Assembly (NCBI GenBank): GCA_902613185.1
Contig: CACMGP010000002.1
Coordinates: 285,378-349,377 of the forward strand
Origin: an uncultured Alphaproteobacteria bacterium
GTDB taxonomy: Bacteria; Pseudomonadota; Alphaproteobacteria; HIMB59
Length of the DNA stretch: 64,000 bases
Direction of reading: 5' to 3'
The position numbers were made by a program, and so were the translations under genes. Shown here in pieces: positions 1 to 64,000 of this stretch. The stretch's first letter is position 1. Every line of letters starts with the position of its first letter. The notes beneath the pieces are model-generated. The model saw only the letters and a program-made list of their open reading frames with translations. It was not told the origin of the DNA and did no database searches.

Positions 1-6
1 AAGTTA

Positions 7-594
7 GTGAAATTTTGTGATGATAATTTTGATGATGGAAAATTAATTTTAACCAAACTTTCTGAGTATAAAAAAATATTACTCAAAGAAAATGAGACCA
101 TGAACTTAATAGGCAAAAGCACAATAATCGATTTAGACGAACGACACTTTTTAGATTGTATACAACTTGTCAAATATCTGCCTCGCCATGAAAAGTCCGT
201 AATGGATATCGGAACAGGTGCAGGGCTACCAGGGATTATTTTGTCAATAATAGGCTTTAAAAACCTTCATTTAGTTGAAAAATCGCCAAAGAAATCATCT
301 TTTTTAGAAAATTGCAAATTAAGACTAGGACTAAACTATGTTGTACATAATAAATCGATATCAGAAATATCAAACCTTAACATTGACTATGTAACAGCAC
401 GCGCCTTTGCTTCAATTGAAAAAATTATATCTATGACTAAAAAAATAATTAACAAACAAACAAAGTTTATATTGCTTAAAGGAAAAACCTATCTAACAGA
501 GCTTGAAACAATTAATCCACAAAAGTATTTTTGGGAGACACATTCAAGCATTACTTCAAGTGAATCAAAAATAATAATCATGACTGCAAAATGA
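7..594 (+). CDS. rsmG: 16S rRNA (guanine527-N7)-methyltransferase RsmG (GidB)
   Basis: This is a SAM-dependent methyltransferase that makes m7G at position 527 of 16S rRNA. The SAM-binding motif I is visible as DIGTGAGLPG (about residues 67-76), preceded by the family stretch with NLIGKST and the conserved FLDCIQL segment. About 195 residues is close to the usual 200-215. The GTG start at base 7 is the first possible start inside the window. The frame is open back to the window edge, so the true start could lie upstream. The stop overlaps the start of parA (ATGA), which indicates one operon. In alphaproteobacteria this gene typically sits between mnmG and parA. Confidence 0.93.
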   Translation: MKFCDDNFDDGKLILTKLSEYKKILLKENETMNLIGKSTIIDLDERHFLDCIQLVKYLPRHEKSVMDIGTGAGLPGIILSIIGFKNLHLVEKSPKKSSFLENCKLRLGLNYVVHNKSISEISNLNIDYVTARAFASIEKIISMTKKIINKQTKFILLKGKTYLTELETINPQKYFWETHSSITSSESKIIIMTAK

Positions 595-1358
595 TTATTA
601 CTATAGCTAATCAAAAAGGAGGAGTTGGGAAAACAACAACTGTTGTCAATCTGGCAACTGCTTTGGCCTCAATCGATAAAAAAGTTTTAGTTATTGATAT
701 GGATCCACAATATAACTCATCAATGTCATTTAATGCTTACAACGCTAAATTATCTATATATAGAGTCTTTAGTAACGAGGTAAACATTGAAGATACTATA
801 CAAAAGTCTCAAATACCAAATTTAAACGTTATTTCTGCTTGTGAGGACCTCGCAGCCGCAGAGTACGAGTTAGCTGATGATGAAAATAGGAATTTTCTAT
901 TAAAAAATTACATAAATAAAATTAAAAATAATTATGAATATATTTTTATTGATACACCGCCTACATTAGGCTTATTAACAGTGAGTTCTTTAACCGCTAG
1001 TGGAGAGGTATTAATACCAGTCCAGTGTGAATTTTTTGCCTTAGAGGGATTATCTAAATTAATCAAAACAATAGAATTAGTAAAAAAAAATTTAAATATA
1101 AACCTTAAACTAAACGGTATAATTTTAACAATGTATGATAAAAGAAATTCTTTATCATCATTAATTGAAAAAGAAGCTAGAGAATATTTTGATACAAGTG
1201 TATATAAATTCAATGTTCCTAGAAATGTAACTTTGTCTGAAGCACCGAGTCACGGACTTCCGGCAATTATTTATGATTTAAAGTGTAGTGGGTCTCAAGC
1301 ATATATAGCTTTGGCGAAAGAATTTTTAGAAAGGAGTAAATTTAATGGCAGTCAATAA
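591..1358 (+). CDS. parA: Chromosome partitioning ATPase ParA
   Basis: ParA-family Walker-type ATPase that works with ParB to segregate the chromosome origin region. The deviant Walker A motif KGGVGKTTT (residues 9-17) is intact, followed by the A' motif VIDMDPQ and the Walker B region FIDTPPTLG. At 255 residues it is a normal chromosomal (Soj-like) ParA without the N-terminal DNA-binding extension of plasmid ParAs. It overlaps rsmG by four bases upstream and parB by 14 bases downstream, so the three genes are translationally coupled. Confidence 0.95.
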   Translation: MIITIANQKGGVGKTTTVVNLATALASIDKKVLVIDMDPQYNSSMSFNAYNAKLSIYRVFSNEVNIEDTIQKSQIPNLNVISACEDLAAAEYELADDENRNFLLKNYINKIKNNYEYIFIDTPPTLGLLTVSSLTASGEVLIPVQCEFFALEGLSKLIKTIELVKKNLNINLKLNGIILTMYDKRNSLSSLIEKEAREYFDTSVYKFNVPRNVTLSEAPSHGLPAIIYDLKCSGSQAYIALAKEFLERSKFNGSQ

Positions 1359-2175
1359 AAAATTAGGAAAGGGTTTATCCTCTCTATTAGGAAATAAAGA
1401 TATTGCTAAAATTGATAATCCTGAAAATAAAGGCTTACTACTAATACCTATTGAAAAAATATTTAGAGATGAAACACAGCCAAGAAAAGAATTTAATAAA
1501 GAAAAAATAGATGAATTAGCTCAATCAATTAAAAAAAATGGACTAATTCAGCCACTGGTTGTTATAAAAAAAGACCTAGACAATTATCTTTTGGTGGCAG
1601 GAGAAAGAAGGTGGAGAGCAGCCCAAAGCACTGAAATTAAGGTTTTACCTGCTTTACTACTACCAGACGATCTTGATAAAGATGAAATTTCTTTAATTGA
1701 AAATATCCAAAGAGAGGATTTAAAAGTTTCAGAAGAGGCCAAAGCATATCAACGATTAATTGAAAAAAACAACTATACTCATGAAACATTGTCCAACATA
1801 GTTGGTAAGAGCAGGTCTCATGTTTCAAACCTGCTTAGAATATTAGATTTAAATGAATTTTTCTTAGATTTACTAAATAAAGGGAAAATATCTATGGGGC
1901 ATGCTAGAGCTTTAATTGGTAAAACACCAAGAGATTTTGATGATTACACGCTAAACAAAATTATAAATGGTAAAACATCAGTCAGAGACTTAGAAAGAAA
2001 GAAAAGTAATTCAACCATAGATGATCCAAATTTAATACACGAGGAGAAGAGTCTAAGTGAAACTATTGGTTTCAAAACAAAAATTACCTATAATAAAAAA
2101 GGAAAAGGAAATATAAAAATTTTTTACGAAAATTTAGAGCAGTATAATTTTATTGTTAATAAGTTAAAAAATTAA
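1345..2175 (+). CDS. parB: Chromosome partitioning protein ParB
   Basis: ParB/Spo0J-family centromere-binding protein. The N-terminal ParB/Srx CTPase domain shows the conserved LVAGERRWRAA (residues about 84-94) and ENIQREDL (about 113-120), followed by a helix-turn-helix region around KSRSHVSNLLRIL. At 276 residues it has family length. An AAAGGAGTA ribosome-binding site inside the end of parA precedes the ATG. The 3' end runs 20 bases into the convergent gene on the minus strand. I saw no parS-type palindrome in the window. Confidence 0.95.
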   Translation: MAVNKKLGKGLSSLLGNKDIAKIDNPENKGLLLIPIEKIFRDETQPRKEFNKEKIDELAQSIKKNGLIQPLVVIKKDLDNYLLVAGERRWRAAQSTEIKVLPALLLPDDLDKDEISLIENIQREDLKVSEEAKAYQRLIEKNNYTHETLSNIVGKSRSHVSNLLRILDLNEFFLDLLNKGKISMGHARALIGKTPRDFDDYTLNKIINGKTSVRDLERKKSNSTIDDPNLIHEEKSLSETIGFKTKITYNKKGKGNIKIFYENLEQYNFIVNKLKN

Positions 2176-2779
2176 ATTTTTTGTATTTTACTTCAGTTTT
2201 AAGATTTGTATAAATTTTTAAAGGATCTTTTTGATTTTTTTTTAAATTAAAAAGCTCTTTTCTTATTTCCAAAATAAAATTATTACTTGTTATAACATCA
2301 TTTTCTTTAATATAACCAGAGCTGTTAATCAAATATTTCGAGACCTCAGAAAATGTAAGATATGGGTTGTTTAAACAAAAGTTGATAATTTCATTATTTT
2401 TAATATCGAGAATCTCTCTGAGGTAATACTTTATATCTTTGCTATGATCATAACCATTTATAGTTAATAAAGAAGATGAATATAACTTAAAATTTTTATA
2501 ATCTGTAAATATTATACATTTACGATCTGACTCTAAATATTGCTCAATAATTTTTTTGCTATTTGAAAAATATAAATCAATTTCTTCTACTTCAAACAAG
2601 TTACCAGCGTTTTCTTTTATAAAATTATCTTTAAAATTTAATTTAATATTTTTAATAATTGCTTCCTTTTCAATAATTCCAACATAAAAAAATCCTATTT
2701 CATCATTAACCTGATTGACTAAAAGTTTAGATTTAGTCCCCTCTTGAATAAAACTTTTTATAGTTTCAATATTATTCAT
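2156..2779 (-). CDS. Unrecognised protein in the holA (DNA polymerase III delta) position
   Basis: A 207-residue protein whose sequence I do not recognise. In alphaproteobacteria the gene between parB and the lptE/leuS pair is commonly holA, the clamp-loader delta subunit, so a shortened and diverged HolA is the best positional guess. Delta subunits are usually about 330-350 residues, so this would lack roughly a third of the protein. No P-loop is expected or seen. The sequence is Lys/Asn/Ile-rich with no signal peptide or membrane segment. It overlaps the lptE-like gene by eight bases, which suggests co-transcription with it and leuS. The function is positional inference only. Confidence 0.35.
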   Translation of the reverse strand: MNNIETIKSFIQEGTKSKLLVNQVNDEIGFFYVGIIEKEAIIKNIKLNFKDNFIKENAGNLFEVEEIDLYFSNSKKIIEQYLESDRKCIIFTDYKNFKLYSSSLLTINGYDHSKDIKYYLREILDIKNNEIINFCLNNPYLTFSEVSKYLINSSGYIKENDVITSNNFILEIRKELFNLKKNQKDPLKIYTNLKTEVKYKKFNFLTY

Positions 2780-3269
2780 TAATATTTTTGCAAAATGCCT
2801 CAGGTTTTTTTAAACTATTTATAAACTCTCTTATAAGAGCGTCAGTATTCTCTTCCTTTATTTTTTTCTCTGCTTTGTTATTGCTTACGTACTTATCACT
2901 ATCAGCAAAAATATAGAATTGTGATATTCTTTCCTCAAATCTTTGAGTAACACAATTAAATTTTTGATTGATAATCTTAATTGTCATTTCACTTTCTACT
3001 TTCATTCTGTCAGATGTATTATCGATATTTGTTATAAATAATTTTGAAGAATGCCTTATAGATGGCTCAATTTCAAAAGTCGATTTGGTATCATACAAAC
3101 CAAGATTAGATAGATGATTTGTCAACATATTTTTTAAAATTAGTCCATCATACTCCCCACTCACATAGCCTATTGAATATTTAGTATTAATGATATTTGA
3201 ACTATCTTTTAAACATGAAGAAATAGTAAGATTAAGTAGTAATAATATTAATAATTTTATCTTGAACAT
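2772..3269 (-). CDS. LptE-like outer-membrane assembly lipoprotein
   Basis: Short lipoprotein with a hydrophobic N-terminus ending in a lipobox-like ISSC (Cys about residue 19). It lies directly downstream of leuS, the usual place of lptE in proteobacteria. LptE plugs LptD and helps insert LPS in the outer membrane. The body has the alternating beta-strand character of LptE and a TSDRM segment, but similarity is weak and the call leans on position plus the lipobox. At 165 residues the length fits. The start overlaps the leuS 3' end by 38 bases. It could instead be an unrelated lineage-specific lipoprotein. Confidence 0.5.
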
Positions 3270-5595
3270 TAATTACTTTGAGGACCTTTCTATCAAGTAT
3301 CTTATTTTTAATTTTATCAATTTCATATATAGATTTTAAAATATCTTCTTCTATGTACCCTTTTTTTGTCTTGATTGTTGTTACTAACTTCCCTTTTACT
3401 TGTATTGGCAAATTTATATTTGTCTCTAATAATAAGTCAGTATTGATACTCGGCCAATTACCAATTTCAACAGATTTAAATAATTCTTTGCTTATATTTA
3501 AGCACATTTTTGGAACAATAGGATACAAACATACAAGTATCTTTTTACTTATTTCGCTATCATACAAAAATACTTTTTCTTTCTCTAAATAATTAAATAA
3601 CGTGTAAATATCAGCTACACATTTATTAAGTGAAAAATTCAATATGTTTTTTTCAATATTGTAAATAAACTTTTCAATAATTTTTTCAGTATCCTCCTTG
3701 AGACTAGTTTTATCGATCGTAAAATATTTTTCAATTCTTCTAACTAAATTTTTTGAGCTTTGAATTCCCTCATCTGTCCATTCAAGTTCTCTGTCCGGAG
3801 GAGAGTCAGAAATCATAAAAAACCTCGTTGCACTAATTCCATAACTTTCAAGAATTTCGTCTGGCTCAACAACATTTTTTTTTGACTTTGACATTTTTTC
3901 ACTTGGACCCTCTTGAATTAACTCTTTTGTTTTATCTCTAATGAGTTTACCTTTTGTAAAAATTACATCTTTTGGCATCACCCATTCTTCATTTTGTGTT
4001 TTATATGTCTTATGAGTAATCATACCTTGTGTGAAAAGCTGTTTAAAAGGCTCATTTACGTTTAGTTTATATATATCTCTTAGAGCTTTCATAAAAAATC
4101 TAGAGTACAAAAGATGAAGTATCGCATGCTCAATGCCACCAATATATTTGTCGACAGGTAAGTATTCATTCACCTTATTGGTATCAAATGGTTTGCCTAA
4201 TTTATTATCTAAAAATCTTATGTAATACCATGATGAGTCAACAAAAGTATCTAATGTATCAGTTTCTCTAAATGCAACTTTATTAGTTTTTGGGCATATT
4301 ATCTTTCTCCAACTATCATGGTTTAAAAGAGCATTTCCTTTGCCATTTAAATTAACATCATAAGGTAGTAAAACTGGTAATTCAGATTTATCTAGTACTC
4401 TGTAATTTCCATCTTCGTAATAAATTACAGGTATCGGGCAGCCCCAATAACGCTGTCTTGATACACCCCAATCTCTTAATTTATAATTTATAGACTCTTT
4501 ACCGATATTTTTGTCTTCGAAGTATTCAATAATTTTTTTGATTGCCTCTGTTTTTTTTAAACCATTTAATAAAGGTGAGTTTATTACTTCACCATCTTGG
4601 GTAAATGGCAACTCGTTATCTTCACATTTTATAACTTTCAGAATTGGTAAACTATATTTTACTGCAAATTCATAATCTCTCTCGTCATGAGCAGGACAAC
4701 CAAATATAGCCCCTTCGCCATAATTATCTAAAACAAAGTTAGCAATATAAACTGGCATCTCTTTTTCTAATATCGGGTGTAGGCACTTAATGTCCAAGAG
4801 AATTCCTTGTTTTTCTTTATCGTCAATATTATTGGAAAATATTTTCTTAATTTCCTCTATCTCATCTTCTTTTAAGTACTTGCTAACTAAATTATGGTTG
4901 ACAGATATAGCAATAAATGTTGCTCCATATATTGTGTCTGGCCGCGTAGTAAATATATTTAGTTGATCATCTTTGCCAACAATTTGAAATTTAATTTCTG
5001 CACCGATAGATTTTCCAATCCAATTCTTTTGCATAGTTTTTACTTTATCTGGCCACAATGTTAACTCATCTAAATCGTTGAGAAGTTCTTCAGCATAATT
5101 CGTAATTTTAAAAAACCATTGAGATAAAACCTTTTGTTCAACTAAAGCTCCTGTTCTCCAACCTTTTCCGTCAATAACCTGTTCGTTTGCTAGTACAGTT
5201 TGATCTTCTGGGTCCCAATTGACAAGAGCATCTTTCTTATAAGCTAGACCAGCGTTGTACAAATCTATAAAAAGTTCTTGCTGATATCGATAATAATCCT
5301 CCTTACAAGTAGCTAGTTCTCTGTCCCAGTCTAAATCTAAATCAAGTTTTTTTAGTTGATCTTTCATATTTTGAATATTGCTAAAAGTCCAATCTTGAGG
5401 ATGGGTATTAAATTGAATCGCTGCATTTTCAGCTGGCAAACCAAATGCATCCCACCCCATAGGGTGTATAACCTCATCACCCTTAAGTTTATGATAGCGA
5501 GCACAAATATCACCGATTACATAATTTCTCACATGCCCCATGTGTATATTTCCCGAAGGATAAGGGAACATTTCTAAAATGTATTTTTTCTGCAT
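3232..5595 (-). CDS. leuS: Leucyl-tRNA synthetase, short N-terminus
   Basis: Class I aminoacyl-tRNA synthetase that charges tRNA-Leu. The HIGH-type signature appears as HMGH (residues 18-21) within [14 protein letters not shown], and the KMSKS loop is present as EKMSKSKKN. The CP1 editing domain is recognisable ([12 protein letters not shown], and [13 protein letters not shown]). The protein begins directly at the first catalytic strand. The roughly 35-45 residue N-terminal segment that normally precedes EMFPYPSG is absent, and an in-frame TAA lies immediately before the ATG. Total length is 787 residues against a usual 820-870. It lies just downstream of the DUF3576 lipoprotein, with only 10 bases between them. 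Confidence 0.96.
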
Positions 5596-5605
5596 TTATC
5601 TAATG

Positions 5606-6217
5606 TTAGGATAGTTTTTCAGTTGTACTGAGTATGTCTGCAATTTCTAATATCTTAAGCACTAAATCTTTTTCTTCTTGAGAGTATGTAACTTCATCTT
5701 GATACCAGACTTCTAATTCTTTTTCCTCACAGAGTAACTTCACTTTTACTCCGTTAGACACCAATTCTTTAGAGGTAATATTAACTTTAATTAAACATCT
5801 CTGATTTGGGCTCTCTCTTTCAATTATCCAATCAGTCGATATAAAACCTCCTTGAGCATCAACGATATTAAGAGGGTATTGATCTAATAAGATCAGTGAT
5901 GCTCCCCATAAATTCTCATTAATTGTCATACCTCCACCAGATGTTGTATTAAAGTTTCCATCACGAAAATTTCTGTAATTTTCAATTATCTCTGTAAGGT
6001 TTATAGGATCGCCAACTTCTCCATCAGGCCCTGCTGCCCTTTCTTTATCTTCACATATTTTTTTTTGAGCTTTATTAAAAGTTCTATAAGGATTATTGCA
6101 TTTACCATGGATCTTATCCATTTCAGCCATATTTTTTTCAATATCTCCCCCAAAAGGACCTGTGCTACAAGATTGTAGAAAAATTATAAGAAGAAGCGCT
6201 AAAACTGCCTTAATCAT
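5606..6217 (-). CDS. DUF3576 family lipoprotein
   Basis: Exported lipoprotein of the alphaproteobacterial DUF3576 family, whose members commonly precede leuS. The N-terminal hydrophobic stretch ends in a lipobox (LQSC, Cys about residue 17). The family region follows, with NENLWGASLILLDQYPLNIVDA and a downstream DWI segment. At 203 residues the length is usual. The molecular role is unknown. An envelope function, perhaps linked to the LptE-like gene two genes downstream, is only a positional suggestion. The next gene, leuS, begins 10 bases after the stop. Confidence 0.75.
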   Translation of the reverse strand: MIKAVLALLLIIFLQSCSTGPFGGDIEKNMAEMDKIHGKCNNPYRTFNKAQKKICEDKERAAGPDGEVGDPINLTEIIENYRNFRDGNFNTTSGGGMTINENLWGASLILLDQYPLNIVDAQGGFISTDWIIERESPNQRCLIKVNITSKELVSNGVKVKLLCEEKELEVWYQDEVTYSQEEKDLVLKILEIADILSTTEKLS

Positions 6218-6266
6218 AAATTAATATTATTGAATTTGAAAATTTTATACAAGTTTGAAATAAAAA

Positions 6267-6295
6267 AAACCAGGTAGGGAGTACCTACCTGGTTT
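6267..6295 (-). terminator. Strong intrinsic terminator of the porin gene
   Basis: Perfect 12-bp stem (AAACCAGGTAGG paired with CCTACCTGGTTT) around a 5-base loop. Read on the minus strand it is followed by a run of eight T. It lies about 20 bases past the porin stop codon. Confidence 0.85.
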
Positions 6296-6313
6296 AAATA
6301 ATAGTAAGCTAGA

Positions 6314-7285
6314 TTAGAATGCTACTGATGTACCGAAAGCAATCGCTGTACCGTCAGCGTTTGATGCAGTATCACCAGATAAATTTCTGATATCTAAGTA
6401 TACAGTTGCTCCACCACCCATAGCTCTTTCAATTGAAAGATCTGTTTGAGTTGATGACTCACTGTCAGCATCTTTTTTATTTTGGTAACCGATTGAGATA
6501 GTTGTATCAGCGTCCATAGACATTACGTATGTTGCGCCGTAAACATCTGAGTCACCAGCTGCAGTTAAACTAGCGTGTGAAGCAAGCAATGTTTGGTTTG
6601 AGTAACCAATAGTTGCTGTTCCACCACCTAGTGTACCACTAGCTGTAACACCTGATGAAGACTCACCAGTGTCTGAGTCTGCAACACCGATAGTAAATGA
6701 GTAAGCACCCATAGGCATTGTGATAGAAGCAGACATCGCTGAGTCAGCACCTGAAGCGCTACTGTTTACGATACCGTAGTTGTCTGCACCATCATTAGAT
6801 ACATATGAAATGTTTAATGAAGCTGCACCCATAGCTGTTGTTAATTCAGCACCAAGACCATCGTCATCTGTGAAACCAGAAGCAGCACTTGAGCTCAAGT
6901 CACTACCATCATCAAGTGGGCCGTTTACAACACCACCGATTGCACCAATTGTGTCAGAAATTTCTACGTCACCAACAACGATTGTTGCGCCACCAGTTGT
7001 AAATGTAACTGCGTTTCCACCATCTACTGCATCACCATCGTTAGCGTCATAGTCCTGTGATAATGATAAACCTGCAGAGATACCAATGCCTCCACTTGTA
7101 GTTGTAGACATAGTAAAGTCAACAGTGTTACCAACCATTAACTCTTCGTCTCCGTTTGTGTCAGCACCACTTGTTGAAACGTATGCAACATTAGAAGAAC
7201 CTGCCACAGAGATATCTGCTTGAGCAGAAGTAGTAAATCCTACAGCCGCTGCGATTGCAGATAATGCGATTATTAGTTTTTTCAT
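6314..7285 (-). CDS. Outer-membrane porin
   Basis: Gram-negative type porin of 323 residues. A classic signal peptide is present (MKKLIIALSAIAAAVGFTTSAQA, cleavage about residue 23). It is followed by Gly/Ser/Asp/Thr-rich alternating strands such as DISVAGSSNVAYVST, typical of small alphaproteobacterial porins. The last residue is Phe, the outer-membrane beta-barrel targeting signature. It is monocistronic, with a strong terminator and a Shine-Dalgarno-like GAAAGGAAT before the ATG. Codon use is more GC-rich and regular than in neighbouring genes, which suggests high expression. It probably admits small hydrophilic solutes; specificity cannot be read from sequence. Confidence 0.88.
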   Translation of the reverse strand: MKKLIIALSAIAAAVGFTTSAQADISVAGSSNVAYVSTSGADTNGDEELMVGNTVDFTMSTTTSGGIGISAGLSLSQDYDANDGDAVDGGNAVTFTTGGATIVVGDVEISDTIGAIGGVVNGPLDDGSDLSSSAASGFTDDDGLGAELTTAMGAASLNISYVSNDGADNYGIVNSSASGADSAMSASITMPMGAYSFTIGVADSDTGESSSGVTASGTLGGGTATIGYSNQTLLASHASLTAAGDSDVYGATYVMSMDADTTISIGYQNKKDADSESSTQTDLSIERAMGGGATVYLDIRNLSGDTASNADGTAIAFGTSVAF

Positions 7286-7427
7286 AATAATTATTCCTTT
7301 CTTAATTATTAGTTTCAGTTTTAATTAAAACTAAGCAGATATTATTTTTTCTGAGAAATAATTACATATAAAACAAGTAAACACTGATAATTACACAAAT
7401 ATGTTGCAATTATGCAACATTAAAAAA

Positions 7428-9011
7428 TTAGTTGTTTTTCCAATAAGATCTTTGTTCTTCAAGGTTTTTTGTAAACTCTTCAAAATAATCAGTAAATTCA
7501 GATTTTTTTAGAGAAGATGTATAAATTTCTTTCCTTACCTGATGTTTACTAGCTGTTTGAGCAAAATATTTCTTTCGTTTAAGTTCCTCATATTTTCCAG
7601 GCAAATTACAAAAATCCCATATTTTTTTTGCGGTATTTTCTGTGTTCATGACTAAATCATAATAATCTATATCAAGAATTTTTTGATTTGCTTCACTTTT
7701 CCATATTTTCATTAAGTGTTCGTAGTTTGCATATTCTAAAGCAATTCCAAAGAAACTCGAAGCATATGTTAATTCATTAACATAATTTTGTTTAAATAAT
7801 GAAATAGCGTTATCCCATGCATCTCTATAAACATGAACAATTTTTGCAAGAGGTAAACACACTCGGATAAATTTATAGTAAAGATAATTCTCTGGCATTT
7901 TATCTATAAATATTCTTTTTCCCTTTCTTTGGATGTCAATTAAGTCCAGGTAGGCGAGTCCAAGTTTTGATAGAGCTTCAAACTTTTTATTTCCATTTTG
8001 AAATTGTTTAATAATGGGTCGGCAATTAACACCAAAAAAAACTTTTTCCCCTCCTGCAACACTATCTTCACTTGTAGCAATAATTGACTCTGTTAGTGAT
8101 GTACCAGATCTAGGCATACCGATGATAAAAATTAAACCATCTCCAAGGTTGCTCGGGATTTTTTTTGATATTTCATCTAATTCTGTATCCTCAAAAAATT
8201 TAATTACACTTTTAGTAAATTCTTGACGTTGATATATAGAGTCCCTTTGTAAATCATTAATTAGTTTATTAGATTTGATATAATATTTCTCTGAAATTTC
8301 TTTATTTTTATTTTGGTGGTATTCAGCTAAACAAGAGTAAACACTTGACTTGGTAAGATTTTTACTAGTTAAATTCGGATATTCTTCTATTTTTTCTAAA
8401 ACATTCTCCAAAGTTCTTAAATGATTTTGTAAAATAGCACTCTTATCACTTCGTAGCAATTTTCTAAAAAGATCTCCAAAAAAAACTCCTTTATTTAAAA
8501 GCATACTACAAACACTTTTAAAAGTATCATCTTCTCCCTTTGCATATAGAATATCTGTGTATAAATTTAACGTGTCTTTGAAATTAAAAATTTCCATAGA
8601 GTCTAAACCGCCTATTAATTCGATTGATTTAAGAATATTTGTTTCAGCTTTTTGAAGGTCGGGTATATATAAATAACTATGGGCCATATTGTGATAAACC
8701 TCAGGTTTGTTTGGATTAATCTCATAAGCAGCATTAGAGTATTTGAGTGCAGACTTATAATCTTGTACTTTGTTTAATATAAGCGATAAGTTTACATTTA
8801 TGTCATAATCTGATGGATTAATTTCATAGCATTTATTTAACGAAGCCATCGCTGAGTTATATTTTTTTTGAGATAAAAAATTCATTGCAAGAAGCTTATT
8901 TAAATCAAATGATTGAGGGTCTTTTTTTAGCTCATTATAAATTTCCAACTCAGCCTTTTGAAATTTCTTTATTTTCATAAGGTTAATTATTTTTGACATC
9001 ACTGAGCTCAT
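7428..9011 (-). CDS. TPR-repeat sulfotransferase family protein
   Basis: Two-part protein of 527 residues. Residues about 5-150 are TPR repeats (for example the YNSAMASLNKCYEINPSDYD and YKSALKYSNAAYEINPNKP units). Residues about 290-520 are a sulfotransferase domain with the 5'-phosphosulfate-binding loop IIGMPRSGTSLTESII, and an RDAWDNAISLF segment matching the 3'-phosphate-binding region. Such TPR-sulfotransferases are frequent in marine bacteria. The acceptor is unknown and could be a glycan, lipid or protein. It is divergent from the gene at 9033, which looks like a degenerate relative. No signal peptide, so cytoplasmic. Confidence 0.82.
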   Translation of the reverse strand: MSSVMSKIINLMKIKKFQKAELEIYNELKKDPQSFDLNKLLAMNFLSQKKYNSAMASLNKCYEINPSDYDINVNLSLILNKVQDYKSALKYSNAAYEINPNKPEVYHNMAHSYLYIPDLQKAETNILKSIELIGGLDSMEIFNFKDTLNLYTDILYAKGEDDTFKSVCSMLLNKGVFFGDLFRKLLRSDKSAILQNHLRTLENVLEKIEEYPNLTSKNLTKSSVYSCLAEYHQNKNKEISEKYYIKSNKLINDLQRDSIYQRQEFTKSVIKFFEDTELDEISKKIPSNLGDGLIFIIGMPRSGTSLTESIIATSEDSVAGGEKVFFGVNCRPIIKQFQNGNKKFEALSKLGLAYLDLIDIQRKGKRIFIDKMPENYLYYKFIRVCLPLAKIVHVYRDAWDNAISLFKQNYVNELTYASSFFGIALEYANYEHLMKIWKSEANQKILDIDYYDLVMNTENTAKKIWDFCNLPGKYEELKRKKYFAQTASKHQVRKEIYTSSLKKSEFTDYFEEFTKNLEEQRSYWKNN

Positions 9012-9032
9012 GATTTAAGCATATATACAGTA

Positions 9033-9989
9033 ATGAAATTATTAAAGAAAATTAAATTAAACTATAATTTTAAATTACTGAATGATCTTATTATTAACAA
9101 TAAATATGATGAGGCTATCAAATTAATTACTGACATAAAAAATAAAGATAAATTAGATTTATTTCTTCTTTTAAAAAATTCTCAAAATTTAACGGCTAAT
9201 TTACCATCTGATTTTTATAAAAAAAAAATAATTTGGATTATTTCTTACGATACATCAGAATTAACTTATATTAATCAATTTCTAAATTACTATCTTTCCA
9301 AAAATCTTAATTTATCCTTTCTAATCAAAAATTTTGCTTCATCACTTAATGATTTATTTGTAAGTCTTGGTATTGATAATCAAGTAAACGAAATAAAATT
9401 TAAAGATTTTTTATCCTATTCTAATTTTTATCAAAATTTACTTCTCTTTAATTTTGATAAAGACTTCCTGTTTATGAACACATGTAATTCTTTTTTTGAA
9501 ACAAACAAAAAAAATTTCTTCATCCATCCCAATATCACTTTTTGCTACTTTTATGTTATCAGAGACCCGGAGAGTTTGCTCATTAGATATAAAAACAAAC
9601 ACAATTCTTCTGAGGCATCTTACGATGAATTATTTAACTTTAGTAATCAGCCATATTTGAGCAAGGATCAAGAAAATAAGAAGTTTAAAGTTTTTGAAAA
9701 CCGCACAAATTATAACATTAATTATAATTCTTGGATAGATGAGAACGTTGCTAGCACTTATAAAGGAAAAATTGTAACATTTGAAAAATTACTAAATGAT
9801 ACTCAAAACGTGCTCTTAGAAATTTTGTATCATTTAAAACAATATGGCATGGATGTAAAAATTAATTTTGATGACATAAACAGCTTCATATCCAAAAACA
9901 AAGTTGAAGAAAAAAATTATGGTGCATTATCAAATAATGACAAAAAGTTTTTAAATAAAAATTTAGACCGAAACAATCTTCCAAGTTAA
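9033..9989 (+). CDS. Sulfotransferase-like protein without a recognisable P-loop
   Basis: A 318-residue protein I cannot assign firmly. It starts with a short helical segment like the spacer between TPRs and sulfotransferase domains. It later contains FYVIRDPESLLIRYKNK, which resembles the 3'-phosphate-binding signature of sulfotransferases, and a C-terminal VTFEKLLND..L..I..HL block typical of that family. The PSB loop (G-x-x-R-S-G-T/S) is not visible; the corresponding strand reads IIWIISYDTSELTYI. It may be inactive or use a different donor. It is divergent from the full-length TPR-sulfotransferase, 21 bases away, and just upstream of the yggS-like gene. Confidence 0.4.
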   Translation: MKLLKKIKLNYNFKLLNDLIINNKYDEAIKLITDIKNKDKLDLFLLLKNSQNLTANLPSDFYKKKIIWIISYDTSELTYINQFLNYYLSKNLNLSFLIKNFASSLNDLFVSLGIDNQVNEIKFKDFLSYSNFYQNLLLFNFDKDFLFMNTCNSFFETNKKNFFIHPNITFCYFYVIRDPESLLIRYKNKHNSSEASYDELFNFSNQPYLSKDQENKKFKVFENRTNYNINYNSWIDENVASTYKGKIVTFEKLLNDTQNVLLEILYHLKQYGMDVKINFDDINSFISKNKVEEKNYGALSNNDKKFLNKNLDRNNLPS

Positions 9990-9992
9990 ATT

Positions 9993-10625
9993 TTGACTAT
10001 TAACAACAACATCCTTAATGAAATTAATAAAGATCTAAGTTTTTACAACAATGCAAAACTAATGATAGTAACTAAAAATCAATCAATACAAGATATTGAA
10101 TCACTTATATCAAAAGGTTACAAGCTATTTGGAGAAAATAGAGTACAAGAGGCAAAGCAAAAATATGAGCAAATGCTTATCAATGAAAATTTAGAACTCC
10201 ACATGATTGGACCACTTCAAACAAATAAGGTAAAGATGGCTTTGAAAATTTTTGATACCATACAATCTATAGACAGATACTCATTAGTGGATGAAATTTG
10301 TAAAGTTTCTTCAAAAAATATATGCCGCACAAAAAAATTTTATATTCAAGTAAATATTGGAGATGAAAATCAAAAGTCAGGTGTGCATGTTAAAGATCTT
10401 AATGATCTATACACTTATTCAATTAAAAAAAAATTACATATTACAGGTCTAATGTGCATCCCCCCAGATATTGAGGATCCATCTGAATATTTTGAGCTTA
10501 TGAAAAATATTAGAAACAAAATTGATAAAAACTTAAACTTGAGTATGGGTATGAGTAATGACTATAAAATAGCTCTAAATTATAACAGTAACATGATCAG
10601 AATAGGCTCTCTTATTTTTTCATGA
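9993..10625 (+). CDS. YggS/PLPBP family pyridoxal-phosphate homeostasis protein
   Basis: Single-domain alanine-racemase-fold protein of the YggS/PROSC family, which binds PLP and buffers vitamin B6. Visible hallmarks are the PLP lysine in MIVTKNQ (about residue 28), FGENRVQEAKQK, the LHMIGPLQTNK block, and the C-terminal MGMSNDYKIAL and IRIGSLIF. At 210 residues it is slightly short of the usual 220-235. The start is TTG. The stop overlaps the ATG of the LolA-like gene by four bases, indicating an operon. Confidence 0.9.
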   Translation: MTINNNILNEINKDLSFYNNAKLMIVTKNQSIQDIESLISKGYKLFGENRVQEAKQKYEQMLINENLELHMIGPLQTNKVKMALKIFDTIQSIDRYSLVDEICKVSSKNICRTKKFYIQVNIGDENQKSGVHVKDLNDLYTYSIKKKLHITGLMCIPPDIEDPSEYFELMKNIRNKIDKNLNLSMGMSNDYKIALNYNSNMIRIGSLIFS

Positions 10626-11104
10626 AATATTTTATTTTGTTTTTTCTTTTAATAATTAATAAAAATATTTTTGCATTTGAGTTATCTTGCCTATTCGAAG
10701 AAGTGCATCAAAATGGTGACTCACATCAAGGAGTTATAATTATAAAAGACAAGAAATTTAGGTATCAATATTTCTCTCATAACCTCTATACTATTATACA
10801 TAAAGACAATTTATCTTTTTATGTGCAGAACAGTGATAAGACCAAGTTTTTTAAAATAAATAACAATTCAGAAATTTTAGAGGGCATAGTCAGTATTATT
10901 GAAGATTATCCTAATATAGAGAAAGAGTACTATATTGATAGATCTACTATAAAAGTGGAATATAGTGCTACTAAAAAGATTATAAAAAGGATCATAATTT
11001 TATCAAATGAAGTAAATATGAGTGTTTATTTTCAAGAATGTAAAAATTCAGATATAAAAGATTTTTATTTTTCTTGGAGTCCTTTTTGGGATTATAAGTA
11101 TTAA
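10622..11104 (+). CDS. LolA-like periplasmic protein
   Basis: Secreted protein of 160 residues with a signal peptide of about 18 residues (ending IFAFE). The KKFRYQYFSHNLYTIIHKDNL region followed by a lipid-independent beta pattern resembles LolA, the periplasmic carrier that moves lipoproteins to the outer membrane. LolA genes are often next to ftsK in alphaproteobacteria, as here. Similarity is modest, so the call rests on pattern and context. The start overlaps the yggS-like gene by four bases. It could instead be an uncharacterised periplasmic protein. Confidence 0.45.
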   Translation: MKYFILFFLLIINKNIFAFELSCLFEEVHQNGDSHQGVIIIKDKKFRYQYFSHNLYTIIHKDNLSFYVQNSDKTKFFKINNNSEILEGIVSIIEDYPNIEKEYYIDRSTIKVEYSATKKIIKRIIILSNEVNMSVYFQECKNSDIKDFYFSWSPFWDYKY

Positions 11105-11105
11105 A

Positions 11106-11636
11106 ATGATCGATATTGAATGCGAAGATAATTTTCTAAATAATAGTATTATTAGTTTATTTAAACAAAAAAAATTTTTCTTTAAAAACGATTACTCAAA
11201 CAAATACTTCTTTAAACTTAAATTTTATCAACAAGCAGATTTCTTGTGCTGTTTAATTGATGATGAAGAACTTAAATTTAGTTTACCTAAGAATTTTGAA
11301 GAAATATTTGAAAAAATTTATGATTTAATTTCTAATAAAAATATTATTTTCAATGATTACGTATTTTATCCATTTAAACAAATTTTAAAAAAAAATAAAA
11401 AGGTAACTTTATTGAGTGAAATTCAAAATAAAATTATGATTTATTTACTTCTCAATACTGACAGCGGAATTGAAAAAAATGAACTAATCAAATATATTTG
11501 GCCCAAAGATAAAGAAGTTTTTTTTAATAAATTAGATACACATCTAACTAACTTAAAAAATCAAGTGTCGAGTGACCTAAATTTGGATTTAAATTTTTCC
11601 TCAAAATCTGGCATATTGAAATTAAGTATTAATTAA
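11106..11636 (+). CDS. Protein with C-terminal winged-helix-like domain
   Basis: Unassigned 176-residue protein. The last 75 residues (about 100-176) have the layout of an OmpR/PhoB-type winged helix: LLSEIQNKIMIYLL as the first helix, KNELIKYIWPKD, then LDTHLTNLKNQVSSDL as a putative recognition helix, and a final beta-hairpin GILKLSIN. The N-terminal part is Phe/Asp-rich and does not show receiver-domain landmarks. It begins one base after the LolA-like gene and ends convergently with ftsK (15-base overlap). It may be a regulator or a structural DNA-binding protein; no target can be inferred. Confidence 0.45.
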   Translation: MIDIECEDNFLNNSIISLFKQKKFFFKNDYSNKYFFKLKFYQQADFLCCLIDDEELKFSLPKNFEEIFEKIYDLISNKNIIFNDYVFYPFKQILKKNKKVTLLSEIQNKIMIYLLLNTDSGIEKNELIKYIWPKDKEVFFNKLDTHLTNLKNQVSSDLNLDLNFSSKSGILKLSIN

Positions 11637-13697
11637 AATTTCTCTTTTCCCTGTATGGTTTGGTTGAGATACCACTCCTCTTTGTTCTAGTGCTTCCATA
11701 ATCCTAGCAGCTTTGTTATAACCTATTTGAAAATTCCTTTGAAGAAAACTTGTAGAAGCCTTATTCGTAGACTTTATCAGATCTATTGATTTAGATATAA
11801 GAGCTTCATCTTCTTCACTTAAAATATCAAAATTTTCATCATTATTTTTTATAATTTCATCTAATTCCTCTAAATATTTTACTTTTTGATTTCTTTTAAT
11901 TTCGTTAATTAGCTTATTAACTTCATTGTCAGAAATGAAGGCTGACTGATATCTAATTATATTTCCCCCATTTTTTGACATCAACATATCGCCGTTTCCA
12001 AGCAATTGCTCTGCGCCAATTTCCCCAAGAACAGTTCTACTATCGTACTTGCTTGCTACCTGAAAACTTATCCTAGATGGAAAATTTGCTTTAATGCTTC
12101 CGGTGATAATGTCAACACTTGGGCGCTGTGTCGCCATTACTAAATGTATACCACAAGCCCTCGCCATTTGTGCTAATCTTTGAACATAGTGTTCAACTTC
12201 TTTACCCGCAGTCATCATTAAATCTGCCATTTCGTCAATAAATACAATGATATAGGGTAATTTTTCAATTGATTTTTGGTTGTAACCTTCAAGGCTTCTG
12301 GTATTTTCCTCGTTCATAAGAGAGTATCTTCTTTCCATTTCTTTACATACCCATTTTAAAGCTAGTATTGCTTTCTTAGGTTCGGTTACTACAGGAGTCA
12401 ATAAGTGTGCAATATCATTATAGACACTTAACTCAAGCATCTTAGGGTCAATAAGAATCAACCTCAATTCGTTAGGAGAAAATTTGTATAGTATGCTTGC
12501 AAGCAAAGTATTTATGAAAACAGATTTACCTGAGCCAGTTGTACCAGCAACTAAAAGATGAGGAGTTTTACTCAAATCAATTACTTCTATCTTTCCTGAG
12601 ATATCCTTACCTATGCACAAGGGTATTTTAAGAGAAGTATTTTTAAAGTTTTCATCGCTTAATAGTTCTTTTATTGTGACTGTTTCACGCTGCTCATTGG
12701 GTACTTCTACACCTAAGTATTGTGTCCCAAGAATCTGAGATATTCTAACTGCCCCTACACCCATGCTTCGTGATATATCATCAGCGAGATTTATTATGGT
12801 GCTTATTTTAATACCCGCTGCAGGTAATATCTCAAATAATGTTACAACTGGCCCCAGCCGGACATTTATGACTCGTATATTTATATTAAAGTCATCAAAT
12901 ACTTTTTCTAATAGTTCAGAGTTTACTTTTATTTTTTCTTTATCTATTTTTTTGTTAATAGGCTGATCTTTATTATCCAAAATTTCTAATGATGGTGAAA
13001 AATAGTCAGGTTTAAATTCATTAGCCTCTTCTTCTAGATTCTCATATTGATTTATATCTATATCAATTTCATCTTTTGTTGAATTATTTATTAGAGGCTC
13101 CTTTCGTATTTTAATATTCAATGACCCATCATTTTTCTCTCTCTTAAACAAATTAATAAAACTTACTTTAGGTATCTTAAGTAAATAGATAAGATCTTGT
13201 GATACTAAAAATAATATTAATCCAATAATTGTGGAAATATAATTTATGTAACTTAAGTCATGAAGATTATGAATTCCAATTGCAAATACTCCCCATATTT
13301 CTATAGAATCAACAAATGATATTTCAAAATTAAAATCAATTATTGTTTGAGGAATTAAGATCAAGCTTAAAAAAAAAACTAACAATCTTATAAATATATA
13401 TTTAGGTTTTTTCTTTAGAAAAATTAAAATAGAGTATGATAAAAAAAAAATGATAATTAGGTAACCCATAATACCAAAAGTATAAAAAATAAAACTCGCA
13501 AAATAAGAACCTATTGTACCCAATAAGTTTTCAGATGCTCTACTAGTGCTGGTTAAAAGTGAGTTATCATTTATATCAAAAGTAAATAGAGCTAAGCATG
13601 ATAAAATAGAAAGCAATAAAAGAAACAAACCGTAAAAATAATTAATAAATAATATGAATTTTTCTTTAAATATTTCAGGAATATAGTTATTTTTCAT
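11622..13697 (-). CDS. ftsK: DNA translocase FtsK
   Basis: Septal DNA pump that clears and aligns chromosome termini during division. Residues about 15-160 carry four membrane segments. A short linker is followed by the motor: Walker A in LLVAGTTGSGKSVFIN (about residue 375-390), Walker B in LPYIIVFIDEMADLMM, and the RecA-like core motif MATQRPSVDIITG. The C-terminal gamma winged helix (about 625-691, FQIGYNKAARIMEALEQRG) is intact, so KOPS-type reading is likely. At 691 residues it is compact because the linker is short. The final bases overlap the convergent upstream gene. Confidence 0.96.
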   Translation of the reverse strand: MKNNYIPEIFKEKFILFINYFYGLFLLLLSILSCLALFTFDINDNSLLTSTSRASENLLGTIGSYFASFIFYTFGIMGYLIIIFFLSYSILIFLKKKPKYIFIRLLVFFLSLILIPQTIIDFNFEISFVDSIEIWGVFAIGIHNLHDLSYINYISTIIGLILFLVSQDLIYLLKIPKVSFINLFKREKNDGSLNIKIRKEPLINNSTKDEIDIDINQYENLEEEANEFKPDYFSPSLEILDNKDQPINKKIDKEKIKVNSELLEKVFDDFNINIRVINVRLGPVVTLFEILPAAGIKISTIINLADDISRSMGVGAVRISQILGTQYLGVEVPNEQRETVTIKELLSDENFKNTSLKIPLCIGKDISGKIEVIDLSKTPHLLVAGTTGSGKSVFINTLLASILYKFSPNELRLILIDPKMLELSVYNDIAHLLTPVVTEPKKAILALKWVCKEMERRYSLMNEENTRSLEGYNQKSIEKLPYIIVFIDEMADLMMTAGKEVEHYVQRLAQMARACGIHLVMATQRPSVDIITGSIKANFPSRISFQVASKYDSRTVLGEIGAEQLLGNGDMLMSKNGGNIIRYQSAFISDNEVNKLINEIKRNQKVKYLEELDEIIKNNDENFDILSEEDEALISKSIDLIKSTNKASTSFLQRNFQIGYNKAARIMEALEQRGVVSQPNHTGKREILINT

Positions 13698-13723
13698 TAG
13701 TTTAAATAAATATATGCGTCTTA

Positions 13724-14845
13724 ATGAAAAATAAAATATTTAAATATGATTTTTTAATTATTGGTAGCGGCCTTATTGGCGCCATTACTGCTTACGCACT
13801 ATGTAAAAAGAATTTCAATGTTTTAATAATTGATAAGAATGACAATAATTTTAAGGACAATCGGACTCTAGCTGTAAATGCAAACTCTAAAGAATTGCTC
13901 GAACAATTAGGTATTTGGAATGAGCTTAAATTTAAACCTCAACCAATTAATAAAATAGTTATAAAAGATTATATTAATTCATCACCACTTCTTTTCATTA
14001 ATAAAGACTCTCCTATGGGAAGTGTTATATTCAATAAGGAGTTGCACAAGATACTTATTAAAAAGTTAAAAACACTTAAAGCTTTAAAAACAAATACTAA
14101 TCTTGACTTGCGTAACATAACCCCAAATAAATTAATAAAAATACGTAATAGAAATTATAAGTTTAAAAAAATAATAGTTAGTATTGGTAAAAGTATTAAC
14201 ACGAGTTCCGGACAAAAGAGTATTATTTTTAATAAAAACCATCATTCTTATGTTGGATTTTTTAATCATGAAAATGATCATAAAAATATTGCCTATGAGA
14301 TATTTAAAAAAGAGGGACCGTTAGCAGTTTTACCATCACCATCCAAAGATAGACGAAAATCAACATTTATATTTTCTACCAATAAAGATATCTCTTATTT
14401 GGATTTACAACTATTAATTAAAAAAAATTTTAATATCTCTCATGGCAAATTAAAATTTGATAAACTAATAAACAAATTTCCAATCACTCCACATTTAAAA
14501 AAATATGATAAAAATTACATATACATAGGAGACACTCTTAGGTCTATTCATCCAGTTGCAGGGCAAGGTTGGAACTTAGGAGTAAAAGACATTCAGACAC
14601 TCTGTAAGTTAATTGAGCAGTATCCACTTGAAAGTAAAATTTTTAATTCAATTTATTATTCAAGGAGGGCTGTTGAAAGTGTATTGTATTTAGGTTTTAC
14701 CTCTTTAGTTAATTATTTATATGAAAATCAAAATACTGTTAACAAAAATGTTTTAAATATTGGCTTCAGGACTTTTAGAAATTTCAGGTTATTAAGAGAT
14801 TTATTTATAAAACAGGCAATGGGAAAAATTAATTTAATTGATTAG
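13724..14845 (+). CDS. UbiH/COQ6-family FAD-dependent monooxygenase
   Basis: Flavoprotein hydroxylase of the ubiquinone-biosynthesis family, 373 residues. The FAD dinucleotide-binding motif reads DFLIIGSGLIGAITAYAL (about residues 9-26), and the second FAD motif GDTLRSIHPVAGQGWNLGVKD (about 270-290) is characteristic of UbiH/UbiF/UbiI/COQ6 proteins. It probably hydroxylates a ring carbon of the quinone precursor; which carbon cannot be told. It is divergent from ftsK (26 bases between starts) and its 3' end overlaps the convergent LON-domain gene. Confidence 0.85.
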   Translation: MKNKIFKYDFLIIGSGLIGAITAYALCKKNFNVLIIDKNDNNFKDNRTLAVNANSKELLEQLGIWNELKFKPQPINKIVIKDYINSSPLLFINKDSPMGSVIFNKELHKILIKKLKTLKALKTNTNLDLRNITPNKLIKIRNRNYKFKKIIVSIGKSINTSSGQKSIIFNKNHHSYVGFFNHENDHKNIAYEIFKKEGPLAVLPSPSKDRRKSTFIFSTNKDISYLDLQLLIKKNFNISHGKLKFDKLINKFPITPHLKKYDKNYIYIGDTLRSIHPVAGQGWNLGVKDIQTLCKLIEQYPLESKIFNSIYYSRRAVESVLYLGFTSLVNYLYENQNTVNKNVLNIGFRTFRNFRLLRDLFIKQAMGKINLID

Positions 14846-15488
14846 GGTTATTTTTACTGACTACTTGGAATGTGTTTAAATCAAGAATAGAGTTAATTGT
14901 ATTATTTCTAGAGGAAATATTGGGTGACTCCAAAATAGCTTGTTTATCAATTTTATTAAAAGGCGCTAGCATAGCAAGAGTTGAAAGTAACTGTAAATTT
15001 GAGGTTTCGGCGAGAACATCTTTATCAATATCTAACTTTTTCATTTTAAAAAAATTAGTGTATTTTTTAATAAGTGTTTCTCGGTCAATATTTGGTTCCA
15101 TATTTCTAAGATCATCCAGATAATCATTACAGTCAATTGATGCTTGATAATATCCTCTCGCATTGAGGTTTCTTTCGTGCAATACAAATCTACAAACACC
15201 CTCAAGGTTTAAAACGAGTCTATAATCTGGAGTTTCTATATAAGATGTAATCTTCCCAATACATCCCATTTGAAATAATTCATTATTATTGTTCTTTGGT
15301 TGGATAATTCCAATCATTCGATTATCTTTGAGACTATCCAATGTCATCTTAATATATCTTTCCTCAAATATATTTAAAGGCAGCTTACCAAAGGGTAAAA
15401 GTAAAACGTTATCTAGAGGAAAAATTGGTACTGAATTTGGCAAAGATTCAGGACTGATCTCAAAAAGTTTTTTTATATTATCATCCAT
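14829..15488 (-). CDS. Lon substrate-binding (LON) domain protein
   Basis: Stand-alone LON domain (PUA-like), 219 residues. The N-terminal part has the family pattern VPIFPLDNVLLLPFGKLPLNIFEERYIKM and later GMIQP-like IGIIQP, CIGKITSY, and LVLNLEGVCRF. There is no AAA+ or Ser/Lys protease domain, so it is not the Lon protease itself. In alphaproteobacteria this gene often follows a thioredoxin-TPR gene, as here, where its start abuts the upstream stop. The cellular role is unknown; a role in protein quality control is inferred from the domain. Confidence 0.87.
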   Translation of the reverse strand: MDDNIKKLFEISPESLPNSVPIFPLDNVLLLPFGKLPLNIFEERYIKMTLDSLKDNRMIGIIQPKNNNNELFQMGCIGKITSYIETPDYRLVLNLEGVCRFVLHERNLNARGYYQASIDCNDYLDDLRNMEPNIDRETLIKKYTNFFKMKKLDIDKDVLAETSNLQLLSTLAMLAPFNKIDKQAILESPNISSRNNTINSILDLNTFQVVSKNNPNQLN

Positions 15489-16357
15489 TATTTGAACATT
15501 ATTCTCGATAATTTCTTTCGAGCTTCAATTACATTTGGATCATTAAATCCTAGCAAATCAAAATACTCTAAAAGCTTTTTCTTAGCTGCACTATCATTCC
15601 AATTTTGATCTTGTTCATACAATATTAAAAGTTCATTAAAACCCTTTTCGGTCATGGTTGATGACAAATAATTTTCTGCTAATTTAAATCTTAAATTTTT
15701 ATCTTTAGGGTTATCTTTAACTTCAACTGCTAACTTTTCAAAAGAGATATCTACATTTTCATTTGAAGAATTATCAAGGAGTCTTTTTATTTTCAATATT
15801 TCATCATCTGCTAAAACATTATCATCAAAAGAACTATAAAGCTCTCTTGCTTCTTCAAAACGTTTGAGATGCATTAAGCACCTTAATAAACCTGCAATAA
15901 CTTTGGGATTACCAGAGTCCATAACAAGAAGTTTTTCAAAAATAATCAAAGACTCTTCATGCTTTTGATCTTTATGTAATTGAAGTGCATCATTTAATAG
16001 TTTAGGTATTTCGTTTCCTGGCGCTGCATCTATCATCTTGTTCACCATAGCCTCAATCTTACTTTCAGGTTGCGCTCCTTGGAAAGCATCAATTGGCTTT
16101 CCATCGACAAATCCGTAAACTGTTGGTATTGATTGAATATTTAATTGAGATGCTATTCCTTGGTTTTCATCGACATTAATTTTGGCAAGTAAAACTTTAC
16201 CATTTTTATTATTTACAATTCTTTCTAGATTTGGTGTCAGCTGTTTGCATGGCCCACACCAAGGAGCCCAAAAGTCTACTATGACAGGAATTGTTTTTGA
16301 TTTTTCAATTACTTCATCTACAAACTGATCCTGATTTATTTCAATAATAAAAGTCAT
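15488..16357 (-). CDS. Thioredoxin-TPR co-chaperone (YbbN/CnoX-like)
   Basis: Residues about 5-105 are a thioredoxin domain with an intact redox motif, DFWAPWCGPCKQLTP. Residues about 110-289 form TPR-like repeats (LNDALQLHKDQKHEESLIIFEKLL and following). This architecture matches YbbN/CnoX, which holds oxidised clients and hands them to GroEL or DnaK. Many gammaproteobacterial YbbN proteins have lost the CxxC, while alphaproteobacterial ones keep it, as here. The stop codon overlaps the start of the LON-domain gene, indicating co-expression. Confidence 0.88.
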   Translation of the reverse strand: MTFIIEINQDQFVDEVIEKSKTIPVIVDFWAPWCGPCKQLTPNLERIVNNKNGKVLLAKINVDENQGIASQLNIQSIPTVYGFVDGKPIDAFQGAQPESKIEAMVNKMIDAAPGNEIPKLLNDALQLHKDQKHEESLIIFEKLLVMDSGNPKVIAGLLRCLMHLKRFEEARELYSSFDDNVLADDEILKIKRLLDNSSNENVDISFEKLAVEVKDNPKDKNLRFKLAENYLSSTMTEKGFNELLILYEQDQNWNDSAAKKKLLEYFDLLGFNDPNVIEARKKLSRIMFK

Positions 16358-16483
16358 AATACAAAAATAGTATCAAATGTTAATTTTACAATAAATCTTA
16401 TAATGCTTTTATATTGAAAGTTTAAAGATTATTCGCTTTAATATATAATTAAGATACAATTTCATTATTTATGAGAAGAAGTT

Positions 16484-16882
16484 TTGAGATTTGAAGAAAT
16501 AGAACTCCCATCAAATCGTAGGTTTGGTACGTTCTTCATTATTATCTTTTCAATAATAGCTATTTATTTTTTTTATTTAAAAATCTACACAATCGTTTTT
16601 ACTCTAATTTTTTTAGCAGCAATTTTTTTTTTAATAACTTTTTTAAAACCTAAATGGCTATTACCATTAAATAAGTTTTGGATGAGAATCGGATATGTTC
16701 TAGGTATTATTATAAGCCCAATAGTAATGGCTTTTATTTTTTTTGGATTAATCACCCCTTATAGTATTGTTATGAGAATAATTGGAAGAGATGAACTTCG
16801 GTTGATAAAAACTGTTAACAAAAGTTATTGGATTTTTCGCGAACACAAATCATCTCAAATAGATTTCAGGAGACAGTTTTAA
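16484..16882 (+). CDS. SxtJ family membrane protein
   Basis: Small membrane protein of 132 residues, with three hydrophobic segments (about 17-36, 37-55 and 68-95). It starts with LPSNRRFGTFFIIIF and contains LKPKWLLPLNKFWMRIGYVLGIIISPIVMAF, the core of the SxtJ family. SxtJ proteins are nearly always encoded beside a DUF5989 protein and a NodU/CmcH-type carbamoyltransferase, exactly as here. The biochemical role is unknown. The start is TTG, preceded by a GAGAAG-type ribosome-binding site; the ATG 13 bases upstream is out of frame and closes at once. Confidence 0.8.
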   Translation: MRFEEIELPSNRRFGTFFIIIFSIIAIYFFYLKIYTIVFTLIFLAAIFFLITFLKPKWLLPLNKFWMRIGYVLGIIISPIVMAFIFFGLITPYSIVMRIIGRDELRLIKTVNKSYWIFREHKSSQIDFRRQF

Positions 16883-16893
16883 ATTAGATAAAG

Positions 16894-17043
16894 ATGGAAT
16901 TTTTAAAAGAGCTATGGGACTTTCTCAGAGTACGTAAGAAACTCTGGTTAGCCCCCATTATTCTTGTAATGATAGTTTTAGGTGGTCTTTTGATACTTGC
17001 TCAAGGTTCTGTTGTTGCACCTTTTATCTATACCCTCTTTTAA
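16894..17043 (+). CDS. DUF5989 small membrane protein
   Basis: A 49-residue protein: an amphipathic start (MEFLKELWDFLRVRKKLW) followed by one membrane helix (LAPIILVMIVLGGLLILAQG) and a short tail ending FIYTLF. This is the layout of DUF5989 proteins, which pair with SxtJ and a carbamoyltransferase. It lies 11 bases after the SxtJ gene and 6 bases before the carbamoyltransferase start, so the three genes form an operon. Function unknown. Confidence 0.8.
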   Translation: MEFLKELWDFLRVRKKLWLAPIILVMIVLGGLLILAQGSVVAPFIYTLF

Positions 17044-17049
17044 AAAAAG

Positions 17050-18888
17050 ATGTATATACTAGGAATTTCAGCTTTTTATCATGATAGTGCCGCTTGTTTG
17101 ATTAAAGATGGTGAGATACTCGTAGCAGCACAAGAGGAAAGATTTTCACGAAAAAAACATGATCCTAGTTTTCCTCATCTTGCTATCAAGTACTGTTTGA
17201 GAGATGTTAATTTAGTAGCCAGTCAAATTGACAACGTAGTATTTTATGAAAAGCCTTTTACTAAGTTTGAGCGCCTGTTAGAGACCTATCTTGCTTTTGC
17301 CCCAAAGGGATTTAAAAGTTTTGCAACTGCTATGCCTTTGTGGATCAAAGAAAAACTCTTTCAAAAGTCTATGCTCATAAATGAGTTAAAGAAAACTTTA
17401 GACAAGAATATAAACTGGGGAAAAAGGTTGATGTTTTCAGAGCATCACATATCGCACGCGGCTAGTGCATTTTATCCTTCACCTTTTGAGAGCGCAGCTG
17501 TACTAACACATGATGGTGTTGGTGAGTGGACTACTACTTCTTTGGCCATTGGAAAAGGCAGTGATTTAAAAGTAATAAAAGAAATTCATTTTCCTCATTC
17601 TCTCGGATTGCTTTACTCAGCATTTACTTACTATACAGGTTTTAAGGTAAATTCTGGTGAATATAAAGTAATGGGTTTAGCTCCCTATGGAGAGCCACGT
17701 TATGCCAATTTAATAAAAGAAAAATTGATAAATATATCAGAAGACGGGAGCTTTTATTTAGATATGAGTTACTTCGATTACGCCACAGGTTTAACTATGA
17801 CTAATAAGAAGTTTAATAAATTATTTGGAGGCCCACCGCGAAAATCTGAAACAAAAATAACTCAACGTGAGATGGACTTAGCAGCATCAGTTCAAAAAGT
17901 TACAGAGGATATTGTTATTAAATTAGCTAAGGATATAGCAAGGGAAACTGGCGAGCGCAATCTTTGTTTAGCAGGTGGAGTTGCACTTAATTGTGTTGTG
18001 AACGGAATCCTCCTTAGGAAAAGAATATTCGACAAAATTTGGATACAACCTGCAGCTGGAGATGCTGGAGGGGCTCTTGGTGCGGCCCTATCTTTTTGGT
18101 ATTTAAATTACAATAAAGACAGACAAGTATCTTCAAAAAAAGACTCAATGAAGGGCGCTTATCTTGGCCCCAAATTTAGTAATGATGAAATAGAAATTAA
18201 ACTGAAAGAGTGCGGGGCAGTTTACAAAAAACTTACTGACACAGAATTGTTAGAGACAGTTAGTGATTTGTTAGTAAATCAGAAAGCTGTCGGCTGGATG
18301 CAAGGCCGTATGGAATTTGGACCTAGGGCGCTTGGTGGAAGAAGTATTATTGCAGACCCACGTTCACCAGTAATGCAAAAACAACTTAATCTTAAAGTAA
18401 AATTTCGTGAGAGTTTTAGACCGTTTGCACCAAGCGTTTTAAGAGAAGACGTAAATGAGTGGTTTGAGTGCGATGAAGATAGCCCATATATGCTATTAGT
18501 GGCTAATTTACAAAAAGATAAATGTCTTAAAATGACAACTGAAGAAAAGAGGTTTTTTGGCATAGATAAATTAAATGTAAAACGCTCATTAGTCCCTGCT
18601 ATAACACACGTAGACTATTCTGCAAGAATACAAACAGTTCACAGTGAAACTAACCCTCTATATCATGCGTTAATATCGAAATTTAAAGAAAAAACATTAT
18701 GCCCAATTGTTGTAAATACTTCCTTTAATATTCGTGGCGAGCCTATTGTCTGCACTCCTGGTGATGCATTTAGATGTTTTATGGGTACCGACTTAGATAT
18801 ATTAGCGGTAGGTAATTATTTATTGTATAAAGATCAGCAAAATACATCTTTAAAGATCGAATATAAAAATAAATATGAACTTGATTAA
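17050..18888 (+). CDS. NodU/CmcH-family carbamoyltransferase
   Basis: 612-residue O-carbamoyltransferase that uses carbamoyl phosphate and ATP to carbamoylate a hydroxyl group. The N-terminal Kae1-like half has ILGISAFYHDSAACLIKDGEI, the metal-binding HHISHAASAFYPSPFE (HxxxH) motif, THDGVGEW and LAGGVALNCVVNG. The C-terminal half has MEFGPRALGGRSIIADPRSP and VVNTSFNIRGEPIVCTPGDAFRCF. All match full-length family members. Given the SGNH-type genes downstream, the acceptor is probably a surface glycan or secondary metabolite, but the substrate is not readable. Confidence 0.93.
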   Translation: MYILGISAFYHDSAACLIKDGEILVAAQEERFSRKKHDPSFPHLAIKYCLRDVNLVASQIDNVVFYEKPFTKFERLLETYLAFAPKGFKSFATAMPLWIKEKLFQKSMLINELKKTLDKNINWGKRLMFSEHHISHAASAFYPSPFESAAVLTHDGVGEWTTTSLAIGKGSDLKVIKEIHFPHSLGLLYSAFTYYTGFKVNSGEYKVMGLAPYGEPRYANLIKEKLINISEDGSFYLDMSYFDYATGLTMTNKKFNKLFGGPPRKSETKITQREMDLAASVQKVTEDIVIKLAKDIARETGERNLCLAGGVALNCVVNGILLRKRIFDKIWIQPAAGDAGGALGAALSFWYLNYNKDRQVSSKKDSMKGAYLGPKFSNDEIEIKLKECGAVYKKLTDTELLETVSDLLVNQKAVGWMQGRMEFGPRALGGRSIIADPRSPVMQKQLNLKVKFRESFRPFAPSVLREDVNEWFECDEDSPYMLLVANLQKDKCLKMTTEEKRFFGIDKLNVKRSLVPAITHVDYSARIQTVHSETNPLYHALISKFKEKTLCPIVVNTSFNIRGEPIVCTPGDAFRCFMGTDLDILAVGNYLLYKDQQNTSLKIEYKNKYELD

Positions 18889-18950
18889 AATAAATATGAT
18901 ATGGAATTATATAGTTTGCATTAAATTTATTTTTTAAACTAAGATTTTAA

Positions 18951-19985
18951 ATGTACAAAATAAAAATAGTTATTATTAATATTTTAATTTTTTTTTTTAT
19001 ATTAATTTTATCACTAGAATTTATTCTTCCTAAAATTACAAAAGTACCTCATTTGGTTTACTATAAATGGGAAACCAGGCCAACTACATTCTTTCCAAGT
19101 ATTACTCACAGAGCAATTACAAATAATTATGATATAAGATTCAAAACTAATTCATTAGGGTTTAAAGATACAGACATCAACTACAATAAAAATGAAAATA
19201 CAAAAAGGATTCTTTTGCTTGGAGATTCTTATATTGAAGCAGTTGGTATAGCGCCTGATAAGCAATTAGGCAGAGTGCTAGAAAAATTATTTGATGAAGA
19301 AAATATTAATTTAGAGGTTATTTCGATGGGAATGTCAGGTTATGGTCAAAACGAACAACTGGTAAATTATAATTTACTTGGAAAAAAATTTATACCTGAT
19401 CTAGTTATAACCTTCTTTTGCAAAAACGATATAGATGATAATTTAAGAACTAAAGATAGATATTTTAATGATAGTGGTGAATTAATTTTTGGGTACACGA
19501 ATGAAAAAATTACTTTAAAGCAAATTTTTTTCAGAAAATTTACTAATACATTTGAAACATATCATATTTATAAAAAAATTTTACGAGGTTTATATACTAA
19601 AGAAAGAGTTAAATTAATAAAAGAAAATAAAAAAATTCATAAATCTTTTTCTCTAGATAGTGAAGAATTCAAATATTTAGAGAAAATAGTTTCAAGATTA
19701 AAACAAGACATTAGTGTCAGAGATAATATTAAATTATTAAACATTATTGTCTCAGATAATGTCACGAAAAAGCTTAATGATGAGCATTACAAGATATTAT
19801 CAATGACTGAAGAGATATATAAATCCTTGAATATTGATACAATTAATACTGATTATATATTTAGAAAAAATTATAATGAAAAAAATATTTTACCTCACTG
19901 GAGTAATGATTTTCACTGGAATGAAAATGGAAATAAACTTGTTGCAGAATTAATACACACTTATTTAAAAAATAAAAATTTTTAA
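18951..19985 (+). CDS. SGNH/GDSL hydrolase-like membrane-anchored protein
   Basis: Protein of 344 residues with an N-terminal membrane anchor (about 4-24, IKIVIINILIFFFILILSL) and an exported SGNH-type domain. Block I is ILLLGDSYIEAVGI (Ser nucleophile about residue 89), block III-like is FFCKNDIDDNL, and block V is NDFHWNENGNKLVAELI, giving the Asp/His pair. These proteins often add or remove acetyl groups on surface glycans. It follows the carbamoyltransferase by 62 bases and precedes a second SGNH protein, so all may modify the same polymer. Confidence 0.72.
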   Translation: MYKIKIVIINILIFFFILILSLEFILPKITKVPHLVYYKWETRPTTFFPSITHRAITNNYDIRFKTNSLGFKDTDINYNKNENTKRILLLGDSYIEAVGIAPDKQLGRVLEKLFDEENINLEVISMGMSGYGQNEQLVNYNLLGKKFIPDLVITFFCKNDIDDNLRTKDRYFNDSGELIFGYTNEKITLKQIFFRKFTNTFETYHIYKKILRGLYTKERVKLIKENKKIHKSFSLDSEEFKYLEKIVSRLKQDISVRDNIKLLNIIVSDNVTKKLNDEHYKILSMTEEIYKSLNIDTINTDYIFRKNYNEKNILPHWSNDFHWNENGNKLVAELIHTYLKNKNF

Positions 19986-20032
19986 AATATTCTTAGATGA
20001 AACTTTAATAAAAGAAAACCATAATAATTACC

Positions 20033-21106
20033 ATGAGCATAGTAAAAAAAACCTTTTTATCTTTAGCAATTATTTTAATTAGCTCTTTTCTAAGTATACT
20101 TTTCTTAGAACTTTTGCTTCAAGGCATAAAAGAGGACGATGGTTGGGACAAAACAAGAGAGGCAAATATTTTAAGAAATTTTGAATTTGAATATATTGTC
20201 AAAGATTTATATGAGTCCGATAATAATGTTGTTAAATATTCACGTAATAAATATGGTCTTAGAGATAGCTGTACTAATACTAGTGAAATTACAATATTAT
20301 CTATCGGCGGCAGCACAACTGATCAAAGATATATTTCACTGGAAGATACATACCAAGAAACTATAAAAAGTAGGCTTAAAAAAAATAATCCCAATTTTGG
20401 TTGTGTTACAAATGCAGGAATTGATGGGCATACCACGACAGGACATATTTTTTCTTTTGAAAATTGGTTCCCTCTGATACCTGATTTAAAGCCCAAATAT
20501 ATACTTTTCTTTGTCGGTGTGAATGATGCAAATTTTAATAGAGCCTTTGGTTCAAAATCTAATGATATAAATCATCTGCGACCTAGGGAAGACGGATTAA
20601 AAAAATTTGAAATTGTAAAAAGATTACTACCAATCTACAGTTATATTAAGCAAAGTATTGACAACTCAGCCCCAGTTTATGCGAGACATAAGCCATCGAT
20701 GTATACACCCGATAGCTATACAGAGGTAATTCTTAACGAAAATACCAAAAGTCTTTCCATAGAAAATGCTAAAAATTTTAAGATGAGATTTGAAAAGTTA
20801 TTAAAGTATACTGAAGAAATTGGTGCTGAGCCAATTTGTGTAACCCAACCACACAGATTTGTAATAGAAAAGGAAGGGGTGCGTTATGGTATTCCTAAAG
20901 TATTTGAGGAGTTTAGTGGGTTAGACTATGACTACTCAATCCAAAAACTGAACAGTGTAATAAAAAATTTATGTGGAGCTAATTTTATAGATTTATATAG
21001 TCATAATTTTAAAGATGAGCACTTTTATGATGGTATTCACACTACGCCTATTGGTTCAAAATTAATTGGTAATATGATAGCTGATTTTTTGACTAGTCAA
21101 TATTGA
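20033..21106 (+). CDS. SGNH/GDSL hydrolase-like protein
   Basis: 357-residue paralogue-like neighbour with an N-terminal membrane anchor (about 7-30). SGNH blocks are visible: ILSIGGSTTDQRYI (block I, with GGST replacing GDS), VTNAGIDGHTTTGHI (Gly block), FFVGVNDANF (Asn block) and YDGIHTTPIGSKLIG (Asp and His). The catalytic residues are therefore complete. It is 47 bases downstream of the other SGNH gene and is the last gene before tRNA-Gly. Probable role: acyl or acetyl ester chemistry on an extracellular glycan; substrate unknown. Confidence 0.72.
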   Translation: MSIVKKTFLSLAIILISSFLSILFLELLLQGIKEDDGWDKTREANILRNFEFEYIVKDLYESDNNVVKYSRNKYGLRDSCTNTSEITILSIGGSTTDQRYISLEDTYQETIKSRLKKNNPNFGCVTNAGIDGHTTTGHIFSFENWFPLIPDLKPKYILFFVGVNDANFNRAFGSKSNDINHLRPREDGLKKFEIVKRLLPIYSYIKQSIDNSAPVYARHKPSMYTPDSYTEVILNENTKSLSIENAKNFKMRFEKLLKYTEEIGAEPICVTQPHRFVIEKEGVRYGIPKVFEEFSGLDYDYSIQKLNSVIKNLCGANFIDLYSHNFKDEHFYDGIHTTPIGSKLIGNMIADFLTSQY

Positions 21107-21228
21107 CATAGACTTGTATTAGTAACAATATATAATCAGCCTTCAAAATTGATAGAAACAAATCTATAAAGTCTTTTTACATTTAATTTTTATAAAAGGT
21201 CTTTTTAATATCTATCAAAAATTATTCT

Positions 21229-21303
21229 GCGGGCGTAGCTCAGGGGTAGAGCGCAACCTTGCCAAGGTTGAAGTCGAGGGTTCGAATCCCTTCGCCCGCT
21301 CCA
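21229..21303 (+). tRNA. tRNA-Gly (anticodon GCC)
   Basis: A complete 75-base cloverleaf including the encoded CCA: acceptor stem GCGGGCG/CGCCCGC, D arm GCTC/GAGC, anticodon stem CAACC/GGTTG with loop TTGCCAA (anticodon GCC), and T arm GAGGG/CCCTT with loop TTCGAAT. Its 3' half serves as the integration target of the accessory elements that follow. The gene remains intact at the left junction. Confidence 0.97.
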
Positions 21304-21304
21304 A
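21259..21304 (+). repeat. attL: left direct repeat (tRNA-Gly 3' half)
   Basis: 46 bases from the anticodon loop (TTGCCAAGGTTG...) to one base past the CCA. They are identical to 25721-25766. Crossover inside the anticodon arm to T arm region is typical of tyrosine-recombinase elements, and the tRNA gene is preserved on this side. Confidence 0.93.
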
Positions 21305-21334
21305 TAATCAATACTTTTTTGTTTCTTTTACAAC

Positions 21335-21346
21335 TTGGTGTTAAAC
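21335..21346 (-). repeat. End motif copy, left (GTTTAACACCAA on minus strand)
   Basis: TTGGTGTTAAAC, 30 bases inside attL. The same 12-mer recurs in both orientations only near the other end of the element (25601, 25633 and 25649). Likely a recombinase or directionality-factor binding site; this is inference from placement. A weaker look-alike follows at 21357-21367. Confidence 0.6.
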
Positions 21347-21403
21347 AAATCAAACTAGGTATTAATAACAATAGGGCTAAGAGGGTTTTCATTTAAGTTA
21401 TTC

Positions 21404-21562
21404 TCAATCTTGATTTCCCTTAATGATTTGAGAAATAATTTTGCCACTTTCCTCTTTTTTTAGAGGCCTGATATTTCTTCCAAAAATTATTCCTGTTTTA
21501 TACTTTAGTTTGACTAAATCCTCAGGCTTTCTAGCAACTGTAGATTTAATTACTTTAACCAT
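21404..21562 (-). CDS. Small unknown basic protein, element 1
   Basis: 52 residues, beginning MVKVIKSTVARKPEDLV, Lys-rich, with no recognised domain. I place the start at the ATG at 21562 because CCAAAGGAG sits 8 bases upstream. A longer in-frame start at 21592 would translate that ribosome-binding site. The first bases overlap the stop of the upstream small gene by eight bases, so the two are translationally coupled. Position next to attL is where excisionases or small regulators are often found, but there is no sequence support for a function. Confidence 0.5.
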   Translation of the reverse strand: MVKVIKSTVARKPEDLVKLKYKTGIIFGRNIRPLKKEESGKIISQIIKGNQD

Positions 21563-21710
21563 TTTTACTCTCCTTTGGTTTATAGGTGGCATTTAAAAAC
21601 TTTTTAAGTTTTTGATTAGGTAATGGTTTTTGATGAAATTGTATATAAGAGCGATGAATAGGTATTCCTAGTTCTCTTATTTCTTTTAGCGTTAATTTTT
21701 TCATTGGCAT
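21555..21710 (-). CDS. Small unknown protein, possible DNA-binding, element 1
   Basis: 51 residues (MPMKKLTLKEIRELGIPIH...), basic, with a first half (LTLKEIRELGI) that could be a DNA-binding helix like those of small excisionase/MerR-type proteins; this is a weak resemblance. The start at 21710 is preceded by AACCAAAGGAGG, nearly the same leader as the downstream small gene. The two leaders are a short duplicated sequence. No known family recognised. Confidence 0.45.
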   Translation of the reverse strand: MPMKKLTLKEIRELGIPIHRSYIQFHQKPLPNQKLKKFLNATYKPKESKNG

Positions 21711-21833
21711 TGTTAACCTCCTTTGGTTTAAACAAGGCAACTAAAAAATGGAAAAATTTTATCCGTTTTAGCTGCATTTATTAAGCACCCGCAATATTGA
21801 TTAGTAAATCGGTGCTACAATCTTTATAAATGA

Positions 21834-21932
21834 TTATACAGATGGTGTAAATAATGAATTTCTAATTGTTTGCCTTATGTATATTGTTGTTCCAATAAAA
21901 ATAATAAAATGAACGGGCCACCAATAAGGCAT
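21834..21932 (-). CDS. Possible small Trp-rich membrane protein
   Basis: 32 codons from an ATG (MPYWWPVHFIIFIGTT...) with one hydrophobic helix and a basic tail. The frame stays open about 75 bases further upstream, encoding an equally Trp/Phe-rich stretch (FEEWWYWFVN) without a standard start codon. The true start may therefore be non-canonical, or the 5' end lost. Supported only by the amino-acid pattern. It fills the otherwise empty stretch between the small genes and the ASCH gene. Confidence 0.3.
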   Translation of the reverse strand: MPYWWPVHFIIFIGTTIYIRQTIRNSLFTPSV

Positions 21933-21997
21933 ATTTACAAACCAATACCACCATTCTTCAAATATTTTACTAAATCTGTTTTCAAAATTATCAAAAT

Positions 21998-22255
21998 TTA
22001 CAAATTTCCTTTCTTAATAATTTTCCCTAAGTTAATGACATAGTCTCCCTTATTAACTTCAATTTCCTTATCATTTATCTTAATAATTTTTCTTTTATGA
22101 TTAATTGAATATCCCTCATACTTACAAATAAAAAAAGGCTTATCAGAACCATACCCATTGACGAATTTAATAAAGTCATAATGTTTGTTTGATAATCTTG
22201 ACTCTATCCACTTAGATGGAGCCCTGTATTCTTTTTTCTTGACTCCTTGTATCAT
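21998..22255 (-). CDS. ASCH-domain protein, start codon uncertain
   Basis: PUA-like ASCH-domain protein of the short phage/island type, thought to bind RNA or nucleotides. From the first ATG it is 85 residues: KKKEYRAPSKWIESRL, then YDFIKFVNGYGSDKPFFICKYEG, and YVINLGKIIKKG at the C-terminus, matching the family pattern. The same frame continues upstream of this ATG and encodes the conserved family N-terminus (VLHLTLKKIWFEL, 22256-22294). No ATG, GTG or TTG precedes that segment before the frame closes inside the methyltransferase gene. It therefore either uses a rare start or has lost one. It is co-oriented with and 60 bases downstream of the methyltransferase. Confidence 0.6.
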   Translation of the reverse strand: MIQGVKKKEYRAPSKWIESRLSNKHYDFIKFVNGYGSDKPFFICKYEGYSINHKRKIIKINDKEIEVNKGDYVINLGKIIKKGNL

Positions 22256-22314
22256 TAATTCAAACCAAATTTTTTTTAATGTGAGATGTAATACTCTATT
22301 CTGAGATATACTTA

Positions 22315-23061
22315 TCAGAATAGCCCCCCAGAATTTTTTAATCTTTTTGTAGCAAAATCATGATAATCCTTATCAATCTCACTGCCTAAATAATTTCTTT
22401 TCATCAATTTTGCAACGTATGCAGTTGTACCGGTGCCTATAAATGGGTCATAAACTAAGTCACCCTCATCAGAGAAATTCTTTAAAATATGATGAACTAA
22501 TTCTTGTGGAAATACTGCACCGTGTTCTTTGTTCTTCTTTTTTTCTCTACCTATTTGCCAAATATCTTCCAACGTTCCTCTATTAAAATTAGCTTTTCTA
22601 AACCTCCTGCTAATTCCATCTTCTCTATCAAAAACTAAGATTAATTCAGTTCTTCGATTTAAAACTTTGTCTCTAATTGCTGGTTCTGCAACTTTTTTAT
22701 CCCATATATAAATATCTTTTAACTCTTTATAAAACTCACCCATTATCCTAAAAAAAGCTCTTTTACTTCCCGTCACTATTTGAATGTTGTAAAAAATTAT
22801 CTTACTGGTTCTTAATAGTTCATTAATTACTGATTTATGAAATTCAAAATATTCATCTATTGGTAAGTTATCTGCAAAGTTTTGATATTTTGTTGTAAGT
22901 TCTTTGACGATTTGACGAGAGCAATATTGGCCATTTCGAATTCTTAAATTCATATTGTATGGAGGTGAGGTGATAACAATATCTATAAAATCGTCAGGTG
23001 TTTTTTTTAAAGTTTCTAAACAAGACTCTTTATAAATTTTATTAATTTTAATTTTGGACAT
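22315..23061 (-). CDS. Type II DNA methyltransferase, beta class (predicted N4-cytosine)
   Basis: 248-residue SAM-dependent DNA methyltransferase. The catalytic motif IV is TSPPYNM (Ser-Pro-Pro-Tyr, residues 32-35), placed before the SAM motif I DPFIGTGTT (about 205-213), which is the beta-class order. SPPY is the form typical of N4-cytosine enzymes. It is divergent from, and shares its first base with, the MvaI-like endonuclease gene. M.MvaI is an N4-cytosine enzyme, which supports the pairing. It protects host DNA at the same site. The recognition sequence cannot be proven from sequence. Confidence 0.9.
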   Translation of the reverse strand: MSKIKINKIYKESCLETLKKTPDDFIDIVITSPPYNMNLRIRNGQYCSRQIVKELTTKYQNFADNLPIDEYFEFHKSVINELLRTSKIIFYNIQIVTGSKRAFFRIMGEFYKELKDIYIWDKKVAEPAIRDKVLNRRTELILVFDREDGISRRFRKANFNRGTLEDIWQIGREKKKNKEHGAVFPQELVHHILKNFSDEGDLVYDPFIGTGTTAYVAKLMKRNYLGSEIDKDYHDFATKRLKNSGGLF

Positions 23062-23873
23062 TGTCTGTAACTTTCCAATATAAGAAAAAAGGTGTAGTCT
23101 ACAAGATGATTATGCCTAATACAGATGCAGATAAATTTATTGAATCCTTCAAAAAAGTTAAGGAAATGGGTGAGATTAAATCAAATCGAAGTGGCAATAC
23201 TGGTGTGGGTAAAACATTAGAAGACATTATGAATGTTGAAGAGAACAACCTTCAAATACCAGATTTGTTTAATTTTGAAATAAAATCTCAAAGAAATCTT
23301 AGTGAGTCTTATGTTACTCTTTTCACAAAATCTCCAAAGCCTCCACGTATCAATAATACATTAAGATTAAAATATGGAAGCAACGATGAAGTTTTTAATG
23401 ACATTAAAGTATTGCACACCTCAGTATTCCACAGTCGTTGGAATACACATATGGCCGGATATGGATATAGAACATATGTAGATTATGAAAATGAAAAACT
23501 TTTTCTAAAATTAAAAAATTTAGAAACTGATGTAGAAGAAGATTTTACAATTTACTGGGACTTCGAAGATTTAAACTTCAAGTTAAACAACAAACTTCAA
23601 AACTTAGCATTTGTTAAAGCAGATGTAAGTAGAAGGGAAGAAGGAGAGTATTTTTACTTTAAGGAGTGTATTCTTTACACAGGAGGACTCACATTAAATA
23701 GATTTTTAAAAGCCATCGAAGATGATTATATTATGTTTGATGTAAGAATAGGTGCCTATAAAAATCCCAACAATAGAGCTACTTATGGAAAAATACACGA
23801 CCACGGCAGCGGCTTTAGAATCAAAAAACAAAACTTCTTAAATTTATATGATAGAGAGTTAAGGATTACTTAA
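23061..23873 (+). CDS. MvaI/BcnI-family type II restriction endonuclease
   Basis: 270-residue nuclease closely resembling MvaI. It has RSGNTGVGKTLEDIM, then ENN..IPDLFNFEIKSQ with the PD-(D/E)xK residues Asp68, Glu73 and Lys75, the TLFTKSPKPPR stretch, and near the C-terminus VRIGAYKNPNNRATYGKIHDHG. MvaI cuts CCWGG and BcnI CCSGG as monomers that nick both strands. This enzyme probably recognises a CC(N)GG-type site. The TTG start at 23061 overlaps the divergent methyltransferase start; an in-frame ATG at 23106 is an alternative. The divergent arrangement leaves no room for a separate promoter region between the genes. Confidence 0.9.
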   Translation: MSVTFQYKKKGVVYKMIMPNTDADKFIESFKKVKEMGEIKSNRSGNTGVGKTLEDIMNVEENNLQIPDLFNFEIKSQRNLSESYVTLFTKSPKPPRINNTLRLKYGSNDEVFNDIKVLHTSVFHSRWNTHMAGYGYRTYVDYENEKLFLKLKNLETDVEEDFTIYWDFEDLNFKLNNKLQNLAFVKADVSRREEGEYFYFKECILYTGGLTLNRFLKAIEDDYIMFDVRIGAYKNPNNRATYGKIHDHGSGFRIKKQNFLNLYDRELRIT

Positions 23874-24112
23874 TCCTCATACTTAATTTCTATCTGATTT
23901 TGAATTTTATATAATTGTGGCAATACTTTTTCTTCATCAACTATACCCATTCTTTGAATAATATTGATAATGTCACCAATTTGTAATGGATAAGGCAATC
24001 GAGCAACGAATGTTCCTTGTTGCTCATATTCTTTGATATGTCCTGATTTTTTTCTAAATTTCCTTATTTCTTTGTCTTTTTTTGCTTGCAAAAAATCAAT
24101 AGGTATTTTCAT
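23870..24112 (-). CDS. Small unknown protein, element 1
   Basis: 80 residues (MKIPIDFLQAKKDKEIRKFRKKSGHIKEYEQQGTF...). Highly charged N-terminal half and an Ile-rich C-terminal half. No signal peptide or membrane segment, and no family recognised. It is convergent with the restriction endonuclease gene, the stops overlapping by four bases. It could be an accessory or control gene of the restriction system, but it shows no helix-turn-helix like a classical C protein. Confidence 0.5.
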   Translation of the reverse strand: MKIPIDFLQAKKDKEIRKFRKKSGHIKEYEQQGTFVARLPYPLQIGDIINIIQRMGIVDEEKVLPQLYKIQNQIEIKYED

Positions 24113-24257
24113 GTTACTCCTTTCAATAAAAACGATGATATTAGAGAACTTTATTCGTTCTGAAATTTATTATTAGAAAACTACTTTTACCAAAATCAAA
24201 TAACGTAGTCAATATTATGTAAGAATTAATCAATTATGCTAATATAAGAAAATACTG

Positions 24258-25076
24258 ATGATAAGCCTCAAAAGAAATAAGAAAACTGGTGAGCTTGTAA
24301 TGGCAAAAGGAACCAGAGTAATGAAAAAATATATCTATCAACCAAACCAAAAGGATGATTTTAAAGTTAGCAGGTCTAAATTTGAGGATTTTTTAAAATG
24401 TGAAAAATGTTTTTACTTAGATAGAGTTGGAGGGCTTGAGAGACCAGATATTCCTTCATTTACACTTAATGAAACCACTGACATTCTCTATAAAAAAGAA
24501 TTTGATTTATGCAGAGAAAAACGAATACCTCACAGACTTTTAGTCGAAAACGAATTATCACATATCATTCCCTATCAACATGAAGATATAGACAAGTGGA
24601 GAGACTCTCTACATTACGGATTAATGGTAAGATATAAAGATACAAACATTATTCTATCTGGTGGAGTAGATGATGTTTGGATTAATACGAATAACAATAA
24701 ACTTGTTGTTTTAGATTACAAATCTCAAGCAAAAAAAATTGAAAAATTAAATCATAAAGACTATTTAGACGATGTTTATCATCAAAGTTATAAAACACAG
24801 TTAGAATTTTATGCCTACTTGCTAATCAAAATGGGACATGAGGTTGATGAAACTGGATATTTTGTTGTTTGTAATGCCGATAGAGACAAAGAGAATTTTG
24901 AAAAAAATATGAAATTTGATGAACTATTAGTACCATATAAACTTAATTTGATTTGGATTGAGCAAAAGATAGATGAGATGATTGATGTACTAAATGAAAA
25001 AAAATTATTCAAAAGTAATGAAAGTTGCATGAATTGTGCTTATCAAAGGGAAAGAGAGTTATTAGGTTATAAGTGA
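24258..25076 (+). CDS. PD-(D/E)xK nuclease with four-cysteine cluster (Cas4/RecB-like)
   Basis: 272-residue Cas4/AddB-like exonuclease-fold protein. Core motifs are GGVDDVW (Asp138/Asp139), VLDYKSQ (Asp153, Lys155) and the trailing QLEFYAYLL (Gln181, Tyr185). It has paired cysteines Cys48-x2-Cys51 near the N-terminus and Cys257-x2-Cys260 near the C-terminus, the spacing used by Cas4/AddB to hold an iron-sulfur cluster. No cas1, cas2 or CRISPR array is present, so this is not an adaptation module. It is followed by an overlapping unknown gene (GTGA), suggesting a two-gene unit. Defence or element-replication roles are both possible. Confidence 0.75.
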   Translation: MISLKRNKKTGELVMAKGTRVMKKYIYQPNQKDDFKVSRSKFEDFLKCEKCFYLDRVGGLERPDIPSFTLNETTDILYKKEFDLCREKRIPHRLLVENELSHIIPYQHEDIDKWRDSLHYGLMVRYKDTNIILSGGVDDVWINTNNNKLVVLDYKSQAKKIEKLNHKDYLDDVYHQSYKTQLEFYAYLLIKMGHEVDETGYFVVCNADRDKENFEKNMKFDELLVPYKLNLIWIEQKIDEMIDVLNEKKLFKSNESCMNCAYQRERELLGYK

Positions 25077-25492
25077 AGATTATTAATTTAAATAATGTTG
25101 AACAACATCATTCTAAAATAGAACAAATAATCAAATATGGAAAATACGATAAATTTTGGATTGATTTTGCTAACAATCGAAAGACTACAAAAGAAGATTA
25201 TCGAAATTTTGTATATAAAGTATATCCCCAAGCACTAAGCATGTTCAATGATTACCAAGGTGTAAAAAAAAACCTAATTTATTTTCATACTTATTGGCAA
25301 TTACCTTTTTACTTGATTGGAAAAGATATTACTCCGAGAGATAATATCATGTTCATATTCAATGAGTCAGTCCTGAACATATACAACAAAATACAAGATA
25401 AAAAAATATATACTGAAATCGCAGATGTCATTTACTTCACTTTCTTTACCCCTAAAAGAATTAGTGAATTCAAAAAATTAAAAGTTGTTTAG
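25073..25492 (+). CDS. Unknown protein coupled to the Cas4-like nuclease
   Basis: 139 residues, starting at a GTG that overlaps the nuclease stop by four bases. Composition is Tyr/Phe/Lys-rich with predicted helices; conserved-looking segments are IKYGKYDKFWIDFANNR and YFHTYWQLPFYLIGKD. No known domain, signal peptide or membrane helix recognised. Tight coupling to the nuclease indicates a shared process. It may be a partner or an immunity factor, which the sequence cannot distinguish. Confidence 0.6.
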   Translation: MKIINLNNVEQHHSKIEQIIKYGKYDKFWIDFANNRKTTKEDYRNFVYKVYPQALSMFNDYQGVKKNLIYFHTYWQLPFYLIGKDITPRDNIMFIFNESVLNIYNKIQDKKIYTEIADVIYFTFFTPKRISEFKKLKVV

Positions 25493-25600
25493 AAATTTTT
25501 ATTAATAAATTTTTTCAATGGTATGTCTAATTTGAAATTTTATTTAAATGTATTTGTTTATTTTCCTCTATCAATTTAGTTGCCTATAAAAGCCATAATA

Positions 25601-25660
25601 GTTTAACACCAAAGTTATAAATCTACTGTAATAGGTGTTAAACAAAATGTTTAACACCAA
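25601..25660. repeat. End motif cluster, right (three GTTTAACACC copies)
   Basis: GTTTAACACCAA at 25601-25612 and 25649-25660, and the inverted AGGTGTTAAAC at 25633-25643. The last two form a perfect 10-bp inverted repeat with a 5-base loop. The same 12-mer occurs once inside the left end (21335-21346). The placement is that of recombinase arm sites. A transcription terminator is less likely because no long T run follows. Confidence 0.6.
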
Positions 25661-25720
25661 CTTTTCTAAAACCTCAACAAATTCAATGTTAAAGCAGTAG
25701 AAGAGGTAACGACTTTATCA

Positions 25721-25766
25721 TTGCCAAGGTTGAAGTCGAGGGTTCGAATCCCTTCGCCCGCTCCAA
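25721..25766 (+). repeat. attR of element 1 (partial tRNA-Gly copy)
   Basis: 46 bases identical to 21259-21304. It contains only the anticodon arm onward, so it is not a functional tRNA. It also forms the left boundary of the second, smaller element. Confidence 0.93.
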
Positions 25767-25789
25767 AAACAAAGTATTTCTTTGTTTTT
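25765..25789. terminator. Hairpin after attR, possibly the displaced tRNA-Gly terminator
   Basis: AAAAACAAAG / CTTTGTTTTT, a 10-bp stem with a 5-base loop and T-rich flank, directly after the partial tRNA copy. It may be the original terminator of the tRNA gene separated from it by integration, or it may belong to element 2. Confidence 0.45.
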
Positions 25790-25802
25790 CTGAAAACTTC
25801 TT

Positions 25803-25818
25803 GCAATATAGTTTTACT
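25803..25818 (+). repeat. Element 2 end repeat, left copy
   Basis: GCAATATAGTTTTACT. The partner at 26435-26450 differs at one base and has the same orientation. Confidence 0.5.
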
Positions 25819-25830
25819 ATTTAGATTATT

Positions 25831-26403
25831 ATGAAAACCCTTCTCACACTCTTTGTTTTGTTTTTTTCATCTTTATTGCCGGCAGATGAAATTTCTGATT
25901 TTCAGATTGGAGGAATGAGTATTGGTGATAGTGCTTTGGATTACTTTTCAAGAGAAGAACTAGAAGACAATAAAGAATTAAATTGGTTTGATACAACACT
26001 ATATACTCCAATATCTGAACTTTATTTATCTAGTTCAGAAATTTATGAAAGTTTTCAATTAGCAGTTAAAACTAATGATGTAAATTATGAAATTGTAGGT
26101 ATATCAGGTAATATTTTTTATGAAAATGACATCTATAAATGTTATGAGCAATTAGATAATATTTCAAATGATGTAAAAAAATTATTTGTTGATGTTGTGG
26201 ATTTAGGTAAAAAATCTTTTGATCATCCTTACGACAAATCAGGTGAAAGTAAAATTACAGATATAGAGTTAGTTTTAAATGATGGGGGTAGAATTTTAAT
26301 TCAATGTTATGATTGGTCGGAAACCTATTCTTTTGTAGACTCACTAAGAATAAACATTATGAGTGAAGAATATAAAACGTTTGTAGATACTGCTTATGAT
26401 TAA
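25831..26403 (+). CDS. Secreted protein of unknown function, element 2
   Basis: 190 residues with a clear signal peptide (MKTLLTLFVLFFSSLLPADE, cleavage about residue 18). The mature part begins ISDFQIGGMSIGDSALDYFS, a pattern I associate with small exported hypothetical proteins of marine bacteria. It has two cysteines (KCYEQ and IQCYDW) that could form a disulfide. No enzymatic motif is visible. It is the sole gene of the small element, directly downstream of attR, and its start lacks a strong Shine-Dalgarno sequence. Function unknown. Confidence 0.65.
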   Translation: MKTLLTLFVLFFSSLLPADEISDFQIGGMSIGDSALDYFSREELEDNKELNWFDTTLYTPISELYLSSSEIYESFQLAVKTNDVNYEIVGISGNIFYENDIYKCYEQLDNISNDVKKLFVDVVDLGKKSFDHPYDKSGESKITDIELVLNDGGRILIQCYDWSETYSFVDSLRINIMSEEYKTFVDTAYD

Positions 26404-26434
26404 ATATATCTTATTATAAAAGTGCAATATGTTT

Positions 26435-26450
26435 GCGATATAGTTTTACT
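26435..26450 (+). repeat. Element 2 end repeat, right copy
   Basis: GCGATATAGTTTTACT, one mismatch to 25803-25818, located about 27 bases before the degenerate att copy. Confidence 0.5.
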
Positions 26451-26476
26451 CAAAATCGTTGTATGCTGTAGTAAAT

Positions 26477-26516
26477 TTGAAGTGAGTGAAGTACTCGAAT
26501 CCCTTCGTCAGCTCCA
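26477..26516 (+). repeat. Degenerate third copy of the tRNA-Gly 3' half
   Basis: TTGAAGT, then a diverged middle, then TCGAATCCCTTCGTCAGCTCCAA split by two substitutions relative to the tRNA. The decay implies that the chromosomal side of the oldest insertion lies here. A short AAACG/CGTTT hairpin follows at 26517-26530. Confidence 0.7.
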
Positions 26517-26548
26517 AAACGCGAACGTTTAAAATCTTTCAAGTCTAT

Positions 26549-27175
26549 TTAATAATTAAACTTGTCATTAATATAAAATTTTTTCTTCCAAACATCATAT
26601 TCCATTTCTTTAAAATTCATATTTTTATTCACAAACCATGTTTCGAAAACTTTATTTTTTTTATTTCTTGAATAAACGTTTTTTATAGCAATCTTGTAAT
26701 TATGTTCATTTAAAAAATCAAAAGATAATTTTTCGTACTTATCACCAATATCATATTTATCGTGCTCAAAACTAATATAATCAAAACTTAAATTAGAATT
26801 AACTATTTGTTTTAAAATTTTAAATGTATTTTCAGCAGGTTCTATATCGCATGAAAGATAATTCAGTCTATTAGGAAATTTTTTCTTTTTAATTAATAAT
26901 TCATAGTTGATATTAAAAGCATCGTCCCAAATAATTTCATTTTTCCTCTTAGTATGTTTATCCCACAAAGATTTGAAACTTAGATCATTTTCAATTGATA
27001 CGCCTTTCCAGTTGCACTCAATTTCTAAATTATATGTATTGCTATTAATAATGGGATGATGTGCACCAATTTCAAGGTAAATACCGTTCAAACCAGAGAT
27101 ATTATAAGCAAACTGATCTTGGCCTGATTGAGAAAAATAATCAGAATTTTTCTTAAGAAAGTTAAAAAACTTCAT
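26549..27175 (-). CDS. FkbM-like methyltransferase
   Basis: 208-residue SAM-dependent methyltransferase-fold protein. The N-terminus SQSGQDQFAYNISGLNGIYLEIGAHHPIINSNTYNLE carries the FkbM-type motif I (LEIGAHHP) preceded by the SQxGQD signature. The middle NYLSCDIEPAENTFKIL and the later DYISFEHDKYDIGDKYEKL follow the family order. FkbM proteins usually O-methylate sugars or secondary metabolites. It lies next to the island boundary but reads as an ordinary chromosomal gene. Its start overlaps the stop of the LysE-family gene. Confidence 0.7.
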   Translation of the reverse strand: MKFFNFLKKNSDYFSQSGQDQFAYNISGLNGIYLEIGAHHPIINSNTYNLEIECNWKGVSIENDLSFKSLWDKHTKRKNEIIWDDAFNINYELLIKKKKFPNRLNYLSCDIEPAENTFKILKQIVNSNLSFDYISFEHDKYDIGDKYEKLSFDFLNEHNYKIAIKNVYSRNKKNKVFETWFVNKNMNFKEMEYDVWKKKFYINDKFNY

Positions 27176-27786
27176 AAAAATATACTTATAAAAAGTATTA
27201 TTGATATTATTATGAACAATACACCAATCGACCTCTGTATTTGTTTAATTTTATTTTTAATCAAATTAAGAACACTTCTATAAGTTACTAAATTAACTAA
27301 AAACACATACCATAATGCATCTACTAAACTAGCTATCAATATAAGTGATATATTCAAAAAAATATCATTTTTTATTGATATAAATTGAGAGTATATCGCA
27401 ATAAACCAAATAAAAATCTTAGGATTAAGCATTGCTATGCTTAGTCCTTCTAAAAAAGAGATACCCCCTCCTTCCATTTTATTTTGATCAAAATTTAATG
27501 CAGTTTCTTTAAAAAAAGATTGAATACCAAGATAGAGCAAAAAAATTATTGATAAAATTTTTATAGTATTAAACACCATCAAATTTGTCTCAATAACTAA
27601 GCTAATACCGAGTACTGCAAATAACGCGTAGATTCCTATTCCAATACCATGACCAAATGCTGTTAAAATTCCATTAAATTTATTTCTGAAAATGGCATTG
27701 TTAACCACTACTACCATACTTGGTCCAGGAGACATTGCACCCAAAAGGCACACAAATACTATCTGCGTAAATAATATTACTGTCAT
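27172..27786 (-). CDS. LysE/RhtB-family amino-acid exporter
   Basis: 204-residue integral membrane protein with six hydrophobic segments. The family signature is at the N-terminus (CLLGAMSPGPSMVVVVNNAIFRNKFNGILTAFGHGIGIG), followed by the YLGIQSF motif and LEGLSIAMLNPKIFIWFIAIYSQF. It probably exports an amino acid or derivative by proton exchange; substrate unknown. It begins directly at the stop of the HAD gene and is followed by the FkbM gene with overlap, giving one transcription unit. Confidence 0.87.
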   Translation of the reverse strand: MTVILFTQIVFVCLLGAMSPGPSMVVVVNNAIFRNKFNGILTAFGHGIGIGIYALFAVLGISLVIETNLMVFNTIKILSIIFLLYLGIQSFFKETALNFDQNKMEGGGISFLEGLSIAMLNPKIFIWFIAIYSQFISIKNDIFLNISLILIASLVDALWYVFLVNLVTYRSVLNLIKNKIKQIQRSIGVLFIIISIILFISIFL

Positions 27787-28344
27787 TTATTTCTTAAAAT
27801 TTGCTTTGACCTGATGTTTATCTAATTTAGAATTTTCTATAATTCTCTTTAGACTGACGGAAGCATTTGTATATATAATTTTTTTGCAATGATTCCAAAT
27901 AGGTAAGTCTTTTTTACTGTTACCAAAATATTCAAAAGTATCAATTTTTAATTTCTCTTTAATAAATTTAACCTTATTCTCACCTACCAAATTAAAATTA
28001 TTCTTAGATCCAAATGACTCAAAAAATATTTTTAAATGATTATCTATTTGGTCAACTAAAACTTGGTGGCTTCCAGATATAAGGTATACCACTCTGTGTC
28101 TATTTTTTACTTCTCTTATGTATTCGATAGCGCTTTTATTGAATGTTAGTTTGTCCAAAGGAACAACAAAATTATGTGAAATCTTCTCCTTCAAATAAGG
28201 CTTACCTTTAATTAAAAAAATAAATAAATATAAGACTAATTTAAAAGGATATTTCTTTAAACAATCAATTAAAGCAAGATTTGATAAATCTTCTTTAATT
28301 AATGTTCCGTCTAAATCTACGAATAAAATTTTGTTTTCATCCAT
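27787..28344 (-). CDS. HAD-superfamily hydrolase
   Basis: HAD-fold phosphatase-like protein of 185 residues from the chosen ATG at 28344 (MDENKILFVD...). An upstream ATG at 28365 would add seven residues and a longer overlap with the preceding gene. Motif I is ILFVDLDGTLIKEDL with both aspartates, motif II is YLISGS, and the Lys/Asp region reads FGNSKKDLPIWNHC. The layout resembles the HAD domains found fused to UbiA-type prenyltransferases, but no membrane domain is attached. Substrate unknown. Confidence 0.8.
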   Translation of the reverse strand: MDENKILFVDLDGTLIKEDLSNLALIDCLKKYPFKLVLYLFIFLIKGKPYLKEKISHNFVVPLDKLTFNKSAIEYIREVKNRHRVVYLISGSHQVLVDQIDNHLKIFFESFGSKNNFNLVGENKVKFIKEKLKIDTFEYFGNSKKDLPIWNHCKKIIYTNASVSLKRIIENSKLDKHQVKANFKK

Positions 28345-28645
28345 TTTTTTTAAAAAAAGAAACACTTATAATGATATTTTTTTTTTCCACTTTTTCTTCA
28401 ACTAAACCTACACAGTCTGCTTTAATTTTAATACCTTTTTGAAATATTTTTTCATATAGAAGATGCTTAACATTCTGAATTTCTTTTTCTCTGAATTTTT
28501 TTCTTCCTCTTCTTTCTTCAGGAAATTCTTTTAAAAAACTCTCTAAAATACCTATAGAATACTTTTGTTTAAAAACTACATTTTTGTATTTATTCATTAA
28601 AATATAGTCATTTTTAGGTGGTTTATTTTTGAAAACTTCGATCAA
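28337..28645 (-). CDS. Unknown small basic protein downstream of purH
   Basis: 102 residues, Lys/Glu-rich, with no signal peptide or membrane segment. Segments that look structured are SIGILESFLKEFPEERRGRKKFREKEIQNVKHLLYEKI, probably helical, and a C-terminal beta-like IKADCVGLVEEKVEKKNIIISVSFF. No family recognised. The start overlaps the purH stop by four bases and the end overlaps the HAD gene, so it is co-translated in the purH operon. Confidence 0.6.
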   Translation of the reverse strand: MIEVFKNKPPKNDYILMNKYKNVVFKQKYSIGILESFLKEFPEERRGRKKFREKEIQNVKHLLYEKIFQKGIKIKADCVGLVEEKVEKKNIIISVSFFKKNG

Positions 28646-30108
28646 TGTTTAAAGTGTCGATCAGTCAATTTAAAGAAGTTCAGTTTATTCTTTTTGACAA
28701 ATTGTTCGATTAATTTGTCATTTTTTGAACCCATTGGGGCATATACGTCAATTTTTAATTTTTTGTTTTTAATGAATTTTAAAGAGTCTGTAAAGGGAAA
28801 GAATGCATCTGAAAATAAAAATAATTGTTCCGTATTGTTTTTATTTTGTTTCAAATTAAATTTATATAAACAATTTTCAAGTGAGTCTACTCTTGAGGTT
28901 TGTCCACCAGATTGAGATATTAACGAATTTTTATCAAATAATGCAATAGCATTTGATTTGATATATTTTAAAACACTTATAAAAAAGTTAATATTCTCCT
29001 TTTTCAACTTATTGTTACCAAATATTTTTTTTATATTTGATTTTTTACTATTAAAATCTTGTACAAGAGTTCCTGCAAAAATAGTTCTTTGCTCTATTTT
29101 CTTTTTAAATTTTCTTACTCTTAATATTCTTAAATTCTTTTTTCTTTTAAGAATTTCTAAGGCTCCCTTATCAAAGTCCGGAGCTGCAATTACTTCAAAA
29201 TAATTTTTAATTAAATACCTCGCTGTGCTAGTTGTAATCTTTCTATTAAAAGCAACTATTCCACCAAAAGCACTAACATGATCACCTGCAAGCGCTTTGA
29301 TATAACTTTTGATTTGGGTGCTTTCAATCGATGCGCCACATGGAATATTGTGTTTGACTATTATACAAATATGTTTATTTGAATTTGTCTCGTTAGCTAT
29401 TGTAACTGCTGCATCAAGATCTAATAAATTGTTATAACTTAATCTCTTCTCTCCACTTAATTGTTTAAAATTATTATTAATAAACGCAGTAGCTTTTTGT
29501 TGTGGGTTTTCGCCATATCTTAGAGGATATTCTTCATAAGAAGAGTCTTGAAACCAATTTAATATTGCTATGTCGTAGTTAGTAACCTTTTTTAAAGCCT
29601 TTATTGCATATTTTTTCTTATTTTTATTAGTCTTTGGGTAATTTTTTATAAAATTTTTATAATCTGAAGGGTCAACGATTATTATACTCTTTTGATAGTT
29701 TTTCACGGCTGCCCTAATAAGACTATGACCCCCAATATCAATCATTTCAATTATCTCATCTTTTTTATTAGTATTTTTGATGGTTTCTTCAAAAGGATAA
29801 AGATTAACAATTATTAAATCAAAATTTATTATTTTCTCTCTTTTAATTTCGTTTTGATGATCTTGGGTGTTAGAGGCGAGAATTCCTCCAAAAACTTTTG
29901 GATGAAGAGTCTTTACTCTGCCTTCTAAAATCTCTTTTTGTTTAGTGTATTTTGATATTTGAATATGTTTAACTCTGATTTTTTTTAAATATTCAGATGA
30001 ACCACCAGTTGAATAAATTGTATAATTTTTTTTTATCAGAAACTCTGCAATTTTATCTAAATCAGTTTTATCATAAACAGATATAAGAGCATTTTTATTT
30101 TTTTCCAT
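28642..30108 (-). CDS. purH: Bifunctional AICAR formyltransferase / IMP cyclohydrolase PurH
   Basis: Performs the last two steps of de novo purine synthesis. The N-terminal IMP cyclohydrolase (MGS-like) domain shows ALISVYDKTDL, YSTGGSSEYL, EGRVKTLHPKVFGGIL and VNLYPFEETI. The C-terminal formyltransferase shows LRYGENPQQKA, ICIIVKHNIPCGAS and HVSAFGGIVAFNR. The ending FFPFTDSL...APMGSKNDKLIEQF is recognisable. At 488 residues it is a little shorter than the typical 510-530. It overlaps rpe at its start (single base). Confidence 0.95.
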   Translation of the reverse strand: MEKNKNALISVYDKTDLDKIAEFLIKKNYTIYSTGGSSEYLKKIRVKHIQISKYTKQKEILEGRVKTLHPKVFGGILASNTQDHQNEIKREKIINFDLIIVNLYPFEETIKNTNKKDEIIEMIDIGGHSLIRAAVKNYQKSIIIVDPSDYKNFIKNYPKTNKNKKKYAIKALKKVTNYDIAILNWFQDSSYEEYPLRYGENPQQKATAFINNNFKQLSGEKRLSYNNLLDLDAAVTIANETNSNKHICIIVKHNIPCGASIESTQIKSYIKALAGDHVSAFGGIVAFNRKITTSTARYLIKNYFEVIAAPDFDKGALEILKRKKNLRILRVRKFKKKIEQRTIFAGTLVQDFNSKKSNIKKIFGNNKLKKENINFFISVLKYIKSNAIALFDKNSLISQSGGQTSRVDSLENCLYKFNLKQNKNNTEQLFLFSDAFFPFTDSLKFIKNKKLKIDVYAPMGSKNDKLIEQFVKKNKLNFFKLTDRHFKH

Positions 30109-30764
30109 CAGTTAAAAAAATCATTAAGTTTATTTGTTGCTATAGTCAAGCTGCTTTGCTTAAACAAAAAAGAACCCGCAACAAGTATATTAGCTCCTGC
30201 ATTTACACAAAGCTTTCCGGTCTCATAATTGACACCACCGTCAATTTCGATATCAACGTTTAAATTATTTTTCTTGATGTAATGAGATATATTTTTAATT
30301 TTTTCTACTTGGTCAGTTAAAAATGACTGCCCCCCAAAACCAGGCTCTACTGTCATAATTATAACCTGATCAACAGAATGTAAATATTTCTTAATCTTTT
30401 CCCATGAAGTTTTTGGTTTTATAGCAATCCCTACTTTGATTTTTTCTTGTTTAATTCTTTCAATAATATCATTTATGTTTTCATCAATTTCATAATGGAA
30501 GGTTATTATATCTGAGCCTGCCTTAATATAATCATCTAAATATTTACTAACTCTATAAATCATTAAATGTACGTCGAATATTTTATTTGTTTTCAAGCGT
30601 AAATCTGAAATGAATTGTGGACCAAAAGTTAAATTAGGAACAAAATCACCATCCATAACATCAAAATGAATATACTCTGCCTTGGATACATCAAGTTCAG
30701 AAATTGTCCTTTCCATATTTGAAAATGACCCACCTAAAATTGATGGTGATATTGTAGTTTTCAT
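30108..30764 (-). CDS. rpe: Ribulose-phosphate 3-epimerase
   Basis: TIM-barrel epimerase interconverting ribulose-5-P and xylulose-5-P. Signature regions are SPSILGGSFSNME, YIHFDVMDGDFVPNLTFGP (metal His and Asp), DVHLMIY, VEPGFGGQSF and IEIDGGVN. 218 residues, normal length. It starts exactly where rsmB ends and ends at the purH start, so rsmB-rpe-purH form a tight operon, as in other alphaproteobacteria. Confidence 0.95.
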   Translation of the reverse strand: MKTTISPSILGGSFSNMERTISELDVSKAEYIHFDVMDGDFVPNLTFGPQFISDLRLKTNKIFDVHLMIYRVSKYLDDYIKAGSDIITFHYEIDENINDIIERIKQEKIKVGIAIKPKTSWEKIKKYLHSVDQVIIMTVEPGFGGQSFLTDQVEKIKNISHYIKKNNLNVDIEIDGGVNYETGKLCVNAGANILVAGSFLFKQSSLTIATNKLNDFFN

Positions 30765-31909
30765 TATATTTTTTCCAAGACAGAAGCAAAAAAGATATCT
30801 GAACCTCCAAGCTCTTTAAAGCTTAACGGGTTAATAAAATATCCACTCTGTCTCTTTATCATTTTATCTGAATTAATCTTATGTAATTTAACATCTTTAT
30901 GTTTCCGCATGACTTTATCAATAACTTCGATTGTCTCAAAAGGATGAAATGAGCACACAATATAAACTAAAAAACCATTTTTATTGAGTATTTTTAATGA
31001 TTTTTCTATCATCTGAATCTGGATTTTTTGGTGCTTTTTAATTTTAGATTGGTCAATTTTAAGAGTTACATCCGGATTCCTTCTAAATGTACCTAGCGCA
31101 CTGCAAGGAGCATCTAACAAAATTGAATTGTATTTCTGAGTAAATTTTGCTTTTAAAAAATCTATTTTTTGAATATTTATTTTAATATTTAATCGATCAA
31201 GATTTTCTTTAAATTTATTTATCTGACTTTGAGAATTATCAATAGCAATAACATTAAAGCCAAATGAATCTAACAATATACTTTTGCCACCTGGTGCAGC
31301 ACATAGATCAATTAAAGTTTTATCCTTAAAAAATTTCCGCACAGAGTAAATCACTTCAAAATTACCAATATCTTGAACAAAGCACTCCTTCATAATTTTT
31401 TTTTCTAAGACAAATACCCTTTTCTTATAAATAGCTTTTTGATTATCAATTAAACTAATTTGATAATTCTTAGGCTTTGTAAATAAAGTGGAATAGATAT
31501 AATTCCTGATTGAGTCACTTGAAAATATCTTATCAAGCACTCTTTTAAAATTGGGATAAATAAATTTTCCATATTTAATTTTATTTTTATTTCGAAGAAT
31601 ATTTCTTAAAACAGCATTTACTAGCTTTTCTTTTTTTAAGACTTTTCCCTCTTCCACAGCATCATTAACAATTGCATATTGTGGTTTACTTGAGAAATAT
31701 AATAATGTTAAACATATTTTTAGTAGTATCAAAATATTTTTTGGTGTTTTGTCATGGACATAATTTAAAAGAATTTTGTTATTATTTTCATAATTTCTGT
31801 AATACTCTTGTATTACTAAAAACAAAAAATTTCTTTTTACTGCCGGAAACTGACTTACGACATAATCGATACTACTTCCCTGCCCAATTTTTTTAATTGA
31901 GACAAACAA
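30764..31909 (-). CDS. rsmB: 16S rRNA m5C methyltransferase RsmB-like
   Basis: 381-residue protein with an N-terminal NusB-like helical domain (about 1-120) and a C-terminal Rossmann methyltransferase of the RsmB/NOL1 family. Motif I is LIDLCAAPGGKSILLDSFG, motif IV is ILLDAPCSALGTFRRNPD, and the second catalytic Cys lies in VYIVCSFHPFE. RsmB methylates C967 of 16S rRNA. It is the first gene of the rsmB-rpe-purH operon on this strand. Some residues of the N-terminal domain are shortened compared with E. coli. Confidence 0.88.
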   Translation of the reverse strand: MFVSIKKIGQGSSIDYVVSQFPAVKRNFLFLVIQEYYRNYENNNKILLNYVHDKTPKNILILLKICLTLLYFSSKPQYAIVNDAVEEGKVLKKEKLVNAVLRNILRNKNKIKYGKFIYPNFKRVLDKIFSSDSIRNYIYSTLFTKPKNYQISLIDNQKAIYKKRVFVLEKKIMKECFVQDIGNFEVIYSVRKFFKDKTLIDLCAAPGGKSILLDSFGFNVIAIDNSQSQINKFKENLDRLNIKINIQKIDFLKAKFTQKYNSILLDAPCSALGTFRRNPDVTLKIDQSKIKKHQKIQIQMIEKSLKILNKNGFLVYIVCSFHPFETIEVIDKVMRKHKDVKLHKINSDKMIKRQSGYFINPLSFKELGGSDIFFASVLEKI

Positions 31910-31928
31910 GTTTGTGATATCAGTTGAT

Positions 31929-33854
31929 TTAGATATTTTTAGACCCGTCTATTAATGATTGGACAACATTAGGGTCTGCCAATGTTGATGTATCGCCGAG
32001 TTCTTCCTCTTCTTTTGATGCTATCTTTCTTAAGATCCTTCTCATTATTTTGCCTGATCTTGTTTTTGGAAGTCCTGGTGAGAATTGCAATTTATCAGGT
32101 GTTGCTATTGGACCTATTTTCGTCCTAATCCATTGAATAAGTTCCTTTTTTAAATCCTCGCTAACCTCAACTCCAGTATTTGTTGTAACATAGGCATAAA
32201 TGCCCTGACCTTTAATTTCATGAGGGTACCCCACTACTGCAGCCTCAGAAACTTGTTCATGTTCAACGAATGCGCTTTCTATTTCAGCTGTGCCTAGTAA
32301 ATGACCCGATACATTAATACAATCATCTACTCTGCCTGTAATCCAATAAAAATCATCCTTATCTCTACGACAACCGTCTCCTGTAAAATATTTCCCTTTG
32401 AATTGACTAAAGTAAGTATCAATAAAACGTTGGTGATCTCCATAAACTGTTCTCATTTGACCAGGCCAACTATCTAATATGCAAAGCTTACCTTCACATT
32501 CTCCCTCTAATATATTTCCACTATCATCAACTATTGCTGCTTCAATTCCAAAATAAGGTTGGGTTGCGCTTCCAGGCTTGAGTTTTGAAATACCTGGTAT
32601 TGGTGAAATTAAATGTCCACCTGTTTCCGTTTGCCACCAAGTATCAACAACGGGACATTTGTCCTTACCAACTATCGAAGAATACCAGTTCCAAGCTTCT
32701 GGATTAATTGGTTCACCAACTGTGCCTAAAATTCTCAAAGAACTTAAATCGCACCTTTCAATAAAAGAACTCCCCTCTTTCATTAATGATCTCAATACAG
32801 TTGGCGCAGTGTAGAAAATATTAACTTTGTATTTTTCACAAACTTCCCAAAAACGAGAAAAATCAGGATAGTTAGGCACGCCTTCAAATAATAATGTTTT
32901 ACCTCCGTTTGCTAATGGCCCATAGACTGAATAAGAATGTCCTGTGATCCAGCCTGCATCTGCTGTACACCAGTAGATATCCTCGGGGTGATAGTCAAAA
33001 GAGTACTTGTGTGTGAACGATGCGTAAACCAAATATCCCCCTGTAGTGTGAAGAACCCCTTTTGGCTTACCGGTAGAGCCAGAAGTATATAAAATGAAAA
33101 GAGGATCTTCTGCGTTCATTGATACGCATTCACATTGATCATCTACCTCTTTAACTAATTCATCATAATAAAAATTATTATTTTTATGTAGTTCATCTTG
33201 AGTATTTGTATACCGGATAACTAGAGTTTTTATTGAACTGTCACAACTCTCTAAAGCTGTATTTATATATTTTTTTAGTGGAATTATTTTTCCACCTCGA
33301 ACACCTTCATCAGCAGTAATCACAAATTGAGACTTGCAATCTTTAATTCGTCCAGCAATTGACTCTGGGGCGAAGCCCCCAAATATTACTGAATGTATTG
33401 CACCTATTCTTGCACAAGCCAACATTGCAAATGCAACTTCAGGAATCATAGTTAAATAAATTGTTACTACATCACCTTTTTGTACACCTAGTTTTTTTAA
33501 AACATTTGCAAATTTACTTACTTCTGACTTTAGTTCTTTATAGGTGTAGGTTTTATTTTTACTAGTATCATCTCCTTCCCAAATAATTGCTAATTCATCT
33601 GGTTGTTTTTCTGCATGTCTATCAACACAGTTATAACAAACGTTTAATTCACCATCCTCAAACCATTTGATAGATACGTCACCGTCGTAGTTGGTGTTTT
33701 TAACTTTAGTGAAATCTTTAGACCACGTTACTTGAGATTTTGCTATTTTAGACCAGAATTGCTCTTTATTACTAAAAGACTCTGCATACATCTCTTCATA
33801 TTGTTCTTTTGATAAAAGTGGATTAGATAATTTAAATTCTCTCATTTTTTTCAC
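31929..33854 (-). CDS. acs: Acetyl-CoA synthetase
   Basis: 641-residue AMP-forming acetate-CoA ligase that activates acetate for the TCA cycle. The P-loop-like motif [21 protein letters not shown], the [11 protein letters not shown] segment, [48 protein letters not shown] and [15 protein letters not shown] (the acetylatable lysine) are all present. Length is normal for Acs. The 3' end of the preceding EVE-domain gene overlaps its start by 23 bases. It probably lets the cell use acetate released by other plankton. Confidence 0.96.
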
Positions 33855-34260
33855 TCATCTTAATTAATTTCTTCCATTGCTTCAATGTTACAGGCATGAC
33901 ACTTAATCTAGCTTGTTTTACAAGTGGAAAATCATGGAAAAATGGGTTTGCTTTTATTTCTGATAAGTAAACTTCATTTAGATCTTTGACATAGGTTACG
34001 TCAACCATTCCAAATATTCCTTTTTTATCTGTGTGATCCGGATAGTATTCCTTAGTAACCCTTACAATTCCCTTAATAGCTTTTTCTGTTACTGAGTGAT
34101 AAAACAGACATTCATCTCCTTTTCTCATCTTTTTCATATTATTTGCTGCTTGATAGTTTCTAACACCATCCCAATGTTCAGTTTTTTTCTTTTTTTGTTG
34201 ATCCCATGACCAAGAGCTAGGCTCTGATTTCAGGAGCCAATAATTTTTAGAAGTGTTCAT
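33832..34260 (-). CDS. EVE-domain protein
   Basis: 142-residue stand-alone EVE (PUA-like) domain of the conserved bacterial thymocyte-nuclear-protein-1 type. It starts [16 protein letters not shown], has the typical [27 protein letters not shown] core, [12 protein letters not shown] and the C-terminal [22 protein letters not shown]. The fold binds modified bases, although the cellular role is unclear. It overlaps tsaD at its start (14 bases) and acs at its end, so it is embedded in the tsaD-EVE-acs unit. Confidence 0.9.
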
Positions 34261-35263
34261 GAATTAATATATTAGGTGATGGTCTTACATTGTAATTATT
34301 AAACTTGATTTTTCTAGTTTTCATATATTCGATAGCGTTCCAACCAATCATTGCAGCGTTGTCGGTACATAAAGATAAAGGTACCTGATGATAATCAAGT
34401 TTCTTTTTTGAAATAAGTTTTTGAAGCTCAGTATTTAAATATTTATTTGCTGCTACTCCACCACAAATAGAAAAATCATTAATTTTAATATTTTCTTTTT
34501 GTAAGATTTTAATGCTATTTAATATTTTAATTTCTAACACTTTAAATACGGTATGTTGAAATGAAGCCGAAAAGTCTCTCAGAAATTTTTTCGTTTTTTT
34601 ATTTTTTGCTATGGTATTTAGCGCTGCTGTTTTTAATCCTGAAAAAGAAAATTCACAGTTATTTTTTTTTGTCAAAGGCATTGGGAGTTCAAACCTCTCA
34701 ATATTTCCACCTATTGCTAAACGTTCAATTTCTGGCCCACCAGGATAACCCAAACCTAACCCTTTAGCTACTTTATCAAAACACTCACCTGCAGAGTCAT
34801 CAATTGTTGAACCAAGAGTGATAAAATTTTTTGGATTTTTAACCAATACTAAGGCCGTATTTCCTCCAGAGACGAGTAGACATAAATATGGAAATTTAAT
34901 TTTAGATACAAGTCGAGGTGATAACAAATGTGCTTGTAAATGATTAATTGGAATAAGTTTAATATTTTTAGACATTGATAGACCTTTTGCAAAAGATGAC
35001 CCTACAATTAATCCACCTATGAGGCCAGGCCCAAAAGTTGCAGCAATTGCTGAAATTTTTGAAAAATTAATTTTTTTAATTGATTTGACCAATGTATCTA
35101 AAATTTCCAAATGTTGTCTTGCTGCCATTTCGGGTATGACGCCCCCATGATCTTTATGAAATTTCCTGTGATTAATTGTTTCAAGAAACTCAACACTTTT
35201 ATCATCTTTTACAATGGCGATAGACGTGTCATCACAAGAACTTTCTATTGCTAAAACTTTCAT
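34247..35263 (-). CDS. tsaD: tRNA N6-adenosine threonylcarbamoyltransferase TsaD
   Basis: 338-residue Kae1/TsaD that, with TsaB and TsaE, transfers threonylcarbamoyl to A37 of ANN-decoding tRNAs. It has the N-terminal VLAIESSCDDTSIAIV, the GGVIPEMAARQHLEIL block, the metal-binding INHLQAHLLSP (HxxxH), YLCLLVSGGNTALVLV and SICGGVAANKYL. Full family length. It starts divergently from the Mic60-like gene (29 bases between starts). Confidence 0.96.
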   Translation of the reverse strand: MKVLAIESSCDDTSIAIVKDDKSVEFLETINHRKFHKDHGGVIPEMAARQHLEILDTLVKSIKKINFSKISAIAATFGPGLIGGLIVGSSFAKGLSMSKNIKLIPINHLQAHLLSPRLVSKIKFPYLCLLVSGGNTALVLVKNPKNFITLGSTIDDSAGECFDKVAKGLGLGYPGGPEIERLAIGGNIERFELPMPLTKKNNCEFSFSGLKTAALNTIAKNKKTKKFLRDFSASFQHTVFKVLEIKILNSIKILQKENIKINDFSICGGVAANKYLNTELQKLISKKKLDYHQVPLSLCTDNAAMIGWNAIEYMKTRKIKFNNYNVRPSPNILIHEHF

Positions 35264-35292
35264 TATTATAAAAAAATATAGATTCTTATTGA

Positions 35293-36090
35293 ATGTCTGA
35301 AAATCAAAAAAATGACAGTAAAAAAAGCTTTCTTCAACGAAACCTTTTCCTAATAGTAATATTTTTAATCGTTATAACTGTTGCAGGGGGCTACTTGTAT
35401 CGAAATAACCTTTTAATATTTGATGAGGCTCAATTCAGCAAATTAAGCCAAGAAACTCAATCAACAAATATTCAAAAAGAGATAACCCCTATTAATGACT
35501 TAAATAACAAAGAGCTGGAAGATAAAGTAGATCGTCTTGAGTCTCTTATACTAGAGCTAGCAAAAAATGTTCAAGAAATACCTCAAAATACCATTGTTCA
35601 GCCAGAGCCAGAGCCACAACAAATTACTTTATCCAATGATGAGGCATATGAATTAATTTTGTCCATAAATCAAATTATAATTAATATTGATCAGCAACAA
35701 ATTCGAAATAAAAATATTCAAAAACTTCAAAATCAATATTTATTTTTTAATGAAGAAAAATTTAAAGAACTACTCACTATTCCAGATTATACATATTCAG
35801 TACAGCAACTACAGATTAATGAAAATACATATGTACAAAATGAGTTTATGAAACAAAATAATTTTCAATGGCTTAAAAGAATTATTGAAAATATATTTGA
35901 AATTCAAATAACAAAAAATTCATTAGAACCCTTACCATCATTTATTGATGCTATGTACAATCGACAATATACAAAAGCAATAATTGAATACGAGAAATTA
36001 AATCCTAATCAAAAAATATTTTTTAAATCTTCATATGAATTAGCTCAAATCTATAACGATAACCAAATTTTTCTAGAGAATATGATTTAA
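35293..36090 (+). CDS. Mic60/mitofilin-like membrane protein
   Basis: 265-residue protein with one N-terminal membrane helix (about 16-35), a coiled-coil-prone middle (NDLNNKELEDKVDRLESLILELAKNVQEI) and a C-terminal helical part (LPSFIDAMYNRQYTKAIIEYEKLNPNQ) like the mitofilin signature. Alphaproteobacterial Mic60 shapes intracytoplasmic membranes and is encoded with hemY near tsaD, exactly this arrangement. Sequence similarity is weak and hemD, often found here, is absent. The stop overlaps the next start (TAATGA). Confidence 0.55.
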   Translation: MSENQKNDSKKSFLQRNLFLIVIFLIVITVAGGYLYRNNLLIFDEAQFSKLSQETQSTNIQKEITPINDLNNKELEDKVDRLESLILELAKNVQEIPQNTIVQPEPEPQQITLSNDEAYELILSINQIIINIDQQQIRNKNIQKLQNQYLFFNEEKFKELLTIPDYTYSVQQLQINENTYVQNEFMKQNNFQWLKRIIENIFEIQITKNSLEPLPSFIDAMYNRQYTKAIIEYEKLNPNQKIFFKSSYELAQIYNDNQIFLENMI

Positions 36091-36521
36091 TGATAAGGCT
36101 ACTAATAATTTTAATAATTTTTATAAGTGGTTACGGAGCTCTTTTTTATCTGTTTAACAATGCTGGTAACCTTTCACTCGTTTTAGGTATTTGGCAATTG
36201 AGTATCCCCATTGTCCAACTCCTTTTTGTCTTAATAACATTTCTTATTCTTTTAATTTTGTTTTCTTATGCTTTTACAAAGCTTTTTATTTATCCACGAG
36301 CTGCATATATGCGCTACAAATTCTCAAATGAGCAAAAAGGCCTTGAACACTTAAGAGAGACATTAGTTGCAATAACGGAGGGCAATACGGACAAAGCTAC
36401 ACAAAGTCAGAAAAAATTTAAAAAATACTTAAGTAAAGATCCTTTAAATAAAATATTACTAACGCAAATTAAAAAAACAAAGGATCTAAAAATAGTTAAT
36501 GTTGAAAAAGGCTCGGATTAA
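36090..36521 (+). CDS. HemY N-terminal-domain protein, short
   Basis: 143 residues with two membrane helices (about 2-23 and 40-67) and a short helical tail, matching only the HemY_N domain (including the conserved ARAAYMR-like PRAAYMRYKF). Usual alphaproteobacterial HemY proteins are about 400-500 residues, with a long TPR region that is missing here. No frameshift remnant follows; the next gene is convergent and overlaps by four bases. It probably forms a complex with the Mic60-like protein. Function unknown. Confidence 0.6.
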   Translation: MIRLLIILIIFISGYGALFYLFNNAGNLSLVLGIWQLSIPIVQLLFVLITFLILLILFSYAFTKLFIYPRAAYMRYKFSNEQKGLEHLRETLVAITEGNTDKATQSQKKFKKYLSKDPLNKILLTQIKKTKDLKIVNVEKGSD

Positions 36522-37402
36522 TTTAAAAAAATTACCCCCGCTCCTAAACAAGTTAGAGCAGAACCTATTACTGCTAGATGCCCTGCATAATTTTTAGTAA
36601 CAATCCACAATATCGGTATTATCATAATTGGCATTGTGCTTGATAAAGTTGAAATAATTCCAGGATCACCATTTTTAAGAGCAATTATTAACATAGTCAT
36701 TCCAACACCCATTCCCATAAAGCCAAGAAAAATACTATAAAAAGTTTTTTTAACATCTTTCATTCTTTCTAAAAGATTATTATTTTTCAGAAATCCTAAG
36801 CTAAAAAACATCAATATCGCTGCTATCAAAACTCTTATATAAGACACAATGATAGGGTCTGTTACCTCAAGCGCAGGTTTCATAAGAATGATCCCAATAG
36901 CTTGACATAGTGCTAGACCAACACCAGCAATCAGTCCAATATATTTGTTACCTTGAATGTTTTCTAGGTCATCATCAGGAATTGTTCGATTAAATTGTAT
37001 AGCAACTATAATTCCAAAAAAAATCAAAAAGCATCCAAAGAGCTCGACCATAGTGGGAAGTGTTTGTAAAAATATTTCTGCTAAAATGATAGTAAAGGGT
37101 ATTTGTAAAGAAAATAATAAAGCTTGCCTTCTTGGCCCAAGTCTTTTGAGGCAAACAAATAAAAATGTATCTCCTATTATAATGCCAATTATCGAAGATA
37201 AAAATATTGCTATGAATATTGATTTATTGAAATAAATCGGATCCCAATTTACTACAATGTAGGGTAAGAAGAGAACTACTATTCCTATTAATCTTAAAAG
37301 ATTATAATTATAACTTCCAAAATATCTTACAATCCTAGTTGCAGATAAAGCAACCATAGACCATATAGCTGCAGCACCAATTGCTAAGATGTACCCAATC
37401 AC
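36518..37402 (-). CDS. EamA/DMT-family transporter
   Basis: 294-residue membrane protein with ten hydrophobic segments in two five-helix EamA repeats (start MIGYILAIGAAAIWSMVALSATRI; second half from about GLIAGVGLALCQAIGIILMKPAL). Members export or import small metabolites; the substrate cannot be told. It is convergent with the HemY-like gene. It is monocistronic and ends about 100 bases before the BI-1 gene start on the same strand. Confidence 0.83.
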   Translation of the reverse strand: MIGYILAIGAAAIWSMVALSATRIVRYFGSYNYNLLRLIGIVVLFLPYIVVNWDPIYFNKSIFIAIFLSSIIGIIIGDTFLFVCLKRLGPRRQALLFSLQIPFTIILAEIFLQTLPTMVELFGCFLIFFGIIVAIQFNRTIPDDDLENIQGNKYIGLIAGVGLALCQAIGIILMKPALEVTDPIIVSYIRVLIAAILMFFSLGFLKNNNLLERMKDVKKTFYSIFLGFMGMGVGMTMLIIALKNGDPGIISTLSSTMPIMIIPILWIVTKNYAGHLAVIGSALTCLGAGVIFLN

Positions 37403-37455
37403 GCGAGGATATTAATAACTAATTACAAAATTGATATGTTAAATTAGTAAAAAAA

Positions 37456-37477
37456 AAGGGGCCAAAAATGACCCCTT
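37456..37477 (-). terminator. Intrinsic terminator of the BI-1 family gene
   Basis: AAGGGG paired with CCCCTT around a 10-base loop. Read on the minus strand it is followed by a run of A-complement T residues. It lies about 25 bases past the BI-1 stop. Confidence 0.75.
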
Positions 37478-37499
37478 ATTTTAAAATTTATAAATTTAT

Positions 37500-38207
37500 T
37501 TATCTTCTTTGACCAAATAACTGCATCAACATTATGAATAGGTTTATAAAGTCTAAGTATAATGTCAGTGCGCCCATGATCGCAGCTTTTCCTGCAAAAG
37601 CAGTTCCAGCAACTTGATAATATGTAGATTTAATTCTCTGTGTGTCATAAGCAGTTAAACCGACAAACACTAAAACACCAACACACGAAATTACAAATTG
37701 CATAGCTGAACTCTGTAAGAATATATTTACAATACTAGCAATGATAATACCTATTAAACCCATCATTAGAAATGAACCAAACTTGGTTAAATCTCTTTTA
37801 GTTGCATAGCCATAGATGCTCATCGCTGCAAATGTACAGCTTGTTATTAAAAATACTCTAACTATGCTGACACCAGTGAAAACTATAAATATGTAAGACA
37901 GTGATATTCCCATCACAGCAGCGAAAGCCCAAAACGTCATTTGAGCTGCAGATGTGGACATTTTTTGTAATCTTGCGCCTAAAAAGAAAATAAATCCAAG
38001 AGGAGCGAGCATTACAACCCACTGAAGTGCTGTGCCATAAATAGCCCCCATTAAAGTAGGAGACTGTGAAAATCCCCAAGCCACTAAACCACTTATCGCT
38101 AAACCAGAGGTCATGTAATTATAGACTTTCATCATATAATCTCTCAAGCCTTGATCTATAACAGTAGATTTTGACTGCGAATATGTATTTTGTTTTAATT
38201 CGACCAT
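37500..38207 (-). CDS. BAX inhibitor-1/YccA family membrane protein
   Basis: 235-residue protein with seven membrane segments. The N-terminus IDQGLRDYMMKVYNYMTSGLAISGLVAWG and the C-terminal LTAYDTQRIK and ALTLYLDFINLFIMLMQLFGQRR are the BI-1/YccA signatures common in alphaproteobacteria. Homologues leak calcium or protons, and the E. coli YccA inhibits FtsH. The specific role here is unknown. It is a single gene with its own ribosome-binding site (AAGGAGAAAT) and an intrinsic terminator. Confidence 0.92.
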   Translation of the reverse strand: MVELKQNTYSQSKSTVIDQGLRDYMMKVYNYMTSGLAISGLVAWGFSQSPTLMGAIYGTALQWVVMLAPLGFIFFLGARLQKMSTSAAQMTFWAFAAVMGISLSYIFIVFTGVSIVRVFLITSCTFAAMSIYGYATKRDLTKFGSFLMMGLIGIIIASIVNIFLQSSAMQFVISCVGVLVFVGLTAYDTQRIKSTYYQVAGTAFAGKAAIMGALTLYLDFINLFIMLMQLFGQRR

Positions 38208-38278
38208 TATTTCTCCTTAATTATTTTTAATATGGCTATTATCTTGATATTTTTCAAGTAAAACCGTATGAATCTTTT

Positions 38279-39316
38279 ATGAAATTCAAACCCTTAGGAA
38301 ATACTGACCTACAAGTTAGCCTTATTTGCCTTGGTACAATGACCTGGGGCGAGCAAAATACAGAAAATGAGGCATTTGAGCAAATGGACTATTCTATGGA
38401 AAAAGGGGTCAATTTCTTTGATACCGCGGAATATTATTCAGTTAAAGGAAAAGAAAAAACATATGGTGCAACTGAAAAAATAATTGGTAATTGGTTTAAA
38501 CTGAAAAATAACAGAGAGAAAGTAATATTAGCGTCAAAGGTCGCTGGTCCTGATGTAAGATGGATCAGAGGAGGTGGCCTACAATTTAATGAGAAACATT
38601 TTACCGAAGCATTAGAGGGAAGCCTACAAAGATTACAAACAGATTACATTGATCTTTATCAACTACATTGGCCAGAGAGAAAAACAAATTTTTTTGGAAG
38701 GCTGGGATATAAAAATTACAAAGAGGAAAAAGATTGGACTCCCTTTGAAGAGATTTTAGAAACAGCAAAAAAATTTATCGATCAAGGTAAGATTAGATAT
38801 CTAGGCTTATCTAATGAAACGCCCTATGGCTTATCCAATTACATCAACTTGTCTAAATATAAAAACCTACCAAGAGTTATGTCTGTTCAAAATCCATATA
38901 GTTTACTTAACAGAACTTATGAAGTTGGTATGTCTGAAATATCCATTAGAGATCAGGTAGGTTTGTTAGCTTATTCCCCTTTAGCTTGCGGTGTGTTAAC
39001 TGGAAAATATAGAAATTCAAAAAAACCTGACGGTGCACGTTTAACAATTTGGGAAGATTGGACAAGGTACACCAATGAGAGATCAATTGTTGCTACAGAG
39101 CAATACTGTAAAATTGCAGAGGATAATGGACTAACCCCTACTGAATTGTCACTTGCATTTGTTAATCAACAAGACTTTGTTACAAGTAATATTATTGGTG
39201 CAACAAAAATGGATCAGCTGAAAGAAAATATAAATTCAGTAGATATACAATTATCAAAAGAAATTATTGATGAAATTAATGATGTGCATGAAAACAACCC
39301 ATCACCAGCACCTTAA
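38279..39316 (+). CDS. Aldo/keto reductase (Tas-like)
   Basis: 345-residue NADPH-dependent oxidoreductase of the aldo/keto reductase superfamily, closest in pattern to Tas. Catalytic tetrad residues are visible: Asp in NFFDTAEYY with its Tyr, Lys in VILASKVAG, and His in LYQLHWPER. The coenzyme region LLAYSPLACGVLTGKY and the C-terminal IIGATKMDQLKENI are intact. The substrate is unknown. The pterin carbinolamine dehydratase gene begins 3 bases after its stop. Confidence 0.92.
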   Translation: MKFKPLGNTDLQVSLICLGTMTWGEQNTENEAFEQMDYSMEKGVNFFDTAEYYSVKGKEKTYGATEKIIGNWFKLKNNREKVILASKVAGPDVRWIRGGGLQFNEKHFTEALEGSLQRLQTDYIDLYQLHWPERKTNFFGRLGYKNYKEEKDWTPFEEILETAKKFIDQGKIRYLGLSNETPYGLSNYINLSKYKNLPRVMSVQNPYSLLNRTYEVGMSEISIRDQVGLLAYSPLACGVLTGKYRNSKKPDGARLTIWEDWTRYTNERSIVATEQYCKIAEDNGLTPTELSLAFVNQQDFVTSNIIGATKMDQLKENINSVDIQLSKEIIDEINDVHENNPSPAP

Positions 39317-39319
39317 GCT

Positions 39320-39562
39320 ATGACTGATTGGCCAAAAGACAATAAGGGTAGATTGACAAAAACTTTTGAATTTAAAAATTACAGAAAAAGCTTTGCCTTT
39401 ACTAGCCAAGTGGCGATGTTATCTGAGAAAAAAAATCATCATCCCCAAATTATTTTAGATTACGGAACTGTTACCATTTCTCTTATTTCTCACGATGTTC
39501 AGAAAGTCACCCAAAGAGATCTAGATTTAGCAGAGCAAATCGATAAACTTTATCAGGAATGA
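39320..39562 (+). CDS. Pterin-4a-carbinolamine dehydratase family protein
   Basis: 80-residue small protein of the PCD/DCoH family. It has the conserved HHPQIILDYGTVTISLISHD and VTQRDLDLAEQID segments, covering the histidine triad region. It is shorter than the typical 95-110 because the N-terminal helix is reduced. PCD recycles the tetrahydropterin cofactor of aromatic hydroxylases, although no phenylalanine hydroxylase is nearby. The stop overlaps the DUF3429 start (ATGA), indicating an operon. Confidence 0.83.
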   Translation: MTDWPKDNKGRLTKTFEFKNYRKSFAFTSQVAMLSEKKNHHPQIILDYGTVTISLISHDVQKVTQRDLDLAEQIDKLYQE

Positions 39563-39957
39563 TTTACCTTATAGGTATTCCTGGTTTAATTCCTTTTTAT
39601 CTTTGTTTTTACAATATTGATTTAATATTTCTTGATTTTGATAAAGATATGTTTGTTTATTACTCTGCAGTCATAATGTCATTTTTAGGTGCCGTTTATT
39701 GGGGCGTTTATCTTCAATCAAAAAATAATATTGCAATTTTGTTTAGTGTTTGCCCTGCTGTTTATGCATTTTTGGTTTTAGCATTTGATTTAAAATTTGA
39801 TGAAACTATTGGTTTTTTTATAGCAGGTTACTTCGTAGTTTTATGTTTTGATTTCTTTTTTTATTTTAAAGAAAAAATAATTCAAACCGATTATTTCATC
39901 TTGAGATTAATCCTCACTGCAGGAATTGCTCCCGCTCATATTCTATATATTTTATAA
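39559..39957 (+). CDS. DUF3429 membrane protein
   Basis: 132-residue integral membrane protein with about five hydrophobic helices. The N-terminal GIPGLIPFYLCF and YYSAVIMSFLGAVYWGVYL are the DUF3429 hallmarks, and the C-terminus LRLILTAGIAPAHILYIL also fits. Function unknown. It is translationally coupled to the preceding pterin dehydratase gene and convergent with the ChrR gene (6 bases apart). Confidence 0.82.
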   Translation: MIYLIGIPGLIPFYLCFYNIDLIFLDFDKDMFVYYSAVIMSFLGAVYWGVYLQSKNNIAILFSVCPAVYAFLVLAFDLKFDETIGFFIAGYFVVLCFDFFFYFKEKIIQTDYFILRLILTAGIAPAHILYIL

Positions 39958-39963
39958 TTAAAA

Positions 39964-40578
39964 TTAGTTAGCGATTAAATTTAATAACTTACCAAACTTA
40001 CCAGAGAATTTAATTTTGCCGTGTGTGTAAGCTAATCCGATACAACCGGTTTGGGCATGACCAATAGGAGTGTGATTGTGGTCGTCACTTCTTACTTGAA
40101 CAGATCCTTGCTCATAATTTCCATACTCATCACTATAAGAGCCATGTAAAACTAAAAAACTTTCATTGCCTTCGTGTGTGTGCTGAGGAATTTTAGCACC
40201 GGGCATTACATGGATGAGTTCTAGTTTTTCATTATTTTCCTTTGCAAGTATAGAAGCAACCTTCACATCTTTAAAAGATTTCCATTTAATTTTTTTATTT
40301 TTTAAATGGGATCTTAAAGTGACTGGTAGTTGACTTAACAAAGGGTCATGCTCTTCGTTATTTTGAGTTGCTGACTTTTCTTTATCAGTTTGTTCTAAAA
40401 CTTTATTCCATAAGTCTTTAGACAAAGGGGATGTTTCAACTTTTTCTAAAAAATACCCGCCTACCTCATTCATCGCAGAGTTGAGCGATCTATTTTCAGG
40501 ATCAACTTCAGCTAAACACTGCTGAAAAATAAGACTGGCAGGTGAATTTACTGGTGTACTAAGAATTTCGAATGTCAT
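39964..40578 (-). CDS. ChrR-family anti-sigma factor, zinc-binding N-terminus degenerate
   Basis: Cupin-type anti-sigma factor partner of the adjacent ECF sigma gene. The C-terminal cupin (about 110-195) keeps metal ligands in PQHTHEGNESFLVLHGSYSD and HNHTPIGH. The N-terminal anti-sigma domain should carry a His/Cys zinc site, typically HxxxCxxC. Here that segment reads QQCLAEVDPENRSLN, with no HxxxCxxC, followed by the recognisable AMNEVGGYFLEKVE. It may use another release mechanism. In Rhodobacter the ChrR-RpoE pair responds to singlet oxygen. It begins at the sigma stop with a one-base overlap. Confidence 0.8.
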   Translation of the reverse strand: MTFEILSTPVNSPASLIFQQCLAEVDPENRSLNSAMNEVGGYFLEKVETSPLSKDLWNKVLEQTDKEKSATQNNEEHDPLLSQLPVTLRSHLKNKKIKWKSFKDVKVASILAKENNEKLELIHVMPGAKIPQHTHEGNESFLVLHGSYSDEYGNYEQGSVQVRSDDHNHTPIGHAQTGCIGLAYTHGKIKFSGKFGKLLNLIAN

Positions 40579-41174
40579 CAGTTAACCATACTTCCACTGT
40601 CATTATTTAGATTAACCATAGTGCCGTCTTGTTCCAATTTGCCGCGGATCTTTTCTAAAGCTAGACGAATTCTTGATTTTACGGTGCCTAAAGGGATTTT
40701 GGTTATCTCAGCTATTTCACCATGTGATTTTTCCTCAAAGAAATTCATTTTTAGCAGATCTAGTTGATCTTTTGGAAGATCATCTAAATATTGTGCCACC
40801 ATTTCAAATTTTTGGTCATGTTCGATATTTTCATCTGCTTTAGACTCAACTGGAGGTAAAATGGCAGTCTCAATGTCCTCCAAGATCGCTTTTCTAGTTT
40901 TTCTTAAAATATCAATTTTCTTGTTACGAGCGATTGTATAAATCCAGGTGCTCGGTGAAGCAACTGAAGGGTCATAGTAATCAGCTTTGGTCCAAATAAT
41001 TGTCATGGTTTCTTGTATGATTTCCTCTGCAATGGCGTCATCCGCGCCTGACTTCATCAAAAAAGATTTCAATCTGGGACCAAAATAATCGAAAATTTTC
41101 TTAAAACTTCCAATATCTTGTCTTTCAGCAATATTTTGAAGTGCCTCCACAAAGGGATTTTTAACCTTAGCCAT
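40578..41174 (-). CDS. ECF sigma factor (RpoE/ChrR group)
   Basis: About 198-residue group IV sigma factor. Region 2 is LKSFLMKSGADDAIAEEIIQETMTIIWTKA (with the core-binding helix) and WIYTIARNKKIDILRKT. Region 4 is DQLDLLKMNFFEEKSHGEIAEITKIPLGTVKSRIRLALEKIRGKL, a helix-turn-helix for the -35 element. The start is set at 41174, where GGAGAGG lies just upstream; an ATG at 41186 is a near alternative. Overlap with ChrR supports a sigma/anti-sigma pair. The regulon is probably photo-oxidative stress. Confidence 0.9.
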   Translation of the reverse strand: MAKVKNPFVEALQNIAERQDIGSFKKIFDYFGPRLKSFLMKSGADDAIAEEIIQETMTIIWTKADYYDPSVASPSTWIYTIARNKKIDILRKTRKAILEDIETAILPPVESKADENIEHDQKFEMVAQYLDDLPKDQLDLLKMNFFEEKSHGEIAEITKIPLGTVKSRIRLALEKIRGKLEQDGTMVNLNNDSGSMVN

Positions 41175-41253
41175 TAACCTCTCCATCTATATCTTTCCAT
41201 TTATTATTTTAAAAATCAATCTTAATTGGTATATTCTCTGACATTAAATCAGC

Positions 41254-41730
41254 ATGTTTAAACGAAAATTATCATACTTAACATTATGCCTATTCTTTTT
41301 AATGACTAATTTGTTTGCTAGTCACTCCATTGACTTTGAGCACGGCAAGTGGTCCTTTAAAAAAATAAACAACAAAACATGCTCAATTTTTCAGGTACCG
41401 ACTTCAGAAAAGGGCGACTATACAAATAGAGGTGCAGTAATTTTTTATTTATTCAAAGAAGGTGCTGCTGAATATGTAAGAATAGACGCTGGTTATCCAT
41501 ATGACTCACAAAAATATGTTAAAGTTACAATTGACTCGAAAAATTATCAATTTTTTGGAGAGGACGATTCTGCTTGGTCGATGGCAGACGATACTGTTAT
41601 CATCAAAGCTTTAAAAGCTGGTAAAAATATGACAGTTGTCGGGTATTCTAAAAGAGGTACAGAGACAACAGATACATACACGTTAATTGGTTTTACTAAC
41701 GCGTATAATTCTCTTCAACAAGACTGCTAA
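41254..41730 (+). CDS. Invasion-associated locus B (IalB)-like exported protein
   Basis: 158 residues with a signal peptide (about 1-22, ending LFASHS). The mature part resembles the alphaproteobacterial IalB family: [44 protein letters not shown] and [40 protein letters not shown], with two cysteines probably forming a disulfide. Family function is unclear, and a pathogenic role should not be assumed in a plankton genome. It is divergent from the sigma gene, and argG begins 4 bases after its stop. Confidence 0.75.
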
Positions 41731-41734
41731 GAAA

Positions 41735-42928
41735 ATGAAAAATAAAATTGTTTTAGCCTACTCAGGCGGATTGGACACAAGCGTAATACTGAAATGGCTG
41801 CAAACTGAATATAACGCAGATGTCATTGCTTATGCAGCGGATCTTGGTCAAGGCGCAGAGTTAACTGAAGCAAAAAACAAAGCAAAAAAACTTGGCGCAA
41901 AGAAAATATATATAGAAAATTTAAAAGAAGAATTTGTTCGAGATTATGTTTTTCCTATGTTTCGTTGTAATACAATCTATGAGGGTGAGTACCTTCTAGG
42001 TACATCAATTGCTCGACCATTAATAGCAAAAAGACAAATTGAAATTGCAAAAAAAGAAAAAGCGAATGCTGTATCTCATGGAGCAACTGGTAAAGGAAAT
42101 GACCAAGTACGATTTGAATTTTCTTACTATGCCTTAGAACCCAAAATAAAAGTGATCGCACCTTGGAGAGAGTGGGATTTATCATCAAGAACAAAACTAT
42201 TGGAATTCGCAGCCAAAAACAAAATCCCTATCATGAAACATAATAAAAAAGAGTCCCCCTATAGTGTGGATGCAAATATTCTTCATCGTTCAGCGGAAGG
42301 AAAAATTCTTGAAGACCCCTGGAAAAGACCGCCTGAAAATGTTTTTGGTATTTCTAAAAGCCCTCAGTTAGCCCCAAACAAAGAAACAGTGATAACCATT
42401 CAATTTAAAAATGGCGACCCGATTGCTATCAATGGTAAAAAATTATCCCCTTTCAATTTATTAGAAAAGTTGAATAAATTAGGAGCATCAAATGGAATTG
42501 GAAGAGTGGATATCGTAGAAAATAGGTACGTAGGAATTAAATCACGCGGTGTCTATGAAACACCTGGCGGTACAATTCTTCTTAAAGCACATCGAGCAAT
42601 GGAAAGCATAACACTTGATAGAGAAGAGGTTTTTACTAAAGATGAACTCATGCCTAAATATGCAAGATTAGTTTATAATGGATATTGGTTTGCTCCAGAA
42701 AGAGTGATGATGCAAAAGGCAATTGACGCAACGCAGAAAAGAGTAAATGGCCAAGTAAAACTTGTGCTATACAAAGGTAACGTGATTGTCATTGGAAGAC
42801 AGTCGCCTAATAGCTTATATGACGAAAATCTTGCAACATTTGAAAGTTCTAATTACGATCAACGTGATGCAGAGGGTTTTATAAAACTTAATGCACTAAG
42901 GCTAAAAAAAAATAAAATTAAATTCTAG
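41735..42928 (+). CDS. argG: Argininosuccinate synthase
   Basis: 397-residue enzyme that joins citrulline and aspartate using ATP in arginine synthesis. It starts [22 protein letters not shown] (PP-loop ATP motif), then [21 protein letters not shown], and later [18 protein letters not shown]. The start at 41735 is chosen because family members begin right before [12 protein letters not shown] longer frame from 41687 would overlap the IalB gene. Normal length. Confidence 0.96.
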
Positions 42929-43303
42929 GGCCGACATTGCCTTCGGCAAGGTGAAGAGTGTCTATCCGGTCTTCTACTTTAAATATTTTTCCATCATCAT
43001 TATAATGGGCAAATTGGATATCCCAAATATCTGTTATTGTTGAAGAATTACCTTTTGAAATAATAATAAAAACTTTTTTTCTTGATCATGATAAACCTCA
43101 TCAATGGCTTCACCCCAGTTGGGAAAAGATTTTGCAAGATGAGCAAAAAGGTCATAAATAGTTTTTCGGTCATACTCCCCTGCTGCAACATGCTTTGGGT
43201 GCAATATAAATTTAATATCATCAGTACAAAATTCTAAAAATTTATCTAAATTATGATCTTTTAAAAGATAATTAAAAATTTCCTTGGCTTCATCCTCGTT
43301 CAC
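42918..43303 (-). pseudogene. NTF2-like (SnoaL-type) protein with a +1 frameshift
   Basis: The N-terminal 76 or so residues are in one frame (MNEDEAKEIFNYLLKDHNLDKFLEFC...EVYHDQEKK), with the conical-barrel pattern of NTF2/SnoaL proteins. After a run of seven A (minus strand, about 43072-43080) the frame shifts. The downstream frame gives a sensible family-like C-terminus (VFIIISKGNSSTITDIWDIQFAHYNDDGKIFKVEDRID). Adding one A would join them into one protein of about 128 residues. It may be a real pseudogene, a population variant, a slippage-rescued gene or a homopolymer sequencing error. The 3' end overlaps argG. Confidence 0.7.
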
Positions 43304-43311
43304 TTGTCAAT

Positions 43312-45723
43312 TTATCCTTGTGTTAAAAAATAATCTGATATCCCTAGTTCCATGATATCGGCGATAACATTTACAATTTGATCTTTATGTTCAGGCCCAA
43401 CTAAAATCCTGTACATTACTGGATCTGAAACTAATGTTGGCCTGACTTCTACGCGTGTGCCTATTTTTTTTGCTACATCATCAGCAACAATTTTTGAGAC
43501 TTTTTCTTTTTTAAAAGCACCAATTTGAATAAACGCTGATTGATTGGGATCATAAGAAGTCATTGATTCAATTTGACTTCCGAGACTGTCATTAAGAGCA
43601 GCAATTAAAACGTTTTTATTAGGCTTAGGCTTAGATTTAATTTTGAAACTTGAATCGAGGATTATATCAGAAGTGTTCTCTAAATTTTGTTGCTCTTTAA
43701 AATTTAGAGCTGCTATTAAAGAGTCAAGCTGTTCTTCATTTACTTCCTCGTTAAAGATTATGATATTTTTAAGTTTTGCTTCAAGTATCTCGTTTAATTC
43801 ATTTAATAGATCTTCATTAATTTTTTCTTCAGGTATGTTTTCAGGGCGCAAATTATTTGTATTCCAACTAAGTGTAAATGTATCAGAAATATTTGTAATA
43901 TCGTTACTTGCTTCAACTATTAAATCTAATGATCCCATAGCAAATGGCGGACTAGCAACAAATGTATGTTGGGAAGGAAGAAATACGAGCCATGACGGTA
44001 AAGCTTCCCCATTCGCCATCTTTACACTGTATCTAGTTTTGCCACTACCCTCTAAATAAAATGTTTTCTCATCAAATTGAAATATAAAATCCACGAAATC
44101 ATAATTTGATAAATTCACATTCTCTTCGACTATTTTTGCTGATTGAACAAGAACAGGATTTTGTTCGTTTATTGGTATAGTTACAAACGAATTATATTTT
44201 TTTGTCCAACGATTTAAGTTTTCTTTAAGAGCTAGTGCTAGTTCATTATCACTGATTTGAGATAAATTTTCTGGGGTAAAGTTCATTCCCACAGATGAAT
44301 ACAACGTTCCCAGGCTATATTGTAATTCAGCATATGCAATGTCATTTCTCAATTGCGAAACAAGCAGGCTTGCTTCTTCTCTGATCATTTCTAATTCTCC
44401 AAAACGAGAAATTTTTTGAGCATTTGAAATTAAATCATTAATTCTCTGAGCAACACTAAGGTAGTGTTTGGCGTTACTGTATTCTCTTAAACTTTGTGCG
44501 TAGTTGATATTAGCAATATGGACTTGAGATAAAACAGCCATTGAAACAGCTAATCTTTGCTCTTCAATCAGTTTTTCATTAATTTGATTTATGTCATTGA
44601 TGTTACTTGCTTGAAAAATATTCAATAAATTGGCGCCAAAAACAGCACCGTATTCAACATTATCTTTATTTAACAAATACTTATTAGAGTCATATGTCCA
44701 TGTAGCGTTAAATTGAAGCGATGGAAACAAAGATAGCATCGATGCTTTTGCTTCTTGAGCTGTGACTTTTTCTTGGTATCTGACCTCTAAAAGTTCTGGT
44801 CTTGAAAACAACGCTGCCTCTTCTTGCTCTTCTAGAGACATGTTTAACTCCGTTAGAGGCTGTTCTGTTTTGATTAAAATATATTCTTGATTTGGTAATA
44901 GTCCCATTAATTTAGATATCTGTGCGCGAGAGTCCATTAAAGCTCGACGCTGTGTATTTAAAATTTGTAAAACATCCAGTAATTCTTTTTGGTATAATAA
45001 AGCATCCATAGGAGAGCTGATTAAAAGCTCTTCAATATATTCATAATCATCTAATGCAGCATTAACTCTATCCATTAAAGGATTTATTTGACTTAATAAC
45101 TCGTCTGCAGAAAGTGTCTTCCAATAAGCATAAATAACTTCCTTTGTTAAATTATGAATGGCCTTACGTTCTAACTCTTTTGAAATTAAATATTTGTTAG
45201 CTTGCTGACCTGCTCTGACATAAGACAGACCAAAGTCTAATGCATTCCAAGTGAAACCTATGTCATATGAATTTGAGGGTGTTTGTTGTGAAAGTGTATA
45301 AGTAGGGCTATCTGCAATAGCTTCTGCAGCTGTATTATCTGTTCCAGTAATATCATTTCCATCGCTGTCTTTTTCAGCAGCCATATTAACACTCGTTGAA
45401 GCGGGATGTTTTTCTAAAACTTTATAACCTGCGTTGACTGATAGTTTCGGCAACATATCAAACTTGACCACATCAATTTGACCCTGACTTAACGCCGAGT
45501 CCATCAGATTCAATCGTAAATCACGGTTATTTTTGATTGCAATAGCAATAGCCTGATAAAGATCTATTTCTAAAGGAGCACCTTCAGATGTTTGTTTGAG
45601 GTACTCTAAGTCCTCTTGGGATGAAAGCTGGACTTCTTCTTTTACAATTGGCATAGGTGTCTTTGAACACCCCCAAATGAAAATTGTAGCAATAAATACA
45701 ACAAAAACCTTATAATTAGCCAT
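43312..45723 (-). CDS. Lipoprotein TolC-family outer-membrane channel with Ig-like and SPOR domains
   Basis: About 803 residues from the ATG at 45723, chosen because it starts a lipoprotein signal (MANYKVFVVFIATIFIWGCSK, Cys19). An in-frame ATG at 45759 would precede it with polar residues. Residues about 60-490 are a TolC/OEP channel (paired coiled-coil halves, e.g. SRPELLEVRYQEKVTAQEAK). Residues about 520-625 are an Ig/cadherin-like domain (LPSWLVFLPSQ near 43975-44005). After a helical linker comes a C-terminal SPOR domain (FIQIGAFKKEKVS...YRILVGP, about 728-803) that should bind denuded peptidoglycan at the septum. It is divergent from the giant adhesin gene, whose exporter channel it probably forms. 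Confidence 0.85.
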   Translation of the reverse strand: MANYKVFVVFIATIFIWGCSKTPMPIVKEEVQLSSQEDLEYLKQTSEGAPLEIDLYQAIAIAIKNNRDLRLNLMDSALSQGQIDVVKFDMLPKLSVNAGYKVLEKHPASTSVNMAAEKDSDGNDITGTDNTAAEAIADSPTYTLSQQTPSNSYDIGFTWNALDFGLSYVRAGQQANKYLISKELERKAIHNLTKEVIYAYWKTLSADELLSQINPLMDRVNAALDDYEYIEELLISSPMDALLYQKELLDVLQILNTQRRALMDSRAQISKLMGLLPNQEYILIKTEQPLTELNMSLEEQEEAALFSRPELLEVRYQEKVTAQEAKASMLSLFPSLQFNATWTYDSNKYLLNKDNVEYGAVFGANLLNIFQASNINDINQINEKLIEEQRLAVSMAVLSQVHIANINYAQSLREYSNAKHYLSVAQRINDLISNAQKISRFGELEMIREEASLLVSQLRNDIAYAELQYSLGTLYSSVGMNFTPENLSQISDNELALALKENLNRWTKKYNSFVTIPINEQNPVLVQSAKIVEENVNLSNYDFVDFIFQFDEKTFYLEGSGKTRYSVKMANGEALPSWLVFLPSQHTFVASPPFAMGSLDLIVEASNDITNISDTFTLSWNTNNLRPENIPEEKINEDLLNELNEILEAKLKNIIIFNEEVNEEQLDSLIAALNFKEQQNLENTSDIILDSSFKIKSKPKPNKNVLIAALNDSLGSQIESMTSYDPNQSAFIQIGAFKKEKVSKIVADDVAKKIGTRVEVRPTLVSDPVMYRILVGPEHKDQIVNVIADIMELGISDYFLTQG

Positions 45724-45872
45724 TCTTTCCCCGTCAAAAATAACAGCATAAAATCTCATAATTGTGGATAAAAAACAACCAAGAAATTTCTATATATTTT
45801 TACAAATTCAATGAAAATCCATTGAATTTATTGTATATTTCTGGGCTGGAGAGATAAGAGGAGAGTAAATAA

Positions 45873-48800
45873 GTGGCTGATAAACAGAAAACTTATCCAC
45901 ATTTTAGCATTCAAATGCTGGAACCTAGGATTATGTTTGATGGTGCTGCTGTTTATGCTGCTAGTGAAGCCATTGAAGCTGTCGAAGACCAAATTCAAAA
46001 CAACTCTCTTAGCGAAAGCGATCTTTCAACTAATTTAAAAGCGATTTCTCACAATAATGACTCAAGAAAAGAAATTGTTTTTATAGATAAGGGTGTCGAT
46101 GAATATCAAACTATTATTAACTCCATCGATGAAACAAAATCTATCTATTTAATTGAGTCTAATGAAAACGGCTTTGCAAAAATGCAGAGTATTTTGCAAG
46201 ATCAAAGTGACATCGATGCAGTACATATAATAGGACACGCAAGCACTGGTCAGGTATTACTTGGAAATTCAATATTAAATTCCGAAACGATTAATTCTTT
46301 TAGCACAACACTTCAGTCTATTGGCTCTTCCTTAACTCAAGACGGTGACTTGTTGTTCTATGGTTGTAACCTGGCACACGGCGATCAAGGAAAGCTGCTT
46401 ATACAACAAATTGGAAATATCACTCAAGCAGATATCGCAGCTTCTGATGATATCACTGGTAAAGACGGTGATTGGTTATTAGAAGTAGAAAAAGGAATTA
46501 TTGAGGCCAAAAGTTTAGAAGTAAACCATTATGACTCTAATCTTGTATCTTTAGCAGGTGTCTCGTCAAGTAGTGGTTTCGTTGTTGAGACTGGAACTAA
46601 TTTAAGAGCAGGTCAAAATGCTGAGAACACAGCTTCTAACGCAAACGATCACACAGATGGACATAAACCATATGTCATCGCTTTGGAGAGAGAAAATCTA
46701 ACAACTGGTACTTTCGCATTTTATAAACAAAATATTACAGGTTATTTTGAGGAAAGTAATAGCGGTGTAGACACTAATGGACCTGATATCTCATCAAACA
46801 CAACCTCTGTAACTGCAACTCAAGCTGCCCCATTAAATGTTTATTTAGTTATGGCTACTGAAAATTCTGGAAGAAATGCTGTGAGATCAATTACATTTGA
46901 CGGTGAAATTAAAGGTATTTGGTTCAACATGGAGAATATTATCGAGTATGCAGCAGTAGATAAAGATAACGCCACGTACCATACAATTAGCCAACATGGT
47001 AACAGCAACAGAAATGCTTTTAGTACTGAAAGACTGAAAACAAATTGGGGAACTGATATTACAATAAATTCAAAACCCGTTCTAAGTAGTGGCCAAAAAT
47101 ATAAAAATGACTGGTTTGGAGTCGACACAGACTCCAACACATTATACGTTGGCTTTAATAACTCTGGAAAACACGGTGATACTATCAGGGTTTTTACTGC
47201 TAACAGTAATTCTGTAACTGCAGTTAATGACACTGATTCTGTAAATGAAGACGCTGCTGTAACTAAAACAGCTTCTCAAGATGACGTCTTAAATGACGAT
47301 AGCGATTCCGAAAGCGATTCATTCAGCGTAACACACATTAAAAAATATGGTGGAACAGACTCGGCTGTTAGTTCAGGGACTAATAATAGCAATGGCACTT
47401 CAGTAACCGGAACATATGGAACATTAGTCATCGGTGCAGATGGTTCCTACACTTATACCGCTGATCAAGACGCTGCAGATGATTTAGATGCTAATGACAC
47501 AGCACCAGATACTTTTGTTTACACCATTACAGATGATCATGGTGCAACTGACACTGCAGATTTAGTTATCACAGTAACTGGTGTTAATGACGACCCTGTT
47601 GCAGTGAATGACACCGATAGTGTTACTGCAGATCAGAGTGTATCAAAATCTGAATCTCAAGACGATGTCATGAATGATGATAGTGATCCCGATGATGACG
47701 ACACATTTACTGTTACCCATATTAAGAAATATGGTGCTGCCTCAAACTCCACTGTTAGTTCAAGTACCACTAATGCTAACGGAACATCTGTTACAGGTAC
47801 ATATGGTGTTCTTACAATTGGAGCAGACGGTTCTTATACTTATAACGCAAATAATGCAGACTCATTGGCTGATGGAATTGAAGGCACAGATACATTTGTC
47901 TATACAATTACTGATACCCAAGGGGGCACTGCCACTGCAAATTTAGTAATTACTGTTACAGGTATAAATAACGCTCCAACCGCACAAAATGATGTGGGTG
48001 TGATTGATGAGGGTGAGACTTTAACAGTTGCAAATGGCACTAATGCTAATGTTTCTGGAAGTTTTGATGCAGATGAGGAACATTCTGGAGATCTTATGGA
48101 CACAAGTTCAAGTTCACATAAAGACAGTGACCCTGATAGCGACACTCTTTCGATAACACTCATAAAAGAGACAACCGCGGGTACTAACAGTAGCATCAGT
48201 TCAAACAGCACATATAATGGTACTGGCAGTAGTGCTGGCACATCAGTTTCTGGTTTGTATGGCACACTTACAATTGGATCAGATGGCTCTTATAAATATG
48301 TTGCTAACGACAGCATTTCCGGTTTTGATGATGGTGAAACACTAACTGATAGTTTTACCTATACTTTAAGTGATGGAACTGCAACAACTACGGGCACTTT
48401 ATCAATTACTCTCTTAGGTCAAGATAATGAGAGTCCTTCCGCAACGAATAACACAAATTCTGTTAATGAAGATGCATCTGTTTCTGCATCAGACGGATCG
48501 ACAGGTACGACAGGAGATGTATTAACAAATGATACTGATCCGGAAGGAGACACTCTTTCAGTTTCAAAAATAAAAAAGAATGGTGGAAATTTCTCAAACG
48601 TATCCTCAGGAACTACCAATAGTAATGGAACTAGCGTAACTGGAACTTATGGAACATTAGTCATCGGTGCTGACGGATCTTATACTTACACGGCAGATCA
48701 ATCTTTAGCAGACGACTTGGATGCGAGCGATCAGGTCACGGATATTTTTGTTTATGAAGTATCAGATGGCAATGGGGGAACAGCAGAAGCAAATATTACT

Positions 48801-51800
48801 ATTACAGTTACTGGTATTAATGACACTCCTGATGCAGTAGACGATACAGACACTGTGAATGAAAATGAAACAGTAACTAAAACAGGCTCTCAGAACGATG
48901 TACTAAACGATGATAGTGATCCTGATGATGACGACACAATTACAGTCACAAAAATCAAACATAGCACTAGTACAAATTCTGATGTGAACGCAAGCAGTAC
49001 TTACAATAGTAATTTTACAACTGTAACAGGAACTTTTGGAACTCTTAAAATCGGTGCTGATGGATCTTATACTTACACTGCAGATCAAACTGCAGCAAAT
49101 GCCTTAGACTCTACTGAGACAGGAGTAGATGAATTTACCTATACAATCAAAGATAGCAACAATGCTGAGGACACTGCCACGCTAACAATTACAGTAAACG
49201 GTGCTAATGATACCCCTGTTGCAGTAGATGACACTGATAGTACAAATGAGGGACAAAGCGTCACGAAAACAGGATCTCAAAACGATGTGTTGAACGATGA
49301 CAGTGACCCTGATGGGGATACTATTACTGTTACACAAATTAAAAAGAAGACTGGCGGTTCAAACTCCGCTGTAAGTTCGAGCAGTACATATAACAGTAAT
49401 GGAACTAGTGTAGCTGGAGACAAAGGAACATTAGTTATTGGTGCAGACGGTTCTTATACCTACACTGCAAATTCTGATATTTCTGGACTTGATGATGGAG
49501 CTACAACTACTGACACATTCGTCTATACAATTTCTGATGGCGACGCTACTACTACAGCAGAACTTGAAATTACTATTACTGGTGGAAGTTCGGGAAATAG
49601 AGATCCATCTGCAACGAATAACACAAATTCTGTTAATGAAGATGCATCTGTTTCTGCATCAGACGGATCGACAGGTACGACAGGAGATGTATTAACAAAT
49701 GATAGTGATCCTGATGGAGATACAATATCAGTTTCAAAAATAAAAAAGAATGGTGGAAATTTCTCAAACGTATCCTCAGGAACTACCAATAGTAATGGAA
49801 CTAGCGTAACTGGAACTTATGGAACATTAGTCATCGGTGCTGACGGATCTTATACTTACACGGCAGATCAATCTTTAGCAGACGACTTGGATGCGAGCGA
49901 TCAGGTCACGGATATTTTTGTTTATGAAGTATCAGATGGCAATGGGGGAACAGCAGAAGCAAACATCACAATAACAGTAACTGGTGTAAATGATGACCCC
50001 AATGCAGTAAATGACACCGATAGTGTTAATGAAGATGCCAGTGTATCAAAATCCGGCACAGGAGATGATGTGATGAATGATGATAGTGATCCTGATGATG
50101 ATGACTCATTTACTGTTACTCAAATTAAACATAACAATGGTACAAATTCTGATGTGAGTTCAGGAACTACTAGTAGTAATGGAACATCAGTTACGGGAGA
50201 ATACGGCACTCTAGTAATCGGTGCTGATGGATCTTATACTTACACTGCAGACCAAACGAAAGCAGACGATTTAGATTTAAATGATAATGCAACAGATACA
50301 TTTGTCTATACAATTACTGATAGCCAAGGGGGCACTGCCACTGCAGATCTAGTGATAACAGTGACTGGTGTTAACGATGACCCCGTTGCAGTGAACGATA
50401 CAGATAGCGTGAATGAAGACGCAACTGTTACTAAAACAAGCTCTCAAGATGACGTCATGAATGATGATAGTGATCCTGATGAAGATGATACATTCACTGT
50501 TACTCAAATTAAAAAAAATAATGGTTCAAATTCCAATGTAGCCTCTGGGAGTACTTACAGTAGTAATGGAATATCAGTTACTGGAGAATACGGTACCCTA
50601 GTTTTAGGCGCTGATGGATCTTATACTTACACCGCTGACCAAACGAAAGCAGACAATCTTGATAAGGACCAAACAGCAACAGACACATTTGTTTATACTA
50701 TTACAGATGGTAACAATGCGACTGCGACAGCTAATCTGGTAATAACTGTAACTGGTGTTAATGATGACCCTGTTGGAGTAGATGATACTGATAGTGTTAA
50801 CGAAGATGCCACTGTTTTTAAAAAGCCATCAGAGGATGATGTTTTAGACGATGATACTGATTTGGACACTAGTTCTAGTCTTACAGTAACAAATATTTCT
50901 CATTCAAATGGTAATTCAGGATCAGTTAATTCTGGTACTACTTACGATGGAACAGGAAGCCAGGCAGGTACAACAATTATCGGTACCTACGGAACTTTAA
51001 CGATTGGTGCGGATGGATCGTATACTTACACAGCTGACCAAGATGCTTCCGATAATATTGCTGATGGCTCAAGTGAGATTGATGTTTTCACTTACACGGT
51101 GTCCGATGGTACAGCCACAGATACAGCAACAATCACTATTACAGTCAATGGTGTCAATAATGAAGTCTCTGGCACAAACGATACTGGAAGTGTTACCGAT
51201 GGAAATACTCTGAGTATAGGAAATAAAGGCTCAGGTCTGTTATCAAACGATACTGATAGTGGAAGTGATGCTGATGAGAGCGCAAATGCAACAGTTTCTG
51301 CTGTAAGAACTGGAACGGAGGCGGGCACTGGTACAAGCGGTACTGTGGGATCCTCTTTAAAAGGAACTTACGGAACATTAACACTCAACTCAGACGGTAC
51401 CTATACATATGTTGCCGACCAGGATGGAGCAGACATTCTGACTCCTGATACAACAGCGATAGATTATTTTACTTATACAATCTCAAATGGAACAAGTACT
51501 GATACAGCACAATTAGCTGTCACAGTTACTGGTATCAATGATGCCCCTACTTCTTCTACAGCCCCTACATTTAGAGGTGCTGAAAATAATAGGATTGTCA
51601 TACAGTCAAAACTTTTCTTCGACGATCCAGATCCAAGCAACAGTACCTACGGGCAACTAACTTATAGTTACGGTGGTTTACCATCAGGTCTGACAGTTAA
51701 CGATGCAGGAAGAATCAGAGGCCGTCTACCTGAAGGCACTTATACTTTTACAGTAACGGCTACAGACGGAGGTAACCTATCTACACAACAAACATTTACA

Positions 51801-52697
51801 ATAATCATCGGAAAGCCTGGAAAGCCTGGTGAAGCACCAACTCCACCACTGATTGTTAAGCAAAAAACTTTAGAAGCAGCTATTGCTGATAAAACAGTGA
51901 CATTTGAAACACCTAAAGTTAATGACCAAATAGCTGACCTTGCGGTGAGAGGGAATTTAGGCTCTCTAGTCAAGGAATACACATTCAATGGCGGTATGAA
52001 GGTAATCGATGTTGCTGTTGAAGATTTAAATATTGATCAAAGTGGAAGACCTGGAATAAATGAAAATACTTTATTAGGATTTGCGATTGGAGATGATTAT
52101 AGAGTTAATGTAAAACAATATACAGGGACTTTGGAGGACGGTTCTTCTCTTCCAAGCTGGATACGTGTTGATCCATCAACAGGTCAGACGATCGTTCAAT
52201 TTCCTCAAAATATTTACTCAATCGATGTCAAGGTGATTGCAATCGATAATGATAATAGCACAAGAGAAATTAATGTTACTCTGGATAGAAACTCTGTTAG
52301 CCAGGACAAAGCCTTGAAACGCGACCTCGAGCCTTTCATAGACCGAAGTGCAGCTTTAAAAACCGAAGTTACTGTTGATGAAAAAGGACAAATTTTACTT
52401 GATACACAAAATGATTTAGAAGATGGATCAATTTTAAATGACACTCTCAACCCAAATGACTCAAACAATAATGACAATCAAACACCTAACACAGACGATC
52501 AGTCAAATCTTATTGATATACCAACTATTCCAGGAGAAATTGATGGTGTTACTTCTCAAGAAGCATATGTTTTAAATACACAAAATTTTGATACAGATGA
52601 AGAACTTATTAAATTTGCAACTCTTCAAGAGCAATTAGACTCACAGTATGAAGGTCATGAAAATTATGGAGATAAACTTGTTAAAGTTTCTGGTTAA
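45873..52697 (+). CDS. Giant VCBS-repeat surface protein (LEPR motif, DUF4347)
   Basis: 2274-residue cell-surface adhesin-like protein. No classical signal peptide; the N-terminus carries LEPRIMFDGA (residues 16-25), the motif typical of this class. Residues about 65-225 are DUF4347, with HIIGHAS (His122) and LLFYGCNLAHG (Cys165). An unassigned region spans about 230-445. Eleven VCBS repeats of about 130 residues cover about 448-1886. A He_PIG-type Ig-like domain (about 1890-1985) and a second Ig-like LPSWIRVD domain (about 2060-2125) precede an acidic tail. There are no RTX nonapeptides. GTG start after AAGAGGAGAG. The adaptor genes follow immediately. Likely role: attachment or aggregation; ligand unknown. 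Confidence 0.9.
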   Translation: MADKQKTYPHFSIQMLEPRIMFDGAAVYAASEAIEAVEDQIQNNSLSESDLSTNLKAISHNNDSRKEIVFIDKGVDEYQTIINSIDETKSIYLIESNENGFAKMQSILQDQSDIDAVHIIGHASTGQVLLGNSILNSETINSFSTTLQSIGSSLTQDGDLLFYGCNLAHGDQGKLLIQQIGNITQADIAASDDITGKDGDWLLEVEKGIIEAKSLEVNHYDSNLVSLAGVSSSSGFVVETGTNLRAGQNAENTASNANDHTDGHKPYVIALERENLTTGTFAFYKQNITGYFEESNSGVDTNGPDISSNTTSVTATQAAPLNVYLVMATENSGRNAVRSITFDGEIKGIWFNMENIIEYAAVDKDNATYHTISQHGNSNRNAFSTERLKTNWGTDITINSKPVLSSGQKYKNDWFGVDTDSNTLYVGFNNSGKHGDTIRVFTANSNSVTAVNDTDSVNEDAAVTKTASQDDVLNDDSDSESDSFSVTHIKKYGGTDSAVSSGTNNSNGTSVTGTYGTLVIGADGSYTYTADQDAADDLDANDTAPDTFVYTITDDHGATDTADLVITVTGVNDDPVAVNDTDSVTADQSVSKSESQDDVMNDDSDPDDDDTFTVTHIKKYGAASNSTVSSSTTNANGTSVTGTYGVLTIGADGSYTYNANNADSLADGIEGTDTFVYTITDTQGGTATANLVITVTGINNAPTAQNDVGVIDEGETLTVANGTNANVSGSFDADEEHSGDLMDTSSSSHKDSDPDSDTLSITLIKETTAGTNSSISSNSTYNGTGSSAGTSVSGLYGTLTIGSDGSYKYVANDSISGFDDGETLTDSFTYTLSDGTATTTGTLSITLLGQDNESPSATNNTNSVNEDASVSASDGSTGTTGDVLTNDTDPEGDTLSVSKIKKNGGNFSNVSSGTTNSNGTSVTGTYGTLVIGADGSYTYTADQSLADDLDASDQVTDIFVYEVSDGNGGTAEANITITVTGINDTPDAVDDTDTVNENETVTKTGSQNDVLNDDSDPDDDDTITVTKIKHSTSTNSDVNASSTYNSNFTTVTGTFGTLKIGADGSYTYTADQTAANALDSTETGVDEFTYTIKDSNNAEDTATLTITVNGANDTPVAVDDTDSTNEGQSVTKTGSQNDVLNDDSDPDGDTITVTQIKKKTGGSNSAVSSSSTYNSNGTSVAGDKGTLVIGADGSYTYTANSDISGLDDGATTTDTFVYTISDGDATTTAELEITITGGSSGNRDPSATNNTNSVNEDASVSASDGSTGTTGDVLTNDSDPDGDTISVSKIKKNGGNFSNVSSGTTNSNGTSVTGTYGTLVIGADGSYTYTADQSLADDLDASDQVTDIFVYEVSDGNGGTAEANITITVTGVNDDPNAVNDTDSVNEDASVSKSGTGDDVMNDDSDPDDDDSFTVTQIKHNNGTNSDVSSGTTSSNGTSVTGEYGTLVIGADGSYTYTADQTKADDLDLNDNATDTFVYTITDSQGGTATADLVITVTGVNDDPVAVNDTDSVNEDATVTKTSSQDDVMNDDSDPDEDDTFTVTQIKKNNGSNSNVASGSTYSSNGISVTGEYGTLVLGADGSYTYTADQTKADNLDKDQTATDTFVYTITDGNNATATANLVITVTGVNDDPVGVDDTDSVNEDATVFKKPSEDDVLDDDTDLDTSSSLTVTNISHSNGNSGSVNSGTTYDGTGSQAGTTIIGTYGTLTIGADGSYTYTADQDASDNIADGSSEIDVFTYTVSDGTATDTATITITVNGVNNEVSGTNDTGSVTDGNTLSIGNKGSGLLSNDTDSGSDADESANATVSAVRTGTEAGTGTSGTVGSSLKGTYGTLTLNSDGTYTYVADQDGADILTPDTTAIDYFTYTISNGTSTDTAQLAVTVTGINDAPTSSTAPTFRGAENNRIVIQSKLFFDDPDPSNSTYGQLTYSYGGLPSGLTVNDAGRIRGRLPEGTYTFTVTATDGGNLSTQQTFTIIIGKPGKPGEAPTPPLIVKQKTLEAAIADKTVTFETPKVNDQIADLAVRGNLGSLVKEYTFNGGMKVIDVAVEDLNIDQSGRPGINENTLLGFAIGDDYRVNVKQYTGTLEDGSSLPSWIRVDPSTGQTIVQFPQNIYSIDVKVIAIDNDNSTREINVTLDRNSVSQDKALKRDLEPFIDRSAALKTEVTVDEKGQILLDTQNDLEDGSILNDTLNPNDSNNNDNQTPNTDDQSNLIDIPTIPGEIDGVTSQEAYVLNTQNFDTDEELIKFATLQEQLDSQYEGHENYGDKLVKVSG
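48441..48793 (+). repeat. Homogenised VCBS unit, copy A
   Basis: Part of the fourth VCBS repeat. It is near-identical at DNA level to 49611-49963, exactly 1170 bases (three repeat units) downstream. The two differ only in a short internal stretch (about 48534-48557). The last roughly 236 bases are identical, including third codon positions, which indicates recent duplication or gene conversion. Confidence 0.9.
49611..49963 (+). repeat. Homogenised VCBS unit, copy B
   Basis: Part of the seventh VCBS repeat and partner of 48441-48793. The flanking repeats between the two copies are clearly different in DNA sequence. Confidence 0.9.
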
Positions 52698-53394
52698 AAT
52701 AATAATTTTATCTCTCTTATTTACTGTTTCCTCTAAAGCCGAAGTTAGGGAATCAAGAGCTTTAGTGGTTGCATCTCAAGAAGCTGTTCTTTCCAGTGAA
52801 TTGGCCGCTCGTATTAATAGTATTTCTGTAAAAGAAATGGAAAGATTTAAAAAAGGAGATTTACTCATTCAATTCGATTGTAGTTTGTATGAAGCACAAA
52901 AAGATGTAGTCAGAGCCAATGAAAATAGCGCACTGATTAAATTAAAAAGTGATGAACAGATGTTACAGATGAGATCAATTGGAAAATATGAACTTGAACT
53001 TTCTATATCAGAGTATGAGAAGGCAAAATCGGAATTACGTATTGCTGAATTAAATGTAGATAGATGTGAAATTAGAGCGCCTTTTGATGGCGCGGTTGAG
53101 GAAGTTGTCGTAAACGCATTTGAGTCGATACAGCCTCAAGTTGAATTAATGAAGATTATAAAAACTGATGTTCTTGAATTAGAAATGGTAGTGTCCAGTG
53201 AATGGGTTTCTTGGTTAACAATAGGCCATCCAATCACTGTTTATATTGATGAAATACAAGAAGAATTCAATGCTTCTATAAGTGGAATTGGTGCAAATGT
53301 TGACGCTGTAAGCCAAACAATTCAACTAAAAGGTACTATTACAAACGCTAGCTCTGCCCTTCTGCCTGGAATGAGTGGGCGAGTTGTATTTTGA
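52648..53394 (+). CDS. HlyD-family periplasmic adaptor
   Basis: 248-residue membrane-fusion-type adaptor with a cleavable signal or anchor (LVKIIILSLLFTVSSKAE). It has a biotinyl-lipoyl-like hairpin pattern: SSELAARINSISVKEMERFKKGDLLIQFD, then a coiled-coil helix pair, then CEIRAPFDGAVEEVVVNAFESI and a beta-barrel ending in GMSGRVVF. The ATG at 52648 overlaps the adhesin 3' end by 50 bases; a second ATG at 52666 is possible. It should bridge an inner-membrane component to the TolC-like channel encoded upstream. It overlaps the next gene at its stop (TTGA). Confidence 0.85.
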   Translation: MKVMKIMEINLLKFLVKIIILSLLFTVSSKAEVRESRALVVASQEAVLSSELAARINSISVKEMERFKKGDLLIQFDCSLYEAQKDVVRANENSALIKLKSDEQMLQMRSIGKYELELSISEYEKAKSELRIAELNVDRCEIRAPFDGAVEEVVVNAFESIQPQVELMKIIKTDVLELEMVVSSEWVSWLTIGHPITVYIDEIQEEFNASISGIGANVDAVSQTIQLKGTITNASSALLPGMSGRVVF

Positions 53395-54725
53395 GCCAAG
53401 ACCAATTAAATCGTTTAGCAAGGATTTTCACGTTTGAAAAAAAATTACGTGAAGCAAAATCTTTAGTAGAAATCAGATATACAGTTACAAATGAATTAAG
53501 AAATATAACTCCTTTTGTGTTTGCTTTTTTTGGAGAATGGGCAAACCCAAATAAATTTAAGATTGATGCTATTTCTGACATAGCAGTTGTAGAACAAACT
53601 TCCTCGACAACTATATTAGCTCAGAAAATAATTAGAGAAAAATTAAAAGAAGGATCTCCTGATACGCATCCATTTACAATCGAAAAAGACTCATTAATTC
53701 CTGCTAAAGGTGAAAATCCAATTCCAGATAAACTTTTATGGGTTCCTTGTTTTTCAAATCAAAAAGGCCCTCAAGCAGCATTGATACTTGCAAGAGATGA
53801 AAATTGGGAAGAGCAAGATATTGAGTACATTAGACACTTGAGTTCATCTATTGGACACGCGATGGGATCGCTCAAAGAAAATAATTTTTTTGAAAGTTCC
53901 ATTAAAGTTTTTAAAAATACATGGTTTCAATTTTTAATTATAGCTGGAATTGTTGCTAGTATGTTCATTCCAATTTCTCTTTCAACGGTTGGTAAATCAG
54001 AAATTGTCCCAAAAGATCCATACGTTATAAATGCTCCTATCGAAGGTGTCATACAAGATGTTCTTATTCAAAATAATGATGAAGTTAATATTGGAACAAC
54101 TTTAATTTCTTTTGAAAAAACAGATTTACAAAATGATTACGATTTGGCTTTCCAAGAATTAAAAGTAATTGAAACGGAGTTACTTCAGGCAAAACAGTCT
54201 TCTTTTCAAAGTAAAGAGGACAAAGCGATGGTCAGTCAACTTCAGAGTAAAATTAAACTTGTAGAACAAACCTTAAGTTATCAGAAATATCTATTAGATG
54301 AATCTACGATCAATTCTCCTGCTGATGGAATTGCAGTTATCAAGGATAAATCACTTCTTATAGGCAAGCCTTTTAAGGTAGGAGAGACAATAATGGTTAT
54401 TGCTGACCCATCGAATGTTGTTGTCGAGATAATGATGCCAATAAAAGATGCTATAACAGTCAAAAAAGACGCAGAAATAAACGTTTTTTTAGACTCTGAT
54501 CCACTAAATGTTATTCCTGCAAAAGTTTCAAAATTTTCTTATGAGCCTGAACTTACCAGTGAGAACACTCTAGCTTACCGGGTAACAGCGGAAATTCTTA
54601 CGGCCAAGAACTCTCCAAGAATTGGACTCAGAGGAACTGCAAAAATTTTCGGTGAAGAGGTGAAACTATTTTTTTACTTATTTAGAAAACCAATTATTTT
54701 TGTCCGACAAACACTTGGTATCTAA
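53391..54725 (+). CDS. GAF-like domain / membrane / HlyD-like adaptor protein
   Basis: 444 residues with three parts. The cytoplasmic part (about 15-160) has the rhythm of a GAF domain (SLVEIRYTVTNELRNIT..., and LWVPCFSNQKGPQAALILARDENWEEQDIEYIRHLSSSI at its end). A membrane helix follows at 179-200. A periplasmic HlyD-type adaptor starts PYVINAPIEGVIQDVLIQNNDEVNIGTTLISFE and includes a coiled coil and INSPADGIAVI. The GAF-like part could sense a small molecule or bind a partner and gate secretion. TTG start overlapping the preceding stop. The next gene starts immediately after its stop, so all three adaptor genes are coupled. Confidence 0.75.
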   Translation: MSQDQLNRLARIFTFEKKLREAKSLVEIRYTVTNELRNITPFVFAFFGEWANPNKFKIDAISDIAVVEQTSSTTILAQKIIREKLKEGSPDTHPFTIEKDSLIPAKGENPIPDKLLWVPCFSNQKGPQAALILARDENWEEQDIEYIRHLSSSIGHAMGSLKENNFFESSIKVFKNTWFQFLIIAGIVASMFIPISLSTVGKSEIVPKDPYVINAPIEGVIQDVLIQNNDEVNIGTTLISFEKTDLQNDYDLAFQELKVIETELLQAKQSSFQSKEDKAMVSQLQSKIKLVEQTLSYQKYLLDESTINSPADGIAVIKDKSLLIGKPFKVGETIMVIADPSNVVVEIMMPIKDAITVKKDAEINVFLDSDPLNVIPAKVSKFSYEPELTSENTLAYRVTAEILTAKNSPRIGLRGTAKIFGEEVKLFFYLFRKPIIFVRQTLGI

Positions 54726-56828
54726 ATGATTACACCATCAATAAGACAAGATCTTCAACTTTTACCTGGAACCCCTATGGAGGACGGTTCTCCATCATGG
54801 CTTATTTATGATAATTTAAGAAACAAATATTTTACATTAGGTTTAAATGCTTTTCGAATACTGAGACATTGGATTGCAGGTGTAGACTCAAAACAGTTTA
54901 TAGAAAAGGTAGAAGCCAAGGGAGTTACTATCAAGGAAGAGGAGTTAGATGATTTTATAAATTTTTTAAAAGTTAATAGTTTAATAACTCACTCAAGTTC
55001 AGAAGATGTTAAACTATTACTAGCTCAACATCAGGCTAAAAAAAAATATTGGTTTTTAAGTTTAATTCATAATTATCTTTTTTTTAAAATACCTTTGATT
55101 AAGCCAGATCCTTTTTTAGACAGAACAATAAATATAGCTAAGATTTTTGGAAAAAAACATTTTAGATCAATAATTTACTTTTTTGGTATTATTGGAATTT
55201 ATTTTGTTATTCAAAGCTGGGATGAATTTTTATCTACTTTTTTGTATTTCTTCAATTTTAATGGATTAATTTTTTATGCAATTGCATTAGTAGGTGTAAA
55301 AGCAATTCACGAATTAGGCCATGCTTACACAGCTAAGAATTTTGGATGTAATGTCAATTCAATGGGAATTGCGTTTTTAGTTTTTTTTCCTTTTTTATAC
55401 ACGGACAATACTAATGCCTGGAGACTTAGAGATCATAAGAAAAGACTGACAATAAATTTTGCTGGAATCTCGACAGAGCTACATTTAGCATTGCTGGCTA
55501 CTTTTGTATGGGGAGTATCTGATCCAGGAATTCTGAAAAGTGCCGCTTTTTTCGTTGCTACGACAGGATGGATTTCATCACTTCTTATTAATATTAGCCC
55601 ATTTATGAGGTTTGATGGATATTACGTATTTGCTGATTTTATAAAAATAGACAACCTTCAGCCTAGAGCATTTGCTATTGCAAAATGGAAATTGCGAAAT
55701 TGGTTGTTTGGATTGAGCCTTAGCCCTCCTGAGCATATGAGCCAACAACGCCAAAATTTAATTACTCTTTATGCCTGGTCGACTTGGATATACAGGTTCT
55801 TCCTATTTATAGGTATAGCTTTACTGGTTTATTTTTTTGCATTTAAAATTTTAGGAATATTTCTTTTTGTAGTAGAAATTATTTGGTTTATAGCACTGCC
55901 TATTTTAAAAGAGTTAAGAGAATGGTGGAAACTACGCTCAAGTTTCTTTTTAAATATTCGTATAATTAGAACAATTTTAATTTTAGGAGCCCTATTATTT
56001 ATTTTATTTTACCCTTGGAAAAATACACAGTCCATACCAGCAATTTATCAATCAGAAGAATACATTACAATTTACCCAACAATAAATTCACAAGTTTCAG
56101 AAATATACGTTAAAGAAAATCAATCTGTTCAATTAGGAGCAGACTTAATAAAACTAAATTCTCCATCGCTTAATTCAGATATACAAAAACTTATTGAAGA
56201 AAAAAAATTAATTTCAATTCAAATAAACAATGCTTTAGAGGGTGATCAAAATAAATCAGATTTAATGATAATGAAAAGTGAAGAAAAAAAAATTATAACC
56301 AATATTAATAATTTAGAAAAAATTAAATCATCGTTAAATATCATCGCACCATTTAAAGGAGAGATTGTAAGTTTAATTGAATTAAAAAAAAATCAATGGC
56401 TAAATAAAGATGATCCAATTATGTCAATTGTAAATAAAGAGTCATTTCAAGTCATAGCTTTTTTATCTGAAAATGATATTTCAAAGGTTAAAGAGTTTAA
56501 AAATAGTTTTTTTGTTCCTTATTCAATTGAAATGCCAAAGGTTGACTTAGAAGTAGTGTCCATAAGCAAATCACCAGTAGACGATTTTAGCCTCTATCCC
56601 TCGGTTACCTCTATTTTTAACGGCCCTATAGCTGCAAGAGAAAAACCTGGTGGAGGAATACAATCTGAGAAGTCCTATTATAAAGTAACCCTTAAATTGT
56701 CAGAAAATATAATCTTTTCCGATAAGAAAGTTTTAGGCGTTGCAAATGTAGGTATTCAGCCACAGTCCTATTTTGATAAAATATTAAATCTAATATCTGC
56801 GACCCTTATAAGAGAAATAAGTTTTTAA
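54726..56828 (+). CDS. PqqD-like / M50 metalloprotease / HlyD fusion protein
   Basis: 700-residue inner-membrane protein. Residues about 1-90 resemble a PqqD-like peptide-binding domain (LLPGTPMEDGSPSWLIYDNLRNKYFTLGLNAFRILRHWI). Residues about 145-430 are a site-2-protease (M50) membrane domain with zinc motif HELGH (195-199) and downstream NISPFMRFDGYYVFADF, which supplies the third ligand region (NxxPxxxxDG-like). After a further helix (about 412-430) comes a HlyD-type adaptor (TIYPTINSQVSEIYVKENQSVQLGADLIKLN, coiled coil, IIAPFKGEIVSLIELKKNQWL). No ATPase is fused. It probably forms the inner-membrane part of the adhesin exporter; the protease substrate is unknown. Confidence 0.85.
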   Translation: MITPSIRQDLQLLPGTPMEDGSPSWLIYDNLRNKYFTLGLNAFRILRHWIAGVDSKQFIEKVEAKGVTIKEEELDDFINFLKVNSLITHSSSEDVKLLLAQHQAKKKYWFLSLIHNYLFFKIPLIKPDPFLDRTINIAKIFGKKHFRSIIYFFGIIGIYFVIQSWDEFLSTFLYFFNFNGLIFYAIALVGVKAIHELGHAYTAKNFGCNVNSMGIAFLVFFPFLYTDNTNAWRLRDHKKRLTINFAGISTELHLALLATFVWGVSDPGILKSAAFFVATTGWISSLLINISPFMRFDGYYVFADFIKIDNLQPRAFAIAKWKLRNWLFGLSLSPPEHMSQQRQNLITLYAWSTWIYRFFLFIGIALLVYFFAFKILGIFLFVVEIIWFIALPILKELREWWKLRSSFFLNIRIIRTILILGALLFILFYPWKNTQSIPAIYQSEEYITIYPTINSQVSEIYVKENQSVQLGADLIKLNSPSLNSDIQKLIEEKKLISIQINNALEGDQNKSDLMIMKSEEKKIITNINNLEKIKSSLNIIAPFKGEIVSLIELKKNQWLNKDDPIMSIVNKESFQVIAFLSENDISKVKEFKNSFFVPYSIEMPKVDLEVVSISKSPVDDFSLYPSVTSIFNGPIAAREKPGGGIQSEKSYYKVTLKLSENIIFSDKKVLGVANVGIQPQSYFDKILNLISATLIREISF

Positions 56829-56876
56829 TTCCAAGAATTATGATGTTTTCATTTGATAATTTTAATAGGATAAACT

Positions 56877-57221
56877 ATGGCTAAATTTTTGAGTGTCGTG
56901 CGTTTCAAAGTTAAACCTGGTAATGAACAATCCTTTATTGACTCAATGAAGAAGTTTTCAAATCCAGATGGGGTTATTACCCGCAAAGTTATAAAGACAG
57001 GTGAAAGATCCTATTGTAGCGTTGTCGAGTGGGTTGATGAAAATAGTCTTGCCAATGCTCGCCAACAAATGATCGCATATCTCGACACTATAAGAGATAT
57101 TTTAGAGGAACTCAGTTCAGAATTGGGAGTAACTGATCCAGTCTCCGGTCCAGTAATAGTTGATGAGCAAGGAAACGTTGTAACACCTGGATCAATTATT
57201 TCAGGAAAAATAAAAACTTAA
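56877..57221 (+). CDS. Antibiotic-biosynthesis-monooxygenase-like (dimeric alpha/beta barrel) protein
   Basis: 114 residues; the first 90 match the dimeric alpha/beta-barrel (ABM/EthD-type) pattern: FLSVVRFKVKPGNEQSFIDSMKKF, then ITRKVIKTGERSYCSVVEWVDENSLANARQQM. A short hydrophilic tail follows (DEQGNVVTPGS). No signal peptide. It lies 48 bases after the exporter operon in the same direction but has its own upstream AT-rich gap. Linkage to the exporter is uncertain. It is convergent with folD. Confidence 0.6.
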   Translation: MAKFLSVVRFKVKPGNEQSFIDSMKKFSNPDGVITRKVIKTGERSYCSVVEWVDENSLANARQQMIAYLDTIRDILEELSSELGVTDPVSGPVIVDEQGNVVTPGSIISGKIKT

Positions 57222-57224
57222 TTT

Positions 57225-58133
57225 TTAATTTGATCTTGGGTCCTCCAGACCAGCATGACGATAAGCTGATGTTACAGTATTTCTTAATAGACATGCTATA
57301 GTCATCGGCCCAACACCACCTGGTACAGGAGTAATCTTTGAGGCTTTCGTGGAGGCACTTTCAAAGTCTACGTCACCCACTATCTTACTTCCTTCACTTC
57401 CGTCCTCTTTTGTAATAGCTATTCTGTTTATTCCAACATCAATAACAACCGCACCATCCTTTAACCATTTTGAGTCAATCATCTCAGCCCTTCCTATAGC
57501 TGCAACAATAATATCTGCTTGTGAGCAAACTTTTTCAATTTCTTTGGTTTTGGAGTGCACCACAGTAACAGTACATGACTCTTCAATTAAAAGTTGAGAC
57601 ATTGGCTTACCAACAATGTTTGATCTACCAATCACAACAGCACTTTTACCTTTTAAATCATCTATTTGGTCTTTTAATAAGAGTAATGACCCCAATGGTG
57701 TACACGGGATAAAAGCTTTTTTTAACATATCCCCACCTATTGAAAGCCTGCCAGCATTAATTGCATGAAAACCATCAACATCTTTCTCCACCACGATGGC
57801 ATCTATCACTTTTCTTTCATCAATTTGCTTGGGTAAAGGTAACTGCACTAAAATACCATGAACAGACTCATCATTGTTTAGGTCATCTATCAATTTTAAT
57901 AATGTCTCTTGATCTGTATTTGCATATAATTTGTAATCTTTAGTTTTTATATTACATTCTGCAGCCATTTTTGTTTTTTGTCCCACATAAACTTTACTTG
58001 CTGGATTTTCACCCACTAGCACCACTGCTAAACAAGGATCTACTTGTTTTTGACTTATTAATTTGTCCGAGTCTTCTTTCACCTCAGCTCTGATTTTTGC
58101 TGCAAAAGCTTTTCCATCAATTATATCTGTCAT
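57225..58133 (-). CDS. folD: Methylenetetrahydrofolate dehydrogenase/cyclohydrolase FolD
   Basis: 302-residue bifunctional enzyme interconverting methylene-THF, methenyl-THF and formyl-THF. Signatures are AVVLVGENPASKVYVGQKTK (with catalytic Lys region), GILVQLPLPKQID, VDGFHAINAGRL, AVVIGRSNIVGKPMSQLL and TPVPGGVGPMTIACLL. Normal length. It supplies one-carbon units, including formyl-THF used by PurH. It is downstream of yggT on the same strand with a 20-base gap. Confidence 0.97.
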   Translation of the reverse strand: MTDIIDGKAFAAKIRAEVKEDSDKLISQKQVDPCLAVVLVGENPASKVYVGQKTKMAAECNIKTKDYKLYANTDQETLLKLIDDLNNDESVHGILVQLPLPKQIDERKVIDAIVVEKDVDGFHAINAGRLSIGGDMLKKAFIPCTPLGSLLLLKDQIDDLKGKSAVVIGRSNIVGKPMSQLLIEESCTVTVVHSKTKEIEKVCSQADIIVAAIGRAEMIDSKWLKDGAVVIDVGINRIAITKEDGSEGSKIVGDVDFESASTKASKITPVPGGVGPMTIACLLRNTVTSAYRHAGLEDPRSN

Positions 58134-58153
58134 TTTTTTTAATCTCCTTATCG

Positions 58154-58438
58154 TTAACCTCTAGGCCAATACTCAATCAGTAAATCTTTAAATAAGTAAA
58201 TTATTAGTATTAAAAGCACTGGTGAAATATCTAAGCCGCCTAAATTTGGTAAATATCTTCTTATATAATTTAAGGGAGGGTCAGTTAGTTTTTTAAAACT
58301 TTCAAAAACTCGCCACAAAAAAATATTTTGACTATTTAAAATGTTAAAGTGAAACAACCAAGATACGACTACATAAAAAAATACTATAAGTGTGTAAAAT
58401 TCTAGTAGTCTTACAAGGAACAGTAATAATGAATTCAC
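58154..58438 (-). CDS. YggT family membrane protein
   Basis: 94-residue protein with two membrane helices (about 3-29 and 66-87). The intervening segment has the family pattern VFESFKKLTDPPLNYIRRYLPNLGGLDISPVLLILII. YggT proteins are widespread; links to osmotic stress or cell division have been proposed, but the function is not settled. It precedes folD on the same strand. The ABC ATPase gene ends 22 bases upstream. Confidence 0.88.
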   Translation of the reverse strand: MNSLLLFLVRLLEFYTLIVFFYVVVSWLFHFNILNSQNIFLWRVFESFKKLTDPPLNYIRRYLPNLGGLDISPVLLILIIYLFKDLLIEYWPRG

Positions 58439-58460
58439 TGTGATAAATTATAAAAAATTA

Positions 58461-59225
58461 TTATTCGCGTCTATTAAATAAGAAATTTCTGCAACGCTCT
58501 GATTGGGGATTTGTGAAAACTGTGTCAGGATGTCCTTCCTCTTCTACCAGACCATCATGAAGAAAAATTACATTATTTGAAACTTTTCGAGCAAACTCCA
58601 TCTCATGAGTTACAACTAACATTGTTTTACCTTGTTCAGCTAAATTTCGTATAACAGACAAGACCTCATCTACCAATTCTGGATCAAGAGATGATGTCGG
58701 TTCATCAAATAATAATATTTCTGGAGAAATAGCGAGTGCTCGAGCTATTGCAGCCCTTTGTTGCTGTCCTCCTGATAGAAGAGAAGGATATTCTTTTGCT
58801 TTGTCAGCAATCCCAACTTTTTTTAATAGGATCATTGCCTCTTCTTCTGCAAGACCTTTATCTATTCCTAAAACATTTACCGGGGCTTCCGTAACGTTAT
58901 CTAAGATATTCATATGAGACCAAAGATTGAAACTTTGAAAAACCATACCCAATTTTTTTCTAATTGAAGTAATTTTCAATTGTAAATTCTTATTAGGTTT
59001 TTTAAAATTTTCATCACTACAATCGATAATTTCACCACAAACATTTACTTTTCCGCTATCAGGTGTTTCAAGGAAATTTACACAGCGAAGCATAGTACTT
59101 TTTCCTGAACCAGAACTTCCAATAATACTTACAACATCTCCTTTATTAGCTACAAGATTAATGCCTTTTAAAACTTTATTTTCACCAAATTTTTTTTCTA
59201 ATTGATTTAACTCAAGTATTTTCAT
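58461..59225 (-). CDS. Amino-acid ABC importer ATPase (HisP/GlnQ type)
   Basis: 254-residue ATP-binding subunit of a polar amino-acid uptake ABC system. Walker A is SIIGSSGSGKSTMLRC, the Q-loop region is LGMVFQSFNLWSHMNILDNV, the signature is LLSGGQQQRAAIARALA and Walker B is EILLFDEPTSSLDPE. Start at 59225 (MKILELNQLEKKFG); an ATG six codons upstream is in frame but lacks support. The solute-binding protein and permeases for this system lie on the opposite strand past the bactofilins. It is an import-type ATPase, not an exporter. Confidence 0.93.
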   Translation of the reverse strand: MKILELNQLEKKFGENKVLKGINLVANKGDVVSIIGSSGSGKSTMLRCVNFLETPDSGKVNVCGEIIDCSDENFKKPNKNLQLKITSIRKKLGMVFQSFNLWSHMNILDNVTEAPVNVLGIDKGLAEEEAMILLKKVGIADKAKEYPSLLSGGQQQRAAIARALAISPEILLFDEPTSSLDPELVDEVLSVIRNLAEQGKTMLVVTHEMEFARKVSNNVIFLHDGLVEEEGHPDTVFTNPQSERCRNFLFNRRE

Positions 59226-59413
59226 TATTCTGTAATATTTCATTTTTTCGATTTCAAAGATATTGCTAAAAAAAGCAAATCTTCAAGTTAATATGTTAAA
59301 TATAATTAAATTTATAATAATCGAAGTTATTAGTTCTAAAAACCTAATCATTTCAATGTTTTTAGAAAATAATTTAGATTTTATGAATATTTAGATTGTG
59401 TTAATATAAAGAA

Positions 59414-59887
59414 ATGGATGAAAATAATATTGAGATGGATGAAAATAACACTGAGTTATCAGGTGATGAAATACAATCTAATCCAATAGATAATGATGCT
59501 AAAGCTGTAAACATAGGTTCTGGTGTTAGAGTTGACGGACGAATAGAGGGAGCAGAAACTTCAGATATTTCTGGAACTCTTACAGGAACTCTAAAATCCT
59601 CAAATATAAATGTTAACAGTAAAGGCGCTTTTAATGGAGACATGTCAGGTCAAGAAATAACTATCTCCGGGAGTGTTGATGGTGAGATAAATTCAGAGGA
59701 TTATTTGATCGTTAATAACTCTGCAAATATTAAAGGAGTAATTGAATACGCTTCATTGCAAGTAAGTTATGGTGCAAGAATTCAAGGTACATTAAGACAT
59801 AGAGGTAGCGTCCAATCGTATTCACCAGTTTCTACTGATGAAATTAAAGAGGATGAGATTAGTGAAAATCAAGAGGTTGAAGAATAA
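59414..59887 (+). CDS. Bactofilin 1
   Basis: 157-residue bactofilin, a polymerising cytoskeletal right-handed beta-helix. The core (about 35-130) has the repeating short strands with Gly turns typical of the family (INVNSKGAFNGDMSGQEITISGSVDGEINSEDYLIV). The disordered N-terminus begins with a small duplication (MDENNIEMDENNTEL) and the C-terminus is acidic. Either ATG of the duplication could start translation. It abuts bactofilin 2, and the pair resembles tandem bactofilin genes elsewhere. They often organise envelope or stalk structures. Confidence 0.87.
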   Translation: MDENNIEMDENNTELSGDEIQSNPIDNDAKAVNIGSGVRVDGRIEGAETSDISGTLTGTLKSSNINVNSKGAFNGDMSGQEITISGSVDGEINSEDYLIVNNSANIKGVIEYASLQVSYGARIQGTLRHRGSVQSYSPVSTDEIKEDEISENQEVEE

Positions 59888-60267
59888 TGGCTTTGTTTGG
59901 ATCTAGTCAAAAAAAACCTGAAGTAAAAACTGAATTTATGTTTGACACTGATTCTACTATTAACCAATCAACTTTAGCGAAAGATATAAAAATTAATGGC
60001 TCTCTTGAGTCCACAGACTATATAGATTTTTCTGGACATTTAACCGGAACAATAAAGTCATCAACCATTAATTTAAAACCAGGTTCTTATGTAAATGGAA
60101 CTGTTACCGCTGATACCTTAACAGTTGAGGGAGAAGTTGACGGAGATATTCAAGTTAAAGATATCTATATTAAGTCAACAGCAAAAATTAAGGGAAATAT
60201 TCGCTATCATAATATTGACATTCAAAATGGAAGTATAATCAACGCAGATTTGTTTTATTCATCATAA
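59887..60267 (+). CDS. Bactofilin 2
   Basis: 126-residue paralogous bactofilin: N-terminal tail, then the beta-helix (INGSLESTDYIDFSGHLTGTIKSSTINLKPGSYVNGTVTADTLTVEGEVDGDIQVKDIYI). It lacks the long acidic tails of its neighbour. It starts at the last base of the bactofilin 1 stop, so the two are translationally coupled and may co-polymerise. Confidence 0.88.
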   Translation: MALFGSSQKKPEVKTEFMFDTDSTINQSTLAKDIKINGSLESTDYIDFSGHLTGTIKSSTINLKPGSYVNGTVTADTLTVEGEVDGDIQVKDIYIKSTAKIKGNIRYHNIDIQNGSIINADLFYSS

Positions 60268-60379
60268 TTAATCAAATATTCTAAGCGTTTTTATAAAAAG
60301 TTTATCTATTTACTCTATTTTAGTTTATATTTTAGTAAGTATTTATTCGAAGTAATAGAGGAAGAACAAGGAGAAAATT

Positions 60380-61102
60380 ATGAAAAAAATAATACTATCA
60401 GCATTTGCTGCGCTTTTTTTATTTGGTTCTGCTGTTGCAGAAACAGTAAGAATGGGCACAGAGGGTGCTTATCCTCCATATAATTTTATTAATGATAATG
60501 GCGAAGTAGATGGATTCGAAAAAGATGTTGGCGACATGCTTTGTATTCGTGCAAATCTAGATTGCGTTTGGGTTATAAACGAGTGGGACTCTATCATTCC
60601 TAATTTAGTGTCTGGTAACTACGATACGATTATTGCTGGTATGTCAATAACCGCAGAGCGTGATGAGGTGATTGACTTTACACAAGATTATTTTCCACCA
60701 TCTCCATCAGTATACATGGGAATGAGCGGGGCAGACATTGATGTAGATAGTGCTGTTATTGCTGCTCAAACTGCAACTATTCAGGCAGGATATGTTGCTG
60801 AAAGTGGAGCAACTTTAGTTGAATTTGCAACAGCAGAAGAAACAATATCTGCAGTGCAAAACGGTGAGGCTGATGCTGTTTTAGCAGATGGTGATTATCT
60901 CGCATCTATAATTGCAGAGTCAAACGGTGAATTTGCAAACATAGGAGAAGTCTCAATCGGCGGCGGTGTTGGAATGGGTATCCGTGAGTCTGATACAGAG
61001 TTAAAAGCCAAAATGAATGCAGCTATTAGCTCCATGAAAGACGATGGATCATTAAATGCACTTATTAAAAAGTGGTTTGGTTTTGAAGCCGCAACTTTTT
61101 AA
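60380..61102 (+). CDS. Amino-acid ABC transporter solute-binding protein
   Basis: 240-residue periplasmic binding protein (SBP_bac_3 family). Signal peptide MKKIILSAFAALFLFGSAVAE, then VRMGTEGAYPPYNFINDNGEVDGFEKDVGDMLC, the ligand-clamp region DTIIAGMSITAERDEVIDFTQDYF and a C-terminal hinge KKWFGFEAATF. It resembles lysine/arginine/ornithine/octopine binders, so basic or opine-type substrates are plausible but not proven. AAGGAG ribosome-binding site. The gene ends in a strong terminator, so it is expressed in excess over the permeases. Confidence 0.92.
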   Translation: MKKIILSAFAALFLFGSAVAETVRMGTEGAYPPYNFINDNGEVDGFEKDVGDMLCIRANLDCVWVINEWDSIIPNLVSGNYDTIIAGMSITAERDEVIDFTQDYFPPSPSVYMGMSGADIDVDSAVIAAQTATIQAGYVAESGATLVEFATAEETISAVQNGEADAVLADGDYLASIIAESNGEFANIGEVSIGGGVGMGIRESDTELKAKMNAAISSMKDDGSLNALIKKWFGFEAATF

Positions 61103-61127
61103 GATTATTTAATTTTAATTACTGAAC

Positions 61128-61152
61128 AAGAGGACGGAATATCCGTCCTCTT
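61128..61152 (+). terminator. Intrinsic terminator of the solute-binding protein gene
   Basis: AAGAGGACGGA paired with TCCGTCCTCTT, an 11-bp stem with a 3-base loop, followed by a T run. It lies about 25 bases past the stop codon. Confidence 0.9.
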
Positions 61153-61211
61153 TTTTTCTTTATAATATTTACTCAAGAAACATTGAAACATAATATAAAA
61201 TCCATTTTAAA

Positions 61212-62306
61212 ATGATTATAGTTGGGGCAGGAATTGTAGGTGCATCCTTTGCCTACCATGCTTACCAAAATGGTGTAGATAAGATAACTGTTTTATCATC
61301 ACATTTGCCTGGTGATAAAAACCAAGCCACATCAAATACTTGGGGTTGGGTGAATGGATATGCTAGTAACGATAAAAGCTATGCTACTTTTCGTTTGGCT
61401 AATATGAATTACTGGCCAAAATTAATAAATAATATTTCAAATTTAAATTATACATCTAAAGGTGCATTTATTTGGGATCAAGGAGAGAAAGAGCTTCAAA
61501 ATACTATAAAGCAGCATCAAAGTTGGGGGCAATCGGTAAAAATATCAACTAAATCTGAACTAAAAAAACATTTACCTTATTTAAATAATATTCCAACTTT
61601 GGCCGGTTTTGGTGTTGATGACTTGGCCATTGATGGTACTAGAGCAACTAAAGAACTTTTCAAAGCTAGTGGATCGAAAATATTAAAAACTAAAGTAAAA
61701 GAGATAATATGTGACAGCAACAATGTTACTGGTGTCAAAACCGATGATGAAATTATTAATGATAATGAGGTAATTTTAACTGCTGGACTTGGTGCTCCAA
61801 AATTATTGTCAACAATTAATATTCCTTTTGAAATGCAATCAAGTTTAGGTTTATTAGTTTATACAAAACCATTACCCAAATTATTAAAATACCCAATCAC
61901 AGGTTTTGATTTCCATGCAAGACAGGATGATAAAGGAAGACTAATAATAGGTGGAAAATTTGATGATGACTCAAGCCAAGAGGAAAATATTAAGAGAACT
62001 GCAAAAAAACTTATCCAAGACATGGCAGTTAGGCTCAACTATAATGGAAATATGATTTTAGATCACTTTACACTTGGCAAACGACCAATACCAGTTGATG
62101 GAAGACCAAAAATTGGACGTCTCAAAAATCAAAAAGGTGAAAAATTAAATGGTATTTATTTAGCAGTCATGCATTCAGGTATAACTAATGCACCTTTAGC
62201 TGGTAAGCTCGGGATAGATGAGGTTTTAACAGGAAAAAGAAATAATTTAATTCGAGATTTTTTCCCTCAAAAAACAGTTACACAAGAGGAATGTCCAAAT
62301 GTTTAG
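61212..62306 (+). CDS. DAO-family FAD-dependent oxidoreductase
   Basis: 364-residue flavoprotein of the D-amino-acid-oxidase/glycine-oxidase type. The FAD motif IIVGAGIVGASFAYHAYQNG begins at residue 2. A mid-protein substrate-domain segment (GFDFHARQDDKGRLIIGGKFDD) and the C-terminal FAD contact LKNQKGEKLNGIYLAVMHSGITNAPLAGKLGIDEVL are present. Its place inside the amino-acid ABC operon, overlapping the first permease by eight bases, suggests it oxidises the imported amino acid or opine. The exact substrate is unknown. Confidence 0.85.
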   Translation: MIIVGAGIVGASFAYHAYQNGVDKITVLSSHLPGDKNQATSNTWGWVNGYASNDKSYATFRLANMNYWPKLINNISNLNYTSKGAFIWDQGEKELQNTIKQHQSWGQSVKISTKSELKKHLPYLNNIPTLAGFGVDDLAIDGTRATKELFKASGSKILKTKVKEIICDSNNVTGVKTDDEIINDNEVILTAGLGAPKLLSTINIPFEMQSSLGLLVYTKPLPKLLKYPITGFDFHARQDDKGRLIIGGKFDDDSSQEENIKRTAKKLIQDMAVRLNYNGNMILDHFTLGKRPIPVDGRPKIGRLKNQKGEKLNGIYLAVMHSGITNAPLAGKLGIDEVLTGKRNNLIRDFFPQKTVTQEECPNV

Positions 62307-63165
62307 TTATTGTGTAGATCCTAAAGCCATAGAAGGATTAATGTGGTTATCATGTTATATCACTACAGCAAAGCATATGTCATTTTATTTTTCTTTTTTA
62401 GTTGTTATGGGTTTGCTTTCTTTGGCGGCTCCATTGGCAATGGCATTTGGTTTTGCAGGCGCAACTGCTTCAAGATCCAACTTTAGAATTATTCGCTCTT
62501 TAGGAAAAGGTTATCTTGCGATGATAAGAGGTATTCCAGATATTGTTTTCTTTTTATTCATTCCAATAGCACTTGATCAAGCATTTGAATATTTGCGTCA
62601 TAAAGTTTTATGTTCTGATGTTACTGAGCCAATTAGGCAAGGTAATGATTTTGTCGTTTGCGCAGCTGCTAAACTTCCTTTAAATACAGCTGGTGAGTGG
62701 GTGCACGATATTTATGGATTTTCTCTAGCTTTACTTGCTTTTGGCTTTGTTTTTGGAGCTTTTGCCGGCAACGTTTTGTCTGGAGCTATGGCTGCAGTTC
62801 CAAAACCTCAAATAGAAACAGGAGAGGCTTACGGCTTTTCTCAAAGTCAAATTTTTAGAAGAATTCTCATACCACAAATGTGGATTTATGCCTTACCAGG
62901 TCTGTCAAATTTATGGATGATTTTAATTAAAGCAACCCCACTTCTATTTCTTCTTGGCATTGAAGATATAGTCTATTGGGCTAAAGAATTAGGTGGTATT
63001 AAAACTGGTGTATATGAGTACCCGCATCCTGATTGGAGAGCTTGGTATTTTGGTGTACTTATGATTTTTTACTTATCATTAACTTACTTGTCACAATCTG
63101 TATTAGACAAAATATCAGCTCGTCTTTCTCAAGGACAAGCTACCATGGCAGGTAAGGCTGGCTGA
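62299..63165 (+). CDS. Amino-acid ABC transporter permease 1
   Basis: 288-residue inner-membrane permease of the HisM/HisQ type. The EAA loop, which docks to the ATPase, is ETGEAYGFSQSQIFRRILIPQMW. About five membrane segments flank a long periplasmic insert (about 95-140, with several Cys). It overlaps the DAO gene by eight bases and the second permease by one (TGATG). It pairs with permease 2 to form the channel of the importer. Confidence 0.9.
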   Translation: MFSYCVDPKAIEGLMWLSCYITTAKHMSFYFSFLVVMGLLSLAAPLAMAFGFAGATASRSNFRIIRSLGKGYLAMIRGIPDIVFFLFIPIALDQAFEYLRHKVLCSDVTEPIRQGNDFVVCAAAKLPLNTAGEWVHDIYGFSLALLAFGFVFGAFAGNVLSGAMAAVPKPQIETGEAYGFSQSQIFRRILIPQMWIYALPGLSNLWMILIKATPLLFLLGIEDIVYWAKELGGIKTGVYEYPHPDWRAWYFGVLMIFYLSLTYLSQSVLDKISARLSQGQATMAGKAG

Positions 63166-64000
63166 TGTCGAGTTGTTTTCAAACACTATCTGATTACGGC
63201 CTTAGATCTATAGGTTATGGAGAGCGACTTTTACCAAAAGCTGACATAACACTTTGCGAACAATTTGTATTAATTGGTTCGGGAATGATTTGGAACATAT
63301 ATTTTGCCGTTTTGGCATTACTCCTTGGATTTTTCTTTGCAACAGTTCTGGCTTTAGGTAAAAATTCAAATTTATCTCTATTTAGCGCTCCTTGTAGATT
63401 ATTTATTTTTATTTTTAGAGGCTCTCCTTTATTCATTCAATTTTTCTTTGCATATGATTTGTTTGTTCTTTTACCAAGATTAGGATTTGATATTGATCTA
63501 GGATTTCTTGTAGTTACAGTTGAAACTCGTTGGCTTACCAAAGCTTGGTTAGGTGCTTTAATTGTTTTATTTTTTAATACATCTGCTTATGCAGGAGAGA
63601 TTTTTTACGGAGCGTTGCGCGCTGTCCCAAGTCAAGATTTAGAGTCAGCAGATGCGTTTGGTTTTACAGGGATTAAAAAATTCAGACGTATTATATGGCC
63701 AACAATGCTCCGCTTGGCATGGCCCTCTTATACAAATGAAGCAATTTTTATGTTCCATGCAACAACCCTGATATTTTTTACTGGTTTTCCAGCGTGGCAA
63801 CAAAAAGGAGATGCGATTTATTATGCCAGTTATTTCGCTGATAAAACCTTTAATCCTTTTGTTCCTTATCCAATTGTTGGCTTTTACTTTATTTTTTTAA
63901 CGTTATTGATAATTGGTTTATTTAGCTTAATAAATAGAAGATTGAATAAACATTTACCAACTAACGAGAGAAAAAGATTGAGGTTCAATAAGCACAATTT
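63165..64000 (+). CDS. Amino-acid ABC transporter permease 2 (partial at window end)
   Basis: The frame is open from the ATG at 63165 to the last base, at least 278 residues, with no stop in the window. Motifs are FIFIFRGSPLFIQFFFAYDL, FNTSAYAGEIFYGALRAVP and the EAA loop LESADAFGFTGIKKFRRIIWPTMLRLAWPS. These match HisQ/HisM-type permeases. It forms the importer channel with permease 1. The C-terminal end and downstream operon are outside the window. Confidence 0.9.
   Translation, partial: MSSCFQTLSDYGLRSIGYGERLLPKADITLCEQFVLIGSGMIWNIYFAVLALLLGFFFATVLALGKNSNLSLFSAPCRLFIFIFRGSPLFIQFFFAYDLFVLLPRLGFDIDLGFLVVTVETRWLTKAWLGALIVLFFNTSAYAGEIFYGALRAVPSQDLESADAFGFTGIKKFRRIIWPTMLRLAWPSYTNEAIFMFHATTLIFFTGFPAWQQKGDAIYYASYFADKTFNPFVPYPIVGFYFIFLTLLIIGLFSLINRRLNKHLPTNERKRLRFNKHN

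Follow-up and report, generated by a model that had tools for sequence, protein, structure and literature searches.

We propose that the five genes between positions 43312 and 56828 of the window (the whole stretch of 64,000 nucleotides analysed here) form an export line devoted to a single giant adhesin and working without an ABC ATPase, in which a protein that joins an M50 protease to an HlyD arm would serve as tag reader, protease and gate; we see about equal weight for and against this reading. Judging from domains and conserved motifs, the M50-HlyD protein is probably what reads a short N-terminal tag on the giant, probably cleaves that tag, and gates the ABC-less line, and the tag is probably the export address of the giant. 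We regard as possible, while leaning against it, the wider claim that this is a secretion type of its own, with a tag read by a PqqD/RRE-M50-HlyD protein that is itself the translocase, without an ABC ATPase or a dedicated SecA, and with a sister branch that has its own tag variant and, mostly, a second SecA as motor. Giants with neighbouring TolC and HlyD genes are readily taken for substrates of type I secretion. We know of no M50 protease recognized as a protein channel; if the M50-HlyD protein is a translocase, then a domain that reads leaders in peptide modification would be at work in protein secretion as well, with an intramembrane protease doubling as a gate.

The source genome is an assembly of 1.35 Mb in 11 contigs, 92% complete, and the five genes were read from ORF translations and profile matches. 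The gene for a TolC-family outer-membrane channel of 815 residues (43312..45759, minus strand; profile search) is divergent from the other four, which lie on the plus strand. The giant passenger (45873..52697; ORF and profile search), with 2274 residues, carries the N-terminal tag, a DUF4347 domain and 10-12 cadherin-like/VCBS repeats. It is followed by an HlyD/RND-type periplasmic adaptor of 248 residues with one N-terminal hydrophobic segment at residues 3-33 (52648..53394; profile and hydropathy), by a 444-residue protein with a TTG start that comprises a soluble N-terminal domain, a single hydrophobic, transmembrane segment at residues 177-202 and an HlyD part (53391..54725; profile and hydropathy), and by the 700-residue M50-HlyD protein (54726..56828; profiles), made up of a PqqD/RRE-like part, an M50 site-2-protease part (HELGH at 195-199, RFDG at 295-298) and an HlyD part. 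All five ORFs lie where the first-pass annotation had placed them, with profiles in agreement, and the translational coupling that it had described takes the form of one overlap, of the stop of the plain HlyD gene with the following TTG start (53391-53394), and one abutting junction (54725/54726). The ABC ATPase at 58464-59243, which it had taken for an amino-acid importer subunit, is indeed HisP/GlnQ-like by NCBIfam models.

A profile built from 12 M50-HlyD proteins was searched over 396 genomes of the phylum, with two candidates scored per genome, and matched in at least 79 of them (109 rows). The matches fall into a strong group (group 1) of 85 places with E-values of 1.7e-151 or better and a weak group (group 2) of 23 places, one duplicate piece having been dropped, with E-values no better than 1.2e-103; a tree built on 99 sequences of the fetched loci has a branch with support of 1.0 that separates 19 group-2 from 80 group-1 sequences. 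The first-pass annotation had called for a survey of co-occurrence with DUF4347 proteins. DUF4347 is found in 81 of the 396 genomes; 59 genomes hold both a group-1 M50-HlyD protein and DUF4347, 5 the former only, 22 the latter only and 310 neither (P = 1.5e-45; the P values for co-occurrence, here and below, ignore relatedness). For genomes with group 2 only, the corresponding counts are 4, 11, 77 and 304 (P = 0.52). Eighteen of the 22 DUF4347 genomes without a group-1 protein have no M50-HlyD match of any kind. Among 60 genomes comprising the window genome and its near relatives, 19 carry a full M50-HlyD protein together with DUF4347, 2 and 2 carry one of the two, and 37 carry neither (P = 2e-11), with one genome whose match covers the HlyD part only (G023) scored as without M50. 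This co-occurrence rules out a chance neighbourhood. Genes of the same kinds are found side by side, though not always in one order, in Alpha-, Beta- and Gammaproteobacteria and in Nitrospira, and the carriers of the set include ocean, plant-associated and nitrifying bacteria, some of them cultured, such as Azospirillum brasilense. Nearest to the window among the named matches listed is an uncultured alphaproteobacterial isolate (L092), whose M50 protein is 99% identical to that of the window.

The M50 domain of the window protein was matched with an E-value of 8.1e-10 (Pfam), with both HELGH and RFDG present. All 124 full-length group-1 sequences (121 of them distinct) retain HExxH and the Asp-Gly that follows it, the downstream motif reading RFDG in 120 and RWDG or KFDG in 4. 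Hydrophobic segments lie within residues 146-224 and 350-432, so that the hallmarks of M50 site-2 proteases, HExxH, a downstream Asp motif and a polytopic protein, are found together. The M50 and HlyD halves belong to one chain, since 124 of 133 profile matches span both, and the remaining nine are two different HlyD proteins, three fragments of one broken gene and four sequences that are broken or cut by a contig end. The first-pass label of PqqD-like for the N-terminal domain holds, though Pfam is silent on it: five sequences tested gave no Pfam match to PqqD, and the first ~110 residues matched a PqqD profile built from 30 loci in hhalign with a probability of 93.3% (E = 2.7e-7, 68 columns), where three unrelated control profiles gave 0.2-0.3%. 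In group-2 proteins a stretch of similar look lies ahead of HExxH. Many peptide-modifying enzymes bind leaders through an RRE, which has the PqqD fold. The PqqD-like half of the M50-HlyD protein would be expected on the cytoplasmic side. A PDB sequence search with the PqqD-like domain gave no match, and as a search for a solved structure of the whole protein the PDB was of little use, the sequence matches covering the HlyD part plus ~36 M50 residues in two entries.

The TolC-type channel matches OEP with an E-value of 3.9e-22 (Pfam). Its C-terminal extension contains a SPOR match just over threshold (21.8 bits, cut-off 21) and a He_PIG-like match below threshold, and an NCBIfam model for a TolC subfamily scores far below its own cut-off. 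The plain HlyD protein exceeds the cut-off of RND_mfp; the cassette thus holds both a TolC-family channel and an HlyD-family periplasmic adaptor, as type I secretion does. For the second HlyD protein, the first-pass annotation had given a GAF-like domain, a transmembrane segment and HlyD, of which the latter two stand; for GAF, Pfam gave no match in the window protein even at an E-value of 5, and the one homologue tested gave a weak match (E = 0.033) below the Pfam cut-off. GAF-HlyD is nonetheless the name of this kind of protein in the available parts of a paper on the sister module (PMC4452313).

The giant begins with the tag LEPRIMFDGAAV (residues 16-27; 45918..45953, plus strand; motif counts), whose core reads LEPRIMFDGA, the consensus beside group-1 proteins being LE[PSQ]R-h-h-[FL]-D-[GA]-A. 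With the pattern LExR-x(2,3)-[FLYMI]-D-[AGSV], sought within the first 170 residues, the tag was found in 39 of 49 passenger-like ORFs near a cassette with a visible N-terminus, a sample in which one organism is apparently present twice (L076, L163), and in 1 of 910 other ORFs of at least 250 residues; that single case (L119) is itself a giant that the composition filter had missed. Relaxing the pattern so that N, E or S may replace D added no case. The ten untagged candidates include ORFs without an evident tie to the cassette, frames that are broken or contain N, and one passenger-like ORF (L130) with a Sec-like stretch at its N-terminus. In plasmid records, 6 of 9 ORFs carry the tag (Escherichia, Kosakonia, Burkholderia, Azospirillum, Eleftheria and Cupriavidus); those without it are a Phyllobacterium protein, a Magnetospirillum ORF that is perhaps a truncated piece, and a second Azospirillum ORF, whose frame extends upstream of the annotated start. 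Over the 52 distinct tagged ORFs, L, E, R and D are fixed by the search pattern itself, and at the freer positions F or L precedes D in 50, G or A follows it in all 52, and A comes next in 49. None of the 52 has, over the 40 residues that start at the tag, a 15-residue stretch with a mean hydropathy above 1.8, and none of the 46 with enough upstream residues has one ahead of the tag; the tag is therefore, by hydropathy, no Sec signal. In the window giant this threshold is exceeded nowhere along the 2274 residues scanned, and a Sec signal on it was rejected on the same measure. If the tag is an address, substrates become findable from sequence alone.

A search for SecA separates the two groups: SecA lies within 20 kb of 17 of the 23 group-2 places and of 0 of the 85 group-1 places (P = 4e-15; short contigs could hide some). 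The M50-HlyD protein of the window is a group-1 protein, outside the SecA-linked group; its genome has one SecA, and no secondary SecA_DEAD protein was found beside its gene. A single SecA is likewise present in 45 of the 56 genomes with group-1 places only, and the other 11 have more than one, none of them within 20 kb of a group-1 place. No SecA was matched in 100 cassette neighbourhoods with a query that recovers 14 of the 16 known, fetched group-2 SecA stretches and can thus miss degenerate copies. A second SecA was therefore set aside as the missing motor, being present beside most group-2 genes and absent at the window cassette, and these searches, together with those for ABC exporters below, place the cassette in a branch with neither SecA2 nor a type I ABC exporter.

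The tags differ between the groups as well. In 20 group-2 stretches and 14 extensions, the N-terminus was readable for six giants, others running off the stretch, and untagged large ORFs were left out of the passenger count, among them one directly after a group-2 cassette with a Sec-like start (L294). Five of the six tags end in [LF]SA (LEERLLLSA, LEPRFLLSA twice, MEPRLLLSA and LEPRLLFSA), and the sixth giant (L338) has a D-type tag ending in LDA. With all 40 group-1 tags of the D type (the 39 above and L119) and 5 of 6 group-2 tags of the S type, tag type is associated with M50 group (P = 4.4e-6, which relatedness makes generous). Three of the six group-2 giants lie beside SecA and three have no SecA nearby, which indicates that tag type follows the M50 group rather than SecA. 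Such covariation is what would be expected if the M50-HlyD protein reads the tag, and the two variants offer a direct test of which reader reads which tag.

On these grounds the export line may be pictured as follows. The PqqD/RRE-like domain would bind the tag in the cytoplasm, as suggested by the match to the PqqD profile and by the correspondence between tag type and M50 group. All three HlyD-bearing proteins of the cassette would together build a gate in the inner membrane and, through the periplasm, a tunnel docked on TolC, because this is how the HlyD and TolC families act, and the zinc site of the M50-HlyD protein may cleave in or near the tag, a step to which the invariant active site points. 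No type I ABC exporter would take part, since none was found in the 92%-complete assembly, and the energy might be supplied either by the one SecA of the genome, the housekeeping copy, or by the proton motive force.

The first-pass annotation had noted that no HlyB-type ATPase is encoded here, and the wider search agrees with it, with one exception among the plasmids. Neither the cassette nor the remainder of the assembly yielded an HlyB/LapB-type ATPase; the genome encodes two ABC exporters (PF00664), best matched among the NCBIfam models by MsbA (480 bits, cut-off 602) and by PglK (347 bits, cut-off 1000). On these two, the HlyB/LssB models reach 213-264 bits, with cut-offs of 693-726, and the PrtD model 192-193 bits, with a cut-off of 510. 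That the giant leaves by ordinary type I secretion, driven by an unlinked ATPase, be it the MsbA-like protein or another that escaped assembly, would fit a genome that is 92% complete, but these scores make it improbable, and in G019, a cassette-bearing relative whose genome is 94% complete, PF00664 matches once, in a frame of 580 residues. Across the 60 genomes, no frame with a PF00664 match exceeds 622 residues, family assignment covering the two of the window genome. The 100 neighbourhoods consist of 20 loci and the best 80 of at least 462 relatives, so that the sample leans toward the window's own group, and many of them end at contig ends; a scan for ABC motifs found no HlyB/LapB-type ATPase in them, with ABC-motif ORFs in 16, the sole one above 540 residues having no ABC_membrane domain. 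Forty further stretches contain two long ABC-motif ORFs: the one beside a group-1 gene (L316) encodes an SMC protein, and the one beside a group-2 gene (L288) is MacB-like. The exception, which speaks for an unlinked ATPase, comes from 1 of 9 annotated plasmid neighbourhoods (annotation incomplete): a Phyllobacterium plasmid has a type I system whose own HlyD gene starts 3.3 kb and whose ATPase gene starts 4.8 kb from the cassette. Still less probable, in our estimate, is that the M50-HlyD protein is a regulator or maturation protease only, similar to RseP, with the HlyD/TolC set serving some other pump. M50 proteases do usually act in regulated proteolysis, and a GAF sensor domain may be part of the second HlyD protein, going by the weak match above and by the available parts of PMC4452313; against this, no other pump gene recurs among the labelled features of the cassettes, and the M50 and HlyD halves share one chain in 124 of 133 matches.

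Two further alternatives leave a role in export to the HlyD/TolC set and differ from our proposal in the route. By analogy with LapA, the giant might leave C-terminus first through HlyD and TolC, with the N-terminal tag as an anchor and cleavage by M50 as its release. The export signal could indeed be C-terminal, because the passengers share a looser C-terminal motif, [FL]xxQ[LV]...L, that may function as a signal: a model trained on 27 of them recovers 15 of 67 other passengers at E <= 0.01 and 26 at E <= 1, compared with 0 and 1 of 689 background ORFs, and 0 of 18 at either threshold in the group-2 stretches. Cleavage by M50 at the tag fits equally well here. We nevertheless consider C-first export unlikely, as the tag is more constant than the C-terminus and goes together with a PqqD-like domain, a leader-binding fold, and as no type I ABC motor was found in the assembly or in the 100 neighbourhoods. 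A two-step route, in which housekeeping Sec would deliver the giant to the periplasm, the HlyD/TolC set would only carry it across the outer membrane and M50 would trim it, draws on the one SecA of the window genome, the second SecA of the sister module (Kamneva et al., in the available parts of PMC4452313) and the Sec-like start of the passenger-like L130. It appears distinctly unlikely, given that none of the 52 tagged ORFs has a hydrophobic stretch over the threshold from the tag on and the window giant has none anywhere, and that the PqqD-like half would be expected in the cytoplasm.

Our preferred reading, of an ABC-less line gated by the M50-HlyD protein, can be set against known systems. 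Studholme and others reportedly described N-terminal motifs in a planctomycete in 2004. LapA, BapA and RTX giants, as substrates of type I secretion, share with the cassette a TolC-type channel, an HlyD adaptor and a giant repeat adhesin; the cassette differs in that no HlyB/LapB-type ATPase was found, and in its two extra fused HlyD proteins and conserved N-terminal tag. The intramembrane protease of daptides (NF041824) matches residues 25-391 of the M50-HlyD protein, most of the PqqD-like and M50 parts (E = 2.8e-34), but at 118.9 bits the score is below the cut-off of 300, and the M50-HlyD protein has an HlyD arm and a giant rather than a peptide as its partner. The LEPR-XLL model (NF012209, 24 residues) scores 13.8 bits on residues 12-32 of the giant, below its cut-off of 17; in contrast to its name, group-1 tags end in D-[GA]-A, and most of the six group-2 tags fit the LL better. 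Closest is the module predicted by Kamneva, Poudel and Ward in 2015, which, in the available parts of PMC4452313, joins a second SecA (SecA_DEAD), M50-HlyD, GAF-HlyD and HlyD. As in the cassette, the three HlyD-bearing kinds lie in one cluster, some module loci have an OEP channel and there is no ABC transporter; unlike that module, the window cassette has no second SecA, its M50 protein falls in the sister group, and its tag ends in D-[GA]-A. Section 17 of the paper proposes M50 as the pore and the second SecA as motor, and its available parts name neither substrate nor tag. The first-pass annotation had suggested the M50-HlyD protein as translocation core, possibly with protease activity, and several hydrophobic segments and an invariant active site would suit both roles; a pore role for M50 was already in print. 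In the open-licence literature PMC4452313 was the sole paper found on the module, and an experimental description, of which the first-pass annotation likewise knew none, was not found there. A module of this kind was predicted in 2015; new, as far as our searches reach, are the branch free of SecA2 and ABC exporters, the proposal that the giant is the likely substrate, a tag that comes in two variants, and the reader domain.

The giant itself matches DUF4347 at residues 68-214 (46074..46514, plus strand; E = 7.9e-45, Pfam), followed by its 10-12 bacterial cadherin/Ig/VCBS repeats, through which the BapA/LapF-family model NF045619 scores over its cut-off. A PDB sequence search with the DUF4347 domain of the window alone gave no match. 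A PDB match for DUF4347 is chain G of 9QPE, named a DUF4347 protein (E = 1.9e-4); the paper that accompanies this entry deals, in the available parts of PMC13323088, with how type VI effectors are loaded, and in the accessible text of PMC8262886 a DUF4347 protein is described as a putative toxin of type VI secretion. The chain, probably an effector of another system, was set aside as a guide to the giant, and matches to de novo TIM barrels in the same search were taken for noise. An HG...YGC pair runs through 34 aligned DUF4347 domains with its H and C almost unchanged, although some Nitrospira copies have lost them. We take this H/C pattern to be reminiscent of caspase-like peptidases.

In the window, the protein that we consider the putative outer-membrane channel of the cassette, a TolC-type protein (43312-45759), has a C-terminal SPOR domain, scored barely above the cut-off, together with a sub-threshold match to He_PIG. 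SPOR domains bind septal peptidoglycan, and the giant adhesin may therefore be displayed at the division site. A sigma-70-family factor gene adjoins a ChrR-type cupin gene about 2 kb ahead of the cassette (39964-41186), and two bactofilin genes lie side by side at 59414-60267 (Pfam 3.5e-18 and 4.1e-21). Downstream of the cassette, a 114-aa protein (56877-57221) shows a weak match to ABM (E 0.01, below the cut-off); ORFs of similar appearance are found close to the cassettes at loci L090 and L091.

Cassettes are also present on plasmids of Kosakonia, Burkholderia and Azospirillum, where they are adjoined by genes annotated as tail fiber protein (L206 18125-20232, L207 1442-2056 and L209 991-2850, respectively), whose products are possibly small co-exported partners. 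Escherichia coli has the cassette as well (L202 10775-17070); its M50 gene gives matches in 24 of 5426 complete genomes, and 21 of the 25 places matched in this search are plasmid-borne. At L088, the cassette looks to be in decay: its M50-HlyD gene is broken into three frames (8568-10738), with a giant carrying the N-terminal tag (consensus LE[PSQ]R-h-h-[FL]-D-[GA]-A) nearby.

Matches to DUF4347, a domain of the giant, also fall within open frames of 14920 aa (G348:C1:2731072) and 11649 aa (G354:C29:23633). In the first DUF4347 of the Nitrospira giants at L118, L121 and L125, the His of the HG...YGC pair is gone, and at L121 the Cys is gone as well.
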